Both the position numbers and the translations under genes were made by a program. DNA of 64,000 bases from Labrenzia sp. DG1229 (GTDB lineage: Bacteria; Pseudomonadota; Alphaproteobacteria; Rhizobiales; Stappiaceae), in contig NZ_KI928927.1 of NCBI RefSeq assembly GCF_000521215.1, forward strand, positions 32,440 through 96,439, read 5' to 3'. The number at the start of each line of letters is the position of its first letter. The stretch's first letter is position 1. Shown here one piece after another: positions 1 to 64,000 of this stretch. The notes beneath the pieces are model-generated. The model saw nothing but the letters and a program-made list of their open reading frames with translations. It searched no databases and had not been told where the DNA came from.

Positions 1-1
1 C

Positions 2-469
2 GCCGATCTGCGGGCGAAGTCACTCACCTTCTTGCGCGACAATTTTGGCAAGTCGGGAACCTGGTATTATCGGATTTCGCGGGGGGTCGACGAGAGACCG
101 GTTCAGCCCGATCGTCCCCGCAAGTCGATTGGTGCCGAAGACACCTTCGTTTCCGATATTTTCGATCTTGAAGCGGCAATGGCCGAGTTGGTTCCCCTCG
201 CCGAAAAGGTCTGGCAACACGCGAAAAGTAAGCAAATCAGCGGGCGGACCGTGACACTCAAAGTCAAATATGCGGACTTCCAGCAGATTACTCGCAGCCG
301 GACGTCGGCCAGTTCAATTAGCAACCTGGATGAACTGGTGGGCGTCTCCCGCGCGCTCCTGGATGGCGTGTTCCCCGTGGCAAAAGGAATACGCCTCCTG
401 GGCGTCTCATTATCATCTCTCAGCGAAAGCGTCCTTGGACCGACGAGAGATCAATTGACGCTGCTTTGA
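2..469 (+). CDS. dinB: DNA polymerase IV, C-terminal part (5' end outside window)
   Basis: Y-family translesion polymerase; only the last ~155 codons are in the window and the frame is open to the left edge. The visible part is the little-finger domain, with the family-typical run FGKSGTWYYRISRG followed by the DERPV and RKSIGAEDTF stretches, and ends in QLTLL. That C-terminal pentapeptide resembles the QLxLF beta-clamp-binding motif used by bacterial polymerase IV. The product acts on stalled replication forks. It is transcribed rightwards towards mobile-element debris, so it is the last gene of its unit here. Confidence 0.88.
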   Translation, partial: ADLRAKSLTFLRDNFGKSGTWYYRISRGVDERPVQPDRPRKSIGAEDTFVSDIFDLEAAMAELVPLAEKVWQHAKSKQISGRTVTLKVKYADFQQITRSRTSASSISNLDELVGVSRALLDGVFPVAKGIRLLGVSLSSLSESVLGPTRDQLTLL

Positions 470-530
470 GTGCTCGTGGCCGTCGTTCGTGTCGCGTAGG
501 ACGGATATTCGAAAGACCGGCCGAGGCGTT

Positions 531-644
531 TCACGACTTTCCTGTGAGCAGGCCGTCGTATCGAATGCGGTGGAAGCCGCGCGGCAGGACATGGAGCAGG
601 AAGCATCGGATGAACTCGTCGGTGTCGAGGGTCATGAACTGCTG
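531..644 (-). pseudogene. IS91-family transposase fragment
   Basis: About 37 codons read MTLDTDEFIRCFLLHVLPRGFHRIRYDGLL, a stretch typical of the C-terminal half of Y2 (IS91-family) transposases, and then stop. Nothing else of the element is recognisable on either side, so this is a relic. The rest of the 470-865 interval holds only overlapping spurious frames and no supported gene. Confidence 0.6.
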
Positions 645-865
645 CCGGTCGGGGAACGCTTTGCGGTCTGGCTGCTTGCAGCCGTCAAACGGTTGATGCC
701 GACATTCACCCAAAGTGTTCTCGTTAGTGCTTCCGGCCCATTCCTGCCATTGGTCTGTCTGACGGAAGACAATGATAAAGCTGCGAAAACGGCCATTCGT
801 CTTACTGCGTACGACAGAGCCAAGAATGGCAGCAGTGCAGGACGAGGCGTACCCTCATAGTTTCA

Positions 866-1246
866 TCAGGGATCTTTCGGCCTGTAGCCGATATCAAATT
901 CAGCCTCCGGCATTGCGAAAGGCACCGAAAAACGAATCCGATTTTCGGCGAGATTCTCCGATCCCGTCGATGCCTTTGCTCCAAGTTTCAGAGGCAACAC
1001 CGAAATACCCATCCCACCCTCGGCTGATGCGCCTTCTGTCGCAGTAACAGCTACATCGAAATCGATCATCACAACCATATGCCCGGTCTGGGTATCGAGA
1101 TATTTCTTTGGCGCATGATCAGCACCAAGGCGGATGCCCCGGGGGCTCACATGTTCCCCTTCGTTCACGCTTTGTGCGCCGCGGATCCCAGCTAGAATTT
1201 GCTGGAGCGTTTCAGATACGAAATCGCTAAGTGGTTTTTGGCTCAC
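866..1246 (-). CDS. Conserved small protein, possibly trypco2-like
   Basis: 126-residue soluble protein with no signal peptide or membrane segment. The N-terminus (LSDFVSETLQQILAGIRGAQ) is an amphipathic helix. The middle has MIDFDVAVTATEG and a glycine-rich GGMGISVLPLKLGAK stretch, followed by NRIRFSVPFAMP. This helix plus beta-strand layout with a central FDVAVTA motif recalls small proteins found next to trypsin-like effectors (trypco2 type). I infer that resemblance from memory; no partner protease is seen nearby. The gene stands alone on the minus strand. Confidence 0.6.
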   Translation of the reverse strand: MSQKPLSDFVSETLQQILAGIRGAQSVNEGEHVSPRGIRLGADHAPKKYLDTQTGHMVVMIDFDVAVTATEGASAEGGMGISVLPLKLGAKASTGSENLAENRIRFSVPFAMPEAEFDIGYRPKDP

Positions 1247-1567
1247 GGCACTTCCTCACAGTTTGGGAACATATCTGCATACAAAGTTTTAATGGACATT
1301 ATGATACTTGCAGCCCGTTTGGCTGAGAAGGGCTCCAAGCGGCGGTGCGGCGCTGCAATTCTGACCCTCGCTGATGTCTAGCCGACACAAACGGCCCTTT
1401 TCTGACATTCATCGGCTGAAATGACGTTGCAGTGCAGCCCGCAAATGCTGTCATTCATTGCATCGGCTAAGACGGCTGGCAATCAGACGCCAACAATACG
1501 GACGAAGCCGCTGTCTAAAGGCCATGCCGCCAGGTTTTCTTCGATTTTGGTTGTTAAGTTACACTCT
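1247..1567. other. Intergenic stretch with no gene seen
   Basis: No convincing reading frame. It contains the left copy of a diverged 59-bp direct repeat (1339-1397) whose partner lies beyond the hydrolase gene. Confidence 0.5.
1339..1397 (+). repeat. Diverged direct repeat, left copy
   Basis: 59 bases that match 2425-2483 at 49 of 59 positions by eye with no gap, ending in an identical CGACACAAACGGCCC block. Together the two copies bracket the alpha/beta hydrolase gene. Confidence 0.7.
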
Positions 1568-2329
1568 TCAAGTGTGCAGCGTCCGTTGTAGGAACGAAGC
1601 AAGAAGCCCATGATGTTTGTTTTCCCCCTCACTGCCGGGTACATGACCTTCGCCGTCATAGTAGTGTGCTTCACACGGTAAATCGGCCGTCTTTCGGCGC
1701 TCTTCCAACCGCCGGGTCATGTCTGGCGACCAAGTCCGGTCCTCCAATCCAACGGACAAAAAGAGCGGGCCAGGGTAGCGTTCGATTTCGATTGGCGTTG
1801 TTGGCAGCAGGTCATCCGAACTTCCGTTCCATGTCCATGCACGCCTGGAAGGATCCCATGCTTGCCATCCCGGATCGCCGATGTCGCGGTAACTTCTCGC
1901 ATCAAACGCGCCACAAATGACATCGGGAGCAGCAAGGCATGCAATTGCATCAGGAAGCCCGTCCATTTCGTCTTGGGCCATAAGCGATGCAAGCAAAAGC
2001 GCGTGCTCTGCCCCTCGGGACACGCCGTACACCGCAACCTTACCATTGCCCGGTGCCAGTTTACGCAATGCAGCCAATGCCTCTGCGGTTCGCAAAATCT
2101 CGACATCTTCAATATGACCTGCGTTCCAGGCGTTACCGCCCTTGGAATAGCTATGTGGGTAGCACAAGAAGCCGTTTGCCGCGAGGATGGCGGCAGTCCG
2201 GTGCGCCCAGCCCGACATTCCGCCCTCAGAGCCATGAAGAAGCATAACGCTCGGAAAGGGGCCTTCTCCCGCAGGCCCATAAGTTGTACCCCAATCGGGC
2301 AGAAGGCGGCGGATTACAGACATTTCCAT
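1568..2329 (-). CDS. Alpha/beta hydrolase (dienelactone hydrolase / BAAT-like)
   Basis: Predicted serine hydrolase of about 253 residues. The oxyanion region VMLLHGSEGG, a nucleophile elbow GVSRGAEHA with Ser in the GxSxG motif, an acid in VGLEDRTWSP and a late His in GEGHVPGSE make a complete triad. The frame stays open to 2476, but the first 49 codons run into the repeat and read unlike protein. I therefore place the start at the ATG at 2329 (MEMSVIRRLLPDWGTTY); an ATG two codons later is an alternative. Substrate unknown. It is monocistronic and flanked by direct repeats, which suggests acquisition as a unit. Confidence 0.75.
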   Translation of the reverse strand: MEMSVIRRLLPDWGTTYGPAGEGPFPSVMLLHGSEGGMSGWAHRTAAILAANGFLCYPHSYSKGGNAWNAGHIEDVEILRTAEALAALRKLAPGNGKVAVYGVSRGAEHALLLASLMAQDEMDGLPDAIACLAAPDVICGAFDARSYRDIGDPGWQAWDPSRRAWTWNGSSDDLLPTTPIEIERYPGPLFLSVGLEDRTWSPDMTRRLEERRKTADLPCEAHYYDGEGHVPGSEGENKHHGLLASFLQRTLHT

Positions 2330-2724
2330 TACTTGTGCCCAACTTGGTGATTTGAAGTTCGTCCTCAGATAGCAAACTTCGGCCTGCGGCGCAGCATATT
2401 GAAAATTGGGCTCAAACCGGCCTTGCGGCGGTGTGGCGCTCCAGTCCTGACCTTGGCTGGTGCCTGGTCGACACAAACGGCCCTGATGTATGTGCCGGCT
2501 GCTGTTCGCAATAGAGAAATTGGCACGGCTTCAGAACTCGCTCATATGTATACGGCCTTTTTGATCGGCTCGCGGGCCGTGGCCTCGTTGGGGTTCCGCA
2601 CGCACCATGGTCTTATTAGCGGATAGGTCGATGATGACCGTCAGGGCCGTCAGACTTTGTGGGCGTCATTTATCCGTTCCATGCTGTTCTCTTTCGCGAA
2701 TTTCGTTATGTCCCGGTTTACTCC
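2330..2724. other. Intergenic stretch with repeat copy, no gene
   Basis: Contains the right 59-bp repeat copy and then the 3' flank of the IS110 transposase gene. A short stem (GGTTTA/TAAACC) overlaps the transposase stop codon near 2715-2731. No coding sequence is supported. Confidence 0.45.
2425..2483 (+). repeat. Diverged direct repeat, right copy
   Basis: Partner of 1339-1397, same orientation and same length, about 83% identical by eye. It lies upstream of the hydrolase start and could also have supplied part of its promoter region. Confidence 0.7.
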
Positions 2725-3795
2725 TTAAACCGCTTCCGGGATCATTGTGTTGTGGGCATCAAACCTTGTGCCGTGGCGCAGGATGCTCCAGGCAGCGCGG
2801 GCCAGCTTGTTGGCCAGCGCAATGGCGGCCTTGTTTCTGGGCATGCGTGCAACGGCATTGGTCAACCAAGGGCCAAAACTGAAGGCCTCCCAGCGATGGG
2901 GCCGCATCATGATCACCTTGGCGGCCTGGACGAAGAGCATCCTGAGATATCGGCTTCCACGCTTCGTGATCCGGCCAAGAACCGTTCGTCCGCCCGTACT
3001 GTACTGGCGTGGGACAAGCCCAACCCAGGCCGCAAAGTCTCGCCCCCTGTCGAAAGCTTCTCCCTGACCGATGGCAGCGACCACGGCCGTGGAGATCATG
3101 GGGCCAATACCCGGGATGGTCATGATGTTGACGCAGTTCTTCTCTGTACGACTGATCTCTTCTATCTCATCTGAAACGGCCTCAATGCGTTCATCAAGCC
3201 GCAGCCAATCATCACGAAGCCCCAGCAGGATCATGCGCATGCGTTCAGAGATTTCTTCCCGTCGATTGTCCAGAATAATCTCGAAGGAATTGTCCAATGC
3301 TCGAAGGCCTCTCCGAACCGTAATCCCCTGTTCAATCAGAAAGGCGCGGATCTGATTGATCGTGGCGGTCCGGCGAGACACAAGGCGGGAACGAACCCGG
3401 TGGAGTGCCTGAAGATCGAGTTGGTCCTGCGTTTTCTCTGTCACGGTGCGAAGGTTCGGACGCAAGGCTGCCTCGGCAATGGCTTCAGCATCGTTGTAAT
3501 CGTTCTTTTGCCCCTTATTGAATGGCTTCACATAATGGGCCGGAATGATCCGGGGCTCGAACCCCATGGCCCGAAGTGTTCGGCTGACAAAGTGCGCGCT
3601 TAAACAAGCTTCCAGGCCGACAATGCACCTCGGCAACCTCTCAAAAGTCGCATCCAACGCTAGCCGCTTGATCTGCTTGCGAATGACGACCTGGCCCGAT
3701 CGATCAAAACCAACCAGATGAAACGTGTCCTTGCCAATGTCGACACCTAAAACCCAAAGATCTTTCAAATTGCCATTCTTCTTTGCACTCATCAC
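2725..3795 (-). CDS. IS110-family transposase (element A)
   Basis: 356 residues, full length for the family. The N-terminal DEDD RuvC-like domain shows GVDIGKDTF, GLEAC and NDYNDAEAIAEA. The C-terminal Tnp_20 domain has the helix-hairpin-helix PGIGP and the serine-bearing region STGGRTVLGRITKRGSRYLR. IS110 enzymes recombine DNA guided by a bridge RNA encoded in a flanking non-coding end. No frameshift is visible, so the enzyme may be functional. Element ends cannot be set from one copy because the family makes no clear target duplication. Confidence 0.93.
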   Translation of the reverse strand: MMSAKKNGNLKDLWVLGVDIGKDTFHLVGFDRSGQVVIRKQIKRLALDATFERLPRCIVGLEACLSAHFVSRTLRAMGFEPRIIPAHYVKPFNKGQKNDYNDAEAIAEAALRPNLRTVTEKTQDQLDLQALHRVRSRLVSRRTATINQIRAFLIEQGITVRRGLRALDNSFEIILDNRREEISERMRMILLGLRDDWLRLDERIEAVSDEIEEISRTEKNCVNIMTIPGIGPMISTAVVAAIGQGEAFDRGRDFAAWVGLVPRQYSTGGRTVLGRITKRGSRYLRMLFVQAAKVIMMRPHRWEAFSFGPWLTNAVARMPRNKAAIALANKLARAAWSILRHGTRFDAHNTMIPEAV

Positions 3796-4196
3796 TGCTT
3801 CTCCTGTAACCGTGGATCATCCAAACCAAGGATAACCCAACCTCGGGGAAGCAGCCGGCACATCCCATTAGCTGCCGTTCGTCGAGCAGATGGGTGCTGC
3901 TGTGTACAATCCGATAGTAGACTTTCGATGGGACGCTAATCTAGCCTCAGTACGAGTGACGGCATCGCGGACGGATTCAACACTGCCTTATTAGCCTTAT
4001 TAGCCTTATTAGCCTTATTATGGTCTTCGGATTCTATGACCGCGCAAAAGTTGATTACGGATTTTGACAGCCTCGAATGGAGGCCGCCTCCGTCCCTTCA
4101 ATTGGGAGAAGCCCTGGCCTTGGGATCAAGGCTCGTGCTTTTGCATCAGAGGTGTGCCAATCTGCGATTGGTACTTAAAATTGAGTTGTTTTAAGA
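3796..4196. other. Upstream flank of IS110 element A, no gene
   Basis: Non-coding on both strands. The part next to the transposase start (about 3796-3960) is the place where an IS110-group bridge RNA and promoter would lie; an IS1111-group element would instead carry it at the other end. A 9-bp tandem repeat sits at 3985-4020. The remainder shows nothing recognisable. Confidence 0.4.
3985..4020 (+). repeat. Tandem repeat, 9-bp unit x4
   Basis: Four exact copies of GCCTTATTA in a row. The block lies between the IS110 element and the next gene and is outside any reading frame. Confidence 0.9.
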
Positions 4197-5045
4197 ATGC
4201 GAACGGATCGGCAAATCTTATTTATTGTTCTTGGCCTGTGCCTCTCACTGATTTCACCCGCCGCATTTGCTCAGTCCGAGGTGATTGATGCGGCTATTCG
4301 CCTTAAGCAGGCCCATGTTGTTCGTTACTATGAACACTGCATGGACCAAATCCGATCCGATGCGAAATGCCGCGCTGAGTTGAACGCTCTGCATCCACGC
4401 GAAAAAGCCGCTCTGGGCAAGATCCTGATTAATGCCAGCCGCTACGGCGAATTCGAGATCAGTGAGGCCAGCGCCGCTTGCTACGATCCCGGCCACGACT
4501 ATCTGGACCTGATAGAATGTTGGGAGCTGCTTGCGACCAAGATGGCCGCTGGTGAAGACATCAAACCGGAAGTGCCCAAACCCGTTGTAGGCCTGAGCGA
4601 AAGAGCCGGTGAGATATTTTCAGAGCTGCCCCCAACCCAGCAGAAATCGATTGTCCTGTGTGTGCGGGGAAGGGTCAACATCAACTTTCAGGATACGGTC
4701 GCGCACAATCTCAAGCTCGGTGGAAGCGATGCGCTATGGGCGCTGAAGATAAACGGCTTCGAAAACGCCCAGATGTCCAGATTGGCAAAGGCGGCGAACT
4801 GGACCGAAATGACGGGCTACTACGAGATGGAGGCGGATAATGCCTCAAAACTCATTCGCGGCGAGATCGGCTTTGAAAAATATCGGTTATTATCAAAAGA
4901 CAGCCAAAAACTTCTAAGCGCGGCCCTTACCCGTGAAAGCTCGTGGCAGTCCGCACACAATCGGAACTTTCAAAAATTTGCGCGCGAATGCGAGGAACTG
5001 GCTACGAAGATCATCGGCAGCGCCAAGGTGGCTGCATCTGAATAA
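4197..5045 (+). CDS. Secreted hypothetical protein
   Basis: 282 residues. A Sec signal peptide is clear (basic MRTDRQ, hydrophobic ILFIVLGLCLSLISP, cleavage around AAFA/QS), so the product is periplasmic or exported. The mature part is mostly helical and contains scattered cysteines (HCMDQ, DAKCRAEL, AACYDP, IECWEL, VLCVRG, ARECEEL), which could form disulfides. I do not recognise the family. The gene is followed 15 bases later by the GGCT-fold gene in the same direction, so the two are probably co-transcribed. Confidence 0.72.
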   Translation: MRTDRQILFIVLGLCLSLISPAAFAQSEVIDAAIRLKQAHVVRYYEHCMDQIRSDAKCRAELNALHPREKAALGKILINASRYGEFEISEASAACYDPGHDYLDLIECWELLATKMAAGEDIKPEVPKPVVGLSERAGEIFSELPPTQQKSIVLCVRGRVNINFQDTVAHNLKLGGSDALWALKINGFENAQMSRLAKAANWTEMTGYYEMEADNASKLIRGEIGFEKYRLLSKDSQKLLSAALTRESSWQSAHNRNFQKFARECEELATKIIGSAKVAASE

Positions 5046-5060
5046 CAATGTGAGCACATT

Positions 5061-5645
5061 ATGACCGTTGGAATACTTGCATATGGATCATTAATCTCGG
5101 ACCCCGGTCAGGAGATTAAGGACGCGAGAATAGCCACAAAAAAAGACATCAAAACGCCGTTCAATGTTGAGTATGCAAGGAGCAGCGGTATGCGCGAAGG
5201 CGCCCCCACGTTGGTTCCTGTTGAAGAAGGTGTTTCAGTTAACGCCCAGATTTTTGTGCTGAATGTCGATGAAACAGAAGCTGCCAACCGCCTATACAGA
5301 CGGGAAATCCACAAAGTAGGGAGCGGCAGGGAATACGAACCTAAGGAAAGTCCAGGCAAGAACACTGTTGTCGTGAAATGTGTCAGGAATTTCGAAGGAA
5401 TAGACACCGTCCTGTACACGAAGATTGCCGCAACGATCGACCCGCTCACACCAGAGAACCTCGCAAGGCTGGCTATCGAGAGCACGAAAGAGCAAACCGA
5501 CGGAAAGGACGGCATCACCTACCTGATGGATGCCAAGCGACACGGGATCAAAACCCGCCTGTCGCCTGAATATGAGCAGGAGATTCTACGCCAGCTTGGT
5601 GTTGAAAAACTGAAAGATGCTTTGGCTGCGGCCCGTAGCGCCTGA
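5061..5645 (+). CDS. Gamma-glutamylcyclotransferase-like (GGCT-fold) protein
   Basis: 194 residues. The N-terminus GILAYGSLISDPG is the glycine-rich YGSL substrate loop characteristic of the GGCT/BtrG/AIG2 fold. The R-R-E segment near residue 80 (RLYRREIHKVG) lies where the fold usually carries its acidic residue. Family members release 5-oxoproline from gamma-glutamyl amines, but many are uncharacterised and the substrate here is unknown. No signal peptide, so cytosolic. Co-directional with the secreted protein upstream and the truncated gene downstream. Confidence 0.65.
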   Translation: MTVGILAYGSLISDPGQEIKDARIATKKDIKTPFNVEYARSSGMREGAPTLVPVEEGVSVNAQIFVLNVDETEAANRLYRREIHKVGSGREYEPKESPGKNTVVVKCVRNFEGIDTVLYTKIAATIDPLTPENLARLAIESTKEQTDGKDGITYLMDAKRHGIKTRLSPEYEQEILRQLGVEKLKDALAAARSA

Positions 5646-5666
5646 ACCTCAAGAGGTGAGTGATCG

Positions 5667-5843
5667 ATGAATTCAGAGGATGAAAAAGCTCGGCTCCGCG
5701 AAACCTTGGCGCAGGTCAAACCGCTCTCCGCAGAATATTATCGTCTGACTGGAAAGCCTCTGGGCGTCACTGGCGAGGTCGCTGAATTTGTCGCGGCGGA
5801 AACACTCGGGCTTGAGCTGGCACCGCCGCGCACAGAAGGCTAA
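5667..5843 (+). pseudogene. DUF6998-like gene truncated by a stop codon
   Basis: 58 codons beginning MNSEDEKARLRETLAQVK and continuing EYYRLTGKPLGVTGEVAEFVAAETLGLEL. This is the conserved start of a protein family I know as DUF6998, which normally continues for roughly 100 more residues. After RTEG the frame meets TAA, but the next codons read DAIRR, matching the GYDAxR continuation of the family. This suggests that a Tyr codon became a stop. Further on the homology fades, so the gene is probably dead. Starts 21 bases after the GGCT-fold gene. Confidence 0.6.
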
Positions 5844-6111
5844 GACGCGATCCGACGTACCGGGGAGAGGGAAGATCATCCCGAAAGGGCATCGCCTTTT
5901 CGAAAGGACGGAAGGCCGTCCTTAAACCTGCTCGCTCGCAATCACCAAAATGGGGAATATTGGACATCTCTGCCGCTAGTACAATTTTTTCTAGTGTAAC
6001 AAACGTCGAAGCCACAATGAGAAATTTCGGTGCTAGCCAATTCGATAGACGTAGTATGCACATCGGAGAATAGTATAGCGGCCGTCCTCGAAACGTAGGG
6101 TTTTGATGCTT

Positions 6112-6531
6112 ATGAGTTTCTTTTCGCGTCGTTACATTCAAAAAATGCTTAACGAATTAGATGAGCATCTAAGCTCGGAAAAACGAACGTGACCTCATAA
6201 AACGGTTAGAGAGCAAACACTTGAATCAGAATTTGCCAGCAGAAATGGAACTGGCAGTACTATGGTCAGTGGCTCAAACTGGTGATCTAGAGATAGAACC
6301 GGAGTGGTGGGGTGGAAACAAAAAACCTGATGGGTATTCAGAGAGCATAATTGAAGGAACCGCCGTAATATTTGATGTTAAAGCTGTCTCGGACGGAAGT
6401 GTGTCACAGCAAGACGATATGAAAAAAGCTGCTGACCGAGTTTGTCAATTTGCTTCTTCTATCAAAAAAAAATTCGGGAAGCATTTGAATTTCTATTTTT
6501 TTGAAGAAGGCGCAAAAACAGGGCGATACAG
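6112..6531 (+). pseudogene. Unknown protein, N-terminal part, interrupted by ISAs1
   Basis: Left part of a gene split by the insertion at 6532. It opens MSFFSRRYIQKMLNELDEHLSSE, then the frame shifts by one base at an A5 run (6179-6183), continuing ERDLIKRLESK...LPAEMELAVLWSVAQTG to the insertion. Joined to the right part after removing the element and one target-site copy, the reading frame is restored across the junction (GAKTGRYS-KRRVLVKAEY) and the ancestral product is about 442 residues. Soluble, no recognised domain. The A-run shift may be a sequencing error. Without it, initiation at TTG 6221 or ATG 6245 would be needed. Confidence 0.6.
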
Positions 6532-7796
6532 CAGGGCTGTTCAACGCTTTTTATAGGCCTTTGTATGAGATTGCGATGTTTGGGTCGATAGCAGCGCCCC
6601 AAAGGGCCTTTGCGACATTCGAGACGCCGTTTGCCCTTACGATGTTGAGCGTCAGACTGCGCAGGCGCGCCATGACACCAGGGTTGCAGCGGATTCGGCT
6701 TGCATCCTCGGCCAGGGTGACATCGCGAACCCAGTGGTTGCAGTTCTCGATGGCCCAATGATTGCGGATGGCCGATGCGAAGGTCTTGGCGTCCAGCACG
6801 ACCGATGAGGCATAAATGCTCGTTTCCTCGCGGCTTTTCCAAAGGCCTGTTGCGGCGGATCGGATCCAGGTTCGCCGCGTGACGCGCACCACGGCGTCAA
6901 TATGGGGGCTCCAATCTCCGGCGAGGGCCTGTCCGGGCGCATAGACCTCGATGCGTCGCTCCTCCTGGCGATTGCGTGCGAGAGTTCGGCTGGCATCAGT
7001 ATCGTCGGGCCGGGTGGTCGCGATGATCCCTTCAAGCTGGCGTAACAGGGCCTTCTGGTTGTCCTTGACCTGGACGATCATGTTGTTGCCGGTCTGGCGG
7101 GCAATCTGGAATGTTTTTTTGGCAGTGCATCGCATCAAGCGTGAACACACGTCCGCAAAGGCCGAGCGCGGCGATCAGCGCCTGGGTGGCCGGGATTTCG
7201 TTGGACTTCTCGTCGACGGCTTCATGAGCGAGGATGATCTGGTGATCGACGGCAAAGGCCGAGAGCACATGGGCGGCCTTGGTATCGGAAAAGGCATCGA
7301 AACTCTGCCGCAACGTCTTTCCGTCTATAGCGATGAAGCGTGAAGGGTCCGCTGGAGCACAGGTTTGCTCAAGCTCTTGGGCATGACGTCGGAAGGCCAC
7401 CTCCAATGCGTCGGGATCGATCTGCCGCAGGATCCCACGCACCGATGTGTAGGCCGGAGCCCGCCGCAGAGCCGCCTTGGGAAAGGCCGCATTGAGAAGC
7501 GGCAATCTGGCGGCAATCAGGGCGTGAATTTGCCGATAGGAGCGTGCCCCACTCAGCATGGCGATGATCGAGAACAAAATCACGCCGACCTGACCGTACA
7601 TTTTGCCCTCAGCACGCCGACGGTCGGGAATTGCGGCAAGGCAGGACACAAGATCAAGGGATGGGGTCATGGAGAGCAACTTTCCTGATTCGGGTTGCTC
7701 TACATAGATTCAGAGACTTATCGTTCGGAAAAGCAAAAAATCACGACCTGTTGCAGACAGCCAAACGGTTCATATCACGAGCGTTGAACAGCCCTG
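6532..7796 (-). mobile_element. ISAs1-family insertion sequence
   Basis: 1265 bp bounded by perfect 17-bp terminal inverted repeats (CAGGGCTGTTCAACGCT at the left, its reverse complement ending at 7796). It is flanked by an exact 10-bp target duplication, GGCGATACAG, at 6522-6531 and 7797-7806. End sequence, size and duplication length fit the ISAs1 family. Perfect ends and duplication indicate a recent insertion. Confidence 0.95.
6551..7679 (-). pseudogene. ISAs1-family transposase, frameshifted
   Basis: DDE transposase in two overlapping frames. The first part (7679 down to about 7120) has the family N-terminus SLDLVSCLAAIPDRRRAEG and catalytic-region text FIAIDGKTLRQSFD and TLDAMHCQK. The second part continues TFQIARQTGNNMIVQVKDNQK to NHWAIENCNHWVRDV and the C-terminus. 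The break lies in an A7 run in the coding strand (T7 at 7115-7121 on the plus strand); one A fewer restores a single frame. It is a mutation, a sequencing error, or a site for transcriptional slippage. Confidence 0.85.
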
Positions 7797-8716
7797 GGCG
7801 ATACAGCAAGCGCCGTGTACTAGTTAAAGCCGAATACAGACCATCCAAAATACAAGCAGAACGAATTTCCGATTGGATTAAGAAACGGGTTTACCAATCT
7901 GAACCAATCCAAATTCATGAAGATGGTGTAGCGTTTCAAATCGACTATTCAAAGAAACCTCAATCAGAGCCCTTCGTTCGCACATCAATGCCGCCCGAAT
8001 GCTTTTCATTGAAAAAAAATCCAATATTCGCCGCATTGGACGAGAAGCGAAGGCAATTGCGTGGAGGTGATCCTGAAGCGTTGAAGTTGATCATTCTCGC
8101 CGACGTTGGTGCGGAACTCCTCCACCAAATTGGTGGATATATTCATCGCAGTTGGTCGCCGGATCAAACGTATGGACCCGATATCATACAGAGCTTCATA
8201 CAAAGGTTTCGCGGCGAAATTGACGCTGTGGTAGTTGTTTCGGCTTGGGACATGCGTTTCAAAGGCTCCGGACTTTTAGGCGTTCGTAACGAGCCCAATA
8301 TTTGGAAGATCACTGTATTCGTTCCAGAGAACAATCAGATCGACTGGTCAAATATCGAGTACATGTTTTCACGGCTGCCACCGCCAAGAATTGACGCGAA
8401 TCTAGCCCGGCAAAATCAAAGACATGGAAATTTTCGGCCGACGAACAGAGTACGGTACAAGGTAGCGCAAATTTTCTGGAGAAAGGAACCCTATCTGATG
8501 CAATTGAAGTTTTCGGCAGGAGCTTTGAGAGACCTAATTTCCGGTGATCTCAAACCTGATGATTTCTTGGATCAGTTTCCAGAAAAGTTTCGAAATGTGA
8601 TCAAGCATCACCAGAGTATTTCTTCGATTAAATTCGAAAAAGGCAAATCAAATGATGATGATGATTTAGTAGTCTTATCATTTGAGGAAGATCCTGCGGT
8701 TAGGGAATTTGAATAG
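7797..8716 (+). pseudogene. Unknown protein, C-terminal part after ISAs1
   Basis: Right part of the interrupted gene, in frame with the left part once the element is removed. About 305 residues read KRRVLVKAEYRPSKIQAERISDWIKKR through to an acidic C-terminus (SNDDDDLVVLSFEEDPAVREFE). It has no signal peptide or membrane segment and no motif I can name. An aspartate-containing stretch AVVVVSAWDM and many aromatic residues suggest a folded alpha/beta protein. Its composition is more A+T-rich than the core genes, consistent with foreign origin. Confidence 0.6.
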
Positions 8717-8935
8717 ACCATTTTAGCCCTGCTTTACCGCGTTCCTGTAAACAGATATTCGGCGAGCGACACATTCGTCTGCATGGCAGTCATTTGGCAC
8801 TATAGGCGGGTGGCGCGACGGCGAACGCCCGCTTTGGCCATTCGCACGTGCCAACTTCGCTCTCGCAGCGAAGGACCGCTTCCCGCCCTCTATTGACCTT
8901 TGCACGTCGCGCAACGAACGGCAGCCTCGCAAGAT

Positions 8936-9145
8936 TTAGAGCCGGTTGGCATCCTGGTGTGCAGCAACGGCCGCGGCGATTTTCCGGTCTGTTTTATATT
9001 GGCTGAGGGCATAGACCGACCAAAGAGCCGCAGGAATCCACCCGATCAAGGTGATTTGCAAAAACAAGCAAATAATGCCGGCGAACGGCCGACCGATTGT
9101 GAAGAACTGCAGCCAGGGCAATAGGATCGCGAGAAGCAGACGCAT
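8936..9145 (-). CDS. YqaE/Pmp3-family membrane protein
   Basis: 69 residues with two hydrophobic helices. It starts MRLLLAILLPWLQFFTIGRP and continues FAGIICLFLQITLIGWIPAALWSVYAL, the usual pattern of the small Pmp3/UPF0057 proteins linked to membrane potential and stress. It begins 9 bases after the virB11 stop on the same strand, so it is probably the last gene of the secretion operon. A place after virB11 invites a structural role, but nothing in the sequence shows one. Confidence 0.8.
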   Translation of the reverse strand: MRLLLAILLPWLQFFTIGRPFAGIICLFLQITLIGWIPAALWSVYALSQYKTDRKIAAAVAAHQDANRL

Positions 9146-9154
9146 TGGAATTCC

Positions 9155-10144
9155 TTATTGTTTCGAGAGTTGAGGCATATGAATTTCGAGCACGCCCCGC
9201 TTTCCGTTTCGGCGGCCGACCTGGATAATCATGTCAATCGTCGCGCTGGCGTATTCGATGACATCGTGTCTGGTGAGAGGCACGCCGGTTTGCATCACCA
9301 TCAATGCCATGCGTTCCAGCGCCAGGGCAGGACTATCCGCATGGATGGTGGAAATGGAGCCTGGATGACCAGTGTTGATTGCCTCGAGGAAATTATAGGC
9401 TTCAGCGCCACGAATCTCACCCAGGATCAGACGATCCGGACGCATGCGTAGGGACGATTCGAGCAGTCTCGCGGCTGTCCGGTTGCTGTCGGCAACCCTT
9501 TCCGCGACCAGCGAGACTTTGTTCGTGTTCTCCGGCCGCAGCTCAACAGCGTCCTCGATGGTAATGATGCGTTCGGCCGGATGCGTCAGAGAGAGCAAGG
9601 CTCGCGCGACCGTCGTTTTTCCGGATGACGTGCCGCCTGAGATCAGGATGTTGAGCTTGTTTTCGATCGCTTCTTTCAGGAGCTCTGGCAATCTTCCTTC
9701 TGAGGCTAATTCAAGAAGATGCGCCTGTTCGTCGTGACGCTGCTTGTTCACATCGATGGGCTTGCCAGCCACAAAACCTATCTGGTCAACGCAGAGCACG
9801 CGGCTCACAAATTTCCGGATCGAAATGCTCACACCGGCTTCGATGGCTGGAGGGATGACCACCTGCACACGCACATCGTGCCCGAACAAGTGAACTCGGC
9901 CGGACACGATCGGCTGTGCTTCTCCGAGGGTGTTCTTGGTCTCTCCTGCGAGATTATAGCCAATGGCACGGATATCCTCGTCACTCAGAGCAAAGTCCGT
10001 GGTGGCCTCCATATAGGTTGAGCCGGAATATTCCACGAATATCAACCCGTCTGGATTGATGACAATCTCGTTGACATCTTCTGCCGTCAGAAGCCCCTTC
10101 AACGCCTTCAGATTGCTTTCAACATAGGAGGCAACGGCATCCAT
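9155..10144 (-). CDS. virB11: Type IV secretion ATPase VirB11
   Basis: 329 residues. Hexameric traffic ATPase at the inner membrane that switches the VirB channel between assembly and transport. Walker A GGTSSGKTT lies at about residue 170; the Asp box ITIEDAVEL, Walker B LILGEIRG and His box STIHADSP follow. Length and motif order are normal. Its ATG overlaps the virB10 stop, indicating coupled translation. Confidence 0.95.
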   Translation of the reverse strand: MDAVASYVESNLKALKGLLTAEDVNEIVINPDGLIFVEYSGSTYMEATTDFALSDEDIRAIGYNLAGETKNTLGEAQPIVSGRVHLFGHDVRVQVVIPPAIEAGVSISIRKFVSRVLCVDQIGFVAGKPIDVNKQRHDEQAHLLELASEGRLPELLKEAIENKLNILISGGTSSGKTTVARALLSLTHPAERIITIEDAVELRPENTNKVSLVAERVADSNRTAARLLESSLRMRPDRLILGEIRGAEAYNFLEAINTGHPGSISTIHADSPALALERMALMVMQTGVPLTRHDVIEYASATIDMIIQVGRRNGKRGVLEIHMPQLSKQ

Positions 10145-11523
10145 CAGAAGACGAGATCCTGATTGACAAACACCTTGACCTCATAGCCCTGCGGCAGCCG
10201 AATGATCGGAGGCAGACTGAGATATTCCTCGAGAACACTTTCAGTCTGATCGCCGAAGTCCTCGCTGACATCCGATGCAAGCGTTGTTGCTGCATCGCTC
10301 GATTCATCTCCGTCTGTGGCGACGGCGGCAATGAAGGTCGGGATCGCCGCGATGGTCGTGATGAGAGCCGCAGTTCCAAAGCGCTGCACAAAGCGTGAAT
10401 CGACGTTGCCCTCAACACCACCGCGGCCAAGCCGGTCAACACCCGTTGCGGCCAAAGAGATTGACCTTCCTTCAGGCGTGATGGCGCGGGTCCAAGCGAT
10501 CAAGACGCGCTTCTGGGCAATCGAAATGTCGCTGTTGTAAGTGCCAATCAACCGGGTGCCGGCCGGCATGAGGATTTCCATGCCGTCATATGAATAAACC
10601 GGCGAGGATACGACAGCCCGCATCGACCCAGGCAGCTCGGTGTTTACGGCCGTCTCCAGAACGGCGGTGATGATCGTTCCCTGGACGATCATTCGAGACA
10701 AATCACCGAGGTCGCGCGCTTTGGCGGTTTTAACCTCGGCATTTGCACTCTGACTTAGAAACCGCTCGTTCGATGACATGTCCTGAATCCCGGCGCCGCT
10801 CTCGCTGGCTCCGGATGTGGATCCTTCTTCAGACTCGTCATAAATGTTGCCATCGCTCAAACGACGTTCTTGCAGTTCAGCCTCACGAGCTGCCCTGCGC
10901 TCTTCCAGTTCTTTGAGCCGCCGAAGACGTTCCTCTTCATCAAGATCCGGACCAGTGGGAGTTGCGGGCACCGGGGCTCTCAAGCCAGCAAGTTTTGCCT
11001 CCATTTCAGCGCGCAACAGGGCCTCGCGGCTTTCAGCGGCTTGGCGATCGCGCTGTGATTGTTCTCGCAGGGCCGCTTGTAATTCTTCGGGAGAAATACC
11101 GGCGTTCGAGTTGACGACTGGAGCGGGCCTTTGCAAAAGAGCCTCGATTTGCGCTTGCAAGGCTTCGATCTGTTTTTCCAGCTCGGCAGACTTGTCCGGA
11201 GCTGGCGGGATCTCCGGTTCACTACGTTCCACCGGTCGAATGATGATTTCCGGTTCCTTGCGCTGGTTCGTGTCCAGACCTTGGCGCGGTCGCAAATTCG
11301 TGTTCAGGCCTGAGTTGTCGGTCTGAGATGTCTTTTGGATTGTCTCGCTTTCAGATGTCGAGAGACCCAGAATTTTTCCTAGTTCTTGCGGAAAAAGCAG
11401 GATCGCCGCCCCGATCGCAATGACAATAAAAAAGAGGACCATGAGGATGGGGCTCCTTGAGGAGCTGCCCCCTTCCATCCGTTGTCGCCGTGCGGTGAGC
11501 TTGTCTTCGGTGTCATCGCTCAT
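10144..11523 (-). CDS. virB10: Type IV secretion protein VirB10
   Basis: 459 residues. Energy-sensing channel subunit spanning both membranes. A short cytoplasmic N-terminus precedes a single membrane helix (PILMVLFFIVIAIGAAILLF, about 25-44). A long periplasmic linker rich in Pro, Gln, Glu and Arg with coiled-coil character (about 85-220) follows. The C-terminal TrbI-type beta-barrel domain includes IVQGTIITAVLETAVNTELPG and LMPAGTRLIGTYNS. Three bases separate it from virB9. Confidence 0.95.
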   Translation of the reverse strand: MSDDTEDKLTARRQRMEGGSSSRSPILMVLFFIVIAIGAAILLFPQELGKILGLSTSESETIQKTSQTDNSGLNTNLRPRQGLDTNQRKEPEIIIRPVERSEPEIPPAPDKSAELEKQIEALQAQIEALLQRPAPVVNSNAGISPEELQAALREQSQRDRQAAESREALLRAEMEAKLAGLRAPVPATPTGPDLDEEERLRRLKELEERRAAREAELQERRLSDGNIYDESEEGSTSGASESGAGIQDMSSNERFLSQSANAEVKTAKARDLGDLSRMIVQGTIITAVLETAVNTELPGSMRAVVSSPVYSYDGMEILMPAGTRLIGTYNSDISIAQKRVLIAWTRAITPEGRSISLAATGVDRLGRGGVEGNVDSRFVQRFGTAALITTIAAIPTFIAAVATDGDESSDAATTLASDVSEDFGDQTESVLEEYLSLPPIIRLPQGYEVKVFVNQDLVF

Positions 11524-11526
11524 GGC

Positions 11527-12255
11527 TTAGAACCCTGCATACCGCGCCGCGGCGGCGCTCGAAGCGACACAGATGGCCTCTCCACCGATCCGGACGGTCC
11601 AGCGATCGCTCACACCATCGACAATGAGAGTGCTGCCGGCGGACCTGGAGTTGACTGTGTACTCCTGTCCGCCTTGTCCCACTTTAAAAACGCCGGGCCG
11701 GCGCCGGGCGCTGTCAAAGACGAAATAGGTTTGTTTGCCATCGTCATAAACGGACGTCGGGGCAAAGTCGGCGCTGCCTGCAACGTTATAATCGTAGTTG
11801 CGGCTGCTGAGCGAAGTGGCATCTGAAAACTGCGCGACCACCGGCGTCGGGTACTGGAATGTGGTGCGATAGTTATACCCGCCCGTTCGCCTGCCGCTTC
11901 CAGCGTGTGAGTGGAGCTCGAAGGTATAAACACGACGATCCGTGTAGATGGTCATGTTGGTGATGGCATCCGAGTTGAACGGCTTGATGGAAATCACGTC
12001 GCCGCGCTTCAGGCGGATGATTTGCCAAGACGCACTGTCGCCCACCTGAATGGACTGAACGTTTTCGCCCCGGCCAAACTGAACTGTTGAGATGAAATTG
12101 GTGTGCAGGTCCAAGCGGTAGACGGTGTATTCGTTATAGACAAACTGCTTGATCTGCGACGCAGCCGGCAATGACTGAGGAATAGATTCAGCCATAGCCG
12201 AGGTCGCAAGGGTCGCAATGCACAGTGCCGTGCCGATCGCCTTTAAAAAAGTCAT
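11527..12255 (-). CDS. virB9: Type IV secretion protein VirB9
   Basis: 242 residues with a Sec signal peptide (cleavage near AMA/ES). Outer-membrane core complex subunit that, with VirB7 and VirB10, forms the channel cap. The N-terminal domain (VYRLDLHTNFISTVQFGRGE) and C-terminal domain (TSVYDDGKQTYFVFD) match the VirB9/CagX layout. The last codons of virB8 overlap its start by four bases. Confidence 0.94.
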   Translation of the reverse strand: MTFLKAIGTALCIATLATSAMAESIPQSLPAASQIKQFVYNEYTVYRLDLHTNFISTVQFGRGENVQSIQVGDSASWQIIRLKRGDVISIKPFNSDAITNMTIYTDRRVYTFELHSHAGSGRRTGGYNYRTTFQYPTPVVAQFSDATSLSSRNYDYNVAGSADFAPTSVYDDGKQTYFVFDSARRRPGVFKVGQGGQEYTVNSRSAGSTLIVDGVSDRWTVRIGGEAICVASSAAAARYAGF

Positions 12256-12932
12256 TGTGTGCCCCTATTGGTAAGTGTTTCCGCGTCAACGCGGTAATTG
12301 GAAACCTTGAACCCGAGAGGGTTTGCCCAGACGGCCTGCAGGTTGCGTTCAACCTTTGGTTCGAAGACGAAGCGGACCGTCGCTACGAAGTCCCGTTCCA
12401 CGTCCGGCATTCCGTATTCCTCGAGCGTTTTTCGGAAGCGAACCTGGGCCTGGTTGGATTCGAGAAGCGACATGGAGACGATGGTCACCTTCAGGCGATT
12501 CCGGTCCTCGTAGAGGTTGGGCGGGTAGTCTTCGCTACCGGAATTCCAGAGAGTCCTAAGGCTTTCGGCCGCCTGGTCCTTAGATCGGGTCAACACATCG
12601 GGAATCCGGGTGGCATTGTCCGCGACATCGTAGGTTTCCCGGTCTGTGACGTAGCGGACGAGTTCGGCCTGGATGACGGCTTCTTGTTCGGACAACGACA
12701 GCGGTTCGACCCGGGCCAGGCGCTCCGCCTCGCCGGTCGTCCTGTCGACCATTACGAGATATGGCTGCACTTCCTTCAGGGGCAGAAGCATCGCGACAAA
12801 GCCGATGCAGGAGATCGCCAAAATCAGGCACAGAATGGCGACAATCGCCCAGATGTTCCTCTGCCGACGAAGCGAAAAGAAGACTTCTTCCTCGAAAGAG
12901 TAAGCGACTTCAGCGGGCGTTTTTTGAAGCAT
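12252..12932 (-). CDS. virB8: Type IV secretion protein VirB8
   Basis: 226 residues. Inner-membrane assembly factor with a cytoplasmic N-terminus, one membrane helix (WAIVAILCLILAISCIGFVAML, about 29-50) and a periplasmic NTF2-like domain including PYLVMVDRTTGEAERL and YPPNLYEDRNRLKVTIVS. The start is fixed by the family-typical N-terminus MLQKTPAEVAYSFEEEVF. This start lies 109 bases inside the 3' end of virB6. Confidence 0.93.
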   Translation of the reverse strand: MLQKTPAEVAYSFEEEVFFSLRRQRNIWAIVAILCLILAISCIGFVAMLLPLKEVQPYLVMVDRTTGEAERLARVEPLSLSEQEAVIQAELVRYVTDRETYDVADNATRIPDVLTRSKDQAAESLRTLWNSGSEDYPPNLYEDRNRLKVTIVSMSLLESNQAQVRFRKTLEEYGMPDVERDFVATVRFVFEPKVERNLQAVWANPLGFKVSNYRVDAETLTNRGTQ

Positions 12933-14041
12933 TGTCCGAGCGACCTGTTATTCAATTTTCTGGAGGGCTTTTCGGGTGTTTGACCGAGGGACTGTCCAGT
13001 GGGGCCGCGCATATATGACAAGTCGGAGTAACGCTGCCGGTCCCGGCTCATGCGTGAGGCTTGCGTGATGAATGCTGCCATCTGAGCAGACCGGCCGCCG
13101 CCCCGTTCCTGAACGCCTGCAGCAGCTTGCCTGCCGGCATCCATGCGGGCGGCTGCGCTATAGGCGACTGTGGCGGGCGATGCCGCGGCGCTGGCTGCCG
13201 TCCTCGACATCCTGATGGCATCAGCCACACCGGTTCCAACAGCAACAACGCTTCCAGCCAAGCCGGTTGCGTAGGACGGAACGTTTTTCATCATGAAGAT
13301 CGCAGCCAGGGAAACGATCACAAAACCGGCAATGTCTGAAAGTTCGGTTGCAGTTGGTGTTGTGTTCATGATTTGACGGCCGACACTAATGACAGCCCCC
13401 ATGATACCGGCCAGGACAAGCGGAATTAATGCAACACCGATTGTCGCCCGAGACCAGGATTCAAAGAGTTGGCGTGTGCCGTTAAATGCAAGCGCGCCAA
13501 TGGCCAACGGTGCAATCGATACAAAAAGCGCCAGACCGATCTTGCCGATGGCAGATATGGCGATAGCGATAAAGGCCATGATGGCCCCAAGAACCATCAG
13601 CAGGACTGCCGAAATGCTGATACCGAGCCAACCAGATTCTTCGTTCATTTGGTCGGAGTAGTTGAAAATTGACGTCACCATGTCATCCATGGCTGAGTTC
13701 AGACCGGCATTGTCGCTCACCCCTGCCCCTGCGGCTGAAAGCAAAGCTCCACCGTAGTTTTGCGGTACATCGGTGATTATGTCGTAGATGGGTTGGAATT
13801 GGGACCAACTGGTCGCGACGGCCAACACAATGATGTAGCGCACCGACCAGGTGATATAGCTGCGCATGCTGACCGTCGAAAAAGCCAGGATTGAGTTGAC
13901 CGCGATCAACGCGAGACCGACCAGTCCGGCAGCGACGAGGACAGTGTTGACCTCCGAAGATACCCCAGTAAAGACCGACTGCGCATAGCTCGCGATTGCC
14001 GAGTCGATCCTGTCGAGCGTGTCGGTAATGAAGGAGGCCAT
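12824..14041 (-). CDS. virB6: Type IV secretion protein VirB6
   Basis: 405 residues from the ATG at 14041 (MASFITDTLDRIDSAIASY), chosen because the open frame above it has no family character. Polytopic inner-membrane channel component with at least five hydrophobic segments (for example VLVAAGLVGLALIAVNSILAF and GLALFVSIAPLAIGALAF). The final ~36 residues are read in another frame of virB8 and look non-native (FKKRPLKSLTLSRKKSS). The C-terminus may therefore be extended by a small indel near 12960, or the overlap may be genuine. Confidence 0.9.
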   Translation of the reverse strand: MASFITDTLDRIDSAIASYAQSVFTGVSSEVNTVLVAAGLVGLALIAVNSILAFSTVSMRSYITWSVRYIIVLAVATSWSQFQPIYDIITDVPQNYGGALLSAAGAGVSDNAGLNSAMDDMVTSIFNYSDQMNEESGWLGISISAVLLMVLGAIMAFIAIAISAIGKIGLALFVSIAPLAIGALAFNGTRQLFESWSRATIGVALIPLVLAGIMGAVISVGRQIMNTTPTATELSDIAGFVIVSLAAIFMMKNVPSYATGLAGSVVAVGTGVADAIRMSRTAASAAASPATVAYSAAARMDAGRQAAAGVQERGGGRSAQMAAFITQASRMSRDRQRYSDLSYMRGPTGQSLGQTPEKPSRKLNNRSLGQCFKKRPLKSLTLSRKKSSFRFVGRGTSGRLSPFCA

Positions 14042-14505
14042 TAATTGACCTCCCTCAATTTCCCATTGTAGACTCCTGCTTTGACGCAAGCATTAAATGC
14101 AATGTCCCTATATCTGTTGCCTTCCGCTGAAAGGCTCAGATCTCTATTCAGCACCCAATTGTGCAAGTCTTCTTTGCTGAGAGACCCGTAGTTCTTCGGC
14201 ATCATGGCAAGGATAGCGTCATAGTCACGCCGGTCGATCAGACAACCAAACTCGGCAGGCTCACCACGTTCGTATGCTTCACAAATTCGTTTCTCTTCCT
14301 CAAACTGCCATATGCCAGTGAAGTGATTTAGCAGTTGCTCGGCCATTCCATTTTGGGCGTTCTTCTCGAGAAATGCCTTGTGCGCATCGCCACCTAAAGA
14401 CGACTGATACCCGCATCCGAATGACTTTTTTGAGCCAGCCTGGGCGGCACCGGAAACGGCGATCAACGATACCGCGATCAGTAGTGTTTTCATCATGCCG
14501 ATCAT
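14041..14505 (-). CDS. Secreted hypothetical protein in the VirB operon
   Basis: 154 residues starting MIGMMKTLLIAVSLIAVSGAAQAG, a clear Sec signal peptide with cleavage after AQA. The mature ~130 residues are hydrophilic and helical with three or four cysteines (FGCGYQS, RICEAYE, FGCLID, NACVKAG), suited to disulfides in the periplasm. Its start overlaps the virB5 stop and its stop touches the virB6 start, so it is translated as part of the operon. It sits between virB5 and virB6, where other systems may carry an entry-exclusion gene. I cannot assign it. Confidence 0.75.
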   Translation of the reverse strand: MIGMMKTLLIAVSLIAVSGAAQAGSKKSFGCGYQSSLGGDAHKAFLEKNAQNGMAEQLLNHFTGIWQFEEEKRICEAYERGEPAEFGCLIDRRDYDAILAMMPKNYGSLSKEDLHNWVLNRDLSLSAEGNRYRDIAFNACVKAGVYNGKLREVN

Positions 14506-15269
14506 TCCCCTTCTTTATCGCCAACGAGGATGAACTTCCGGCCGGCGATGACATCGCGGGCGGTCGCAGCCTGGGACATGCCAACAGCGTTGGCATTGGC
14601 AGACTGAACACGCAGAAGCTCGACAAGAAGGACCGCCACCTCGGCCTGGACGCGGGTGTTGTAGTCAATCGAGGCCTTCAGGTCCGGGGTGCTGTTGTCG
14701 ATGCCGTCAATGAGGTCCGTGACCCGCTTCGCGGCAGCATCGGCTTTGGTAAAGCCGTCTTCTGCGGTCGCAACGGCCGTAACCCCAGCCCCCGCCAGTT
14801 GTGCTGCTGCCTTGTCGATGGTGTGTTCCGACGACATGAGGGCACTCAGGTTTGTGAACCCGAAATTGTTTTTCAGCTCGTCAACCTTGGCTTTGATTGC
14901 AGTCGCTTGGCCTGCAATGTCGCCGCCGCTCATGACAGAAGACATGATGCCGTTCAGCGACTCCGCAGACTGTCTCAAATCCTTGAGTTCCTGCGAATTC
15001 AGAATGCCTGCAATCTCTTTGACGCCGGTCATCGCCGTGAGCTGCGAAATCTGTGTCGTCAACTGCTCCTGCATGTTGAGCAATTGTTCTTTCATGGTCG
15101 CGAGCTGCTTAAGCTGCTCGGCATAGTCCTTGACCTGGTTCTCGACCTGAGTGATGGCCTGGGCGATGCTGGCGGCATCGATCACGGGGATGCCGCTGGC
15201 GGACGCACTTCCGCTCATGACGACGGATACGACGCCGGCCAACAGGACTTTTCTGACTGTTCTCACCAT
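14502..15269 (-). CDS. virB5: Type IV secretion pilus-tip protein VirB5
   Basis: 255 residues. A signal peptide (MVRTVRKVLLAGVVSVVMSGSASAS) is followed by a long helical domain (ITQVENQVKDYAEQLKQLATMKEQLL) typical of VirB5/TrbJ minor pilins that sit at the pilus tip and contact recipient cells. The ATG at 15269 is preferred over the upstream TTG at 15272. It shares one base with the stop of the small lipoprotein gene (TGATG), which implies coupled translation. Confidence 0.88.
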   Translation of the reverse strand: MVRTVRKVLLAGVVSVVMSGSASASGIPVIDAASIAQAITQVENQVKDYAEQLKQLATMKEQLLNMQEQLTTQISQLTAMTGVKEIAGILNSQELKDLRQSAESLNGIMSSVMSGGDIAGQATAIKAKVDELKNNFGFTNLSALMSSEHTIDKAAAQLAGAGVTAVATAEDGFTKADAAAKRVTDLIDGIDNSTPDLKASIDYNTRVQAEVAVLLVELLRVQSANANAVGMSQAATARDVIAGRKFILVGDKEGE

Positions 15270-15403
15270 CAAGCTATTCCTTCGCTATGAGCGTTGAGGG
15301 GCCTGTAATCGCAGGCGCAGGGAGATTTGTATTCCGTGGGCATGCCGGCGCATCCCGATAAGCCCAGAGCGATCGCAACGAGCAGCAATATTGTCTTTGT
15401 CAT
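15269..15403 (-). CDS. Small lipoprotein, VirB7 candidate
   Basis: 44 codons: MTKTILLLVAIALGLSGC is a lipoprotein signal with lipobox LSGC at Cys18. A mature peptide of 27 residues with a CAC pair follows. The gene starts inside the virB4 stop (ATGA overlap) and ends inside the virB5 start (TGATG overlap), so expression is tightly coupled to both. Size and lipidation fit a VirB7-type or entry-exclusion lipoprotein, although VirB7 normally lies between virB6 and virB8. No other VirB7 candidate is visible. Confidence 0.75.
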   Translation of the reverse strand: MTKTILLLVAIALGLSGCAGMPTEYKSPCACDYRPLNAHSEGIA

Positions 15404-17760
15404 TTGTAGCCCTTCCAAAAATCGGGATCGTTACGCCACCCTGCAGGAGCTCCTTCGCCGTTGCCTCCACCCAGGACGCTCATGAGGGGGCCGAGGGGGC
15501 CAAGGTTTATATCGACGATGGAACTGGTATCGCCTGAGCGCACGAGCGCGAGGCGATGGCCGACATTCGAGCTGATGGCAAAATCAAGCTCATTGTCGGT
15601 GAGACGAAGCGGTTCAAGCTCTTCGCGAGTGCTCTTGTTCGATGGGTAAATCAGCAAGGTTGCAACACCGGACAAAATGGCACTGCCGGCAGCGCTTTCC
15701 GTGATGTGAGACGCTTGCTGGGTCAACAACACAACGGCCACGTTCTTTTTCCGCATGGTGAGCATCCAGTCCTTAAGACGGGTGCGGAAATAGTCATCGT
15801 CCAGAAGCTTCCAAGCTTCGTCCAGGACAATGAGCGTTGGCCGTTTGTCTTCGACGGTTCGCTCGATGCGCCGGAAAACGTATGAGAGCCAGGCCGTTCT
15901 TGTTTGCGGGTTGTCGAAAATCTCCGAAACATCAAACGCAGTGATGTCGTTTTCAAAGGTGAGGCTGTCCTTGCCTTCGCCATTGAACAGCCATCCAAAC
16001 TGCCCGGTCTTGTCCCATCGGCCCAGACGCTGATGAAGATCACCACCGTCATTGGTTGAGCGAAACTGCGATCTGAAATGGCTCAAGGTCTGAAGGTTTT
16101 CTTCAGCGCTGCGGTTGGCCGCACAGGCGCGGCCCAGAGCCTCGATTTGAACCGGGGTCAACTCGCCATCTTTGGGCTTGAGCAGACTTTCCAACCAGTC
16201 TGCAAGCCAGGCGCTACCCCGTTCGTCTGCCTCGGACGAAAACGGATTGAAGCCCGTGTTCGTGCCGACCTGGACGATATTGTAGCTTCCGCCCAAGGCC
16301 CGGATCGCCATTTCGAAGCCGTGGTCTTTGTCGAAAACGATCAGGCGTGCGGAAAGTCGAAGCGCTTGGGAAAGCAAAAACGCTGTCCCCAGCGTCTTGC
16401 CGGATCCGGTCCGGCCGAGGACGAGAGAATGCCCAACAACCGGTTCGCTTTCGGGCGAACCTGCCAAGTGGAAATTGAACCTGTAGGGCTCACCATTTCC
16501 CGTAGGGAGAATGGTGATCGCCTCTCCCCAATAGGATTTGTCTTTTGGCAAACCCCTGGCTGACCCGTGCAAGGCCGACAAGTGTGCGAAGTTCAACGAG
16601 CTGATGGAGGACGCTCTTGTCCGATAGCTGTAATTGCCTGGGACTTGTGCAAAATAGGCCGGGCGGGCGCTGAAGTTTTCGCGGAGGACAGAGGCGCCAG
16701 AGCCGGTCAAGATCCGGTCTACAATTGAGATGTTCTCATCGAGTTGCCGATCATTTTCCGCGTATAGCGCAACCGTGCAATGGTGCTTCCCGAAGGCAAC
16801 GCGCCCTGATGCAACGTCGTCAAGCGCCCCGTTCAGTTGCAGCTGCAACGAGACTGCCGCGTCGTCGGCGACGCTCATCTGCCGGATAACGCGCCTTATG
16901 TCTTCCTGGGCCGACACCGGATCTTGAGGTGTGAACGAGTTGGTCACACACATGTCGATGCCCAAATCCAGGAGATCCAGGATGCCGGCATAAGTTTCTG
17001 CCGGATAATCCTTCAGCGTTAGAATCGTCCCGGTTTTTGTCGTCTGCGAATGGGTTCCGAACAACGTGAAAGCATCGTTCTGGAAATGGATCGGCGTTGT
17101 TGCGACCAGGTCGTTCAATGGCACATAGCCACGACTTGGCTTTAAGGGCGCAAAATCTCCCGTTAGAACAGCCCGGAATAGCCCCAACCATTCACCACTT
17201 GAAACGGTCAACCGCCTTGGGCGGGCGGGCCGCGCGATTTCTATGAAGCTGGAAGCAATGTCGTTTAGACGCTGTGCGCGCCTGGCGATCCGCTCGGCAT
17301 TCCCTTTTTTACCGGCGCCGCGCAACCGGTCGAAAAGACCCGATATTCTCGATGGCCTGAGCGTGAGCGTAAAGACTGTCGTGCGATGACGAAGTTCGGC
17401 CGAGCGCAAATGCTCTTGCCACCGCGCATCGATCGCGCCGGCAAAGGTCTCTGTATCCGCAATCGGATTGAGTTCCGGTTTAACCTTGGAAGAGATGCGA
17501 TGAACGTAAAAGCCGACGTCGCCATATTGCTGAGCAATCAGGTTCGAGATGGACTGTGCCAGCGTATCGATGTCGGTTTCGTTCATCGTTTGCGCGGCCA
17601 AACCGTCAACCGCAAACGATGTCATGAGGTCGCCGTCTCGCAACATCATGGTTTCGTCGTTTAGGAGGGACACGAAAGGCAGATGCGCGGCAAGAGATTC
17701 CGGCTTTGTTATCGCCGGATCCAAAAGGCTGCTGACCGCAAGGGACTGGTCACGGACCAT
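15400..17760 (-). CDS. virB4: Type IV secretion ATPase VirB4
   Basis: 786 residues, full length. Largest ATPase of the system, on the cytoplasmic face of the inner membrane, powering pilus assembly and substrate transfer. Walker A GRTGSGKT at about residue 450 and Walker B LIVLDEAWKLLD at about 645 are intact, with the downstream VLLTQQASH glutamine motif. Its start overlaps virB3 by 11 bases. Confidence 0.95.
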   Translation of the reverse strand: MVRDQSLAVSSLLDPAITKPESLAAHLPFVSLLNDETMMLRDGDLMTSFAVDGLAAQTMNETDIDTLAQSISNLIAQQYGDVGFYVHRISSKVKPELNPIADTETFAGAIDARWQEHLRSAELRHRTTVFTLTLRPSRISGLFDRLRGAGKKGNAERIARRAQRLNDIASSFIEIARPARPRRLTVSSGEWLGLFRAVLTGDFAPLKPSRGYVPLNDLVATTPIHFQNDAFTLFGTHSQTTKTGTILTLKDYPAETYAGILDLLDLGIDMCVTNSFTPQDPVSAQEDIRRVIRQMSVADDAAVSLQLQLNGALDDVASGRVAFGKHHCTVALYAENDRQLDENISIVDRILTGSGASVLRENFSARPAYFAQVPGNYSYRTRASSISSLNFAHLSALHGSARGLPKDKSYWGEAITILPTGNGEPYRFNFHLAGSPESEPVVGHSLVLGRTGSGKTLGTAFLLSQALRLSARLIVFDKDHGFEMAIRALGGSYNIVQVGTNTGFNPFSSEADERGSAWLADWLESLLKPKDGELTPVQIEALGRACAANRSAEENLQTLSHFRSQFRSTNDGGDLHQRLGRWDKTGQFGWLFNGEGKDSLTFENDITAFDVSEIFDNPQTRTAWLSYVFRRIERTVEDKRPTLIVLDEAWKLLDDDYFRTRLKDWMLTMRKKNVAVVLLTQQASHITESAAGSAILSGVATLLIYPSNKSTREELEPLRLTDNELDFAISSNVGHRLALVRSGDTSSIVDINLGPLGPLMSVLGGGNGEGAPAGWRNDPDFWKGYK

Positions 17761-18025
17761 ATGTTAGCCCCTTTCCCTGTAATTGACTTTTTTTGATCGG
17801 GGTCGCGCGAATGGTCACAATCAGCACATTGAAAATATGCGGGTCGTAAGCGGCCAACAGCCTCAACGCGGCGTATCCAAGGGCAAGGCTGATCACGAGA
17901 TAGATGATTGAAAGGGTGGCAATGAAGCCACCCACAACGATGATCATGAGTGTTGCGACATAAGCCATCGGTAGCCCCATGAAACTTACGGGTCGCGTCA
18001 GACCTTTGAACAATGGCGCTCGCAT
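17750..18025 (-). CDS. virB3: Type IV secretion protein VirB3
   Basis: 91-residue inner-membrane protein. The N-terminus APLFKGLTRPVSFMGLP is the family hallmark, followed by two hydrophobic segments (YVATLMIIVVGGFIATLSIIYLVISLALGY region) and a polar tail. VirB3 works with VirB4 in pilus assembly, and the 3' end overlaps virB4. Confidence 0.92.
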   Translation of the reverse strand: MRAPLFKGLTRPVSFMGLPMAYVATLMIIVVGGFIATLSIIYLVISLALGYAALRLLAAYDPHIFNVLIVTIRATPIKKSQLQGKGLTYGP

Positions 18026-18042
18026 AACCGGAGGCTAAGTCC

Positions 18043-18327
18043 TTAGAAACCAGCGAGAATGGTGGCCGACCCGAACAAAATAACGAGGCCGAGGACCACT
18101 GAACCGGCAAACACCCAATTCATGCGGCCGGTCATGAAGAGGAAACCGATCGCGCACAATGCGACCAGGCCGATGGCCCGGCCGAGCGTGCCGGTTAATG
18201 CCGTGCCGATGGTCGTGAAGAAGGTGGTCACGGGCGAGAGATCCTGCGCCATCGCAGGGTTGGTTAAAACGAGAGCGGCAAACGCAGACAGAACGGCCAA
18301 ACGGCCAAAGTTATTCAAAATTCCCAT
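18043..18327 (-). CDS. virB2: Type IV secretion major pilin VirB2
   Basis: 94-residue prepilin. Signal peptide MGILNNFGRLAVLSAFAALVLTNPAMA with cleavage near AMA/QD, then two hydrophobic helices separated by a short basic loop (TGRMNW), the usual VirB2 topology. The mature part is about 67 residues. Its start overlaps the virB1 stop by 13 bases. Confidence 0.92.
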   Translation of the reverse strand: MGILNNFGRLAVLSAFAALVLTNPAMAQDLSPVTTFFTTIGTALTGTLGRAIGLVALCAIGFLFMTGRMNWVFAGSVVLGLVILFGSATILAGF

Positions 18328-19097
18328 ACCGAGATGTGTCCTGTGAGTGGTTCTCCGGCGATTGCCTTGACCGGAGTTTCGAGATGTTCCGAACTGTCTT
18401 GAGGGGTCGTGTCTTTGTTGGCCGACGGCTCTATGGCCACCATTTCAGGGACAGGCTGTCCGGCGTTCGTCAGGACAGCGCGAACATAATTTTGCGTCTC
18501 CTCAATTCGAGGAACGCGGCCAAGTTCTTTCACCCGGTTCGGGCCGGCGTTGTAGGCTGCGAGGGCAAGATCGGCCTGTCCGAATTCTTTCAGCAGCGCT
18601 GTGAAGTAGCGCGCGGATGCATTCAGGTTCTCGTAGGCGTCGAAGGGATCCTTCACACGCAGGTCTTTTGCCGTTTCCGGCATGAGTTGCCCTAAACCCT
18701 GGGCGCCTTTTTCCGAGACTGCGTTGTGATCGAACGCGGACTCTCTCTGAATAAGGGCTTCGAAAAGATCGATGAACTCCAATGCCGTCAGTCCGGCTGC
18801 AACAACCCCATCGTCGCCGGAAAACTTCAACGCGACTTCCCGTGTCACCTTCTGGTTCAGGGCGCGTTCAAGATCGGCAGAATGTGTGGGAGTTCGCAGT
18901 TGCGGAATTTCTTTGGGCGAGGTTCGCGCTGACTCTTCACCGCGAGTATCCGAAGAACCTTCCTGAATGACAGGCTCGCCATTGGTGTCCCATTCGATGA
19001 CCGTTGCCGAAACAACGGTTGTATTAAGTATTGCTGCAAGACAAGAGACTAACGCAAAGGTTGTGGAGCAATATAATATCTTGCGCGGATCGATCAT
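18315..19097 (-). CDS. virB1: Lytic transglycosylase VirB1
   Basis: 260 residues with an N-terminal signal sequence (ILYCSTTFALVSCLAAIL). It locally opens peptidoglycan for the secretion channel. The SLT domain (about 110-215) carries the catalytic Glu in RESAFDHNAVSEKGAQGLGQLMP and the motifs ALAAYNAGPNRV and ETQNYVRAVL. It is the first gene of the virB operon, so the promoter should lie just upstream of 19097. Confidence 0.93.
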   Translation of the reverse strand: MIDPRKILYCSTTFALVSCLAAILNTTVVSATVIEWDTNGEPVIQEGSSDTRGEESARTSPKEIPQLRTPTHSADLERALNQKVTREVALKFSGDDGVVAAGLTALEFIDLFEALIQRESAFDHNAVSEKGAQGLGQLMPETAKDLRVKDPFDAYENLNASARYFTALLKEFGQADLALAAYNAGPNRVKELGRVPRIEETQNYVRAVLTNAGQPVPEMVAIEPSANKDTTPQDSSEHLETPVKAIAGEPLTGHISVWEF

Positions 19098-19919
19098 TGA
19101 TTTTGGATTATCTTAAGGGCAGAGAAGGAGAGATTGAAAATTCGAAGGCAAGCAATAAATGACGGAAATATAGAAGGTTTACCGAAACCAGAACGTTCCC
19201 CGGTCGGTAAACACATCACGGATTACGGCCACCTGGTTTTCAAAAGCTGGTGTGGTCTCATCGAGACAGCATTTATCGGGCCGGGCACAGGGACGAGCCC
19301 AGGTGCTCCGGAGGTCATTCGGAGTGTCCTTTTTATTTCAGATCAATGATTTACGGCTACGGCAATCAGTGGTTGATTACCTTGCGAGAGGGCGCAACCC
19401 AACACAGAATGGGGTGTCATCACAAGGTTGATGAAAATGTTTTCCACACCAAAAGCGGGCTATTTGACTTGTTAAAGTTATCGATGAAGAGATGCTGGAT
19501 GCTGCGTTAAATTCCGGTTAGCGGGTTTCTGACGAAACCCTGTCGGATGTCTCGTCCCTAGCCCATCAGGCAGACTTACAAGACAGTGCTGTGCCAAGAC
19601 ATTGAAGCGTAAGCGCCGTCAAGCTGAAACCCGGTGGGCCGCAGACGGCGCTCTGATGTCTTTTTTCAAGGAATTTTTCATGCCAATGGGTACGCTGAAG
19701 CGTATAATCAAATTCTCAGGCGCCCAATGGTGGGCACGAGGTCTGAAGACGTCGGTGAACAAGCGCTGATGCGCGGATTGAATACCGCATGACCGATTAT
19801 GCGTCTCGGGGCTATTCCTGTCTTACAACGGGCATCAATCAAAGTTGGCCACAAAGCGACTGTCGGATATTCCCCTGCCGAGGACCTCGCGCCCGCCGTT
19901 GGGCGCATTTGGGTGACGG
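19098..19919. other. Long non-coding gap between virB1 and IS110 element B
   Basis: Holds the presumed virB promoter near its left end and the 3' end of the IS110 element at its right. The frames present are short, overlapping and lack protein character, so no gene is supported. Confidence 0.45.
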
Positions 19920-21035
19920 TCAGCTTGTCGGCATTGTTCGACGTGCAATATCCCACATGAATGCCGCCATCTCCCTTGCGATTGCTGTGGTGATGACGGT
20001 GGATCTCTTTCCACGCTGGCTGAGTTTTCGGTAGCGCGCGGTCAGACGTGATTGAGCTTTCCAGGAGATGTCCTGTATCTCTGGAGGCTGCTCGCGCAGA
20101 ATATAAAGCTTTCTGGCCCCGGGTCGGACTGGTAGGCGATAGGTCCAGGCACCTTCGATCAATTTGTGGCGCACATGGGCGTTACCTGCGCGGGTGATTC
20201 CTCCGCGCCTCGTCGTTTTGCCAGTGGAATATTCGCTGGGTACAAGTCCCTGATAGGCCATCAGTTTTACCGGCGTATCAAAGCGGCGTACATCGCCAAT
20301 TTCTGCCATGAAGGTGACGGCACTGATCAACGCGACGCCACGCAAGGCTTGCAAAGCATTCACGGCAGGCGCAAGGGGCCATTCCGGCACCAGTGCTTCG
20401 ATATGGCCTGTCAGCCGATCCAGACGCTCGGCCGCGTTCCGTTCAGCTTGCAACATTTCCTGCAAGGCAATCTGATGAGCAGGATGTTCAAAATTCTGAC
20501 ATTGCAGCCAGCGTCGATATCGCATCGTCCATGGTTTAGTGCGATGGTAGACCCGTGCGTGGCGAAGCAAAAACGCTGAAACGAGCTGGCGCTTATGCCG
20601 TTGGTCCTCCGCGGCACTTTCCCGAGCGCGAACCAGGTCGCGCATCGCCTCGTGTGTTTCATCGGGGACCCAGATCGGCGTCAATTCTCCGGCACGGAAT
20701 AGCCGCGCAAGCCGCATGGCGTCTAGCCGGTCGGTCTTCACCCGCTCTCCAGCCCGCACCGGGATCAGAGAGGGCGCCACTACCAAGCATTCAAATCCGA
20801 AGGCCCGAGCTTGCCGATAAAGCCCATATCCGGTTGGCCCAGCTTCATAGCAAACTGCAACACGGGAGGTCCGATTGGAAAGGTTCTTCAGTAGCTTGGC
20901 GACACTGGCTGGTGCATTCTCAATTGTGCCCAAGCTCAAAACTTCGTCACGATTCATACCATCTGCTATTGCTATTGCAAGTTTGGCTTTCGATACATCG
21001 ATCCCGACATAGATCGTTCGTTCTTCGTCTGTCAT
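19920..21035 (-). CDS. IS110-family transposase (element B)
   Basis: 371 residues. An upstream in-frame ATG at 21047 exists, but its own codons contain GGAGG spaced correctly before the ATG at 21035 (MTDEERTIYVGIDVSKAKL), which I prefer. DEDD motifs: GIDVSKAKL, CYEAGPTGYGLYR and KTDRLDAMRLARL. The C-terminal domain has ALRGVALISAVTFMAEIGD and STGKTTRRGGITRAGNAHVR with the catalytic serine. It is intact and only distantly related to element A, so this is a second, independent IS110 arrival. Confidence 0.93.
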   Translation of the reverse strand: MTDEERTIYVGIDVSKAKLAIAIADGMNRDEVLSLGTIENAPASVAKLLKNLSNRTSRVAVCYEAGPTGYGLYRQARAFGFECLVVAPSLIPVRAGERVKTDRLDAMRLARLFRAGELTPIWVPDETHEAMRDLVRARESAAEDQRHKRQLVSAFLLRHARVYHRTKPWTMRYRRWLQCQNFEHPAHQIALQEMLQAERNAAERLDRLTGHIEALVPEWPLAPAVNALQALRGVALISAVTFMAEIGDVRRFDTPVKLMAYQGLVPSEYSTGKTTRRGGITRAGNAHVRHKLIEGAWTYRLPVRPGARKLYILREQPPEIQDISWKAQSRLTARYRKLSQRGKRSTVITTAIAREMAAFMWDIARRTMPTS

Positions 21036-21047
21036 GCCTGCCTCCAT

Positions 21048-21384
21048 CGCTAAAAAGCGGCAACTGCCGCCATGCGATCAAGTTACAGGCTGATCGAGGT
21101 TGGCTGGCTAGGAGAAAGACATACGGTCTTACGCCCCTTCACTTCATTGGGCCAACGGCGCATTCCCGTGTCGCGCGGCAAAATCTCATAACCGCATACG
21201 GACTCCATATGGAGCTCTCTATGGACTCCCAAACCTGCCTCCATTCCCAAATCGACAATGGGTATGGATTCCAGCATCACGACGGAAGAGAATAGGTGAG
21301 GGACAGCCGTCGCTTACATTGAAGCCGGCTCATCCGAGGAAAGGGTAAACCAAGTCCGTAGTGACATTGCGTCAACTCGGTGAA
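21048..21384. other. IS110 element B upstream end and IS256 target
   Basis: No gene. The first ~250 bases upstream of the transposase start are where an IS110 non-coding end with a bridge RNA would lie. The final nine bases (21376-21384, CTCGGTGAA) are the left target-site copy of the IS256 element. Confidence 0.5.
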
Positions 21385-21481
21385 GAGCTATGGCGGAACT
21401 TGGGTGATGACGGATTGAAGAAGGCGGCGTATCGAGGCGGGTGACAAAGCCTGCCAGAACCTCACGAAGGAGCGATACGCC

Positions 21482-22013
21482 ATGAAGACAGATACCACCG
21501 TTGTACCCTTTGCGCACCCTGACGCTTTCGACGATCCCCTGACATCGGTTCTGCGTGAAGGCGCGCGCCGGCTTCTGGCGCAGGCTGTCGAAGCGGAAGC
21601 CGAGGCGTTTCTTGCCGCCATGGCCGAGGAGCGCCTGGCCGATGGGCGTGCCCGTTTGGTGCGCCACGGCCATGGGCCGGAACGCATGATCCAGACGGGG
21701 ATTGGTCCGGTGCCGGTCAAGCGCGCCAAGCTGCGCGATCGAGGGCCGGAAGCTTCCGGCAAGGACCGCATCACGTTCACCTCGGCGATTGTGCCGAAAT
21801 GGGCACGGCGCACGAAGAGCCTCGACGCTCTGTTGCCGGTCCTCTACCTGCGCGGCATCTCGACCGGCGATTTCCAGGACGCGCTTGGTGCGCTTCTGGG
21901 TCGGGATGCACCGAACCTGTCACCATCGGTGATAGGGCGGCTTAAGGAGGAATGGCAGGGTGACTATGATCACTGGCAGCACCGCGACCTGTCGGCCCGC
22001 CACTACGTCTACA
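21482..22013 (+). pseudogene. IS256-family transposase, N-terminal segment
   Basis: First ~177 codons of a Mutator-type transposase (VLREGARRLLAQAVEAEAEAFL, LYLRGISTGDFQDALGALLG) ending at DLSARHYVY where the first IS66 element enters. The frame continues at 25049 after the element and its duplicated target. Confidence 0.92.
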
Positions 22014-22068
22014 GTAAGCGATGTTTTCACCCCACGGGCCTAGTTTGAGTTTTCCAGACTGCTGGACG

Positions 22069-22509
22069 TTATCTGATCAACTTTTTTGGTATCTTGCCAC
22101 AGGCAATCAGAAGATGTTTTGCGCTTAGGAAAAGCTCACCGTTACCGCGGTCGCCAGCAATATGAGTCCAAAAGCCGCGGGCATCTGCGACTTTGTTGTT
22201 CGGAATTAGGATAATCGTGCCTCGCTCAATCGAGTTGTCGGTTTCGATGCGAAGCCGAGCCTCATCCCGCGAAGAAAAAACCGCTGCAAATCGTTCTTTG
22301 CCATAAAGCCCTTCCAAGACGAATTTGTTATTTTCGTTCTCAATCGAGCGAAGATTAAAACCCATTGGTGGTCCAAAGACCGACACACACATATTGTTGT
22401 CGTCGCACGCATGGACGAGACTGCAAAACCACGGTGGAGGCCCTGAGGGTACGGCCGCGAATGCGGATGGTGCCACAAGCAGAAAAAGCAGCAATATAGT
22501 CAGTCTCAT
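22069..22509 (-). CDS. Secreted hypothetical protein, IS66 passenger
   Basis: 146 residues. Signal peptide MRLTILLLFLLVAPSAFA with cleavage near AFA/AV. The mature part has Cys residues in WFCSLVHACDDNNMC and LLIACGKIPKK and an otherwise beta-rich, polar sequence. It lies inside the element, downstream of tnpC on the same strand and 69 bases beyond its stop. Its A+T content is higher than that of the transposition genes, suggesting capture from elsewhere. I do not recognise the family. Confidence 0.72.
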   Translation of the reverse strand: MRLTILLLFLLVAPSAFAAVPSGPPPWFCSLVHACDDNNMCVSVFGPPMGFNLRSIENENNKFVLEGLYGKERFAAVFSSRDEARLRIETDNSIERGTIILIPNNKVADARGFWTHIAGDRGNGELFLSAKHLLIACGKIPKKLIR

Positions 22510-22576
22510 AACAAAACCTGGACCTGCGGAATTCGATCGGGCAGCATCAATATGACTTACTGCCAGAACCCGAATG

Positions 22577-24151
22577 TCAGTCGGCTTCCATCAATCCGTC
22601 AATGATGTTCTCATTGCGCTTGCCGATAAAGTTCCACGGCAGGAGTTCATCGATCCGGCTTTGTTTGTGGCCGTTGACGATAGCGGTCAGTGTGGCTGCC
22701 AGATAGGCTTGCGGATCGACGGAATTGAGCTTGCAGGTCTCGACGAGTGAGGCGATTGCCGCCCAGTTTTCAGCTCCGGCTTCATGACCGGCGAAGAGAG
22801 CGTTTTTCCTGTTGAGTGCGATGGGTCTGATGGTTCGTTCGACGGTGTTGTTGTCGATCTCGATCCGCCCGTCGGTCAGGAACAGGCACAAGCCCTGCCA
22901 GTATTTGGTGATGTACTTCAGGGCTTCACCAAGGGGCGATTTGGTGGCGACACGAGCGCGATGATACGTGAGCCATGTTTCCATGTCAGTGATGAGCGGT
23001 GCTGCTTGCTCCCGACGGCCGGCCAGACGGGCCTCGGGATCGAGCCCGCGCAATTCAGCTTCGAGGCGATAAAGGTCGCCGATGCGTTTTACGCCTTCTT
23101 CGGCAATCGGCGCAGAGCCGGTCCGGGTGATCTCAACGAGCTTGCGGCGGGCATGGGCCCAGCAATAGGCCAGCCGGATATCCGGTCCTACCCGATCAGG
23201 CGCGATGAGCCGATTGTATCCGGCATAGCCGTCGACCAGCAAAACTCCTGAGAAGCTCTGCAATATCTGTTCAGCATGGTGTCCCCCGGGGCCGGGCGCG
23301 TAGGTGAACGCGACACCGGGCGGCGCTCCGCTGTTCCAGGGCCTGTCGTCCCGCGCCAAGGCCCAGAAGTATCCGGTTCTGGTCTTGCCGGAACCGGGTT
23401 CAAGCACCGGAGCCCGGGTTTCGTCCATGAACAGCTTGGTGGACCGTTTGAGGTCTGTTATCAACGCATCAAAGACGGGACGCAATTCGAAAGCCGCCCG
23501 GCCAACCCAGTCGGCAAGCGTCGACCGGTCGAGATCGATGCCCTGGCGGCTCATGATTTGCGCCTGCCGGTATAAAGGCAGGTGATCGGCATATTTGGAG
23601 ACCAGGACATGGGCGATCATGGCCTCGGTCGGCAGGCCAGACTGGATCAGCCGCGCCGGCGCCAGTGCCTGAACCACACCATCGGTGCAAGAGCGGCAGG
23701 CGTATTTCGGTCGGCGGGTAACGATGACGCGGAACTGGGCCGGGATCACGTCCAGCCGCTCGGATACGTCCTCGCCGATCGGGTGCAGGCAGCCGCCACA
23801 GGAACAGGTCAGGCTTTCCGGCTCAAGGACCTCTTCAACACGGGGAAGATGCTTGGGCAAGGCTCCGCGATTGACCGTCCGTCGTGTGGAAGCTCGTTTG
23901 TTGCCGGGGCTATCTGCCTCTTCCTCGGCATGGACCGCCGCAATGGCAGTTTCCAGATCTTCAAGCGCCAGGTCGAACTGGTCCGGGTCGCGCTTTTCGG
24001 ATTTGCGCCCGAAGGCCGCCTGCTTGAATGCGGCAACCAGCTTTTCCAGTCGCGTGATCCGCTCATCCTTGCGGATATTGCGCTCCTCGGATGCAATCAG
24101 CATTGCCTTCAGGGCAGCGATATCATCTGGCAGGTCGGCGGTGGTCAGCAT
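22577..24151 (-). CDS. tnpC: IS66 transposase TnpC (element A)
   Basis: 524 residues, full length. The N-terminal coiled coil and leucine-zipper region is followed by a zinc-binding CSCGGCLHPIGEDVSERLDVIPAQFRV segment and the DDE domain (KLFMDETRAPVLEPG, LLVDGYAGYNRL, DNNTVERTIRPIALNRKNALFAG). All parts are present, so it may be active. Confidence 0.95.
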   Translation of the reverse strand: MLTTADLPDDIAALKAMLIASEERNIRKDERITRLEKLVAAFKQAAFGRKSEKRDPDQFDLALEDLETAIAAVHAEEEADSPGNKRASTRRTVNRGALPKHLPRVEEVLEPESLTCSCGGCLHPIGEDVSERLDVIPAQFRVIVTRRPKYACRSCTDGVVQALAPARLIQSGLPTEAMIAHVLVSKYADHLPLYRQAQIMSRQGIDLDRSTLADWVGRAAFELRPVFDALITDLKRSTKLFMDETRAPVLEPGSGKTRTGYFWALARDDRPWNSGAPPGVAFTYAPGPGGHHAEQILQSFSGVLLVDGYAGYNRLIAPDRVGPDIRLAYCWAHARRKLVEITRTGSAPIAEEGVKRIGDLYRLEAELRGLDPEARLAGRREQAAPLITDMETWLTYHRARVATKSPLGEALKYITKYWQGLCLFLTDGRIEIDNNTVERTIRPIALNRKNALFAGHEAGAENWAAIASLVETCKLNSVDPQAYLAATLTAIVNGHKQSRIDELLPWNFIGKRNENIIDGLMEAD

Positions 24152-24219
24152 GGACCGGATCTATCAAATCCGGCCATGATCCGCTTGTGGAAACAAGTAC
24201 CCGAGTCATCGTGCCGCAG

Positions 24220-24573
24220 CTATTCAACGGCCTCTGGAGCCCGGGTGGTGATCGCGCGAACGCGCCGCCAGTCCAGCCCTGCGAACAAAGCTTCAAACTG
24301 GGCGTGCGTGAGGGACATCAGGCCGTCCCTGATATCCGGCCAGGTAAAGGCATGGTCCTCAAGGCGCTTGTAGGTCATCACCAGACCACTTCCATCCCAG
24401 TATATGAGCTTCAGCCGATCCGTCCGGCGCGACCGGAAGACGAACACCGTCCCCGTGAACGGGTCCTTGCGCAACTCGTTCTTCACCAGCGCTGCCAGAC
24501 CGTCATGACCCTTCCGGAAGTCGACGGGTTTTGTCGCCACCATGATCCGCACCCGGTTCGACGGAAAGATCAT
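24220..24573 (-). CDS. tnpB: IS66 accessory protein TnpB (element A)
   Basis: 117 residues of the IS66 Orf2 family: VRIMVATKPVDFRKGHDGLAALVKNEL, TGTVFVFRSRRTDRLKLIYWDGSGLVMTYKRLE and the C-terminal AQFEALFAGLDW. Required with TnpA and TnpC for transposition. Its start overlaps the tnpA stop by four bases. Confidence 0.94.
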   Translation of the reverse strand: MIFPSNRVRIMVATKPVDFRKGHDGLAALVKNELRKDPFTGTVFVFRSRRTDRLKLIYWDGSGLVMTYKRLEDHAFTWPDIRDGLMSLTHAQFEALFAGLDWRRVRAITTRAPEAVE

Positions 24574-24956
24574 GAGGACAGCTTGCCGAGTGCGTGTGCA
24601 ACGGCCGCAATCCGCTTTGCCGACACGCCTGCCTCCAAACGGATGGTCATGCGGCCGATCAGGATCTCAGGGCGTTCCGTTTCAACGGAAGCTTCAGGTT
24701 CATCCGGCGTCGCGACAATCATGGCCGCAAATTCCACGTCATCTTCCGGAGCGGGCAAAACCAGCTTGCCGCGCCGTGCCAGGGTTCGCCAGGCTGACAG
24801 GTGGTTCGGTTTCAGACCGTAACGGCTCGCAACCTCGTTCACCGTCGCGCCTGGACGCAAGCTCTCCGCAACGATCCGTGCCTTCAAATCGTCTGGCCAA
24901 CGGCGCGGGCTACCTGCATCACGCCCGTCCGTGAGAACCTCAATCGTAGTCTCCAT
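24570..24956 (-). CDS. tnpA: IS66 accessory protein TnpA (element A)
   Basis: 128 residues with an IS3/IS66 Orf1-type helix-turn-helix (PRRWPDDLKARIVAESLRPGATVNEVASRYGLKPNHLSAWRTLAR). The C-terminal half carries the IRLEAGVSAKRIAAVAHAL segment. Intact, and first gene of the transposition operon. Confidence 0.92.
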   Translation of the reverse strand: METTIEVLTDGRDAGSPRRWPDDLKARIVAESLRPGATVNEVASRYGLKPNHLSAWRTLARRGKLVLPAPEDDVEFAAMIVATPDEPEASVETERPEILIGRMTIRLEAGVSAKRIAAVAHALGKLSS

Positions 24957-25040
24957 GGAGAAACTCCTTCTCGATCCAACATGATTAGGCGATCACAGAT
25001 CGAGGGAGATAAAACAACGTGGAGGCAGAACAGCGGTTAC

Positions 25041-25180
25041 CGTCTACATCTGGGCCGATTGGGTCTATCTTCAGGCGCGCATGGAGGACAATGCCGCCTG
25101 CATGCTGGTAGTCATCGGTGCGACGCCGGAAGGCAGGAAGGAACTGGTCGGCTTTCAGGTGGGTGTGCGCGAAAGCACGC
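25041..25180 (+). pseudogene. IS256-family transposase, middle segment
   Basis: About 44 codons between the two IS66 elements, reading YIWADWVYLQARMEDNAACM through GFQVGVREST, including the first catalytic Asp. The leading 8 bases are the duplicated target of element A and the last 8 (25173-25180) that of element B. The frame joins 22013 to 25049 and 25180 to 27653 exactly. Confidence 0.9.
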
Positions 25181-25225
25181 GTGTCCGTCCGGTGAAGGCG
25201 GTCTTCATGGTGGCGACGCGCTCTG

Positions 25226-26752
25226 TTACGCTGCTTTTGCAGCGTAACACCAAGGCATGAGTTCGTTGATGCGATTGATCTTGTGGTCGGCGATTTGTGC
25301 CAGAACCCAGGTCAGCCAGGCTTGCGGGTCGATGCCGTTGAGTTTGGCGGTTTCGATCAGGGTATAGGCGATAGCCGCGGATTTGCCGCCGCCTTCTGAG
25401 CCCATGAAGAGGTAGTTTTTTCGTCCAAGGGCAATCGGTTTCATTGCCCGCTCCGCGCAATTGTTGTCCAGTTCCAGATGCCCGTTGCCGAGGTACGGCC
25501 GGGCTTTCGGCAGGCGGCTGAGTGCATAGCGGATCGCTGCGGCCAGCGGTGATTTTCCCGAGATCCGCGTCAATTGGCTGCCGAGCCAATCTTCCAGATC
25601 GTCGAAGATAGGTTTGGCGTATGCTTGCCGTAAGGCGGTGCGCTCCGGCGGCGGTTTTCCGCGTGCCCGCTTTTCGATTTCGTAGAGCTTGGCGATCCGC
25701 TGGATGGTCTCAGCGGCGATGGATGATCCCTGGGTAGCATGCACATCGACGAACTTGCGCCGGATATGGGCCATACAGGCCATCTCCCGCGCCTTGTTCT
25801 CCCCGAACAGGCCGTTGAACCCGGCATAACCGTCCGCGTGAACCCAGCCCTTGTAGCCGGACAGGTGACCCTGAGGATGTTCGCCCTTGCGGTCAACCGT
25901 GAACTGGTACCAAGCTAGCGGTGGAGAAGAGCCTGCCCAGGGGCGTTCATCCCTCACATAGGCCCAGATCCTGGCGATTTTGGTCTTCTTCGTTCCCGGA
26001 GCCTGAAGCTTGACCGGCGTGTCATCGGCAAAGAGCGCTTCGCCTTGCCGGACCATTCGTCCGATGGCATCCGCTAGGGGCTCAAGCAAGGCAGTGGAGC
26101 GTCCCACCCAATCAGCCAGGGTGGAGCGGTCCAGATCAATGCCTTCCCGGCCAAAGATCTGAGACTGGCGGTAGAGCGGCAGGTGGTCCGCATATTTGGA
26201 AACCAAAACATGCGCCAAAAGTCCCGCTCCCGGCCGTCCGCGCTCGCTCGGACGCGATGGCAAGGGCAATTGGACAATCCTCTCGCAGCAAGAACAGGAC
26301 AGGCGCGGCCTGACAATACGGTTCACGACAAACCGGCCCGGCACATATTCCAGCTCTTCGGTGACATCTTCCGCCAGTGTCTTGAACTTGCTGCCGCAGC
26401 GACAGCAGTCTTCATTCGGCATCAGGACGGTGTCCTTGCGCTCAAGATGGTCCGGCAGCGGCTTGCGGCTGTGCTGACGTTTGGCCTGTCCGGGAGGAGC
26501 ATCTGCCGAGGCTGGTTCCGGCATGTTTTGCGGGTCAGCAGCGACACCAATGGCCTCGTCCTCGGCAAGGCTCAAATTGAGCTGATCGAGGCTTTCTGAT
26601 TTGGAGCCGAACCGGTTCCGGTTTGCCCCATGAAGCTGATGCTGAAGCTGCTCGACCTTCAGACTGAGCGCCTTGACTTCCTTAGCCAGAAGCCGGTTCA
26701 CGGCTTTCAGTTCAGCCGGATCGTCAGGTGTGATATCCAAGTCCGTCAGCAT
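25226..26752 (-). CDS. tnpC: IS66 transposase TnpC (element B)
   Basis: 508 residues. Helical N-terminus ([29 protein letters not shown]), zinc-binding region [28 protein letters not shown] and [15 protein letters not shown] domain ([53 protein letters not shown]). Complete. Confidence 0.95.
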
Positions 26753-26833
26753 GGCCAGACTTATACCGGATGCGGTCCGCAGCAGAAAGGAAAAAGCGGA
26801 ATAAGCCTCTGTATTTATGGCACTATCCAGTCG

Positions 26834-27181
26834 TCACCCTGTTGTCAGCGGTGTCCAGGTGCGGACGAGCATGCGCCAGTCAATCCCCTCAAGCAACATC
26901 GACAGCTGCGCCGCCGTGACGCTGACCTTGCCAGCCTTCGCGCCCGGCCAGACAAACCGGCCTTTCTCCAGGTGTTTGGAAAACAGGCAAGCCCCCTGAC
27001 TGTCCCACCAGATGATCTTCAAAAGATCGCCCCGCCGACCGCGGAACACAAACAAGTGCCCAGAATAAGGATCTTCGGCCAGTACCTGTTCGGCTTGTGC
27101 GGCCAAAGAGTTGAAGCCGCGCCGCATGTCCGTCACACCGGCCGCCAGCCAAACCCGGGTGTTCGATGGAACCGGGATCAT
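26834..27181 (-). CDS. tnpB: IS66 accessory protein TnpB (element B)
   Basis: 115 residues, Orf2 family: [58 protein letters not shown] and [12 protein letters not shown]. Its ATG overlaps the tnpA stop (ATGA), so its translation may suffer from the upstream amber codon in tnpA. Confidence 0.94.
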
Positions 27182-27558
27182 TCCATCAAACCCTGAACCA
27201 GTCCCATGACTGCGGTCAGCGCCGTCGGTCCTTCGATCAAGACCCGGCGACCATCGGAAAGGGTGATATCAACCCGGCTGGCACAGACCGGCGCTGGGGG
27301 CAGAGCGGCAATATCCAGCTTGCCAGGACAATCCGCCGGAACCAGGTCCAGCTCAACGAAAGACCCGTCCTCAACGTTGCCCTGCTAAGCTGGCACTGCG
27401 GCAAAGCGCGGATCCTTCAGCCAATTGTGGATCATGTTGGCATTCGCAGAATACCGGCGCGCCACCTGGGCAACCGATGCTCCGGGAAGAACCGCCTGCT
27501 GGCAGATTTCCCGCTTCTCCTCATCAGACCAGCTCCGCCGTTTCTTTAGCTTACTCAT
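27178..27558 (-). pseudogene. tnpA: IS66 accessory gene tnpA with internal amber codon (element B)
   Basis: Starts MSKLKKRRSWSDEEKREICQQAVLPGASVAQVARRYSANANMIHNWLKD (helix-turn-helix) and stops at TAG, 27385-27387. The same frame continues through QGNVEDGSFVELDLVPADCPG to [28 protein letters not shown], a normal TnpA C-terminus. A single nonsense change therefore splits it at about residue 58. Element B is probably immobile unless complemented. Confidence 0.85.
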
Positions 27559-27644
27559 CAAGGGTCCATAAGTGTGCATTTACATAAGCGGACACTTAAC
27601 GCACCAAATCGAAAAGCGGCAGGTCGGGTTCAACGGACGCTCAC

Positions 27645-28192
27645 AAGCACGCAGAGCTGGCGCGAGTTGCTCGTTGACCTGAAAGCCCGCGGCCTTTCCA
27701 TCGACCCGTCATCAACGCTGCTGGCAGCACAAGGTCCTCAACGTGCTCAACAAGGTGCCGAAATCGGTGCAGCCGAACATGAAGGCTAATCTCCGGGAAG
27801 TTCGGGACGCGCCGGATCGGGCCACCGCCGAGGCCGCCATCACCGTCTTCGTCGACAAGTACGATGCAAAATATCCGAAAGCCGTCGAGTGCCTGACGAA
27901 GGACCGCGAAGCGCTGCTGACCTTCTTCGACTTTCCGGCCGAACATTGGGATCACTTGAGGACATCGAATCCGATCGAAAGCGTCTTCGCCACTGTCCGG
28001 CACCGGACCGTGCGCACCAAGGGCAGCCTGTCCCACAGGACGGCAAGGCTCATGGTTTTCAAGCTGGTCATGGCCGCTGCAAAATCATGGCGGCGGCTGA
28101 AGGGCGAAAATCAGTTGCCAATGGTCGTCGAAGGCATCAAATTCGCCGACGGCGTTGCCGTCACGACAACGCCTGATCAACACGCCGCCTAA
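27645..28192 (+). pseudogene. IS256-family transposase, C-terminal segment with deletion
   Basis: Resumes SWRELLVDLKARGLSI, then jumps out of frame to RHQRCWQHKVLNVLNKVPKSVQPNMKANLREVRD and runs to the normal C-terminus (TSNPIESVFATVRHRTVRTKGSLS). The missing ~30 codons normally contain the GDGxxGFW block with a catalytic Asp, so the enzyme was dead regardless of the IS66 insertions. Confidence 0.9.
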
Positions 28193-28297
28193 TCGGTCCC
28201 GTCACCCAATTCCAAACATAGCTCCTCGGTGAATCAGGTTTATTCATCCCATTAGGTCACGCCATACCGATAGAGCCATCGGGTTGTTCGACAGGAT

Positions 28298-28347
28298 GGC
28301 CGTCTGCTTCATTGATCGGCGAGGATGTGTCCGAGCGACTGGACGTG
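28298..28347 (+). pseudogene. IS66 tnpC scrap
   Basis: About 50 bases whose translation (GEDVSERLDV) and nucleotide sequence closely match the zinc-region segment of IS66 element A tnpC (around 23760-23810, other strand). Nothing else of that element remains, so this records an older IS66 event next to the IS256 target. Confidence 0.65.
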
Positions 28348-28397
28348 AAACTGACCGACTGAAACCCATCAAGCGACAACCCTGTGAGAAATGCGGG

Positions 28398-29519
28398 CTA
28401 GGCGGCGGTCCTTTGAAAACTGAGCATTACTGCTTCCAGAGCCTCTTCGCGACTAAACGGTGCGCGGTCATCGACAAGATCCAAACTTGCTTCGGCGAGT
28501 TCAAGAGCCTCAGAGAGGGTGATGATGGAACTGATGCTGGGAGCTGCCGACTGAGCGAGCACCTGAGAAATTTTTGAGAATACCAATTCATGTGATGAAA
28601 CACCGAGTGCTTGTGCAAGTGGGTCAAACCTTTCGGGACGCGCTTGATACGCTTGCTCTACCACTCCCGGAATAAGTAAACTTGCCGCATAACCGTGGGG
28701 GATCCCGAGTTGAGGACCCGCCAAATCTGAAAAATGATGAGAGAATGTCAATCCGGAGCCGGTGCTAAACGAAAGAGCTGAGAACGTCGCTGCAATCATC
28801 ATTGCATCGCGCGAGCGTGGATTGCCACCAGCGATGGCTAAGGCAAAATGTTCGTTGACCCATCTAAGGGCCTGCAGCGAAAAGCAGTCCGTAGTCGGAA
28901 AAGCCCGCGGAGAGATATACGCTTCCAACGCCTGGCAGAATGCATCCAGCCCACTTACAGAAGTCTGAGTAGGTGGAAGAAGGTCCGTGAGTGAGGGATC
29001 AAGAATAGCCAATCTTGGATGGCAACCGCCCTTCGCGAAGCCAATCTTCGCACCGGTCTTATCGTCGACAACGGCAACGCCGCGCGTGACTTCCGCACCT
29101 GTGCCTGCCGTGGTTGGAATGGCTACGAGAGGCAACACTGATCTGACCGAAGAACCACCTTCGCCGAGATAGGCTCGATAGTTGTGATACACGCCGGCCG
29201 CCGTGACAGCAATCACCTTGCCAATGTCGATTACGCTTCCTCCACCAAGCGCAACGACTCCATCGCAACCTGATGCGCATGCCACTTCTGCCGTGACAGA
29301 TAGCAAATCCAGACTTGGTTCCCCATTCTGCAATTCATGACTAACTAACGTGACATTGGTACTGGCCTCAATGAGCGACGCTATTGATGACAGCGCCGAG
29401 TCAAAAAGAAAAAACACTCGCTTGACGCCTAGAGATTCCAATTTGTTGTTCAGTTCTTGCAGTTTTCCCCTTCCAAAGACAATTTCGGTCGGGCAGTAAA
29501 ATCGACAATTCGGGATCAT
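28398..29519 (-). CDS. Iron-type alcohol dehydrogenase family protein, atypical metal site
   Basis: 373 residues of the Fe-ADH/dehydroquinate-synthase-like fold. NAD-binding GGGSVIDIGKVIAV and PTTAGTGAEVT are normal. In the metal region the usual DAxxHAIEAY reads DAFCQALEAY, so the second metal-binding His is Gln. The later His pair reads SHHFSD and IPHG, with Asp where many members have the catalytic-pocket His. The metal dependence or reaction may differ from classical reductases of short aldehydes. Last gene of the 28-34 kb operon; its start overlaps the stop of the kinase-like gene (ATGA). Confidence 0.85.
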   Translation of the reverse strand: MIPNCRFYCPTEIVFGRGKLQELNNKLESLGVKRVFFLFDSALSSIASLIEASTNVTLVSHELQNGEPSLDLLSVTAEVACASGCDGVVALGGGSVIDIGKVIAVTAAGVYHNYRAYLGEGGSSVRSVLPLVAIPTTAGTGAEVTRGVAVVDDKTGAKIGFAKGGCHPRLAILDPSLTDLLPPTQTSVSGLDAFCQALEAYISPRAFPTTDCFSLQALRWVNEHFALAIAGGNPRSRDAMMIAATFSALSFSTGSGLTFSHHFSDLAGPQLGIPHGYAASLLIPGVVEQAYQARPERFDPLAQALGVSSHELVFSKISQVLAQSAAPSISSIITLSEALELAEASLDLVDDRAPFSREEALEAVMLSFQRTAA

Positions 29520-30172
29520 GGAGAAAACCTCATGTACTCAAGCATTTCGTCTGCGTAAGCAGCCCAGTCCATACGGCTTGTGTCGATGGACAACTTGGGG
29601 GGACGGCAAATCTCAAATAAGCGATCGATCACATCGCGTCGCCTCTGAAACTCAGCAACCTGCGCATCGAAATTGCCCATTTGATCGAGATATCGGCCCC
29701 AGCCAGGTCCACGATAACGGCGCGTTGAGATCACGGAACGTTCTGCCACCAAATCCGACGGAAAACTGAGGCGGACTATTGCTAAGTTTGCACTAGCGCG
29801 GAGGTTATCCAAGTATTCAATCTGGTCCATCGGCTCAATGCGCAACTCAGCGCAAAGGTTTAGCAGCCAGCTCTCCGCCATGACGACGGTCTTGGGATCG
29901 ACGTCACGCGACGGCCAGGTGGCGCTCACTCGCGTGAGCTGTTCAATGATACGTAGGGGACTAGCTAAAAAGGCGGTAAGATCATCAAGCGAGCCAGTTG
30001 CACTAAAAGTTTCGTAAAAGCGCGTTTGTATCAGATTGTTTCTAAGAACAAGCAGTGACGTGTCCTCTCTCGAAACTAGCTTGGACGTGACCAATCTAAA
30101 CATTGTTGACTTGCCGACTCCGGTTACACCGGCAAAAGCGATCCCAGCTATCATTGGGTTGACGATCCTCAA
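29516..30172 (-). CDS. P-loop kinase-like protein 1
   Basis: 218 residues. Walker A GVTGVGKST at about residue 15-23 in an otherwise unfamiliar small NTPase. A putative Walker B/DE-like stretch (TVVMAESWLL) lies near residue 95, and basic lid residues (STRRYRGPGWGRYLDQMG) near 150-165. It resembles thymidylate- or adenylylsulfate-kinase-like folds but not closely. It shares the lid and C-terminal pattern with the next gene, so the two are paralogues. Cytosolic; substrate unknown. Confidence 0.75.
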   Translation of the reverse strand: MRIVNPMIAGIAFAGVTGVGKSTMFRLVTSKLVSREDTSLLVLRNNLIQTRFYETFSATGSLDDLTAFLASPLRIIEQLTRVSATWPSRDVDPKTVVMAESWLLNLCAELRIEPMDQIEYLDNLRASANLAIVRLSFPSDLVAERSVISTRRYRGPGWGRYLDQMGNFDAQVAEFQRRRDVIDRLFEICRPPKLSIDTSRMDWAAYADEMLEYMRFSP

Positions 30173-30267
30173 CGGTTCAGAAACTTCATTTCAGATACGG
30201 CGAACAACTCGGCCTTCGATCGAACGGGCTCGTGATCTGAAATGGGCAGTTGTGGCTGCGGTGTGAT

Positions 30268-30963
30268 TTAGCCGGCATCGAAGTCGACTATCTTTTCCAA
30301 CGCTTCACTCCAATTTTGCTCTGTCGTGTCTACTGTCAGTATGGGAAGAGCTGATTCGGCTGCCAATCTCTCTAAGTTTGCTTGACGGCGCTTGAAATGA
30401 TTTACGAGGGCCAACTCGGCTTTGCCGTAACGGGAAAGAAAGGCGGCCCAGCTCTGACCGCGATGGCGAATCGTTGAACGAACGCAATTTTCAATCATTG
30501 CCTCGGGTTCGACACGCAATAACACGACACGCGCTCCAAGCGACATTAGTCGCCGATCTATGCGTCTCACAAAAGCCGGCTGGCAGCTCTCGCTTAGTAG
30601 GTCCAGCGCGAGGTAGTAATGGAAGCTCTCAAAAATAAAACTGCAGCTACCACGGCCGTCGGAACGATGAGCAAACTCACTTGAGGAATAATCATCGTGG
30701 AGACTCTTAAGCAGGCGCAGTCGCGATTCCGCCAACGAACTCGGGCACCCCTGATTTGCCATGCGAAGAGTATAACATTGCGAAAGATATATGCCGCCAT
30801 CCTGGCCAGTGAAGTGCTGCTCCTGAAGCAACCTCCTAAAGAGCGTAGATTTGCCTGTACCGCTAACACCCTCGAAGATGATGCCCTGGAAGCTCAAACC
30901 ACGGATCCCACTATCCACTTCGCTGCCTTCCTTTGCCACCGAGGCGTATATCTGCATCGCCAA
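30268..30963 (-). CDS. P-loop kinase-like protein 2
   Basis: 231 residues. Walker A GVSGTGKST near residue 34, FIFESFHYYLALDLL in the place of the E/D-S segment, and a lid region STIRHRGQSWAAFLSRYGK followed by FKRRQANLERL. Paralogue of the 218-residue gene downstream, 95 bases away. Its N-terminal ~23 codons overlap the end of the nucleotidyltransferase gene; a downstream start is possible but would trim little before the P-loop. Confidence 0.75.
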   Translation of the reverse strand: MAMQIYASVAKEGSEVDSGIRGLSFQGIIFEGVSGTGKSTLFRRLLQEQHFTGQDGGIYLSQCYTLRMANQGCPSSLAESRLRLLKSLHDDYSSSEFAHRSDGRGSCSFIFESFHYYLALDLLSESCQPAFVRRIDRRLMSLGARVVLLRVEPEAMIENCVRSTIRHRGQSWAAFLSRYGKAELALVNHFKRRQANLERLAAESALPILTVDTTEQNWSEALEKIVDFDAG

Positions 30964-31960
30964 AAAGCATCGAAGCGGGCTTGATGTGCAACAAGAAGGC
31001 GCAGGGAGGCAGATAAAATCTCGGTCGCTTCAGACGGCACTGTCGCGAGGTCATGAACGGGGAAAAAACGTGACAAAACAGACAGAGTAGCAGAACCAAG
31101 CGGCCTAAGTCCGACGCGATCGAGGAGACCCATCGCCGCCGGCCAATCAATGGGGCGCGCCTCGAACCTTATCAATTGCAAAATGTCCAAGTATCCGAGC
31201 AGCCCTTGTCTGAAGTATCCGTCTTTGGCGATATCCAGGAGTTTATGGACGAGATGCAATTCTCTAGGAAGCTGACAGCGTTGCCGACTGACGGGGGGGG
31301 AAGGGAGAAATGATTTACAATGCAATTTAAATCGAGATCTCGGGCTATTTGCGTATGAAGTTCAACAACAATTCCCCGGTCTGGGTGAATTAATTGAGGT
31401 AGGTGAAGGGTCTTCGATGTGCCGTGATATTCTTGTTCGAGTTCTTCAGCGTAACCAGCACGTTGCAGCTCTAGGATCGCAGCCTCGCTTTGTCTTGTTG
31501 GTATAAGTATATCGACATCGCTCATCGGTCGTATTGCAACGTCTGGATAATAGTGGCGACCCAACAAGACGCCTTTCAAGCCGTAACTAGGGATACCTTT
31601 TTGCCAAAGAAATTCTTGGACGATATCAAATTCCCGGTGTGAGGCAACGATTGCATCGCGGCTTTCTGCAAAAAGCACCCGCCATTTGTTCCAAATCTCG
31701 GACACATCTCCACTATAATGCTGCTTCAACAGTACATGCTCCAACGCACCATGGAGGCGATGCACTTCGATGGCGGGATAAATTGCATGTAAGGATTCGG
31801 AATTATGCCAGATCTCACTCGCCCAAGTCGTGTTGTTGCCAAGCAATAACAGATCAGAGATACGGTTCTTCTGCTCGCGGTCTAACGGCGGCAGCAAGCG
31901 GTGCGCAAAAATAAGCGCTCGCTTTGCGCCAAAGACAGACTTCTGACAAGTGTGGGCCAT
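30894..31960 (-). pseudogene. Nucleotidyltransferase family protein, frameshifted at a C8 tract
   Basis: The first frame (from MAHTCQKSVFGAKRALIF at 31960) contains GLKGVLLGRHYYPDVAIRPMSDVDILI, the fold signature of the uncharacterised NTP_transf_5-type nucleotidyltransferases, and IVVELHTQIARDL. At a run of eight G on the plus strand (31293-31300) the homology moves to another frame, RQRCQLPRELHLVHKLLDIAKDGYFRQGLLGYLDILQL, which runs to 30894. The corrected product would be about 355 residues. Similar enzymes occur next to HprK-like kinases in peptide-modification clusters. The tract could be a phase switch or a sequencing error. Confidence 0.75.
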
Positions 31961-31997
31961 GCGGTGCTCTTAACCGGTAACATTTAGACTGCTGTTA

Positions 31998-32492
31998 CTA
32001 GACGGAACGGGGAGAATGGGTTTCGTTGAAGGGAACCGAAAGCAGACGGGCCGTTCGCCAACTACCATCGCAGATGGAATCCCGCACCACCGTTGGGCGG
32101 AGATCGGCGTCTGCTAACTCTGCGAGAGGTAACCAGTGAAAAACGATATGAGGCTCCTGTGACACGATGCTAGTAAGTGGCGGTTGCACTAGGAAATAGT
32201 GCTCTACGCCATGATAAATCTTGTCCCGGTGCCAGAAGCGGTTTTCAACCACAAACAAAAATTGGGGAGGCTCAATTGAAACACCCATTTCTTCTTGGTA
32301 TTCTGCTCGCACACGTTCGCTAAGACTCTCGCCGTACTCCAATCTGCCTCCAGGAAAGGCGAAATTTGCTGTGTCGTCGTCGCTCGGTCGTTGAACAAGA
32401 ACACACTCGCCTCGAAAACAAAGACTGCGAACGCTCACTCTCGTGATTTGTGCGGCGGTAATCTTCTCAAAGAAACTATCTTGGCTGGTCAT
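31998..32492 (-). CDS. NUDIX hydrolase
   Basis: 164 residues. Nudix box GGRLEYGESLSERVRAEYQEEMGV at about 48-71 keeps the metal-binding EYQEE glutamates but has Ala at the usual Arg of REUxEE. The surrounding text (SVRSLCFRGECVLVQRP, FVVENRFWHRDKIYHGVEHYFLV) resembles the GDP-mannose/ADP-ribose-type branch. It hydrolyses nucleoside diphosphates linked to another moiety. It sits 37 bases upstream of the nucleotidyltransferase and 17 bases after the HprK-like gene, so it is co-transcribed. Confidence 0.88.
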   Translation of the reverse strand: MTSQDSFFEKITAAQITRVSVRSLCFRGECVLVQRPSDDDTANFAFPGGRLEYGESLSERVRAEYQEEMGVSIEPPQFLFVVENRFWHRDKIYHGVEHYFLVQPPLTSIVSQEPHIVFHWLPLAELADADLRPTVVRDSICDGSWRTARLLSVPFNETHSPRSV

Positions 32493-32509
32493 TACTGATC
32501 CTTCTAAGT

Positions 32510-33730
32510 CTAGCCGTGCGACAATAGTCCGGAGAGTTCCTCTGCTCTCCTAACATCGTTTCGTAGGTTCTGTCGGAGCTCATCCACATCTCCGAAACCG
32601 TACGCAACCCTGAACACGTCTGCGTTCTGAACAATTCTCTCGAGCATTTCTCTGACCGCTTCACTGCACACCTGTCGTGGTAGAAGCCACGGATTACACC
32701 ATTTCTCGTCGATCGGCGTCATGACCTGTCCGGAAAGCTCGTCTAACGCCTGCTGATGATTAAGTTTCGTCATTTTTACGCCACTGCCGGTTTTTTGGAT
32801 GGCTGGCACCAGAATTCTCTTCAGCTTTCCGCCGCCGCTATGCGGTACACGCATAAACTGCGATATTTCCAACGGTGTTAGCTCAAGTTTTATTCCAGAG
32901 CCAAAGGTAGCTGCTTCGCTCGTTTCTCCAGCCAACCGAGGATCCTGAGGGCGGTAGAGTGTACTAAGGTCCGGGACGTGCAAATTAGGGAAAGCTCTTG
33001 CGGTACCCCAACCAACGCGGATCGCCATCGGGAACGGTAGCACTGCCAGCCCTTCCCCATCTTGCACAACTAACACCCGATCGTTGGCCAAATACTCCAT
33101 CTCAGAAATCAAAAGGCCGGTGAGCATAGCAGTAGTCTTGCCACAGCATTTATCCGCGACGATTAGCGTGACTTCCTCATCCTTCACAAAGCCACCTCCG
33201 TGCAGGAGGATACCACCGTGCGCTTCCAATTCCCGAAGGTACAATTCCCTAAGCACCCGCATTATCTGTGTTTTAACGTTTGGATTTGAGAGCACCAGGG
33301 TAACACGGTTTCGAACCGGTTCTTGGATGATCACAAATTTGGCGGAATGGTATAGAGGTTCCACTAGCCATATACGAAGCTCGGGCCACTCCCAACAGAC
33401 CATTTCGGGGTCGTCGACGAAGGTCTCTACCTTGAAGGTCGGCTCGAATTCCTGGACGATCGAGCTCACCTCAATACAGAGCTGCTCCGAAACGAGACAC
33501 CTGATCTCATGTTCAACCGGCAAACAACCAGATAAGCTGTAGGCAGTGTGGGGTAAGAAATGTTCAACAAGTTCGAACATTTCCGAGACTGCAAATCGAC
33601 ACAAAAACCGACAGTGTCCGAGCCAGAATGCTCTGGAAGAGGTATTCGACAACCGTCCGTCAATCTCTCTTATTCGTGCCGCTAAATCACGGCTCACCCG
33701 CGCGTCCAAGTCAGACGATTCTCTGCTCAT
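32510..33730 (-). CDS. HPr-kinase-like protein
   Basis: 406 residues. The C-terminal two-thirds carries LHGGGFVKDEEVTLIVADKCCGKTTAML with a variant P-loop (ADKCCGKTT), then YLANDRVLVV, which corresponds to the HprK/P base region ending in NDR. Such kinases phosphorylate proteins or small peptides on Ser, but the target here is unknown. The N-terminal ~130 residues are unassigned. The gene starts inside the carbamoyltransferase stop (ATGA overlap). Confidence 0.75.
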   Translation of the reverse strand: MSRESSDLDARVSRDLAARIREIDGRLSNTSSRAFWLGHCRFLCRFAVSEMFELVEHFLPHTAYSLSGCLPVEHEIRCLVSEQLCIEVSSIVQEFEPTFKVETFVDDPEMVCWEWPELRIWLVEPLYHSAKFVIIQEPVRNRVTLVLSNPNVKTQIMRVLRELYLRELEAHGGILLHGGGFVKDEEVTLIVADKCCGKTTAMLTGLLISEMEYLANDRVLVVQDGEGLAVLPFPMAIRVGWGTARAFPNLHVPDLSTLYRPQDPRLAGETSEAATFGSGIKLELTPLEISQFMRVPHSGGGKLKRILVPAIQKTGSGVKMTKLNHQQALDELSGQVMTPIDEKWCNPWLLPRQVCSEAVREMLERIVQNADVFRVAYGFGDVDELRQNLRNDVRRAEELSGLLSHG

Positions 33731-34690
33731 GCCGATACCTTTTCCCGCATCTGCAGAATTCTATTGAGCTCTTGCTCCGTTCGGGCTGCGACAAACCCTT
33801 GGATCATCAGACAATCTACGCGCGTTGCTGCAAGGAATTTAAGAGCATCGCTAGGGGTCTCGACTATCGGCTTTCCAGCTATGTTCATTGACGTATTCAA
33901 CAGAACGCCAATGCCAGTAATCTGATGGAAAGCCTTGATCACCCGAGCGAACCCGGGATCGTCGAAGTCATCCACCGTCTGTACCCGCGCTGATCCGTCG
34001 GCATGGGTTATGCCTGGCAAGCGCGACCGCCACTCGGGTCTGACGGAGCCGATCAACAACATATATGGCGAAGGTGCGCCCAGCTCGAAATAGCGGGCGT
34101 AGTCTTCGGATCGTACCGCTGGCGCGTAAGGTCTGTAGGGTTCGCGATACTTCACGCATTGGTCGAGGCGCTGTTTGATATCCGGATCCCTGCAGTCAGC
34201 GAGTATCGAGCGATGCCCGAGCGCGCGGGGACCGAACTCACTTCGACCATCGTAGCGCGCAACGATACATCCGTTAGCTATAAGGCAGCCTGTGAGATAG
34301 TCGGGTTCCTCAACTCTTGAATACGGAGTTCCTGCCGAGACTAAGGTTTTTTCGATCTCTTCGTCGTCGTAGATTCGCCCGAGGAAGGGCGATGGCGAAC
34401 GTGTCGGCAATGTCCGCGAGGTTTTGTTCCGGTACCATCCAAGATAAGCGGCACCTAGCGCAGTGCCGGCATCATGCGCTGCTGGCTGAACGAAAATTCG
34501 CTTAAAGGGGGTCTCTTTAAGAATGCGGTGATTTGCTATCGCATTCAGGAAGACGCCGCCAGCCAATTCTTGGGTTGTCGATCCTGCGTGGCCTGTTGCA
34601 TTGCTGCCTGGGCCTCGAGAAACTCAAGATTGGCGGCAAAGATTGCCATGTGTCGAGTAGAGTCTCGCGGAAAAAGGGCCGTCAATGGCG
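33727..34690 (-). pseudogene. NodU/CmcH-type carbamoyltransferase, 5'-truncated
   Basis: The intact frame (34566 down to 33727) is the C-terminal YrdC-like/Kae1-like half: LAGGVFLNAIANHRIL, QPAAHDAGTALGAAYLG, RSEFGPRALGHRSILADCRDP, KYREPYRPYAPAV and LLNTSMNIAGKPIVETPSDAL. Upstream, homology seems to continue in another frame (LTALFPRDSTRHMAIFAANLEFLEAQAAM), so there is a one-base shift near 34570. The N-terminal half, including the first metal- and ATP-binding region, is absent. Full-length enzymes O-carbamoylate natural products. The gene ends abruptly at the near-copy of the groEL end, so the truncation is probably the island edge. Confidence 0.75.
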
Positions 34691-34707
34691 GGCGCTCAGC
34701 AAAGCAA

Positions 34708-34740
34708 TTGAACGTCTGGCTTCTTGAAGGTCCATGCCGC
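34708..34740 (-). repeat. Near-copy of the groEL 3' end (possible att site)
   Basis: 33 bases matching 34828-34860 (groEL stop codon and last codons) at 28 of 33 positions by eye, same orientation, spaced exactly 120 bases. It lies between the truncated carbamoyltransferase and the groEL terminator. It may be an attachment-site remnant of integration at groEL. No integrase is present in the window. Confidence 0.5.
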
Positions 34741-34791
34741 GCTCGTGCTGCTAGGCGGTACGAATTGAAAATGATGAGTGTGGCGACATGC

Positions 34792-34818
34792 AAAAAGGGC
34801 GGCACAAGGCCGCCCTTT
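34792..34818 (-). terminator. Intrinsic terminator of groESL
   Basis: Inverted repeat AAAGGGCGGC/GCCGCCCTTT with a 5-base loop, followed on the minus strand by a run of five T. It starts 26 bases after the groEL stop. Confidence 0.92.
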
Positions 34819-34843
34819 CCAAAAGCATTGAACGTTTGGCTTC

Positions 34844-36496
<1,653 letters not shown>

Positions 36497-36544
36497 TCAC
36501 CTAAATTGAGAAATGGAGGAGATCAGAAGCGGTTCGCTGTTTGA

Positions 36545-36832
36545 TTAAGCGATCACGCCCATGATGTCGGATTCCTTCATGATCAGGAGGTCTTCACCGT
36601 CGATTTTGACTTCGGTGCCTGACCACTTGCCGAACAGGACGCGGTCGCCTGCCTTGACGTCGAGCGCAACGATCTCGCCGTTGTCTTTACGGGCGCCAGT
36701 GCCGATAGCGATGATCTCGCCTTCCTGCGGCTTTTCCTTAGCGGTGTCCGGAATGATGATTCCGCCGGCAGTCTTCTCTTCAGAGTCTACGCGGCGAACG
36801 ACGACACGGTCGTGCAATGGACGAAATGCCAT
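36545..36832 (-). CDS. groES: Co-chaperonin GroES
   Basis: 95 residues from [14 protein letters not shown]. The open frame extends 18 codons further up, but the family N-terminus fixes the start at 36832. The mobile loop ([22 protein letters not shown]) and roof loop are intact. It caps the GroEL ring. Confidence 0.97.
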
Positions 36833-36932
36833 AAGACTGTTTCCTCTCATGAGCGCGCCCCACGCAATTGGCAGCGCGCGAGACATGATTAATGGGTTGA
36901 ACTAAGCAGGAGACCTTGATCCCTGCTGCGTA

Positions 36933-36959
36933 TTAGCACTCCCTCAAGGCGAGTGCTAA
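36933..36959 (-). promoter_or_regulatory. CIRCE operator (HrcA binding site)
   Basis: Perfect inverted repeat TTAGCACTC-N9-GAGTGCTAA, identical to the CIRCE consensus, 100 bases upstream of the groES start. HrcA repression relieved on heat shock is therefore expected for groESL. Confidence 0.96.
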
Positions 36960-37118
36960 CAGCGCCTTGGATTTATGCAGCAACGTCCAGATTGTCAATG
37001 GTTTGTGGGGAGAATTTAATCTTGACTTGGCGCAGATTTGCGGAATGGGGTCATTCCTGATCCAGGAACCTTGATCCAAACCGACGCGGAGAGCACGCGC
37101 GTCTCTCCGAACGCCCCG

Positions 37119-37694
37119 TTATTTGGGATCGGCAATCGTAAATGGCAAGGTGAATCCGGCCACTTTTCCACCCTCATCGTCGCTAAATCGGGTTTCGAGC
37201 TGATAATCGCCGGCCGGAAGCCCGCTGAACTGGAAGGAAAGGGCTGCGGCAAGTTCGCGTTGCTTCGATCGGCCCTCACCGGAAAACGCGGCGAAATTGT
37301 TCTGCTCGGCCAGGACCTGACCCGACAGGTTCAGGAGCCTGTAGCTTGCTGTCAAGTCAAACGCGTAAATGCCGTCGGTCTGACTGAAGGAATATCCGAT
37401 CGGTTCGGCATAGATGGAAAGGACGTCGTTTTCCTGAAAGACGGCATCTTTGTGCGGAGTATACTGTCCGTACGCGGTTCCACCATCTTGCGTGAAAGTT
37501 GCAACGGAGAATGCAAGTCCGTTAGCTTCCCAGGCTGCATCATAAGCTGTCAGTGCGTCCGTGAACGCATTTGAGGGAGTGGAGACAGTTTCAGCTTGAA
37601 CACTTGCTGTGCAAATCCCCGTATAAATCCCCGTTGCCAGGAGGATAGCAGAGGCGCCTCGCCGGGAGACACGTATTCCTGTCAGCATTTTCAC
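37119..37694 (-). CDS. Secreted hypothetical protein
   Basis: 191 residues. An N-terminal signal peptide is likely (ASAILLATGIYTGICTASVQA, cleavage near VQA/ET). The mature part is beta-rich with repeated aromatic/Gly patterns (YDLTASYRLLNLSGQVLAEQNNF, SFQFSGLPAGDYQLETRFSDDEGG), reminiscent of an extracytoplasmic beta-sandwich. No family recognised. It lies alone between groESL and the sigma-54 regulator. Confidence 0.7.
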   Translation of the reverse strand: MKMLTGIRVSRRGASAILLATGIYTGICTASVQAETVSTPSNAFTDALTAYDAAWEANGLAFSVATFTQDGGTAYGQYTPHKDAVFQENDVLSIYAEPIGYSFSQTDGIYAFDLTASYRLLNLSGQVLAEQNNFAAFSGEGRSKQRELAAALSFQFSGLPAGDYQLETRFSDDEGGKVAGFTLPFTIADPK

Positions 37695-37802
37695 TTCCCC
37701 GCACGCCCTTATGTCTTGTCGTTTCTTGGCGATTTCGCCGATATAGACCGACTTTTGACGATAGACAAGAAAATGTGTGCAATGCAGTAAACGGATAGCC
37801 GG

Positions 37803-39350
37803 TTAAAGGCTTCGTGCCGTCCAGGATTGACGTTTCCGATAGATAGTGGAGGGACTGATTTCCAGCGCTGCCGCAGCCATGGCGATGTTTCCGTCGAACG
37901 CATCGAGGGCGTCCTCGATAATCCGCCGTTCCTGGGCCCACAGGGGCTCGATGGATCCGAACGGCCGGCTTGGAACGCTCAGGCGTGACCTTTCCCTGGA
38001 AAGATCGATGATCGCATTCGGTCGACTGCTTTGATCGCGGATTACCATCGGCAGCATGTCATACGTAACGGCTGCGCCATCATTCATGACAACCATCTGC
38101 CGAATGGTGTTTTCCAGCTGCCTGACATTGCCGGGCCAGCCGTAGGACAAGATACGTGTTTCGGCGTCGGCGTCGAAGCCCTTGAAACTGCGCCGTTCTT
38201 CGCTTGAGTACCTGTCAAGGAAAGTCTCCGCAAGCGGCAGGATGTCGTCGCGGCGTTCCCGCAGCGCCGGCAGGTGGACCGGTAGGACGTGAAGACGATA
38301 ATAAAGGTCTTCGCGGAAACGGCCGGCCGTAATTTCGGCAACCGGATTGCGGTTCGTCGCGCAGATGATGCGTGCATCCACCCTGCGGGACCGTGTGTCA
38401 CCCAGCCGTTGAAAACTTCCGGTCTGAAGAAACCTTAAGAGCTTGCTTTGCAGCAGCAGGTCCATTTCGCCGATCTCGTCGAGAAACAGCGTTCCGCCAT
38501 CGGCTTGTTCCGCGGCGCCGGCTCGATTTTCCGATGCGCCCGTGAAGGCACCGCGCATGTACCCGAATATTTCGCTTTCGATAAGGTCCCGGGGAATGGC
38601 AGCGCAGTTCAGCGTGACAAACCGGTTGGGATGACGATCAGACAGGTCATGGATCGCGTTTGCACACAGTTCCTTACCGGTTCCAGATTCACCGGTGATG
38701 AACACGGGAGCCTGTGAGGGCGCCATGCGTCTTATCTGATCATGGACGTCGCGCATTTGAAGCGAAACACCGATCAGGCGATCCAGGCCCGTTTGTACAA
38801 CGATTGAGATTTCAGATCGCGACTTCGGGGCTGGGCGTTCCGGCACACAAACAGGCTCCTTCGGCAATGCAGCCTCGACGGGAGTGGGAGCCAGAACAGG
38901 TCTGCGCTGTTTGAGCTGAAACATGATTTTGGTGGCAAGTGCGTCAAGCGAGAACGGTTTGGTCAGGAAATCGTGGGCACCCGATCGCATCGCGCTGACC
39001 GCACGCGATACCGATCCCTTTGCCGATACGGCGATGATTACGGTCTTCGGACACCTTACGGCGTAGGCTTCGAGGGCTTCGTCACCGCCAATAGTTTCCA
39101 GGTCTATGATAAGAACATCAGTTGACTTGTCCGCCAGATCCTGAAGGCAGGACGCTGAGTCCGTGTAAAGGATCGGATCGGCGCAGGAGGCGGATATTTT
39201 CGCGCAAACGGCGGAAGTGCGAGCTGCCTCCGAGGCAGATGCATCGAGTACACGTACAATCACAGGCAAATGGTTGCCCTCAATACTCCCCATTGCTGGG
39301 TAACTCCCATCGCTTGACCCGGGTCCTTCGAATATCGAAAGATTCGTCAA
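37803..39350 (-). CDS. Sigma-54-dependent response regulator (NtrC family)
   Basis: 515 residues. A receiver-like domain (about 30-150, with VLIIDLET for the phospho-acceptor and TKPF for the switch Lys) lies N-terminal. The AAA+ domain has Walker A GESGTGKE, the sigma-54 contact GAFTGA, Walker [10 protein letters not shown] and sensor VNCAAI-type text. A Fis-type helix-turn-helix ([22 protein letters not shown]) ends the protein. It activates sigma-54 promoters; the cognate kinase is not in the window and the target is unknown. Confidence 0.92.
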
Positions 39351-39443
39351 CCTGATAATTCTCCGAACAGGGTAAACAAAGCGTTGTCAGATGACGCATT
39401 TTGCAGTTTTTACGGAGAAAACTGATCGGACCAGCGAGTTATC

Positions 39444-40268
39444 CTAAGCGCCCACAAGGAGACCGGCGAGAAAACCACCTGCCGCGAGTGCGAGAGCAAT
39501 CGGAAGCGAAACCTTCATCCGGAGCAGTTGCCGGAGTGGATCTTCCGACTGATTTGGAAATGCGTGTTGGGAGCCGACCTGCAAGGGGATCGCGTTTTCC
39601 GTGCCCGGCGCGGTATTTTCCTGACCGATGGAATTCGCATTCGCGAAGCTTTGTTCAGGATCAGAGCGACCTGCTTGACCGTCCGCAGAAACAGGTGAAT
39701 GCAGGTCGTCAAACGGTCGGCTGTCTTCCGCGACCTTGTTCTCGCTCGTGACAGTATCCTGCCGATTGGCTGCTGTTCCCGAATCTGCTGCCGATTTCAC
39801 GGATGTGAACGCTGGTGCGTAACTTCCCTTGGGGATCGTGATACGGACAGGGGAGGAGGCACCGGAACCCTCATAGTATTTCGTTAGCCGGCGCCGGAGC
39901 CGGGCGGCTTCCACCCTCACTATCGGGTCGGTGACCGGGTTGAAATCCGTTGCACGTCCAAGGGCTTCCACGGCGATCGTGTACCCCTTGATTTTTTCAT
40001 GCTTGTTTTCCAGCGACGCGTGCACGACAAATTCCAGGAACGATCTGAGTTGAGGTGCCGAGCGAAATTCCGCGCTTTCAAGGGCATCGGTCAATGCCAG
40101 CCGGGCCTGCTTTTCGTTACATGGCAAGACGGAGGCATCGGAAGAAGGTGCCGGTTGTGCGCCGGGGGTTTTTGCTGAATCGGCCTGTGCAGACGAGTGG
40201 CTGCCTGCGCGGTCATCCTGAGCCTTTCGGGTGGAAGCGTTCCGGGTCGTCTGCTCGGCGGTGTGCAT
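39444..40268 (-). CDS. Single-pass membrane protein with N-terminal ARxxL-type domain
   Basis: 274 residues. Residues ~50-155 (LTDALESAEFRSAPQLRSFLEFVVHASLENKHEKIKGYTIAVEALGR, VRVEAARLRRRLTKYYEG, IRITIPKGSYAP) form the domain often found at the N-terminus of alphaproteobacterial adenylate-cyclase-like and TPR proteins. A low-complexity Ser/Ala/Asp linker follows, and the protein ends in a hydrophobic segment (LPIALALAAGGFLAGLLVGA). Function unknown, possibly signalling. Confidence 0.7.
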   Translation of the reverse strand: MHTAEQTTRNASTRKAQDDRAGSHSSAQADSAKTPGAQPAPSSDASVLPCNEKQARLALTDALESAEFRSAPQLRSFLEFVVHASLENKHEKIKGYTIAVEALGRATDFNPVTDPIVRVEAARLRRRLTKYYEGSGASSPVRITIPKGSYAPAFTSVKSAADSGTAANRQDTVTSENKVAEDSRPFDDLHSPVSADGQAGRSDPEQSFANANSIGQENTAPGTENAIPLQVGSQHAFPNQSEDPLRQLLRMKVSLPIALALAAGGFLAGLLVGA

Positions 40269-40586
40269 GCCAGTCCCCTTATGGTAACCGGTTCCCTCTG
40301 CACCACGACAATTTGCCCGCCATAATTTTAACCAAGTCTATGGTGATTGCAAATCCTTAGCGTTTCTGCCCGGCTGATACAGCAGCTGACGCCTCTTCCG
40401 CGCCGCACGGGTTTCTGACCTGCCCGGTATCGCCCAAGAAACGAAAAAACAGTGGCTTTGGTGATGCATAGTCGGGGACAAGTCGGCAATTCGATGCCTC
40501 ACGGAGGCTTGCGGATTCGGATGTGCTTGTTTCTTAAGGCATGATTAACCAGTAATTTTTGATTCGGGTCGGAACTGTCAGACATC
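40269..40586. other. Intergenic region between divergent genes, no gene
   Basis: 318 bases with short A+T-rich stretches, serving as promoter region for both neighbours. No operator-like repeat or RNA is obvious. Confidence 0.4.
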
Positions 40587-42208
40587 ATGGGTCGAACGGG
40601 GACCATCTTTGTAGCAATATGCATGGCGATCATCGCGTTGTCGTCCGCAATCGTGCTGATATTTCAGTTCGGGCGGCCGTTCGGTGAAGCGGTTTCGCTG
40701 TCGCTCGCGCTGATGTGCACAATGATTCTGATCCATCTCCTGATCGGACGTGCACGTGATCGAGGAGCGGTGAGCGTTGCGGTGGATCGTCTCGAGGATC
40801 GAATGGCCGACCTTGATGAGGATGTCGGTAATCTCGAAGGACGGCTGACGGGAATGGAACATACCATGCCTCGCCGGACCCGCGCGGAAATCGATCCCTT
40901 GTTCGCCGAGGTGGAGGTGCTCGGCACCCTGGTGAAACAGATGGCGGAAGCCATGTCCGATCTGGAAACCCGGGTAGAGGATCAACAGGCACTTGCTCCG
41001 CCGCCGCGGGCGCCCAATCTTCCGCATTATCCGCATGCCCGGCCCGCCGTGCAGGCGCATGAGGCGGGCATTCCGCCCTCATACGCACCTGCGCCCCCAT
41101 CTCCCCTCCGTACAACCCTGTGCACGCTGAACCGAGAGTGCCACCGCAGCTGCATCCGATGCCGCAGCAGGAGCCCGAGCAACCGCCTGTTGATCATATG
41201 ACCTGGCAGGCGCCAGCTCCACAGTCGCCTGAAACGCACGGCCATGGCAACATGGCGGAATGGGATCGGCGATATGGTGTTCATGGCGAAAGTCCCCGTG
41301 AAGAAGACGCCATGGTGCCGGCACCGAGGCCTGAACCTGCATTTGATTTCGGCGATGAAGTGACGTCTCAAGCAGACATTCAGGCAAAAGATGTCAAAGC
41401 AGTTCAGCCACAACGCCCGCAACCCAACATGGCAATGCGGGAATTGATAACCTCCGCGCTCAATGCCAACAGGGTAGAGCTGCACTTGCAGCCGATTGTC
41501 ACCTTGCCACAGCGGCAGGTTAAATATTACGAGGCCTTCACGCGCCTTCGCGATGCGGAGGGCAACGCGATAGCAGCAACGGCATTTCTGCCCGAAGCGG
41601 TGCTGTCGGGCCAGATCGCCCGCATAGACAACCTGTTGCTGTTCCGTGCTGTCCAGGTCATCCGTCGTTTGACCTCGCGCAATCGTAATGCGGTTCTGTT
41701 TTGCAATATTTCCCTGGTTTCGCTTGTCGATGAAACTTTTTTCCCGGGGTTTCTGGAATTCGTAAAGTCCAATAGGGATTTTGCCGATGTGCTCGTCTTC
41801 GAATTCTCCCAGAGCGATGTCGCCGAGATGGGAGCGATGGAACTCGAGAGCCTGAACGCTCTTTATGATGTCGGTTTCCGGTTCTCGATCGACCGGATCA
41901 ACGACATGAAGATGGACTTCAATTCTCTGGCCGGGCGGGGCTTCAAATACGGCAAGCTCCATGCTGACTATCTGATCGGCCGCCGGGAAGCCAAGCACGG
42001 TCACATTCATCCCTCGGATTTCGGCGATCTGCTGCATCGTTACGGCATGGAACTGATTACCGATCACGTCGAGACGGAATCGCAGGTTCTGGAATTGCTC
42101 GATTACGACGTGAAACTGGCCCAGGGCAATCTGTTTTCTCCGCCTCGTCCCGTCCGGGCAGAAGTCCTGCAGGGTGCGCCGGCTCCCAGAAAATCGGCGG
42201 CAGGCTGA
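40587..42208 (+). pseudogene. Membrane-anchored EAL-like domain protein, frameshifted
   Basis: Two membrane helices (TIFVAICMAIIALSSAIVLIFQF and SLSLALMCTMILIHLLIG), a coiled coil (VSVAVDRLEDRMADLDEDVGNLEGRL) and a Pro-rich linker lead to a frame change at a C run near 41093-41107. The second frame continues PVHAEPRVPPQ to an EAL-type domain (about 41450-42150). The EAL site is degenerate: EAF for EAL, FSQSD for ELTES, DRIN for DDFG, so it is probably a c-di-GMP binder or scaffold rather than a phosphodiesterase. One inserted C restores a single ~540-residue protein. The break is likely a sequencing error. Confidence 0.8.
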
Positions 42209-42364
42209 TCTGGCGCAATCGTTCAAACCGGTTGCGTGGAATGCGGGTGGTTTTTCAATTCCTTATGAGCAAGATCGGGGACGGCTTTCCTTGCAGCTGT
42301 CGTTCCCGAAAGGGATGAAATTCGGATCTGGTCGGGTTCGCACGGCAGAATCGTTTTGCGGTTG

Positions 42365-43549
42365 CTAGATCGCGCCTTTTAGAGGGAACACTCCCTTCTT
42401 TGATAATGCCAAACTGGTTGCTGCTCCGAACAGCAAGGCCCAGACAGGTGCACCAAAACCGAAAAAGGAGATGGCGGACACAGTGGTCATGAAAGTCACC
42501 AATGCGGCTTCTCGTTGACCGGAATGTAACAGCGCTGTGTTGAGGCTGGTCCCGATGGTATTCATTAGCGCAAGCCCCGCAACCGATACCACCAGCGCCT
42601 TGGGAGCTATTAGGAAAAGACCGATAACGGCAGCTCCAAGTAACCCGACAAGACAATAAAATGCACTTGCAACGAGGGCCGCCTTGTATCGCGTCAGTGA
42701 GTTTGCATCGGCTTCCGGACCAGCGCATATCGCTGCAGTTATTGCCGCGAGATTGAATGCAAACCCTCCAAAAGGGGCAAGCAGTACTGTGGTCAACCCG
42801 GTGACCGTCATGCTTGCGGAAACCGGCGGTTTGTATCCTGCTGATTTCAAGGCAATGATGCCGGGCATGTTCTGCGAGGTCATCGTGACGACGTAGAGGG
42901 GCAGGCCGACCCCGACGAGTGCGGCCATGGAAAACTCGGGCATGACAAAGACGGGTCGAGCGATTGAAAACGCAAAATCGACATCTGTGTGGAAGGCGCC
43001 TGCGATCCAGCAAAACAGGATCCCGGTCGCCAATACCGAAGGTATCGCATATCGCGCAAACCATCGCTTTCCTGCAAGATAGGTCAGGCACATGACCGCG
43101 ACGAGCGCAATGTCCTCTTCCATTGACGAAAATACACCCAAACCAAAGCGAAAAAGAACGCCTGCCAACATGGCACTGGCGATCGCATCTGGTATCAGAT
43201 GCGACAGTTTCTCAAACCAGCCGGTCAATCCGGTCACCGTCAGCAACGCTCCGCAAAACACAAAGGCACCAATGGCTTCACTCATTTGGATGCCATCAAG
43301 GCCAATGACCAGCAAGGCCGCCCCCGGAGTTGACCATGCGGTCAGGATTGGCATCCGATAGCGCCATGACAGAACAATGCCGCTCAACCCGGTTCCCAGT
43401 CCCAGGACCAGCATCCAGCTGTTGGCCTGCAACTGTGTGGCCCCAAGCTTGTCAATGGCTTGAAATATGATCGCCACGCTGCCGGTGTAGCCGACCAATA
43501 CCGCGATGGATCCCGAGACAAGATGTGAAAGTTTCAGACCGGCAATCAT
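42365..43549 (-). CDS. benE: Benzoate/H+ symporter family transporter (BenE)
   Basis: 394 residues with about 12 hydrophobic segments. The first half carries LVSGSIAVLVGYTGSVAIIFQA and FCGALLTVTGLTG, the middle MPEFSMAALVGVGLPLYVVTMTSQNMPG and FGGFAFNLAAITAAICAG, all usual for BenE. It imports an aromatic acid or a similar substrate with protons. Transcribed divergently from the cupin regulator next to it, which probably controls it. Confidence 0.85.
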   Translation of the reverse strand: MIAGLKLSHLVSGSIAVLVGYTGSVAIIFQAIDKLGATQLQANSWMLVLGLGTGLSGIVLSWRYRMPILTAWSTPGAALLVIGLDGIQMSEAIGAFVFCGALLTVTGLTGWFEKLSHLIPDAIASAMLAGVLFRFGLGVFSSMEEDIALVAVMCLTYLAGKRWFARYAIPSVLATGILFCWIAGAFHTDVDFAFSIARPVFVMPEFSMAALVGVGLPLYVVTMTSQNMPGIIALKSAGYKPPVSASMTVTGLTTVLLAPFGGFAFNLAAITAAICAGPEADANSLTRYKAALVASAFYCLVGLLGAAVIGLFLIAPKALVVSVAGLALMNTIGTSLNTALLHSGQREAALVTFMTTVSAISFFGFGAPVWALLFGAATSLALSKKGVFPLKGAI

Positions 43550-43613
43550 ATCTGTCGTGCCTTTGCGGTTCGGGAAAGCTAAGCTTGGACACGTGGGACC
43601 ATACTCTGCGATT

Positions 43614-43645
43614 GTTCGTTATAACGTACGTTCGTTATAGCGAAC
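43614..43645. promoter_or_regulatory. Probable operator of the cupin regulator
   Basis: Two copies of GTTCGTTATARCG lie 16 bases apart (43614-43626 and 43630-43642). The second extends to a near-palindrome GTTCG-N6-CGAAC (43630-43645). They sit between the divergent benE and regulator starts, where a self-regulated repressor would bind. Confidence 0.6.
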
Positions 43646-43660
43646 AAGAGATTCAGGCAA

Positions 43661-44236
43661 ATGACAGATAAGAAAATTCAGATCAAACTCAGGGCAGCCC
43701 GGAAAAACGCCGGATTGAGCCTGTCACAAACTGCCGAACTGACAGGTGTCAGCAAAGCGATGCTGCATCAGATCGAGCGCGGCGACTCTAGCCCGACCAT
43801 CGCCACCTTGTGGAAGTTGGCGAAGGGGTTTCACCTACCGCTGACCGCTTTCATCGAGGATCTCATCCAGACCGGGGAAACCTTTGTTCCTGCCCGGACC
43901 GACCTGATCCGTTTTCCGGACGGCATCGGTTTTCACACCGTTTTTCCCTTCGACCCGGTTTTTGGTTCGGAGACGTTTCTCGTGACGCTGGAAGCCGGGC
44001 AAACCCATACCTCAAACGCACACGATGTCGGCGTGGTCGAGGACGTGTTCGTGACGAAGGGCGAGATGGAAATCTTGTTTGACGGCCAATGGAAACGATG
44101 CCGCTACGGAGACGGTCTGAGATTTCATGCAGATCAGCCCCACGGATATCGCAATCTTCGTGATGAGCAGGCTCAGTTTCACAACACGTTGCACTATCCC
44201 AAAACAACACTGTTCGAGGACACAGGCGAAGACTGA
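43661..44236 (+). CDS. XRE-family regulator with C-terminal cupin
   Basis: 191 residues. The N-terminal helix-turn-helix (IKLRAARKNAGLSLSQTAELTGVSKAMLHQIERGDSSPTIATLWKLAKGF) occupies about 6-58. The C-terminal cupin includes LEAGQTHTSNAHDVGVVEDVFVTKGEMEIL and YGDGLRFHADQPHGYRN. Such regulators sense a small metabolite through the cupin and repress the adjacent transporter. The start lies just after a repeat-rich operator. Confidence 0.9.
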   Translation: MTDKKIQIKLRAARKNAGLSLSQTAELTGVSKAMLHQIERGDSSPTIATLWKLAKGFHLPLTAFIEDLIQTGETFVPARTDLIRFPDGIGFHTVFPFDPVFGSETFLVTLEAGQTHTSNAHDVGVVEDVFVTKGEMEILFDGQWKRCRYGDGLRFHADQPHGYRNLRDEQAQFHNTLHYPKTTLFEDTGED

Positions 44237-44412
44237 AAACCTGAAATCCCAAGGTTCCGTTTCAGTGAAACTGCGGCAGACTTTCTTTGCTCTGGAGCAA
44301 AGACACCAGGCGAGGCATAGGCATTGCGCTCGCGGCGAGTCGCCGAGACTGGCGGTGGCGCATTGCGGGCGTGCACCCGCTCTCGACGACGCGCATCAGG
44401 CCTAACCGCCGG

Positions 44413-45738
44413 TCAGCCTTGCTGTTGGCCGACGGTGACGATGGTCGGTTTGTGTTCCGCGAGCAGCCTTTTTGCAACGCGCTGAACGTCCTCAAGAGTC
44501 ACGGCCTGGATCTCGCTGTTGCGGCGGTCGAAATAGTCGATGCCGAGCTCGGCGTTTTGAAGGGCGACCAGCTGACGGGCGATCTTGCCCGAACTGTCGA
44601 AGCGCAGCGGATAAGAACCGGTAATAAATCGCTTGGCCGCCTCCAGCTCGTCCTGGCTCGGGCCTTGCGTTGCCATGCGGCTGAGCTGGTCCAGCATCAC
44701 CTCCACGGTCTCGCCGGCCCGGTCCGATTTGGTCGCGGCGGATCCGATGAGAAGGCCTGTGTGACGGTATGGCGACAAGGACGTGCTCGCGCCATAGGAA
44801 AGTCCGCGTTTTTCGCGCACTTCCTGATACATCCACGATGTAAAGGTCCCGCCACCGAGTATGTGATTCATCACGTAGGCCGCCTGATAGTCAGGGTCGT
44901 CGCGTGTGATGCCGGGATAAGCCAGAAGTATCGTTGTTTGCGGCACTGTAAGTTCGCGGTGAACTGTCCCGCCGGTGCGGGGCGCAAGGTCGGCGACAGC
45001 CGCCAGGTAGCTTCGCTCGGGAAGGTCGGCGAAAACCTTGTCCAGAAGCGGGGCCAGGGTCTTTGCATCGATCGAACCGACGACGCCGATCTTCAGCCCG
45101 TCCCGCGTCAGTATCTTGCCGTGCAGTGCTTGAAGGTCTGCCGCGGTAAGACTGGTCAACGATTCCAGCGTCCCAAGCGTCGGCCGGGCATACGGGTGCG
45201 CCCCGAACATGGCGTCGGCGAGTGACCGGCCTGCAATCGCGTTCGGATCGCTCTGGTTCCGTCTGATCTGCGTACTCAACTGCGTCTTCATGCGCTCCAC
45301 GGGTGAATCATCGAAACGGGGTTCATTGACCGCGAGCCGCAGAAGATCCGTCGCCTGTGCCAGTCTTGGGCCGAGAGTTCGCAGGCTCCCGTAAAACCGG
45401 TCCTTGCCGGTGCTGAACCCGATACTCACAGCGAGTTCTTCCAGTTTGCCCTGGAAATCTTCGGAAGCGAGGTCACCTGCACCTTCATCCAGTGATGCCG
45501 CCAGCAGCCGTGTCAGGCCTTCTTTTCCTGCCGGATCCTGCGTCGAGCCACCGTCAAAGGAAAAATTCATCGCAATGATGGGAACCGTGTGATCCTCAAC
45601 GAGCCAGGCTTCAATGCCTTCCGGACTGACAACTTTCTGTATCTCGACAGCGTGGGCGAGACGGGAAAGCGCCAGAAGGGCGACGACGGAGAGGACGGCG
45701 AGGGATGAAAGCGTGCGAAAGAATGTCTTCTGGGTCAT
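44413..45738 (-). CDS. M16 peptidase-like protein without metal motif
   Basis: 441 residues. Signal peptide FFRTLSSLAVLSVVALLALSRLAHA. The fold is that of M16 (GSTQDPAGKEGLTRLLAASLDEGAG, ILGGGTFTSWMYQEVREKRGLSYGA), but the HxxEH zinc motif is missing. It therefore most likely forms the non-catalytic half of a periplasmic heterodimer with the gene 3 bases upstream. Confidence 0.92.
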   Translation of the reverse strand: MTQKTFFRTLSSLAVLSVVALLALSRLAHAVEIQKVVSPEGIEAWLVEDHTVPIIAMNFSFDGGSTQDPAGKEGLTRLLAASLDEGAGDLASEDFQGKLEELAVSIGFSTGKDRFYGSLRTLGPRLAQATDLLRLAVNEPRFDDSPVERMKTQLSTQIRRNQSDPNAIAGRSLADAMFGAHPYARPTLGTLESLTSLTAADLQALHGKILTRDGLKIGVVGSIDAKTLAPLLDKVFADLPERSYLAAVADLAPRTGGTVHRELTVPQTTILLAYPGITRDDPDYQAAYVMNHILGGGTFTSWMYQEVREKRGLSYGASTSLSPYRHTGLLIGSAATKSDRAGETVEVMLDQLSRMATQGPSQDELEAAKRFITGSYPLRFDSSGKIARQLVALQNAELGIDYFDRRNSEIQAVTLEDVQRVAKRLLAEHKPTIVTVGQQQG

Positions 45739-45741
45739 GGA

Positions 45742-47214
45742 TCAGGACTTGTCGTTGACGTCTGTTGCATTGGTCAGGGCGGCTGCGGGTTCTGTTCCGC
45801 TTTCGATCCGCAATTCCCCGTAAACCGGGATTTTTGTCAGGTAGGACCGGGCGGCCTCCAAAACGTCCGCCGGCGTAACGGCACTGATTTGTGCCGGCCA
45901 GCTTTGGACATCTTCCACCGTCTGGCCGGTGGTCAGTGCGCCGCCGAACAGCCTGGCGAGTCCTGACTGGCTGTCCTGCGCATAGATCGCGCTTGCAAGC
46001 ATGCTGTTTTTGGCACGCGACACTTCTTCTTCCGAGACGCCCGTTTCGATGACTTTTTGCAACTCTGCTGCAATCAGGCGTTCCATTTCTTCAAGGGTGC
46101 GACCTGGGCGAGGGGCGGCATAAACGCCGAACCTGCCGTCATTCAGAGCCCGGCTCTGGTAATAGGCTCCTGCCCCGATGGCGGCTTCCTGGCCAAGCAC
46201 GAGCGCCTTGTGCAACCGGCTCGAGGGGCCTTCTCCCAGAATATACGACAGGACATCGAGCGCCTCCGGCGTCCGTCCCTGACCCGTCGACTGGCTGGGA
46301 ACGACCCAGGTCTGTGAAATGGTTTCCTGGCGGACCCTTGGATCAGAAACCGCAATCCTGCGTTCTCCGGAGAGCGGTGGTTCCAAAGGTCTCACGCGTT
46401 CGCCGGGTTCCGCACGCCTTGCGACCTTGCCATAGGTTTCGATCGCAAGTTCCCGGGTCTTCTCAACGTCGACGTCACCGGCGATCACGACCACCGCGTT
46501 GTTCGGTGTGTAGAACCGGTCATAAAAATTGATCGCGGCATCCTTGTTCAGGGCTTCGATTTCGCTCTCCCAACCGATCACGGGTGACCCATACGGATGG
46601 TTGACGAATGTGATGGCGTTCATGGCTTCGCGCAGGCGCGAACCGGGCTCGCTGTCCACACGGCTTCTGCGTTCTTCAAGCACGACATCACGTTCCGGCG
46701 CGACGATCTCTTCGGTCAGCACCAGGTTCTCCATGCGGTCTGCCTCAAGCTTCATCATCAGCGGCAGGTGTTCTTTTGCGACCTTCTGGAAATAGGCCGT
46801 GTAGTCCAGGCTCGTGAAAGCGTTTTCCTGACCACCGCGCTCCGCGATCATTTTCGAAAAAGCGCCGTCAGGGTATGCCTTTGTCCCCTTGAACATCAGG
46901 TGTTCAAGAAAGTGTGCCACGCCTGACTGCCCCTCCGGTTCGTCGGCCGATCCGACCTTGTACCAGATCATGTGCGTGGCGACCGGTGCCCGGCGGTCAG
47001 GTATCACAATGACCTGGAGGCCATTCTCAAGCGTGAAGCTCTCCAGATTGGGTGCTATGACGATATCGCTCGTCAGGAGCGAGTCTGCAGCAACCTGCGA
47101 TGGGGTGAGAAGCGCTGTGGTACCCAGGAAGAGCACGGGTAGAGCCAAAAGACGGGCGGACCGTCGCAGTCGTTTTGCAATTGATGGACGAAATGCATTT
47201 TGGCGAGGGTTCAC
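45742..47214 (-). CDS. M16 zinc peptidase, catalytic subunit
   Basis: 490 residues. Hydrophobic signal sequence (LLALPVLFLGTTALLTPSQVAA). Inverted zinc motif HFLEHLMFKGT at about residue 100 with the downstream Glu in the NAFTSLDYTAYF to ERDVVLEERRSRVDS region. Pairs with the non-catalytic partner that follows; digests peptides in the periplasm. Confidence 0.95.
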   Translation of the reverse strand: MNPRQNAFRPSIAKRLRRSARLLALPVLFLGTTALLTPSQVAADSLLTSDIVIAPNLESFTLENGLQVIVIPDRRAPVATHMIWYKVGSADEPEGQSGVAHFLEHLMFKGTKAYPDGAFSKMIAERGGQENAFTSLDYTAYFQKVAKEHLPLMMKLEADRMENLVLTEEIVAPERDVVLEERRSRVDSEPGSRLREAMNAITFVNHPYGSPVIGWESEIEALNKDAAINFYDRFYTPNNAVVVIAGDVDVEKTRELAIETYGKVARRAEPGERVRPLEPPLSGERRIAVSDPRVRQETISQTWVVPSQSTGQGRTPEALDVLSYILGEGPSSRLHKALVLGQEAAIGAGAYYQSRALNDGRFGVYAAPRPGRTLEEMERLIAAELQKVIETGVSEEEVSRAKNSMLASAIYAQDSQSGLARLFGGALTTGQTVEDVQSWPAQISAVTPADVLEAARSYLTKIPVYGELRIESGTEPAAALTNATDVNDKS

Positions 47215-47242
47215 GTGTAACTCCCTTTGTGGCCTGAAAACG

Positions 47243-47290
47243 AAAAAACCTCCGGACTGATCCTTCCATATAGGAAGGTTGGTCCAGAGG
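47243..47290 (-). terminator. Intrinsic terminator downstream of the lipoprotein gene
   Basis: Long imperfect hairpin (arms around CCTC..GGAC..TCCTTCC and GGAAGG..GTCC..GAGG, about 47249-47290) followed on the minus strand by six T. It ends the transcript from the lipoprotein gene just upstream and separates it from the M16 pair. Confidence 0.85.
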
Positions 47291-47332
47291 TCCCATTACA
47301 TTTTTGTCATTCGCGGTTTAACCGCGTATCGG

Positions 47333-48043
47333 TCAGTTACAAAATTCCTGTTGACCTTCCAGACACCGCGGATCGACTGGCGTACTTGTATATGGATCGT
47401 AATTGGTCGGTTTCTTGTTGTTCGACTTCTTTACAATGTCCGGCATCGGCGCGTCCGGGGACGGCGTGCTGTAGCTGCTTGGCGGTTCGGTCAGGAAGCG
47501 GCGTGCCGCAACACCATTGTCTTCCAGGCCGGCCTGCTGTGCCTTGAGCTGCTGAAGCTTTTCCCATTCTTCGCGCTGCTGCGCGCGCGTTTGAACTTCA
47601 CCTTCGGCGATATCGTTATCGCGGCGCTCGGCTTCCAGGTCTCGTGTTGTCTGGCCGGTCACGCCTGTAATCTTGAAGCCGCGCATTTGTTCAGGTGTCA
47701 AGGGTTGCTTGTTAAGCCCGCCGGTATCTGCGTAGAGCTCCTTCAGTTCCCGGTATTGGGCATTTTCCTGCTGCTGCGGCCAATTCTGGGCATCGGTTCC
47801 GGCTACTTCGGTTTCCGGTTCCGGAAGCTTTCCCGGTTCGGCAGGCATGGCAAGCGGAGCGCGGGGTTTGTAATCGATAGGCTTTGCGTTCGGATCGACA
47901 GCGCCGAGCCCGCTCATGAGGGAATTCACCAGTGCCACATCCGGCGCCTGCGATGTTCCGTCGGCCGCCTGGCAAGCCGCCAGCCCAGTCAAAAGGACAA
48001 GCACGGCGGATTTTCTGACCCAGCTAATTTTCGTCCGCACCAC
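47333..48043 (-). CDS. Lipoprotein, hydrophilic
   Basis: About 236 residues, starting at GTG 48043 preceded by GGGGAG; the frame further upstream lacks signal character. Signal VVRTKISWVRKSAVLVLLTGLAAC carries lipobox LAAC. The mature part is Pro/Gln/Glu-rich with a coiled-coil patch (LEAERRDNDIAEGEVQTRAQQREEWEKLQQLKAQQ) and ends RCLEGQQEFCN with two cysteines. An alphaproteobacterial outer-membrane-associated protein of unknown role. Follows lspA, which would process it. Confidence 0.78.
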   Translation of the reverse strand: MVRTKISWVRKSAVLVLLTGLAACQAADGTSQAPDVALVNSLMSGLGAVDPNAKPIDYKPRAPLAMPAEPGKLPEPETEVAGTDAQNWPQQQENAQYRELKELYADTGGLNKQPLTPEQMRGFKITGVTGQTTRDLEAERRDNDIAEGEVQTRAQQREEWEKLQQLKAQQAGLEDNGVAARRFLTEPPSSYSTPSPDAPMPDIVKKSNNKKPTNYDPYTSTPVDPRCLEGQQEFCN

Positions 48044-48117
48044 AGCAGACTCCCCGGTTACCTGTTGAAAAAGCAGGCATACACGCGCCCGCAATCCATC
48101 TGTCCAGCGTTAAACCT

Positions 48118-48654
48118 TCATTTTGCGGCTGAATTAGGACCAATTCTGAAACTGTCATACAGGAGAGCGGCCACGCCTGCAACGATCCACACATCTGCGA
48201 GGTTGAAGACGTACCAGGAGAATGTGCCAACGTGAAAATGCACAAAATCTGCCACGGCACCGTATGCGATTCGATCTATTCCATTGCCGATCGCACCTCC
48301 TATGACCAGCGCGAGCGCGACGGCGACCAGTTTTGTCTGGCAGCGCGCCGACCAGACCCAAAGGCCGATGGTAATGGCGACCGTCAGCCCGGCCAGCAAC
48401 CAGCGGCCTGTATCGCTGTCCTGTTGAAACAGGCCGTAGGAGACACCCCGGTTCCAGACCAGCACGAATTCCAGTACCGGTAACAACTGTACAGGACCAT
48501 TCGTTCCAAGCTCGAAGCCATAAAGCAGCCAGAGTTTGCTCACCTGATCCAGGACGAGGCCAACAAGCGAAACAACGAACACAATCCCGCTGAAGCGGCC
48601 CCACAAGAGGGGGCGCCCGGTAGACTCTGGATCAATGTGTGTCGGTTCGCTCAT
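48118..48654 (-). CDS. lspA: Lipoprotein signal peptidase (signal peptidase II)
   Basis: 178 residues, four membrane helices. Removes signal peptides from prolipoproteins at the lipobox. The catalytic Asp pair lies in GAIGNGIDR and FNLADVWI; NRGVSYGLF is the usual third motif. Follows ileS after 33 bases, the common ileS-lspA arrangement, and precedes a lipoprotein gene. Confidence 0.96.
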   Translation of the reverse strand: MSEPTHIDPESTGRPLLWGRFSGIVFVVSLVGLVLDQVSKLWLLYGFELGTNGPVQLLPVLEFVLVWNRGVSYGLFQQDSDTGRWLLAGLTVAITIGLWVWSARCQTKLVAVALALVIGGAIGNGIDRIAYGAVADFVHFHVGTFSWYVFNLADVWIVAGVAALLYDSFRIGPNSAAK

Positions 48655-48687
48655 GCAGTACCAGAAACTGTCCCTTGCCTTGCCGCG

Positions 48688-51653
48688 TTATGCGGGCACG
48701 TGAGAAGCGTCCCATTCACGAAGCGCTGCAGCGTCGCGCAATGTGACATCCGGATAGTCCCGATCAGTTCCGACTTCCGGTAGGATCTTCCAGGATCGGG
48801 CGCATTTCTGGCCTTCTGCCAGAGCCGGCACAATCGCAACGCCTTTTGTGTCTTCAAGCGTGAAGGCACCGTTCGGGGCAGAGCCGGAAGACAACGTCAA
48901 CTGGCTCGTGATGGCAATGTCAGCCATGTTCTGACCCTCAAGCGCAGCCATCAGGTCCGGATCGGTCACATGTACGACCGGATGCGCCTCGAGTGACGAA
49001 CCGATCCGCTTTTCCCTGCGTTCGATCTCAAGAGCACCGGTGATCACGCGGCGAACCGTTCTGATCTTTGCCCATTTGGCAGCCAGATCTTCATCTCGCC
49101 ATTCCGCGGGAACGACCGGGAACTGCTCAAGATGAACCGAGGTCTCTTCCCCGTAACGGGTAACCCAGGTTTCGTCCATTGTGAATGGCAGCATCGGCGC
49201 CATCCAGGTGACCAGGCAGTTGAACAGCTTGTCGATGACGAAGAGCGACGCCTTGCGGCGAGCAGAAGATTCAGCATCGCAATAAAGCGTGTCCTTACGG
49301 ATGTCGAAATAGAAGGCGGACAATTCGACGGTCATGAAGGTGAAGAGCTGGTGGGTCACCTTCTTGTAGTCGAATTCCCAATAGGCTTCCCGAACCAAGG
49401 CGTCCAACTCGGCCAGACGATGCAGCATCAGCCTTTCGAGTTCAGGCATGTCGGTGATCGAAATCTCTTCGCCGGTCGCATGGGCAAGGGATCCGAGCAT
49501 CCATCGCAGCGTGTTGCGCAGCTTGCGATAACTGTCGACGTTGGTCTTGATGATTTCCTGGCCGAGACGTTGGTCTTCCCAGTAGTCGGTCGACGCCACC
49601 CATAGACGCAGGATGTCGGCCCCGTACTGCTTGATGATATCCTGAGGGAACACTTGGTTGTTGAGTGACTTGGACATCTTGCGGCCATCTTCGGCCATGG
49701 TGAAGCCGTGTGTCAGAACGGCGTCATAGGGGGCGGTGCCGCGCGTGCCGCAACTCTCCAGCAGCGAGGAATGGAACCAGCCGCGATGCTGGTCCGACCC
49801 CTCAAGATAAAGAACATAGTCGTTGCCGCCGTCCTTCTTGCGCGCCGGGTTGAGATCATCCCGCTTTTCCAGGACGAAGGCATGGGTGGAACCGGAATCG
49901 AACCACACATCGAGAATGTCGGTGACCATGTCCCAGTCACCGGCCAGATAGTCATTCCCGAGGAAACGCTCCTTGGCACCTTCCGCGTACCATGCATCGG
50001 CACCTTCATCGCAAAAGGCTTCATAAATGCGTGCGTTGACTGCTTCATCCTTCAGGACGTCAGCCGTCTCCTTGTGGATGAACACGGTAATCGGGACGCC
50101 CCATGCGCGTTGGCGGGACAGGACCCAGTCCGGACGGTTCTCGATCATCGAGCGTAACCGGTTCTGACCGCTTCTCGGGACGAAGCGGGTCTCGTCGATC
50201 GCGTTGAGCGCGCGCGTGCGCAACGTGTCTCCTTCACCGGACAATGTTTTGTCCATGTAGACGAACCACTGTGGGGTGTTGCGGAAGATCACCGGTTTCT
50301 TCGAGCGCCAGGAATGTGGATAGGAGTGGTTCAGTCGGCCAAGGCCGATCAGATTTCCGCTTTCCTTCAGCTTTTCGATAACCACCTTGTTGGCTTTGCC
50401 CTTTTCACCCTTGTGGGTGATGACCTCGGCACCTTCAAAGCCCGGTGCATCCTTGGTGTAAAATCCGTCATCGGCAACTGTGAACGGGATGGCGGTATTG
50501 ATACCGCGTGCATCGAGTTCGGCACGTTTGTCCATCCAGATTTCAAAATCGTCCGAGCCGTGGCCGGGAGCGGTGTGGACAAAGCCCGTACCTGCATCAT
50601 CGGTTACGTGATCACCATCCAGCACGGGCACATCGAATTCGTAGCCGCCTAGGTCAAGGTCGGCGAGAGGGTGCGCACAGGTGATTGCCTCAAGTTCGTC
50701 TGCGGTTACGGCACGAACACGATTGAAGTCTGAAATGCGGGCATTCTTGAAGACGTCTGCCGCCAGAGCATCGGCAAGGATCAGGAGATCGCCTTTCTGC
50801 ACCCAGTTTTCGTCGGGCAGGCCGTCCTGTGTGACTTCATACAGACTGTAGGCGATACGCGAAGAGAAACAGATCGCCCGGTTTCCGGGAATGGTCCAGG
50901 GCGTGGTTGTCCAGATGACCAGGGACGCATCGAGCAATTGCTCCACGGCGGCCTGATCACTGCCACCGGCGGTCACGACCGGAAATTTCACCCAGATCAT
51001 GTCGGACTTGTGGTCCTGATACTCGATTTCCGCTTCCGCGAGTGCCGTCTTTTCAACAACCGACCACATGACCGGCTTGGAGCCGCGATAAAGCTGCCCG
51101 GACGTGGCGAATTTCATCAGCTCCCGGGCGATGACCGCCTCGCTCTCAAAGCGCATGGTAAGATATGGGTTGTCCCAGTCTCCCTCAATACCGAGGCGCT
51201 TGAATTCCTTGCGCTGAACATCGATCCAGTGTTCGGCGAATTCGCGGCATTCCTTGCGGAATTCGTTGATCGGAACCTCGTCCTTGTTCTTGCCCTTGGC
51301 GCGGTACTGTTCCTCGATTTTCCATTCGATCGGCAGACCGTGACAATCCCAGCCAGGAACATAATTGCTCTCGAAACCCATCATCTGCATCGAGCGGGTG
51401 ACGATGTCCTTCAGCGTCTTGTTGAGCGCATGCCCGATGTGAATGTTGCCGTTGGCATAGGGGGGCCGTCGTGCAGCACAAATTTGTCGCGGGTCGCACC
51501 CTGCACGCGCAGCTTGTTGTAGACATCAAGCTTTTCCCACCTTGCGAGGATTTCAGGTTCCTTTTTGGGAAGGCCGGCGCGCATCGGGAAATCGGTCTTC
51601 GGCAAGTTGAGCGTTTCGGAATAGTCGCGTTTATCTGTCTCGGTCATCGTCAA
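48688..51653 (-). CDS. ileS: Isoleucyl-tRNA synthetase, one-base frameshift
   Basis: Class I aminoacyl-tRNA synthetase, about 988 residues once corrected. The first frame ([36 protein letters not shown]) runs to FVLHDGPP and then breaks at a run of six G on the plus strand (51460-51465). One more base restores [14 protein letters not shown], the HIGH motif, and the 900-residue frame that follows. KMSKS ([11 protein letters not shown]), the editing domain and the anticodon domain are intact. The C-terminal zinc site is degenerate (KCARSWKIL). As the gene is essential, the break is almost certainly a sequence error. Confidence 0.95.
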
Positions 51654-51978
51654 GTCGATCCGGTCGTTCGGGCAAACTGCCCGCCAATTTTACAGGGTGT
51701 TGCGTGCCTGTCTTCAGGCCGCGAGAACAGGAGTGTCCCGGTCCCTGGCGCCGCGTCGTTCGCGTCAGCCGAAGGCCGGGCAGGTAATTCGCGTAATCGC
51801 GATCATCTGAGAGCCGATGAATATGAGTGGCATGTCGTGCATGGGATGGGACATAGCAGCACTTGCCGGCCGAATAAAGAGGCCTGCAGTATTTCGTGGG
51901 TACTCGACTGCCGGAATGGCAGGCTTTCTTTAACGGCTGGCAGTTTATGAAGAAGGGGAGCTTGATCAAGAGGACGGC
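51654..51978. other. Intergenic region between ileS and the GT87 pair
   Basis: 325 bases between divergent genes with no supported frame. It should hold both promoters. No palindrome or RNA stands out. Confidence 0.4.
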
Positions 51979-53175
51979 ATGGCCGCGTATTTTGCAGATG
52001 GGTACTGGGCGACGCGGGATCGCCTGATCCCGGCAGGTCTCATGGCCGTCACGGCCTATTGCGCAGTGCTGATCTATTTCTTTTCACCGGCCGGGCCGGC
52101 TGTGACCACTGGCGGTGTGCCGATAAACGATTTCCTTTGTTTCTGGTTGGCGGGTTCGGAGGTTGTGCGGGGCACGCCTCAGGTTGCCTACGACAATGAC
52201 GCCTTTCTTGCGCTGCAGGCACCTTATCTTGAACCCGGGGCCTTCTATCCGTTCTTCTACCCGCCGACCTTTTTGCTGATTCTGGCTCCTCTTGGGACGA
52301 TGGCTGCCATCCCGGCATATGTGATGTCACAAGTGGTCAGCCTGGCATTCGCCGGCGCGGTCTGCGCACGCATCCTGCGCAATTGGACCGGCGTTCTGCT
52401 GATCGCAGCCATGCCCGCAACGTTCAATGCAGTGTTTCACGGACAAAATGCACTTTTGTGCGCTGCATTGCTCGGAGCCGGTCTTGTTGCCTTGTCGGAG
52501 CGCCGTGAAGTGTTGGCCGGGCTGTTCATCGGTCTGTTGACCATAAAGCCGCAAATGGGTGTTCTTCTGCCTTTCGCGTTCCTGGCGGCTGGTTACTACA
52601 GGGCATTCTCGTCTGCCGCCGTCACCGCGGTCGCCGTTGCCGCGCTGAGCTGGATTGCGCTGGGTTCCGGCACCTGGCAGGCTTTTCTGGAACAGGCTGC
52701 GTTCACCGGCCAGGCAACCGATCAGGGAATGGCAGGGTTTTACAAGATGGCATCCGTTTATGCCTCCGTTCGCTTGATAGGCCTGGACTCACTGCCCGCT
52801 TATGCGGTTCAGGGCGCGGCAACCCTCGCGGCCCTGTGGGTGGTCTGGAAAGTCTGGGGATCCGACGAGGCTTTCGGTCTGAAGGCCGCGGTTCTGGTTT
52901 CGGCCGGATTCTTTGCAACACCCTATGTGCTGCCTTATGACCTGGCGGCCCTGGCTGTCGCGATCGCGTTTTTGGTGCAGGCCACAAACGGCAAGCAGGC
53001 ATTTCCATACATGTGGACGCTGGTTGCCCTCGCGGTGCTGGTCTCTGCCTCCTCGAGATATATCGGGGCTGTCTCGGGTGTGCCGTTCGGTCTTGTGGCA
53101 CCGGCAATCATACTTTTTGTGTCAATGCGCCTTGTCGGTTTTTCTGGCCGTATTGGCAATGAGGTGCAGTCATGA
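51979..53175 (+). CDS. GT87/DUF2029-type membrane protein 1
   Basis: 398 residues with about 10 hydrophobic segments. GGVPINDFLCFWLAGSEVVRG, FYPFFYPPTFLLILAPLG and TFNAVFHGQNALLCAALLGAGLVALS followed by GLLTIKPQMGVLLPFAFL are the text of the GT-C membrane glycosyltransferases (polyprenol-phosphate-mannose type). The exact donor and acceptor are unknown. Its stop overlaps the start of a paralogue by four bases. Confidence 0.85.
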   Translation: MAAYFADGYWATRDRLIPAGLMAVTAYCAVLIYFFSPAGPAVTTGGVPINDFLCFWLAGSEVVRGTPQVAYDNDAFLALQAPYLEPGAFYPFFYPPTFLLILAPLGTMAAIPAYVMSQVVSLAFAGAVCARILRNWTGVLLIAAMPATFNAVFHGQNALLCAALLGAGLVALSERREVLAGLFIGLLTIKPQMGVLLPFAFLAAGYYRAFSSAAVTAVAVAALSWIALGSGTWQAFLEQAAFTGQATDQGMAGFYKMASVYASVRLIGLDSLPAYAVQGAATLAALWVVWKVWGSDEAFGLKAAVLVSAGFFATPYVLPYDLAALAVAIAFLVQATNGKQAFPYMWTLVALAVLVSASSRYIGAVSGVPFGLVAPAIILFVSMRLVGFSGRIGNEVQS

Positions 53176-54428
53176 AAGCGCAAAACCGCACCGCTTTGAT
53201 CTGGGAAAAGGGAATTCGCGAGGGGGCCTGGCTCACCTGGGACCGGATCGGCTTTGCGTGTCTTTGCTCCGCCATCGGCCTCAGTCTCGGTCTCATCTGG
53301 TTGCTGGTTGTTCCCAACGCCTTCGGCGCGCCCAACGGCACCGTGCTGATGGACTATTTCAGTTTCTGGCTTGCAGGACGGCAGGCACTCGCCGGGGTCC
53401 CTGAAATTGTCTATGTTCCCGCCGAGTTTTCGGCGCTGCAGGTCGAAATCTCGGGATCCGAAACGGTCTTCGGCTTTTTCTATCCGCCGACTTTCCAGCT
53501 TCTCCTGAGCGTTTTTGCCGCGCTTCCTTACAAGACGGCCTTTGCGGCTTTCGTGATCTCAACCACTGCGCTCTTGTGCCTTTCCTGCCGGCTGATCACC
53601 GGCAAGTGGCTGCTCGCCGCGTGCCTGATCCTCATCCCGGCCTGTGCTAACAATGCGTTTCACGGACAGAATGCGGCCCTGACCGCTGCTCTTTACGGGT
53701 TCTTTCTCGTCGGTGTCGAGCGTCAGCGCATGATGCTGGCCGGGATTGCTCTCGGTTTGCTGACGATAAAGCCGCAACTCGGAATTCTTGTCCCGGTCGC
53801 GCTTGTTGCCAGCTTGAACTGGCGAGCCTTCCTCAGCGCGTCGCTGACCACATTGGTGTTTGCAGGCCTCAGTGCCGCAGTGCTCGGCGCCGGTGTCTGG
53901 CTGATGTTCTGGCAACAGGCACCGGTCGCAGCAGCAATGATGGAACTTGGCGGTGTCGAATGGGGCAAGATGATTTCTGTCTACGGCAGCTTTCGTCAAT
54001 TAGGGCTTGGTCACGAGATTTCAATGGTTGCGCAGATGTTGGTCGGCCTCGGTGCGCTCATCTGCGTCTGGAAGGCCTGGCGCAGAACGCGTGACATGGC
54101 CGTCCGGTCTGCATCACTGATTGGCGGAACCCTCCTGGTGACACCGTTTGCACTCACCTATGACCTGACGCTTCTCGTCATCCCGTGTGCATTCCTGATC
54201 AGGGAAGGGCTCAATCGAGGGTTTTTCCCCTATGACAGGATTTTGCTTGCCGTGGTCATCGGGCTGTCCGCATCGACGGCACCGTTTGCCATCCTGCTCG
54301 GCATTCCGATGGCACCGCTTTTGCCGGCGGCGATCCTGTTTCTTGGAATGCGGCGTATGCAGCTCATCGATCGTGCACGGCAGCAGGAACGTGAACCGGA
54401 TCACATCTCCGGAACCGCATCGGCCTGA
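53172..54428 (+). CDS. GT87/DUF2029-type membrane protein 2
   Basis: 418 residues, paralogue of the preceding gene with the same marks (VLMDYFSFWLAGRQALAG, FFYPPTFQLLLSVF, CANNAFHGQNAALTAALYG, LLTIKPQLGILVPVAL). Two neighbouring copies suggest a heteromeric or sequential enzyme pair at the inner membrane, probably for an envelope polysaccharide or glycolipid. Confidence 0.85.
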   Translation: MKAQNRTALIWEKGIREGAWLTWDRIGFACLCSAIGLSLGLIWLLVVPNAFGAPNGTVLMDYFSFWLAGRQALAGVPEIVYVPAEFSALQVEISGSETVFGFFYPPTFQLLLSVFAALPYKTAFAAFVISTTALLCLSCRLITGKWLLAACLILIPACANNAFHGQNAALTAALYGFFLVGVERQRMMLAGIALGLLTIKPQLGILVPVALVASLNWRAFLSASLTTLVFAGLSAAVLGAGVWLMFWQQAPVAAAMMELGGVEWGKMISVYGSFRQLGLGHEISMVAQMLVGLGALICVWKAWRRTRDMAVRSASLIGGTLLVTPFALTYDLTLLVIPCAFLIREGLNRGFFPYDRILLAVVIGLSASTAPFAILLGIPMAPLLPAAILFLGMRRMQLIDRARQQEREPDHISGTASA

Positions 54429-55345
54429 GTTTTCTTTTTCAGCTTCCGTTCACGGTGCGCAATATAGAGCCCGCTGCCGATGATTAGCGCGATCCCGATC
54501 CACGTCGGACCATCGGGAAAGTCTGAAAAGACAAGATAGCCGAACAGCGTCGCGCTGACGATTTCGACATATTGCAGCGGCGCAAGCAGACTGGCACTGC
54601 CTCGCTGGAAGGCGGCAACAACGAGCCCGTGGGCCGCGAAGGAAATCAGCCCGATGAGCGCAAGCAAGGCCGTTTGCCGGAGTGTGGGGACTTCGAACTC
54701 GTAGCCTTCAAATTGTCCGTACGATCCGATCAGCAAAGCCGCACCCAGCAGCAGCGCACCTGACAGACCGGCGCCGAACTGAATCGTGAGCAAATCGTCT
54801 TCCACCGGGTAAAGTTTGTTGATCAGAAGATAAAAGGAAAACAGGAATGCAGTCAAAACGGGCAGTAGACTGACCAGTCCGATCTCCGTCAGGCTTGGGC
54901 GCAGGATGACGATTGCGCCCAGAAGCCCGACAAGAATGGCACCGATCCTGCGGACGCCGACCTGTTCTTTCAGGATCAGCGCGGCCAGCATGGTCAAGAC
55001 CATTGGTTCGATGAAAAAGATCGAGATCGCCGTTGCGACCGACATGTATTTGACGGCGGTGAAGAAACTGAGCGATGCAATCGCGAGCAGGATGCCACGC
55101 AGAAAATTGATAACCGGCTGCCTGGCCCTGAGACGCATCATCCGTCCGGTGACAAGTGCGATACAGAGGCAGATCACGAACTGGAAAAAAAATCGGCCGA
55201 AGGTAACTTCAAGTGCCGGTAGAGCCGACGACAGGTATTTTGCAATGATATCCATGACCGGAACGATCAGCATTGCTGTTGTCATCAGGAAAATTGCAAA
55301 TAGCGGATTATGCTCGACCGGTGCCCGGGCTGAAACTTTCGTCAC
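54401..55345 (-). CDS. EamA-family (DMT) transporter
   Basis: 314 residues, 10 predicted membrane helices in two EamA repeats (about 15-145 and 160-295). The text TFGRFFFQFVICLCIALVTGRM and ISIFFIEPMVLTMLAALILKEQVGVRRI is normal for drug/metabolite exporters. The start overlaps the ribF stop by four bases. The 3' end overlaps the convergent GT87 gene by 28 bases. Confidence 0.92.
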   Translation of the reverse strand: MTKVSARAPVEHNPLFAIFLMTTAMLIVPVMDIIAKYLSSALPALEVTFGRFFFQFVICLCIALVTGRMMRLRARQPVINFLRGILLAIASLSFFTAVKYMSVATAISIFFIEPMVLTMLAALILKEQVGVRRIGAILVGLLGAIVILRPSLTEIGLVSLLPVLTAFLFSFYLLINKLYPVEDDLLTIQFGAGLSGALLLGAALLIGSYGQFEGYEFEVPTLRQTALLALIGLISFAAHGLVVAAFQRGSASLLAPLQYVEIVSATLFGYLVFSDFPDGPTWIGIALIIGSGLYIAHRERKLKKKTQADAVPEM

Positions 55346-56340
55346 GTGGCAAGGTCCAGCAACTTCATGTCGATTTCCGAAAGGGGTTGGAGGGATTGCA
55401 ATGCCGCCCTCGCTTCGTCGCTGTCACGATTCATCTGCGCAACGAGTGCCTCGGCCGATTCGAACTTGTCCTCGCCCCGAAGATAGGAAACGAGATGTAT
55501 TCTCAGTGTCTGGCCGTAAAGGTCACCGCTGAAATCGAACAGGAAGACTTCGAACACGACCGCTCCGTCGTCGAAAGTAGGTCGTCTGCCATAGCTGGCA
55601 ACACCGTCATGCCAGCCGTTTTCCGTCCGCACCTTGACCGCGTAAATGCCTTGAAGAAGCGGGCTGTCGCCGCTCAGATGAAGGTTCGCCGTCGGATAAC
55701 CGAGGTCACGCCCGCGCTTGTCACCGTGTTCGACCCTTGCATCGAAATACCACCGGTACCCGAGCAGGGCATTGGCCTGCGTAACATCTCCTTGTGCGAG
55801 GCAGTCGCGAATCCGCGTGGAGGAAATGACTTCAGCACCTTCATCTTCTTCACGCTGAACGATCGTGACTCCGAAACCGTGCTCCGCGCCTGCCATGCGC
55901 AGATAGTCGGGTGTTCCCTGTCGCGCCCGGCCGAAGTGGAAATCATAGCCCGTGACCGCGTGCGAAATGCCGAGTGTGTCAATCAGGATGTCCTGAACAA
56001 AGGCGTTTGCTTCAATTCCGGCGAAATCCCGGGTAAACGGCAGGATCAGGGCCCCGTCCAGTCCACACGCATTCAGCATTTCGACCTTCAACGGCGGCGG
56101 CGTCAGCCGGTAGACCGGTTTGGAAGGATTGAACACTGTACGCGGATGCGGTTCGAAACTCATGGCAAAAACGGGATGGTGCGTGCCGTGGCCGAGCCCC
56201 AATGCCGCGCCCAGTACGGCTCTGTGCCCCCGATGCACGCCATCAAAATTTCCGATTGCGACAATACCGCCTTTCAATTCTTCAGGAAACGCGTCCAGAT
56301 TCTCAGCGTACAAGAAACTGGCGGATTGAGACGGGCTCAT
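55342..56340 (-). CDS. ribF: Bifunctional riboflavin kinase/FAD synthetase
   Basis: 332 residues from the ATG at 56340 (MSPSQSASFLYAENLDAFP); the longer open frame upstream is out of family. The N-terminal FMN adenylyltransferase has GGIVAIGNFDGVHRGH and STRIRDCLAQGD. The C-terminal flavokinase has KRGRDLGYPTANL and FEVFLFDFSGDLYGQTLRI. Makes FMN and FAD from riboflavin. Co-transcribed with the EamA transporter. Confidence 0.96.
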   Translation of the reverse strand: MSPSQSASFLYAENLDAFPEELKGGIVAIGNFDGVHRGHRAVLGAALGLGHGTHHPVFAMSFEPHPRTVFNPSKPVYRLTPPPLKVEMLNACGLDGALILPFTRDFAGIEANAFVQDILIDTLGISHAVTGYDFHFGRARQGTPDYLRMAGAEHGFGVTIVQREEDEGAEVISSTRIRDCLAQGDVTQANALLGYRWYFDARVEHGDKRGRDLGYPTANLHLSGDSPLLQGIYAVKVRTENGWHDGVASYGRRPTFDDGAVVFEVFLFDFSGDLYGQTLRIHLVSYLRGEDKFESAEALVAQMNRDSDEARAALQSLQPLSEIDMKLLDLAT

Positions 56341-56510
56341 GCAGCAAACCTTCGCGCAGTGTGTCGGCCGGAACGGCTTCTCGGGAAACGGCAGTCGGAA
56401 CGGGGGCACGTGATGTGTCCGCTCGCTGATGCTGGCGAGGAAACTGCCGTCTGCGCGTGAAAACGTCAAGGTCGGTGGACACCGTAAACCGGTTGACCGA
56501 TGCCCAGCGG

Positions 56511-56957
56511 TCAAATACGCGATCTGTCCTCGTCACGGCGAGGGACCTTCACCAGGGCTTCACCTTCCAGAACCACCTGATCCTCGACGCTGCAGATGCA
56601 GGACAGCCGGGCACGGTTTCCCCGTTCCATGAGTTCTTCGACCGTTACCGTTACCTTGACGTCGTCGCCGATCCTTACCGGTGCCTTGAAATTGAGTGTC
56701 TGGGAAAGATAAATCGCACCGGGTCCGGGAAGGCGTGTCCCGAGCACGGCCGAAATGAGACTTGCGGTGTAAAGGCCATGTGCAATCCGGGTTTTGAAAG
56801 GTGTGCGTGCTGCAAAGTGCTCCGACAGGTGAATGGGATTCCGGTCCCCCGAGACTTCGGCGAAGCCTACGACATCAGAAGAACTGACGTGTTTCACGAG
56901 TTCTTCGCGCATTCCCGTTTCCAGATCTTCGAAACAGAGTGTTCGCAGTTCCAACAT
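56511..56957 (-). CDS. MaoC-like dehydratase
   Basis: 148 residues from MLELRTLCFEDLETG at 56957; the frame continues upstream without family character. Hot-dog fold with the catalytic Asp/His pair in FAEVSGDRNPIHLSEHFAA and RIAHGLYTASLISAVLG. A (R)-specific enoyl-CoA hydratase-type function is expected. Upstream of ribF on the same strand. Confidence 0.9.
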   Translation of the reverse strand: MLELRTLCFEDLETGMREELVKHVSSSDVVGFAEVSGDRNPIHLSEHFAARTPFKTRIAHGLYTASLISAVLGTRLPGPGAIYLSQTLNFKAPVRIGDDVKVTVTVEELMERGNRARLSCICSVEDQVVLEGEALVKVPRRDEDRSRI

Positions 56958-57208
56958 GCCAATACCGCCCGGTTTTTTCTTGTTTCCCACCGTCGAGAAC
57001 GCTAGGCCCGCAAGGGTTTTCTGGCAATTATGCTTTCGGCGAAGAAAAATACGCGCGTTATTAACGGTCTTTTCAGGGCCAGCAGGTAGATTATGCCGGG
57101 TGTGGGGAGGTGAGGACACAGTAATTGTGTTGCTCTCCTTCAGAGTCATATCGCGTTTCCACCGGCCCACGGCCAGGGGCCGCGCCAATTGACAGTATGG
57201 AGTAGACA

Positions 57209-57592
57209 ATGGCCCTTGATCTTCAGATGCCGGTCCTCGTGGTCGATGACTACAAAACGATGATTCGCATCATTCGGAACCTGTTGAAGCAACTTGGTTT
57301 CGAAGACATCGACGATGCCGCGGACGGCACCGAAGCCCTGGAAAAAATGAAGCAGCGCCGTTACGGCCTGGTCATTTCGGACTGGAATATGGAGCCGATG
57401 ACCGGCTACGAACTGCTCAAGCAGGTTCGTTCGGATTCTGGTCTCAGCAAAACCCCGTTCATTATGGTCACTGCGGAATCCAAGACGGAAAACGTCATTG
57501 CCGCAAAGAAAGCCGGCGTGAACAACTACATCGTGAAGCCGTTCAATGCTCAGACGCTCAAGGGCAAGATCGAAGCTGTCTTCTCCGAGTGA
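57209..57592 (+). CDS. cheY: Single-domain response regulator CheY
   Basis: 127 residues. Acidic pocket VVDDY, phospho-acceptor Asp in VISDWNMEP, switch Thr in MVTAES and Lys in VKPFNAQTL. Binds the flagellar motor when phosphorylated. Followed by cheZ, which suggests direct signal termination by CheZ. Confidence 0.93.
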   Translation: MALDLQMPVLVVDDYKTMIRIIRNLLKQLGFEDIDDAADGTEALEKMKQRRYGLVISDWNMEPMTGYELLKQVRSDSGLSKTPFIMVTAESKTENVIAAKKAGVNNYIVKPFNAQTLKGKIEAVFSE

Positions 57593-57770
57593 CCTTTGTG
57601 CCGGGCGGAGCCCAGTAGTGGGTGTTCCGCCGGCGCAAACAGGGATCACAGGTATGACGCAGCTGTCGGACGGGCAGGTGTCGTCAGGTCTATACGGATC
57701 CTGAACCAGGAACGCGGCGCAATGTTTGCCGCTGCGTTCAGGAGTGGCTTTCATGCGGGGGGTGAACCTT

Positions 57771-58445
57771 ATGGCCGATATTAAGCAGGAAAACGTTGCG
57801 CGCGTTATAGATTTCCTGGAACAGAACAAAAATCGAGATGGCGAAGTCTCACTTACGGATGTGATGCACCTTGCCGAGGTCATGTCCGGATCGATGCATG
57901 ACTTTCTGTCGACCGTTCAGCCAACGGTGACAGAAGAGCTCAAGTTGATCGCCAAAGAGATCACGCGCATGAAGGAAGAAATTTGCCAACTGCGCGCAAA
58001 TGACATGACCGGCAACAAGATACCTGATGCCGGACGCGAGCTTGATGCGATTGTCGAGGCGACCGAAGAGGCCACCAACACGATCATGGAAGCCGCCGAG
58101 GATATCATGGGGGCGGACACAAGCGACACGGAAGCCTACCAGGAACTGGTCAGCAACAAGATGATCAGCATTTTCGAGGCTTGCACCTTCCAGGACATCA
58201 CGGGACAACGGATTTCAAAGGTCGTGACGACGCTGAATTACATCGACGAACGCGTCTCGTCCTTCATCGAACATCTGCGTATTCCAGAGGACCTTGATGC
58301 GGAAATGCAGGAAAGCGACGAAGAGCGCCGCAAGCGTGAACTGATCCTGCACGGTCCGCAACACAATGGTGAAGGCGTTTCGCAGGACGATATCGATTCA
58401 ATGCTGATGGGCGCCCAGGCGGATATCGACAAGCTTTTCGACTGA
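57771..58445 (+). CDS. cheZ: Protein phosphatase CheZ
   Basis: 224 residues from ATG 57771 (MADIKQENVARVIDFLEQN); an in-frame ATG at 57726 is not family-like. Long helical protein with the CheZ active motif EACTFQDITGQRISKV (Asp and Gln of the phosphatase site), and a C-terminal CheY-binding helix ending DDIDSMLMGAQADIDKLFD. Dephosphorylates CheY. Confidence 0.92.
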   Translation: MADIKQENVARVIDFLEQNKNRDGEVSLTDVMHLAEVMSGSMHDFLSTVQPTVTEELKLIAKEITRMKEEICQLRANDMTGNKIPDAGRELDAIVEATEEATNTIMEAAEDIMGADTSDTEAYQELVSNKMISIFEACTFQDITGQRISKVVTTLNYIDERVSSFIEHLRIPEDLDAEMQESDEERRKRELILHGPQHNGEGVSQDDIDSMLMGAQADIDKLFD

Positions 58446-58469
58446 AGGATCTCGATCCTGGTTGAACAA

Positions 58470-58497
58470 AGGGTCGCCGCTGGCGGCCTTTTTTTGT
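58470..58497 (+). terminator. Intrinsic terminator after cheZ
   Basis: Stem GGTCGCC/GGCGGCC with one G:T pair and a 3-base loop, followed by seven T, about 25 bases beyond the cheZ stop. Confidence 0.88.
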
Positions 58498-58499
58498 TC

Positions 58500-59375
58500 T
58501 TACCACCAGAGCCGGGGCAGAGCAGCTCTAGCGCGCAAACCCTCCTCGATCAGGCGTTTGCGGATCAGGTGTTCTTCCGGCGCGTCACTGGGTCCGAAGT
58601 CCGAAGCGTGAATTCCGGCGGTAATAAACAGTACGTCGATATCCTGTGAGACGGCTCCGCGGATATCCGTGGGAAGACCGTCTCCAATGGCCAGAACGTC
58701 TTCCTTTGAAATCGGTTCGCCCGCAAGCGTTTCCAGCCGTATCATCGCGGCGTGGTAGATTGGTGCGTGCGGCTTGCCGAGAATGGCAACTTCTCCGCCC
58801 AGATCTTCGTAGAGCCGGGCCAAGGCTCCTGCACACCAGACCAGCCGGTCACCACGTTCCACCACGATATCCGGATTGGCGCAGATCATGAGCAGCTTCC
58901 GGTCGGCCAGTTTTTGCAGCCGGTCCCGGTAGTCGTCGGGCGTTTCCCTCTCGTCGTCTACAAGTCCGGTGCAACTGATGGCTTCCGCCTCGTCGTCATT
59001 GGAGGTGAAGGTCGCTTCAAGGTCCCAGTAAAGCGGCTGATCCCTGTTGGGGCCCAGATGCAGAAGCGTTTTGTTGCCCTGTTCTTCCAGAATCGCCCGG
59101 GTCACATCCCCAGATGTCACGATATCGTCGTAGGCCTCTTCGGGAACACCGAGTTTTGCAAGCATCTCCCCGACCTGTTTGGCAGGTCGTGGGGCGTTCG
59201 TGATCAGAACCACCTTGCCGCCGGTCTCCTCCCGATAGGCTCTCAGCGCCTTGTGTGCTTCCTCGAACGCCGCGACCCCGTTGTGAAGCACGCCCCAGAC
59301 ATCGCACAGAACCCCCTTGTAGAAAGGAGCAACGGCGCGAAGCCCGTCAATCAGAAGCGGTGCAGAAACGGTCAT
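58500..59375 (-). CDS. HAD superfamily phosphatase (TIGR01459-type, class IIA)
   Basis: 291 residues from MTVSAPLLIDGLRAVAPFYKG at 59375; the longer open frame is out of family. Motif I VLCDVWGVLHNG (nucleophile Asp), motif II VLITNAPRP, motif III Lys in ILGKPHAPIY and motif IV AIGDGLPTDIRGAVSQDID are all present. Likely a sugar or nucleotide phosphate phosphatase. Convergent with cheZ and divergent from mutL. Confidence 0.93.
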   Translation of the reverse strand: MTVSAPLLIDGLRAVAPFYKGVLCDVWGVLHNGVAAFEEAHKALRAYREETGGKVVLITNAPRPAKQVGEMLAKLGVPEEAYDDIVTSGDVTRAILEEQGNKTLLHLGPNRDQPLYWDLEATFTSNDDEAEAISCTGLVDDERETPDDYRDRLQKLADRKLLMICANPDIVVERGDRLVWCAGALARLYEDLGGEVAILGKPHAPIYHAAMIRLETLAGEPISKEDVLAIGDGLPTDIRGAVSQDIDVLFITAGIHASDFGPSDAPEEHLIRKRLIEEGLRARAALPRLWW

Positions 59376-59486
59376 GTCATTCACTCGGATTGTGCTTGAT
59401 CTGATAAGCTGGGAAAGAATCGGGACAAACTCGGCGCGGACCATATAGGAACATGACGCAGTGCGAAACCGAGTAAAGGGAGTTTC

Positions 59487-61394
59487 ATGCAGGTCAGGCA
59501 ACTTGGCGAACAGGTGATCAACCAGATCGCGGCCGGCGAAGTAATCGAGCGGCCCGCCAGCGTCATCAAGGAACTGGTTGAAAATGCCGTTGATGCCGGA
59601 GCGCGGAATATCGAGATCGTGACCGCTGCCGGTGGGAAGACGCTCATGCGCGTTGCCGATGACGGCGAGGGCATGCGCCATAACGACCTGAAACTGGCAA
59701 TCCGGCGGCATTGTACATCCAAGATATCCGACGATGACCTTTTCGATATCCGGACTCTCGGGTTTCGCGGAGAGGCCCTTCCATCCATCGGCTCCGTGGC
59801 GAGGCTGGTGATCCAGACCCGTCACAGGGAAGAAGATCATGCCTGGGCGATTGCGGTCGAAGGGGGAAGGGAACAGCCACTGGCACCTGCCGCGCGTGCC
59901 AGTGGCACACTGGTTGAGGTTAGAGACCTGTTCTTTGCGACCCCGGCCCGATTGAAGTTTCTGAAATCCGATCGGGCAGAATCATCTGCGATCACTGATA
60001 TCGTCAAACGGATCGCCCTGGCCTATCCGGAAGTCGGTTTCTCGATTTCGGGCGTTGACCGGCAGGCGCAAAGCTGGCCGGCCGCAAGAGGCAATGAACC
60101 CGAGCTTGCAAGGATCGCCCAGATACTCGGGCAGGAATTCGTCGAAAACGCGATGGAAATAGATGCGGCGCGGGAAGGGGTTCACCTGACCGGATTTGCC
60201 GGGTTGCCGACCCATCATCGCGGCAATGCACAACATCAGTTCTTTTTTGTCAACGGCAGGCCGGTAAAGGACAAACTGTTACTGTCCGGACTGCGCGGCG
60301 CCTATGCCGATGTGCTGGCAAGAGACCGGCACCCGGTCGTCGTTCTCTTCATCGACCTGGATCCGGCGCAGGTGGATGTCAACGTGCACCCGGCAAAGGC
60401 GGATGTGAGGTTTCGTGATTCCCAACTGGTGCGCGGACTGCTCGTCGGGGCCATCAAACAGGCGCTTGTTCAGGCCGGGCACCGGTCGTCAACTTCCAAC
60501 GCCGCAGTCGCGCTCGATGCGCTGCGCTCCCATGGACCCGGCTTTCAGGCTTCCACTGCAGGTGGATACGCGCCAGGTCAGGGCAATTCCGGAAGAGGCA
60601 CCCAGGTTCAGGCGTATCCACATGCCCGGCCGGAAACCGGTGACCGCTGGAACCCGGAAGTCTTCCGTCCACTGCAGGACGGCGGCGCGGCGATGGAGGG
60701 CTTTGCCGAGACAGCCCAGGAGAGTTTCCGGGCTCAGAACGGTTTCGCCGAAATGGCGGTTCCATCCGCGGATTCAAGGGCTCACCAGGAACCAGTCGAA
60801 ACCGGAAAGACCGAACTGCCTCTAGGTGCTGCACGCGCACAGGTTCACGAAACCTATATCATTTCACAAACCTCGGATGGTGTCGTGATTGTCGATCAGC
60901 ACGCGGCTCACGAGAGGCTCGTCTATGAAAGGCTGAAGGAGGCACTGGCGAAGAAAGACGTTGCGCGCCAGATTCTCCTGATCCCGGAAATTGTCGAGTT
61001 GGCAGAAGAAGATGCGCTCCGATTGCACGAAAGGGCAGCTGATCTGGAAGAGGTCGGACTCATGCTGGAGGCATTCGGTCCCGGTGCGATCGCCGTCAGG
61101 GAAACTCCGGCACTGCTGGGTGACATGGACATTCAGGGCATGGTCAGAAACCTGGCCGATGAGCTGGCGGAATGGGACACTGCGGACGGCTTGAAGGAAA
61201 AACTCGACCATGTCGCCGCGACCATGGCATGTCACGGATCTGTGCGCGCAGGTCGTCGAATGCGTCCGGAAGAAATGGACGCGCTCTTGCGCGACATGGA
61301 GGCAACGCCCAAATCAGGCCAGTGCAATCACGGCAGGCCGACCTGGGTCGAGCTCAAGCTGTCGGACATCGAGAGGCTTTTCGGGCGAAAGTGA
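59487..61394 (+). CDS. mutL: DNA mismatch repair protein MutL
   Basis: 635 residues. GHKL ATPase N-terminus ([39 protein letters not shown]). A Gln/Gly-rich linker (about 350-450) and a C-terminal dimerisation domain follow. The C-terminus has the nicking motif [12 protein letters not shown] plus [12 protein letters not shown] and CNHGRPTW, so it should be endonuclease-active, fitting an organism without MutH. Links MutS recognition to repair. Confidence 0.96.
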
Positions 61395-61463
61395 TCGCGG
61401 CAATCTGATCGGCGACAACCCGCCATGCGTAGGAACAACGGCAAGTGCAACAAGGAGCGTGTC

Positions 61464-62336
61464 ATGGCCGAGGCTGAAGCCGGCAGTGCAGCGGGAGCAC
61501 AGGAAAAACATGCGGGTGCCTGGCCGAAGTTTCGGCGGGGACTGATCAAACTGGTGATCGCCGCTGCCATCGCATACGCCATGGCAGCAGGATACATGTA
61601 TGTGAACCAGCGCAGCTTCGTTTTTGTGCCAAGCGGCGAACTGGAAACACCGGCAGACAAGGGACTTGAGACTGTTTCAGCTGAAATCGTCGAAATGGCG
61701 GATGGAACGAAGATAACGGTCTGGACGGCGGAACCGGTGGATCCGGCCACTCCGACGGTTGTCTATTTTCATGGCAATTCGAGCAATCTCTCGGGCCGAT
61801 GGAAGCGGTTCAAGCAGATCGTGGACAGTGGTTATGGTCTCTATGCACCAACACATCGCGGCTATGCCGGCAGCGAGGGTAGCCCCTCGGAGGCCGCCCT
61901 CATTTCCGATGCGCTGGAACACTACGACAGGGCAGCCGCGGCCGGGTCGCCGGTCATTGTCCACGGCGAGAGCCTTGGAACCGGACTTGCAGCTGCCGTG
62001 GGCGCCGAACGATCTGATGTGGGACTTGTTGTGCTGGAAGCACCTTACACCGCACTCGTTGACATGGCAGGCGAAAGCTATCCATGGCTTCCTGTTGAAA
62101 TGCTGATGAAGGACCCGATGAAAACACGTGAGCGGATCGGGAAAGTCGATGCTCCGGTGATGATCATTCATGGAACCGAGGACGCGGTCATTCCGGTCGA
62201 CCATGGCAAGCGGTTGTACGAATTCGCATCTGATCCAAGGGAACTCCTGATCATTGACGGCGCGGGTCATAGCGATTTGTGGACAAGCGGTCTCTGGGAT
62301 GCCGTCCGGGACAAATGGACCCGGGAAGGGACCTGA
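61464..62336 (+). CDS. Membrane-anchored alpha/beta hydrolase
   Basis: 290 residues from ATG 61464, with AAGGAG just upstream. One N-terminal membrane helix (LIKLVIAAAIAYAMAAGYMYV), then the hydrolase core with oxyanion VVYFHGNSSNLSGRW, nucleophile GESLGTG, acid Asp in GTEDAVIPVDHGK and His in GAGHSDLW. Likely an esterase or peptidase-type enzyme facing the periplasm or membrane. Confidence 0.9.
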   Translation: MAEAEAGSAAGAQEKHAGAWPKFRRGLIKLVIAAAIAYAMAAGYMYVNQRSFVFVPSGELETPADKGLETVSAEIVEMADGTKITVWTAEPVDPATPTVVYFHGNSSNLSGRWKRFKQIVDSGYGLYAPTHRGYAGSEGSPSEAALISDALEHYDRAAAAGSPVIVHGESLGTGLAAAVGAERSDVGLVVLEAPYTALVDMAGESYPWLPVEMLMKDPMKTRERIGKVDAPVMIIHGTEDAVIPVDHGKRLYEFASDPRELLIIDGAGHSDLWTSGLWDAVRDKWTREGT

Positions 62337-62478
62337 ACCACAGCTCCGGGCAGCTTGGCCTGGAGCGAGTCGGACATAGAACACGCTCTGGCTTGGCGAA
62401 CCTGAAACAAGCCGCATCATTGCTGCACCTACCTGCTCAAATTTTTAGGCATTGTTTGTGAAAGGAACAAATCAAAAC

Positions 62479-63105
62479 ATGATGCAGCTAGATCGAGCTT
62501 ATTCAGCCGTTCTGTTCGATATGGATGGAACGCTTTTGGATTCCCGCGTGGTGATTGAGCGTGTTTTGACAGATTGGGCAGTTGCCAACAAACTCGATCC
62601 CATTTCCATACTTGAAGTTTCACATGGCCGAAGAACCATTGACGTAGTTCGAGAATTCGCGAAAGCTGGCACGGATTGCGAATCCGAGGCTGACAAAATC
62701 GAAGCTGCAGAAACCGACGATGTCCGCGGAATAGTGGCAATCCCCGGAGCCGCTGGTTTGTTGAACCAACTGCCGACCGGGCGTTGGGCCATTGTTACAT
62801 CTGCCGGTCGCGATCTTGCTGTCCGCCGGCTAACCGCAGCCGGCCTGCCCATTCCCGACGTGATGATAACCGCCGAAGATATCGAACACGGGAAACCTGA
62901 TCCTTCCGGTTACACTCTGGCTGCAGAAAAGCTCGGTACCAGTGCCGGACAATGTTTGGTCTTTGAAGACGCCCCGGCAGGAATTCAGGCCGGGTTGAAT
63001 GCAGGAAGCGACGTGATCGCGATCGGCTTTGCCAGCCCGGGTGGTGCAAAACCCGATTGTCCGGTGATTTCAGACTTCCGGGCAATCGAATTCAGGTTGA
63101 GCTGA
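62479..63105 (+). CDS. HAD-IA hydrolase
   Basis: 208 residues from the ATG pair at 62479-62484. Motif I VLFDMDGTLLDS, motif II VTSAGR, motif III Lys in EHGKPDPSGYTLAAEKLG and motif IV VFEDAPAGIQAGLNAG are complete, with a small alpha-helical cap. Resembles sugar-phosphate or phosphoglycolate phosphatases; substrate unknown. Confidence 0.93.
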   Translation: MMQLDRAYSAVLFDMDGTLLDSRVVIERVLTDWAVANKLDPISILEVSHGRRTIDVVREFAKAGTDCESEADKIEAAETDDVRGIVAIPGAAGLLNQLPTGRWAIVTSAGRDLAVRRLTAAGLPIPDVMITAEDIEHGKPDPSGYTLAAEKLGTSAGQCLVFEDAPAGIQAGLNAGSDVIAIGFASPGGAKPDCPVISDFRAIEFRLS

Positions 63106-63242
63106 AAATCGTGGGTCGGCTCGCGCTCCTGATGTCACCGGCCCTTCAGGTGATGGAAGCCGTTCACCGGCAGCGCCCCGACGTGTCTTGCCGGGTGAAC
63201 CGCTTTTCGACATCTGGCAATCCAGCATTCAAGGGATGCGCC

Positions 63243-64000
63243 TTAGAAGGAACGCTGCATCCGGAAGGTGCCATAAAGCTGGTAGGTATCGTCCAGGCCT
63301 GAAGCGGCGCTGTAGTCGATGTCGCGGTACTGGAGTTCAGGACCGATGATTAGACCTGAAACCGGTTCCCAGACGAGGTTGCTTGTCACACTCCACTGCG
63401 TGAAATCATAAGCACTCGTACCCGCATCAACATTGTGATAACCGCCTTCGACGTTGAGTTCGACAGTTTCAGTCAGGCCGAGGCTCACACCGCCGAAAAC
63501 GTTCCAGGTTTTTGTGGTTTCCGTGCTGTTGCCGTCCCAGACCGCATCGGTAATGCGGCTGTCCCAGCCGGTCGAACCGTAGGCGCTCGCTCCGTCGGTA
63601 TAAACGCCCTGTAGTGCGATGCTGCCGCCGTTTGCAAAGCCGCCGAATTCAATTTCGACACCTGCACCGACGGCCCATCCGAGTTCATCTTCAGAACCGC
63701 CGGTCGTGCCGTTGTAAACGGAGTTCGGGTAAACCTGGTGCAAGGCGCCCATGATCTGGGCTTCACCCCAGCCCTGACTTACGCCGAGGACACCAATCGC
63801 ATCCGGTATCCGGGTTCCGCCATATCCAAGCGTACCGCCGTTGAGACCGATGCTGGCCTCACGATCGGAACGGTCCTCCAGGGCAATCGTTGCGTTGAAC
63901 CCGTTGCCGAAGGCGTAGGTATAGGCCACCTGGTTCAGCGACTGGTCCGAATAGCTTTCGACCTGGGCGTTGAACGAGTAACCGGTAAAGAAATCGAAAT
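63243..64000 (-). CDS. Porin, C-terminal part (5' end outside window)
   Basis: About 252 visible residues of an outer-membrane beta-barrel, open to the right edge. The sequence consists of alternating amphipathic strands (ITDAVWDGNSTETTKTWNVFGGVSLGL, FTQWSVTSNLVWEPVSGL, YQLYGTFRMQRSF) and ends in Phe, as barrel proteins must for BamA recognition. Belongs with the alphaproteobacterial porin family. Confidence 0.9.
   Translation of the reverse strand, partial: FDFFTGYSFNAQVESYSDQSLNQVAYTYAFGNGFNATIALEDRSDREASIGLNGGTLGYGGTRIPDAIGVLGVSQGWGEAQIMGALHQVYPNSVYNGTTGGSEDELGWAVGAGVEIEFGGFANGGSIALQGVYTDGASAYGSTGWDSRITDAVWDGNSTETTKTWNVFGGVSLGLTETVELNVEGGYHNVDAGTSAYDFTQWSVTSNLVWEPVSGLIIGPELQYRDIDYSAASGLDDTYQLYGTFRMQRSF

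What the first reader, a model, noticed from the sequence alone, without database searches (positions are those of the whole stretch)
28398..34690. Unrecognised operon: carbamoyltransferase, HPr-kinase-like, NUDIX, nucleotidyltransferase, twin P-loop kinases and atypical Fe-ADH
Seven minus-strand genes, mostly overlapping or within 100 bases, combine enzyme types that fit small-molecule or peptide tailoring: a NodU-type carbamoyltransferase fragment, an HprK-like kinase, a NUDIX hydrolase, an NTP_transf_5-like nucleotidyltransferase, two related small NTPases and a reductase-type protein. I know HprK-like kinases and such nucleotidyltransferases from peptide-modification gene sets, and carbamoyltransferases and Fe-ADH from natural-product pathways. 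I do not recognise this whole set. No scaffold-building enzyme or precursor peptide is seen, and the 5' end is cut off, so the missing part may define the product.
Basis: partly seen in the sequence, partly recalled or inferred. Interest (0 to 1): 0.72.

Follow-up and report, generated by a model that had tools for sequence, protein, structure and literature searches.

The report
Tail of a hidden peptide-synthetase cluster
The odd seven-gene set is real, but it looks like the broken-off and partly decayed end of a larger peptide-building gene cluster that the genome assembly seems to have wrongly attached to a housekeeping gene, and its unusual kinase keeps similar helper enzymes around it in several unrelated gene clusters of other bacteria.

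Summary
The set exists: a NodU-type carbamoyltransferase C-terminal part, an HprK/PEPCK-like kinase, NUDIX, NTP_transf_5 (split between two frames), two related P-loop kinases, and an Fe-ADH with altered active site. The missing 5' end was found: contig C22 of the same genome ends with 203 bases identical to window 34365-34567 and carries the carbamoyltransferase N-terminal half. C22 is an NRPS cluster with thioesterases, GT2-like transferase, deacetylase, second NTP_transf_5, TauD and APH kinase. The groEL side recurs on contig C4, next to genes found downstream of groEL in 7 of 7 congeners fetched; the join at 34567/34568 is a misassembly or rearrangement. Three genes have frame breaks. The HprK-like family is rare. 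Elsewhere it sits in a fixed UDP-galactopyranose-mutase cassette (17 of 17 loci), with NTP_transf_5 and two small kinases in two 7-deazaguanine clusters, and near an APH kinase in 10 of 11 plasmid records. The window's own twin kinases have no clear relative in those loci. Most likely: phospho/carbamoyl tailoring of a glycosylated nonribosomal peptide. Substrate unproven.

The parts
33727..34567 (-). C-terminal part of a NodU-type O-carbamoyltransferase; its N-terminal half is on contig C22:50221-51343, which shares window 34365-34567 exactly
32510..33730 (-). HprK/PEPCK-superfamily kinase-like protein, 406 aa, CCGKTT P-loop, NDR motif, C-terminal TPxDxxWxxPW motif shared with the Vibrio and UGM-cassette relatives aligned but not with the deazaguanine or rSAM ones
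31998..32492 (-). NUDIX hydrolase; nearest plasmid relative 40.6% in Roseibium aggregatum, where no other island homologue lies within the 36 kb fetched
31172..31960 (-). NTP_transf_5 nucleotidyltransferase-like, N-terminal piece (profile 5-148)
30894..31325 (-). NTP_transf_5 C-terminal piece in another frame (profile 178-248); 8-base homopolymer at 31293-31300 in the stretch where the frame must change
30268..30963 (-). small P-loop kinase A (AAA_33-like, below cut-off)
29516..30172 (-). small P-loop kinase B, related to kinase A
28398..29519 (-). iron-type alcohol dehydrogenase family reductase with His to Gln and His to Asp in active-site stretches
34567..34568 (.). join between two sequences: operon side overlaps the end of contig C22, groEL side overlaps contig C4
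34568..34714 (.). groEL-side flank, identical (with 34567) to C4:934014-934161, which starts just after a 473-N gap; not part of the operon

Best explanation
The genes are the downstream tailoring operon of a large NRPS biosynthetic island, cut by mobile elements, whose other part is contig C22; the window's link to groEL is a misjoin of the assembly, or a rearrangement present in part of the culture. Shown by sequence: the exact contig overlaps, the N-terminal half of the carbamoyltransferase, the NRPS modules on C22, and the company of groEL in congeners. Inferred mechanism: C22 builds a short nonribosomal peptide (three full condensation domains and one partial, four adenylation domains, thioesterases) and a sugar part (GT2-like transferase, polysaccharide deacetylase). 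The HprK-like kinase, the small P-loop kinases and the APH kinase phosphorylate hydroxyls of the sugar or peptide. NTP_transf_5 adds to that phosphate, NUDIX and the PhoX phosphatase remove phosphates or spent nucleotides, the NodU-type enzyme O-carbamoylates, and the Fe-ADH-family reductase sets an alcohol. Because three genes have frame breaks and insertion elements cut the NRPS region, the pathway is probably no longer working.
For: C22 end = window 34567-34365, 203 of 203 bases, and C22 supplies Carbam_trans_N positions 5-62 and 126-345. Window 34567-34714 = C4:934014-934161 at 100%; C4 sequence from 935.9 kb on matches the groEL-downstream region, same direction, in 7 of 7 congeners fetched (7 of the 8 congeners searched). 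C22 has C-A-PCP-C-A-PCP, a further C-A-PCP-partial C, a free A domain, PCPs, two thioesterases, GT2-like, deacetylase, NTP_transf_5, TauD, class III aminotransferase and APH, and a radical-SAM gene. GC of the operon 0.519 and of C22 0.50-0.54 against 0.57 for groESL and the chromosome side. HprK-like and the rare GT2-like protein co-occur on C22+window, on the Vibrio halioticoli plasmid (GT2-like matched 2 of 72,556 plasmid records, one of them this plasmid) and in 17 of 17 UGM cassettes. HprK-like, NTP_transf_5, AAA_33 kinase, thymidylate-kinase-type kinase and APH in two 7-deazaguanine clusters. APH within 4 kb of HprK in 10 of 11 plasmid records with an HprK match.
Against: No read data: misjoin against real rearrangement cannot be decided. 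C4 has its own 473-N gap at the joint, and its first 1.7 kb after the overlap matched no congener stretch. The cassette GT2-like proteins are distant: the C22 protein matched 7 of 17 actinobacterial loci directly at 1e-4 and none of the Streptomyces plasmids at 1e-5; the rest are linked through each other. APH and NUDIX are large families. The C22 small kinase is a common type (189 plasmid records, top-ranked 54.5%), so its likeness to the cassette kinase means little. The window NUDIX is closer to a Roseibium one than to the cassette ones. No substrate of the HprK-like or twin kinases is known; the kinase A model is poor (pLDDT 45). A-domain specificities were not determined.
Confidence: 0.55

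Rival explanations
1. A lasso-peptide-type RiPP tailoring set: the HprK homologue phosphorylates a C-terminal serine and a nucleotidyltransferase attaches hexoses to the phosphate, as reported for paeninodin and pseudomycoidin.
For: HprK-homologue and nucleotidyltransferase pair described for lasso peptides (PMC8498205, passages read); both kinds are here; a radical-SAM gene whose Vibrio relative has a SPASM domain is on C22.
Against: No lasso B2 protein (PF13471) in the own genome, 0 of 1; the neighbouring scaffold enzyme is an NRPS; no precursor peptide was identified, though none was searched for.
Confidence: 0.1
2. A surface-glycan or polysaccharide modification locus: GT2-like, deacetylase, carbamoyltransferase and kinases decorate an exported sugar chain, and the NRPS genes are merely neighbours.
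For: HprK relatives sit in a cassette with UDP-galactopyranose mutase, GT4 and a GT2-like protein; the C22 and Vibrio GT2-like proteins have membrane-like segments at both ends, the cassette one at the N-terminus only by the same simple test; a carbamoyltransferase at 43.6% lies beside sugar genes in Azospirillum; GT2 and polysaccharide deacetylase ORFs overlap on C22.
Against: The GT2-like and NTP_transf_5 genes lie in one plus-strand run of C22 with thioesterase, NRPS and A-domain genes.
Confidence: 0.2
3. Chance accumulation of accessory genes in an insertion-sequence graveyard.
For: Transposase-like ORFs (by eye), N gaps and frame breaks; the window's twin kinases and Fe-ADH had no match in the HprK loci tested at 1e-4 and 1e-3.
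Against: Tight spacing with overlapping ends; HprK-like, NTP_transf_5 and small kinase recur in that order in two other genera, there without the NUDIX in between; HprK with GT2-like recurs in two other lineages.
Confidence: 0.1
4. Phosphate masking for self-protection: several kinases keep intermediates phosphorylated and inert, and an exported phosphatase (PhoX on C22) frees the product outside, as recalled for streptomycin.
For: HprK-like, two P-loop kinases and APH together with PhoX; phosphatase genes near HprK also in L126 and L129 (inositol monophosphatase by annotation) and L004 (His_Phos).
Against: PhoX is about 40 kb from the operon on C22; APH is a broad family.
Confidence: 0.2

Closest known systems
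Lasso-peptide kinase and nucleotidyltransferase pair (paeninodin, pseudomycoidin)
   Same: HprK-homologous kinase with a putative nucleotidyltransferase in a peptide-modification cluster
   Different: no lasso B2 protein in the genome; NRPS scaffold; carbamoyltransferase, NUDIX and extra kinases. That the lasso enzyme is of the NTP_transf_5 family was not tested here.
NRPS clusters with NodU/CmcH-type carbamoyltransferases (bleomycin and zwittermicin types, recalled); Streptomyces sp. NBC_01431 locus L028
   Same: NRPS genes beside a carbamoyltransferase; L028 is 46.4% identical over the matched part
   Different: none of the 13 annotated features of L028 is a kinase
Actinobacterial UGM-HprK-kinase-GT4-GT2-NUDIX-APH cassette (found here)
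   Same: HprK-like, GT2-like, NUDIX and APH families; HprK 22-26% identical to the window's
   Different: no UGM or GT4 match listed for any C22 ORF; NRPS and carbamoyltransferase only here
7-deazaguanine clusters of Streptosporangium sp. NBC_01495 and Amycolatopsis sp. AA4
   Same: HprK-like, then NTP_transf_5, then small P-loop kinase; a second, thymidylate-kinase-type kinase and APH follow (fused in Amycolatopsis)
   Different: deazapurine scaffold genes; HprK without the TPxDxxW motif; kinases not clear relatives of the window's

Membership tests
HPr kinase / HprK-related families | match above curated cut-off (Pfam; TIGR04355) | tested here: not met
   no Pfam family; TIGR04355 22.8 bits against cut-off 200
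HPr kinase / PEPCK fold superfamily | P-loop kinase fold as in PEPCK and HprK | tested here: met
NodU/CmcH carbamoyltransferase | Carbam_trans_N and Carbam_trans_C domains in one protein | tested here: met
   N part on C22, C part in the window, 203-base exact overlap; pieces not joined, so 'one protein' rests on the contig overlap
NTP_transf_5 (PF14907) | match above cut-off | tested here: met
   69.7 bits against 31.2 for the first piece; gene in two frames
Fe-dependent alcohol dehydrogenase | family match | tested here: met
   PF00465 1.8e-37
Fe-dependent alcohol dehydrogenase | conserved metal-site and catalytic histidines | tested here: not met
   His to Gln and His to Asp against 8zrl; role of the residues recalled
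Lasso peptide cluster | B2-type leader peptidase (PF13471) in the genome | tested here: not met
   0 of 1, own genome
Lasso peptide cluster | C-type cyclase and precursor peptide | not tested
   no dedicated search
NRPS cluster | condensation, adenylation and carrier domains | tested here: met
   C22 proteins
UGM-HprK cassette | seven genes in fixed order including UDP-galactopyranose mutase | tested here: not met
   17 of 17 actinobacterial loci have the order (UGM identity tested on L005 only); window and C22 lack it, and no C22 ORF was listed with a UGM match

The most novel reading that the evidence does not exclude
HprK/PEPCK-fold kinases together with an APH-type kinase, and often NTP_transf_5, NUDIX or one or two small P-loop kinases, form a portable phosphate-tailoring module that has been attached to at least four unrelated scaffolds: a nonribosomal peptide (here), a galactofuranose-type glycan cassette, 7-deazaguanine nucleosides and radical-SAM clusters. 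The module would phosphorylate and then nucleotidylate or glycosylate a hydroxyl of the product, a tailoring logic not yet described as a general one.
Probability: 0.3. Interest if true: 0.75.

Novelty: new variant of a known kind. Interest (0 to 1): 0.55.

Why it matters
It turns an unexplained orphan operon into the likely tail of an NRPS island, shows how one assembly join can hide a biosynthetic cluster, and points to a rare kinase family whose partners recur across phyla. The actinobacterial cassettes keep all seven genes and offer a system to learn what HprK-like kinases do outside sugar regulation and lasso peptides.

Tried and rejected
Single-protein scan of genome contigs with HprK: 7 stretches, none confirmed; viral contigs with profile A2: 172 stretches, none confirmed. 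HprK in 121 relatives: own only; in 385 genomes of the class: own plus two weak local matches (one of them has an APH gene next to it, the other an ATP-grasp and a NUDIX/His_Phos gene). Profile A4 in 398 genomes: 92 match at E up to 1e-4, but apart from the window gene no listed match covers more than 192 of 361 positions and most lie around the P-loop, so they were not counted as members and their neighbours were not read, save one in the own genome. GT2-like profile A6: 25 of 398, of which 24 weak and local. DNA-level search of plasmids with window 30268-34690: no match. C22 small kinase as a cassette-specific link: rejected, common family. Kinase A model: rejected, pLDDT 45. Site-specific island at the groEL 3' end: considered because of repeats near 34740 and 34860, rejected because several congeners carry similar repeats after groEL and because of the C4 overlap. 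Pbo/phaseolotoxin cluster: passages read (PMC8473136; 'kinase' and 'nucleotidyltransferase' occur 0 times in its text), set aside. Literature: 0 papers; of the hits only PMC8498205 and PMC8473136 were opened, in passages, the rest seen as listings. The fold library 'viral' was not used. A-domain motifs were looked at but no specificity was drawn from them.
Full report
Observation. The minus-strand genes at 28398-34566 are real and tightly packed (gaps -4, 17, 37, -70, 95, -4). Carbamoyltransferase C-terminus, NUDIX, NTP_transf_5 and Fe-ADH match above Pfam cut-offs. The 406-aa protein matches no Pfam family and only weakly HprK-related models, but its predicted structure is PEPCK/HprK-like (pLDDT 71). 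The two small kinases are related. NTP_transf_5 is split between two frames, with an 8-base homopolymer where the frame must change. The Fe-ADH lacks two usual histidines.

The missing 5' end. A search of the own genome for Carbam_trans_N found a second piece at C22:50251-51261, and one for NTP_transf_5 found a second gene on the same contig. C22 (51,343 bases) ends with 203 bases identical to window 34567-34365: the carbamoyltransferase frame runs from C22 into the window sequence. On the other side, window 34567-34714 is identical to C4:934014-934161. That C4 piece starts right after a 473-N gap. C4 sequence from 935.9 kb on lies, in the same direction, within 10 kb downstream of groEL in 7 of 7 congeners fetched (of 8 congeners searched); the 1.7 kb of C4 right after the overlap matched none of them. 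The two overlaps meet at base 34567. The simplest reading is that the assembly joined groEL to the operon wrongly; a rearrangement in part of the culture is not excluded.

What is on C22. PhoX phosphatase, Asp/Glu racemase, two free carrier proteins, a KSIII-like protein, a C-A-PCP-C NRPS stretch with a frame break near C22:21.1 kb and an N gap, transposase-like ORFs (by eye), a small P-loop kinase, two thioesterases, a GT2-like protein, polysaccharide deacetylase, amidohydrolase, NTP_transf_5, a C-A-PCP-C-A-PCP NRPS (2145 aa), TauD, an unknown 582-aa ORF (no Pfam family; no plasmid match), a free A domain, a class III aminotransferase, a radical-SAM gene in two frames, APH and the carbamoyltransferase. 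So the finding is, most likely, the tail of an NRPS island, probably decayed.

Distribution of the HprK-like protein. It is rare: 3 of 385 genomes of the class including the own, the other two weak and local; only the own of 121 relatives; no confirmed match in a single-protein scan of genome contigs. A five-row profile (the window and four relatives) found 15 loci, 14 actinobacterial and one Vibrio halioticoli. In plasmids 11 records matched, and all 11 were examined. They fall into four contexts. (a) Three Streptomyces plasmids, and all 14 actinobacterial genome loci, have a seven-gene cassette in one order: FAD enzyme, HprK-like, small kinase, GT4, GT2-like, NUDIX, APH (17 of 17; loci chosen by HprK). 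The FAD enzyme of L005 is UDP-galactopyranose mutase (7.7e-94). (b) Streptosporangium sp. NBC_01495 and Amycolatopsis sp. AA4: HprK-like, NTP_transf_5 and AAA_33 kinase in a row downstream of genes annotated for 7-deazaguanine, followed by inositol monophosphatase, a thymidylate-kinase-type kinase and APH, the last two fused in Amycolatopsis. This is the closest match in kind to the window's HprK, NUDIX, NTP_transf_5, kinase, kinase. (c) Five Streptomyces plasmids: APH and HprK-like in all five (Pfam), with a lactate dehydrogenase annotated between them in three and an NAD(P)-binding protein in one, and radical SAM plus methyltransferase after HprK annotated in three (radical SAM/SPASM confirmed for the two tested). 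(d) Vibrio halioticoli: HprK-like about 25 kb from NTP_transf_5, GT2-like, small kinase, radical SAM/SPASM and NUDIX on one plasmid; no match to two APH queries in the 49.8 kb read. APH lies within 4 kb of HprK in 10 of these 11 records; these are three cassette types, not ten independent cases. On the island here APH lies on C22 next to the carbamoyltransferase, which precedes HprK.

Results against. The window's twin kinases have no clear partner in the HprK loci; the best likeness is kinase B with the Amycolatopsis small kinase at 1.9e-4. Kinase B had no match in plasmids or phages, kinase A one distant match in plasmids. The C22 small kinase belongs to a common family. The C22 GT2-like protein matches the cassette ones directly in only 7 of 17 loci. 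The window NUDIX has its nearest plasmid relative in Roseibium, with no other island homologue in the 36 kb around it. A tree of 14 HprK-like proteins (5 of the 17 cassette loci, 3 of the 5 of type c) puts the window with Vibrio and the cassette proteins, but at 83/92, below the tool's threshold, and three rows have long branches.

Mechanism (inferred). Kinases of different folds, a nucleotidyltransferase-like enzyme, NUDIX and a carbamoyltransferase on an NRPS and sugar backbone suggest phosphorylation, further capping of the phosphate, and O-carbamoylation. The precedent is the HprK and nucleotidyltransferase pair of lasso peptides (PMC8498205, passages read), but no lasso B2 protein was found in this genome.

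Verdict. The truncated 5' end is an assembly join or a rearrangement, and the missing part is an NRPS cluster. The new point of wider interest is the recurring company of a rare HprK-like kinase. The literature searches for such combinations brought no paper whose listing or opened passages describe it; the listed papers other than two were not opened.

Noticed in passing
L005, L007, L008, L013, L015-L027: Conserved seven-gene actinobacterial cassette: UGM-type FAD enzyme, HprK-like, small kinase, GT4, GT2-like, NUDIX, APH, in the same order in 17 of 17 loci.
   Followed up: partly
L126:1837-13811 and L129:1744-13646: Clusters annotated for 7-deazaguanine with HprK-like, NTP_transf_5, AAA_33 kinase, inositol monophosphatase, thymidylate-kinase-type kinase and APH (fused to that kinase in L129).
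   Followed up: partly
L127, L128, L130, L131, L132: Streptomyces plasmid loci with APH and HprK-like (5 of 5), a dehydrogenase-like gene annotated between them in four, and radical SAM plus methyltransferase after HprK in three.
   Followed up: partly
window 34696-34861: Terminator-like repeats after groEL; similar repeats follow groEL in several congeners, and the genes beyond differ among congeners.
   Followed up: partly
G000:C4:933541-934013: 473-N gap at the place where the groEL-downstream sequence begins on contig C4, after an acetate-kinase-like ORF (read by eye); that scaffold link may be wrong too.
   Followed up: no
window 9155-18110: ORFs that look by eye like a type IV secretion (VirB-type) operon; no family search was made.
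   Followed up: no
L074:23541-31311: Vibrio halioticoli plasmid: ORFs that look by eye like a transposon operon inserted between the GT2/NTP_transf_5 genes and NRPS-like genes.
   Followed up: no
G000:C17:328091-328363: A second HprK-like ORF (404 aa) in the own genome, matched only around the P-loop (9.3e-14); no homologue of the island genes at 1e-3 within about 10 kb.
   Followed up: partly
L009:10852-16408: Paenibacillus plasmid with the only plasmid relative of kinase A (25%), near a UDP-GlcNAc 2-epimerase and an APH gene.
   Followed up: no
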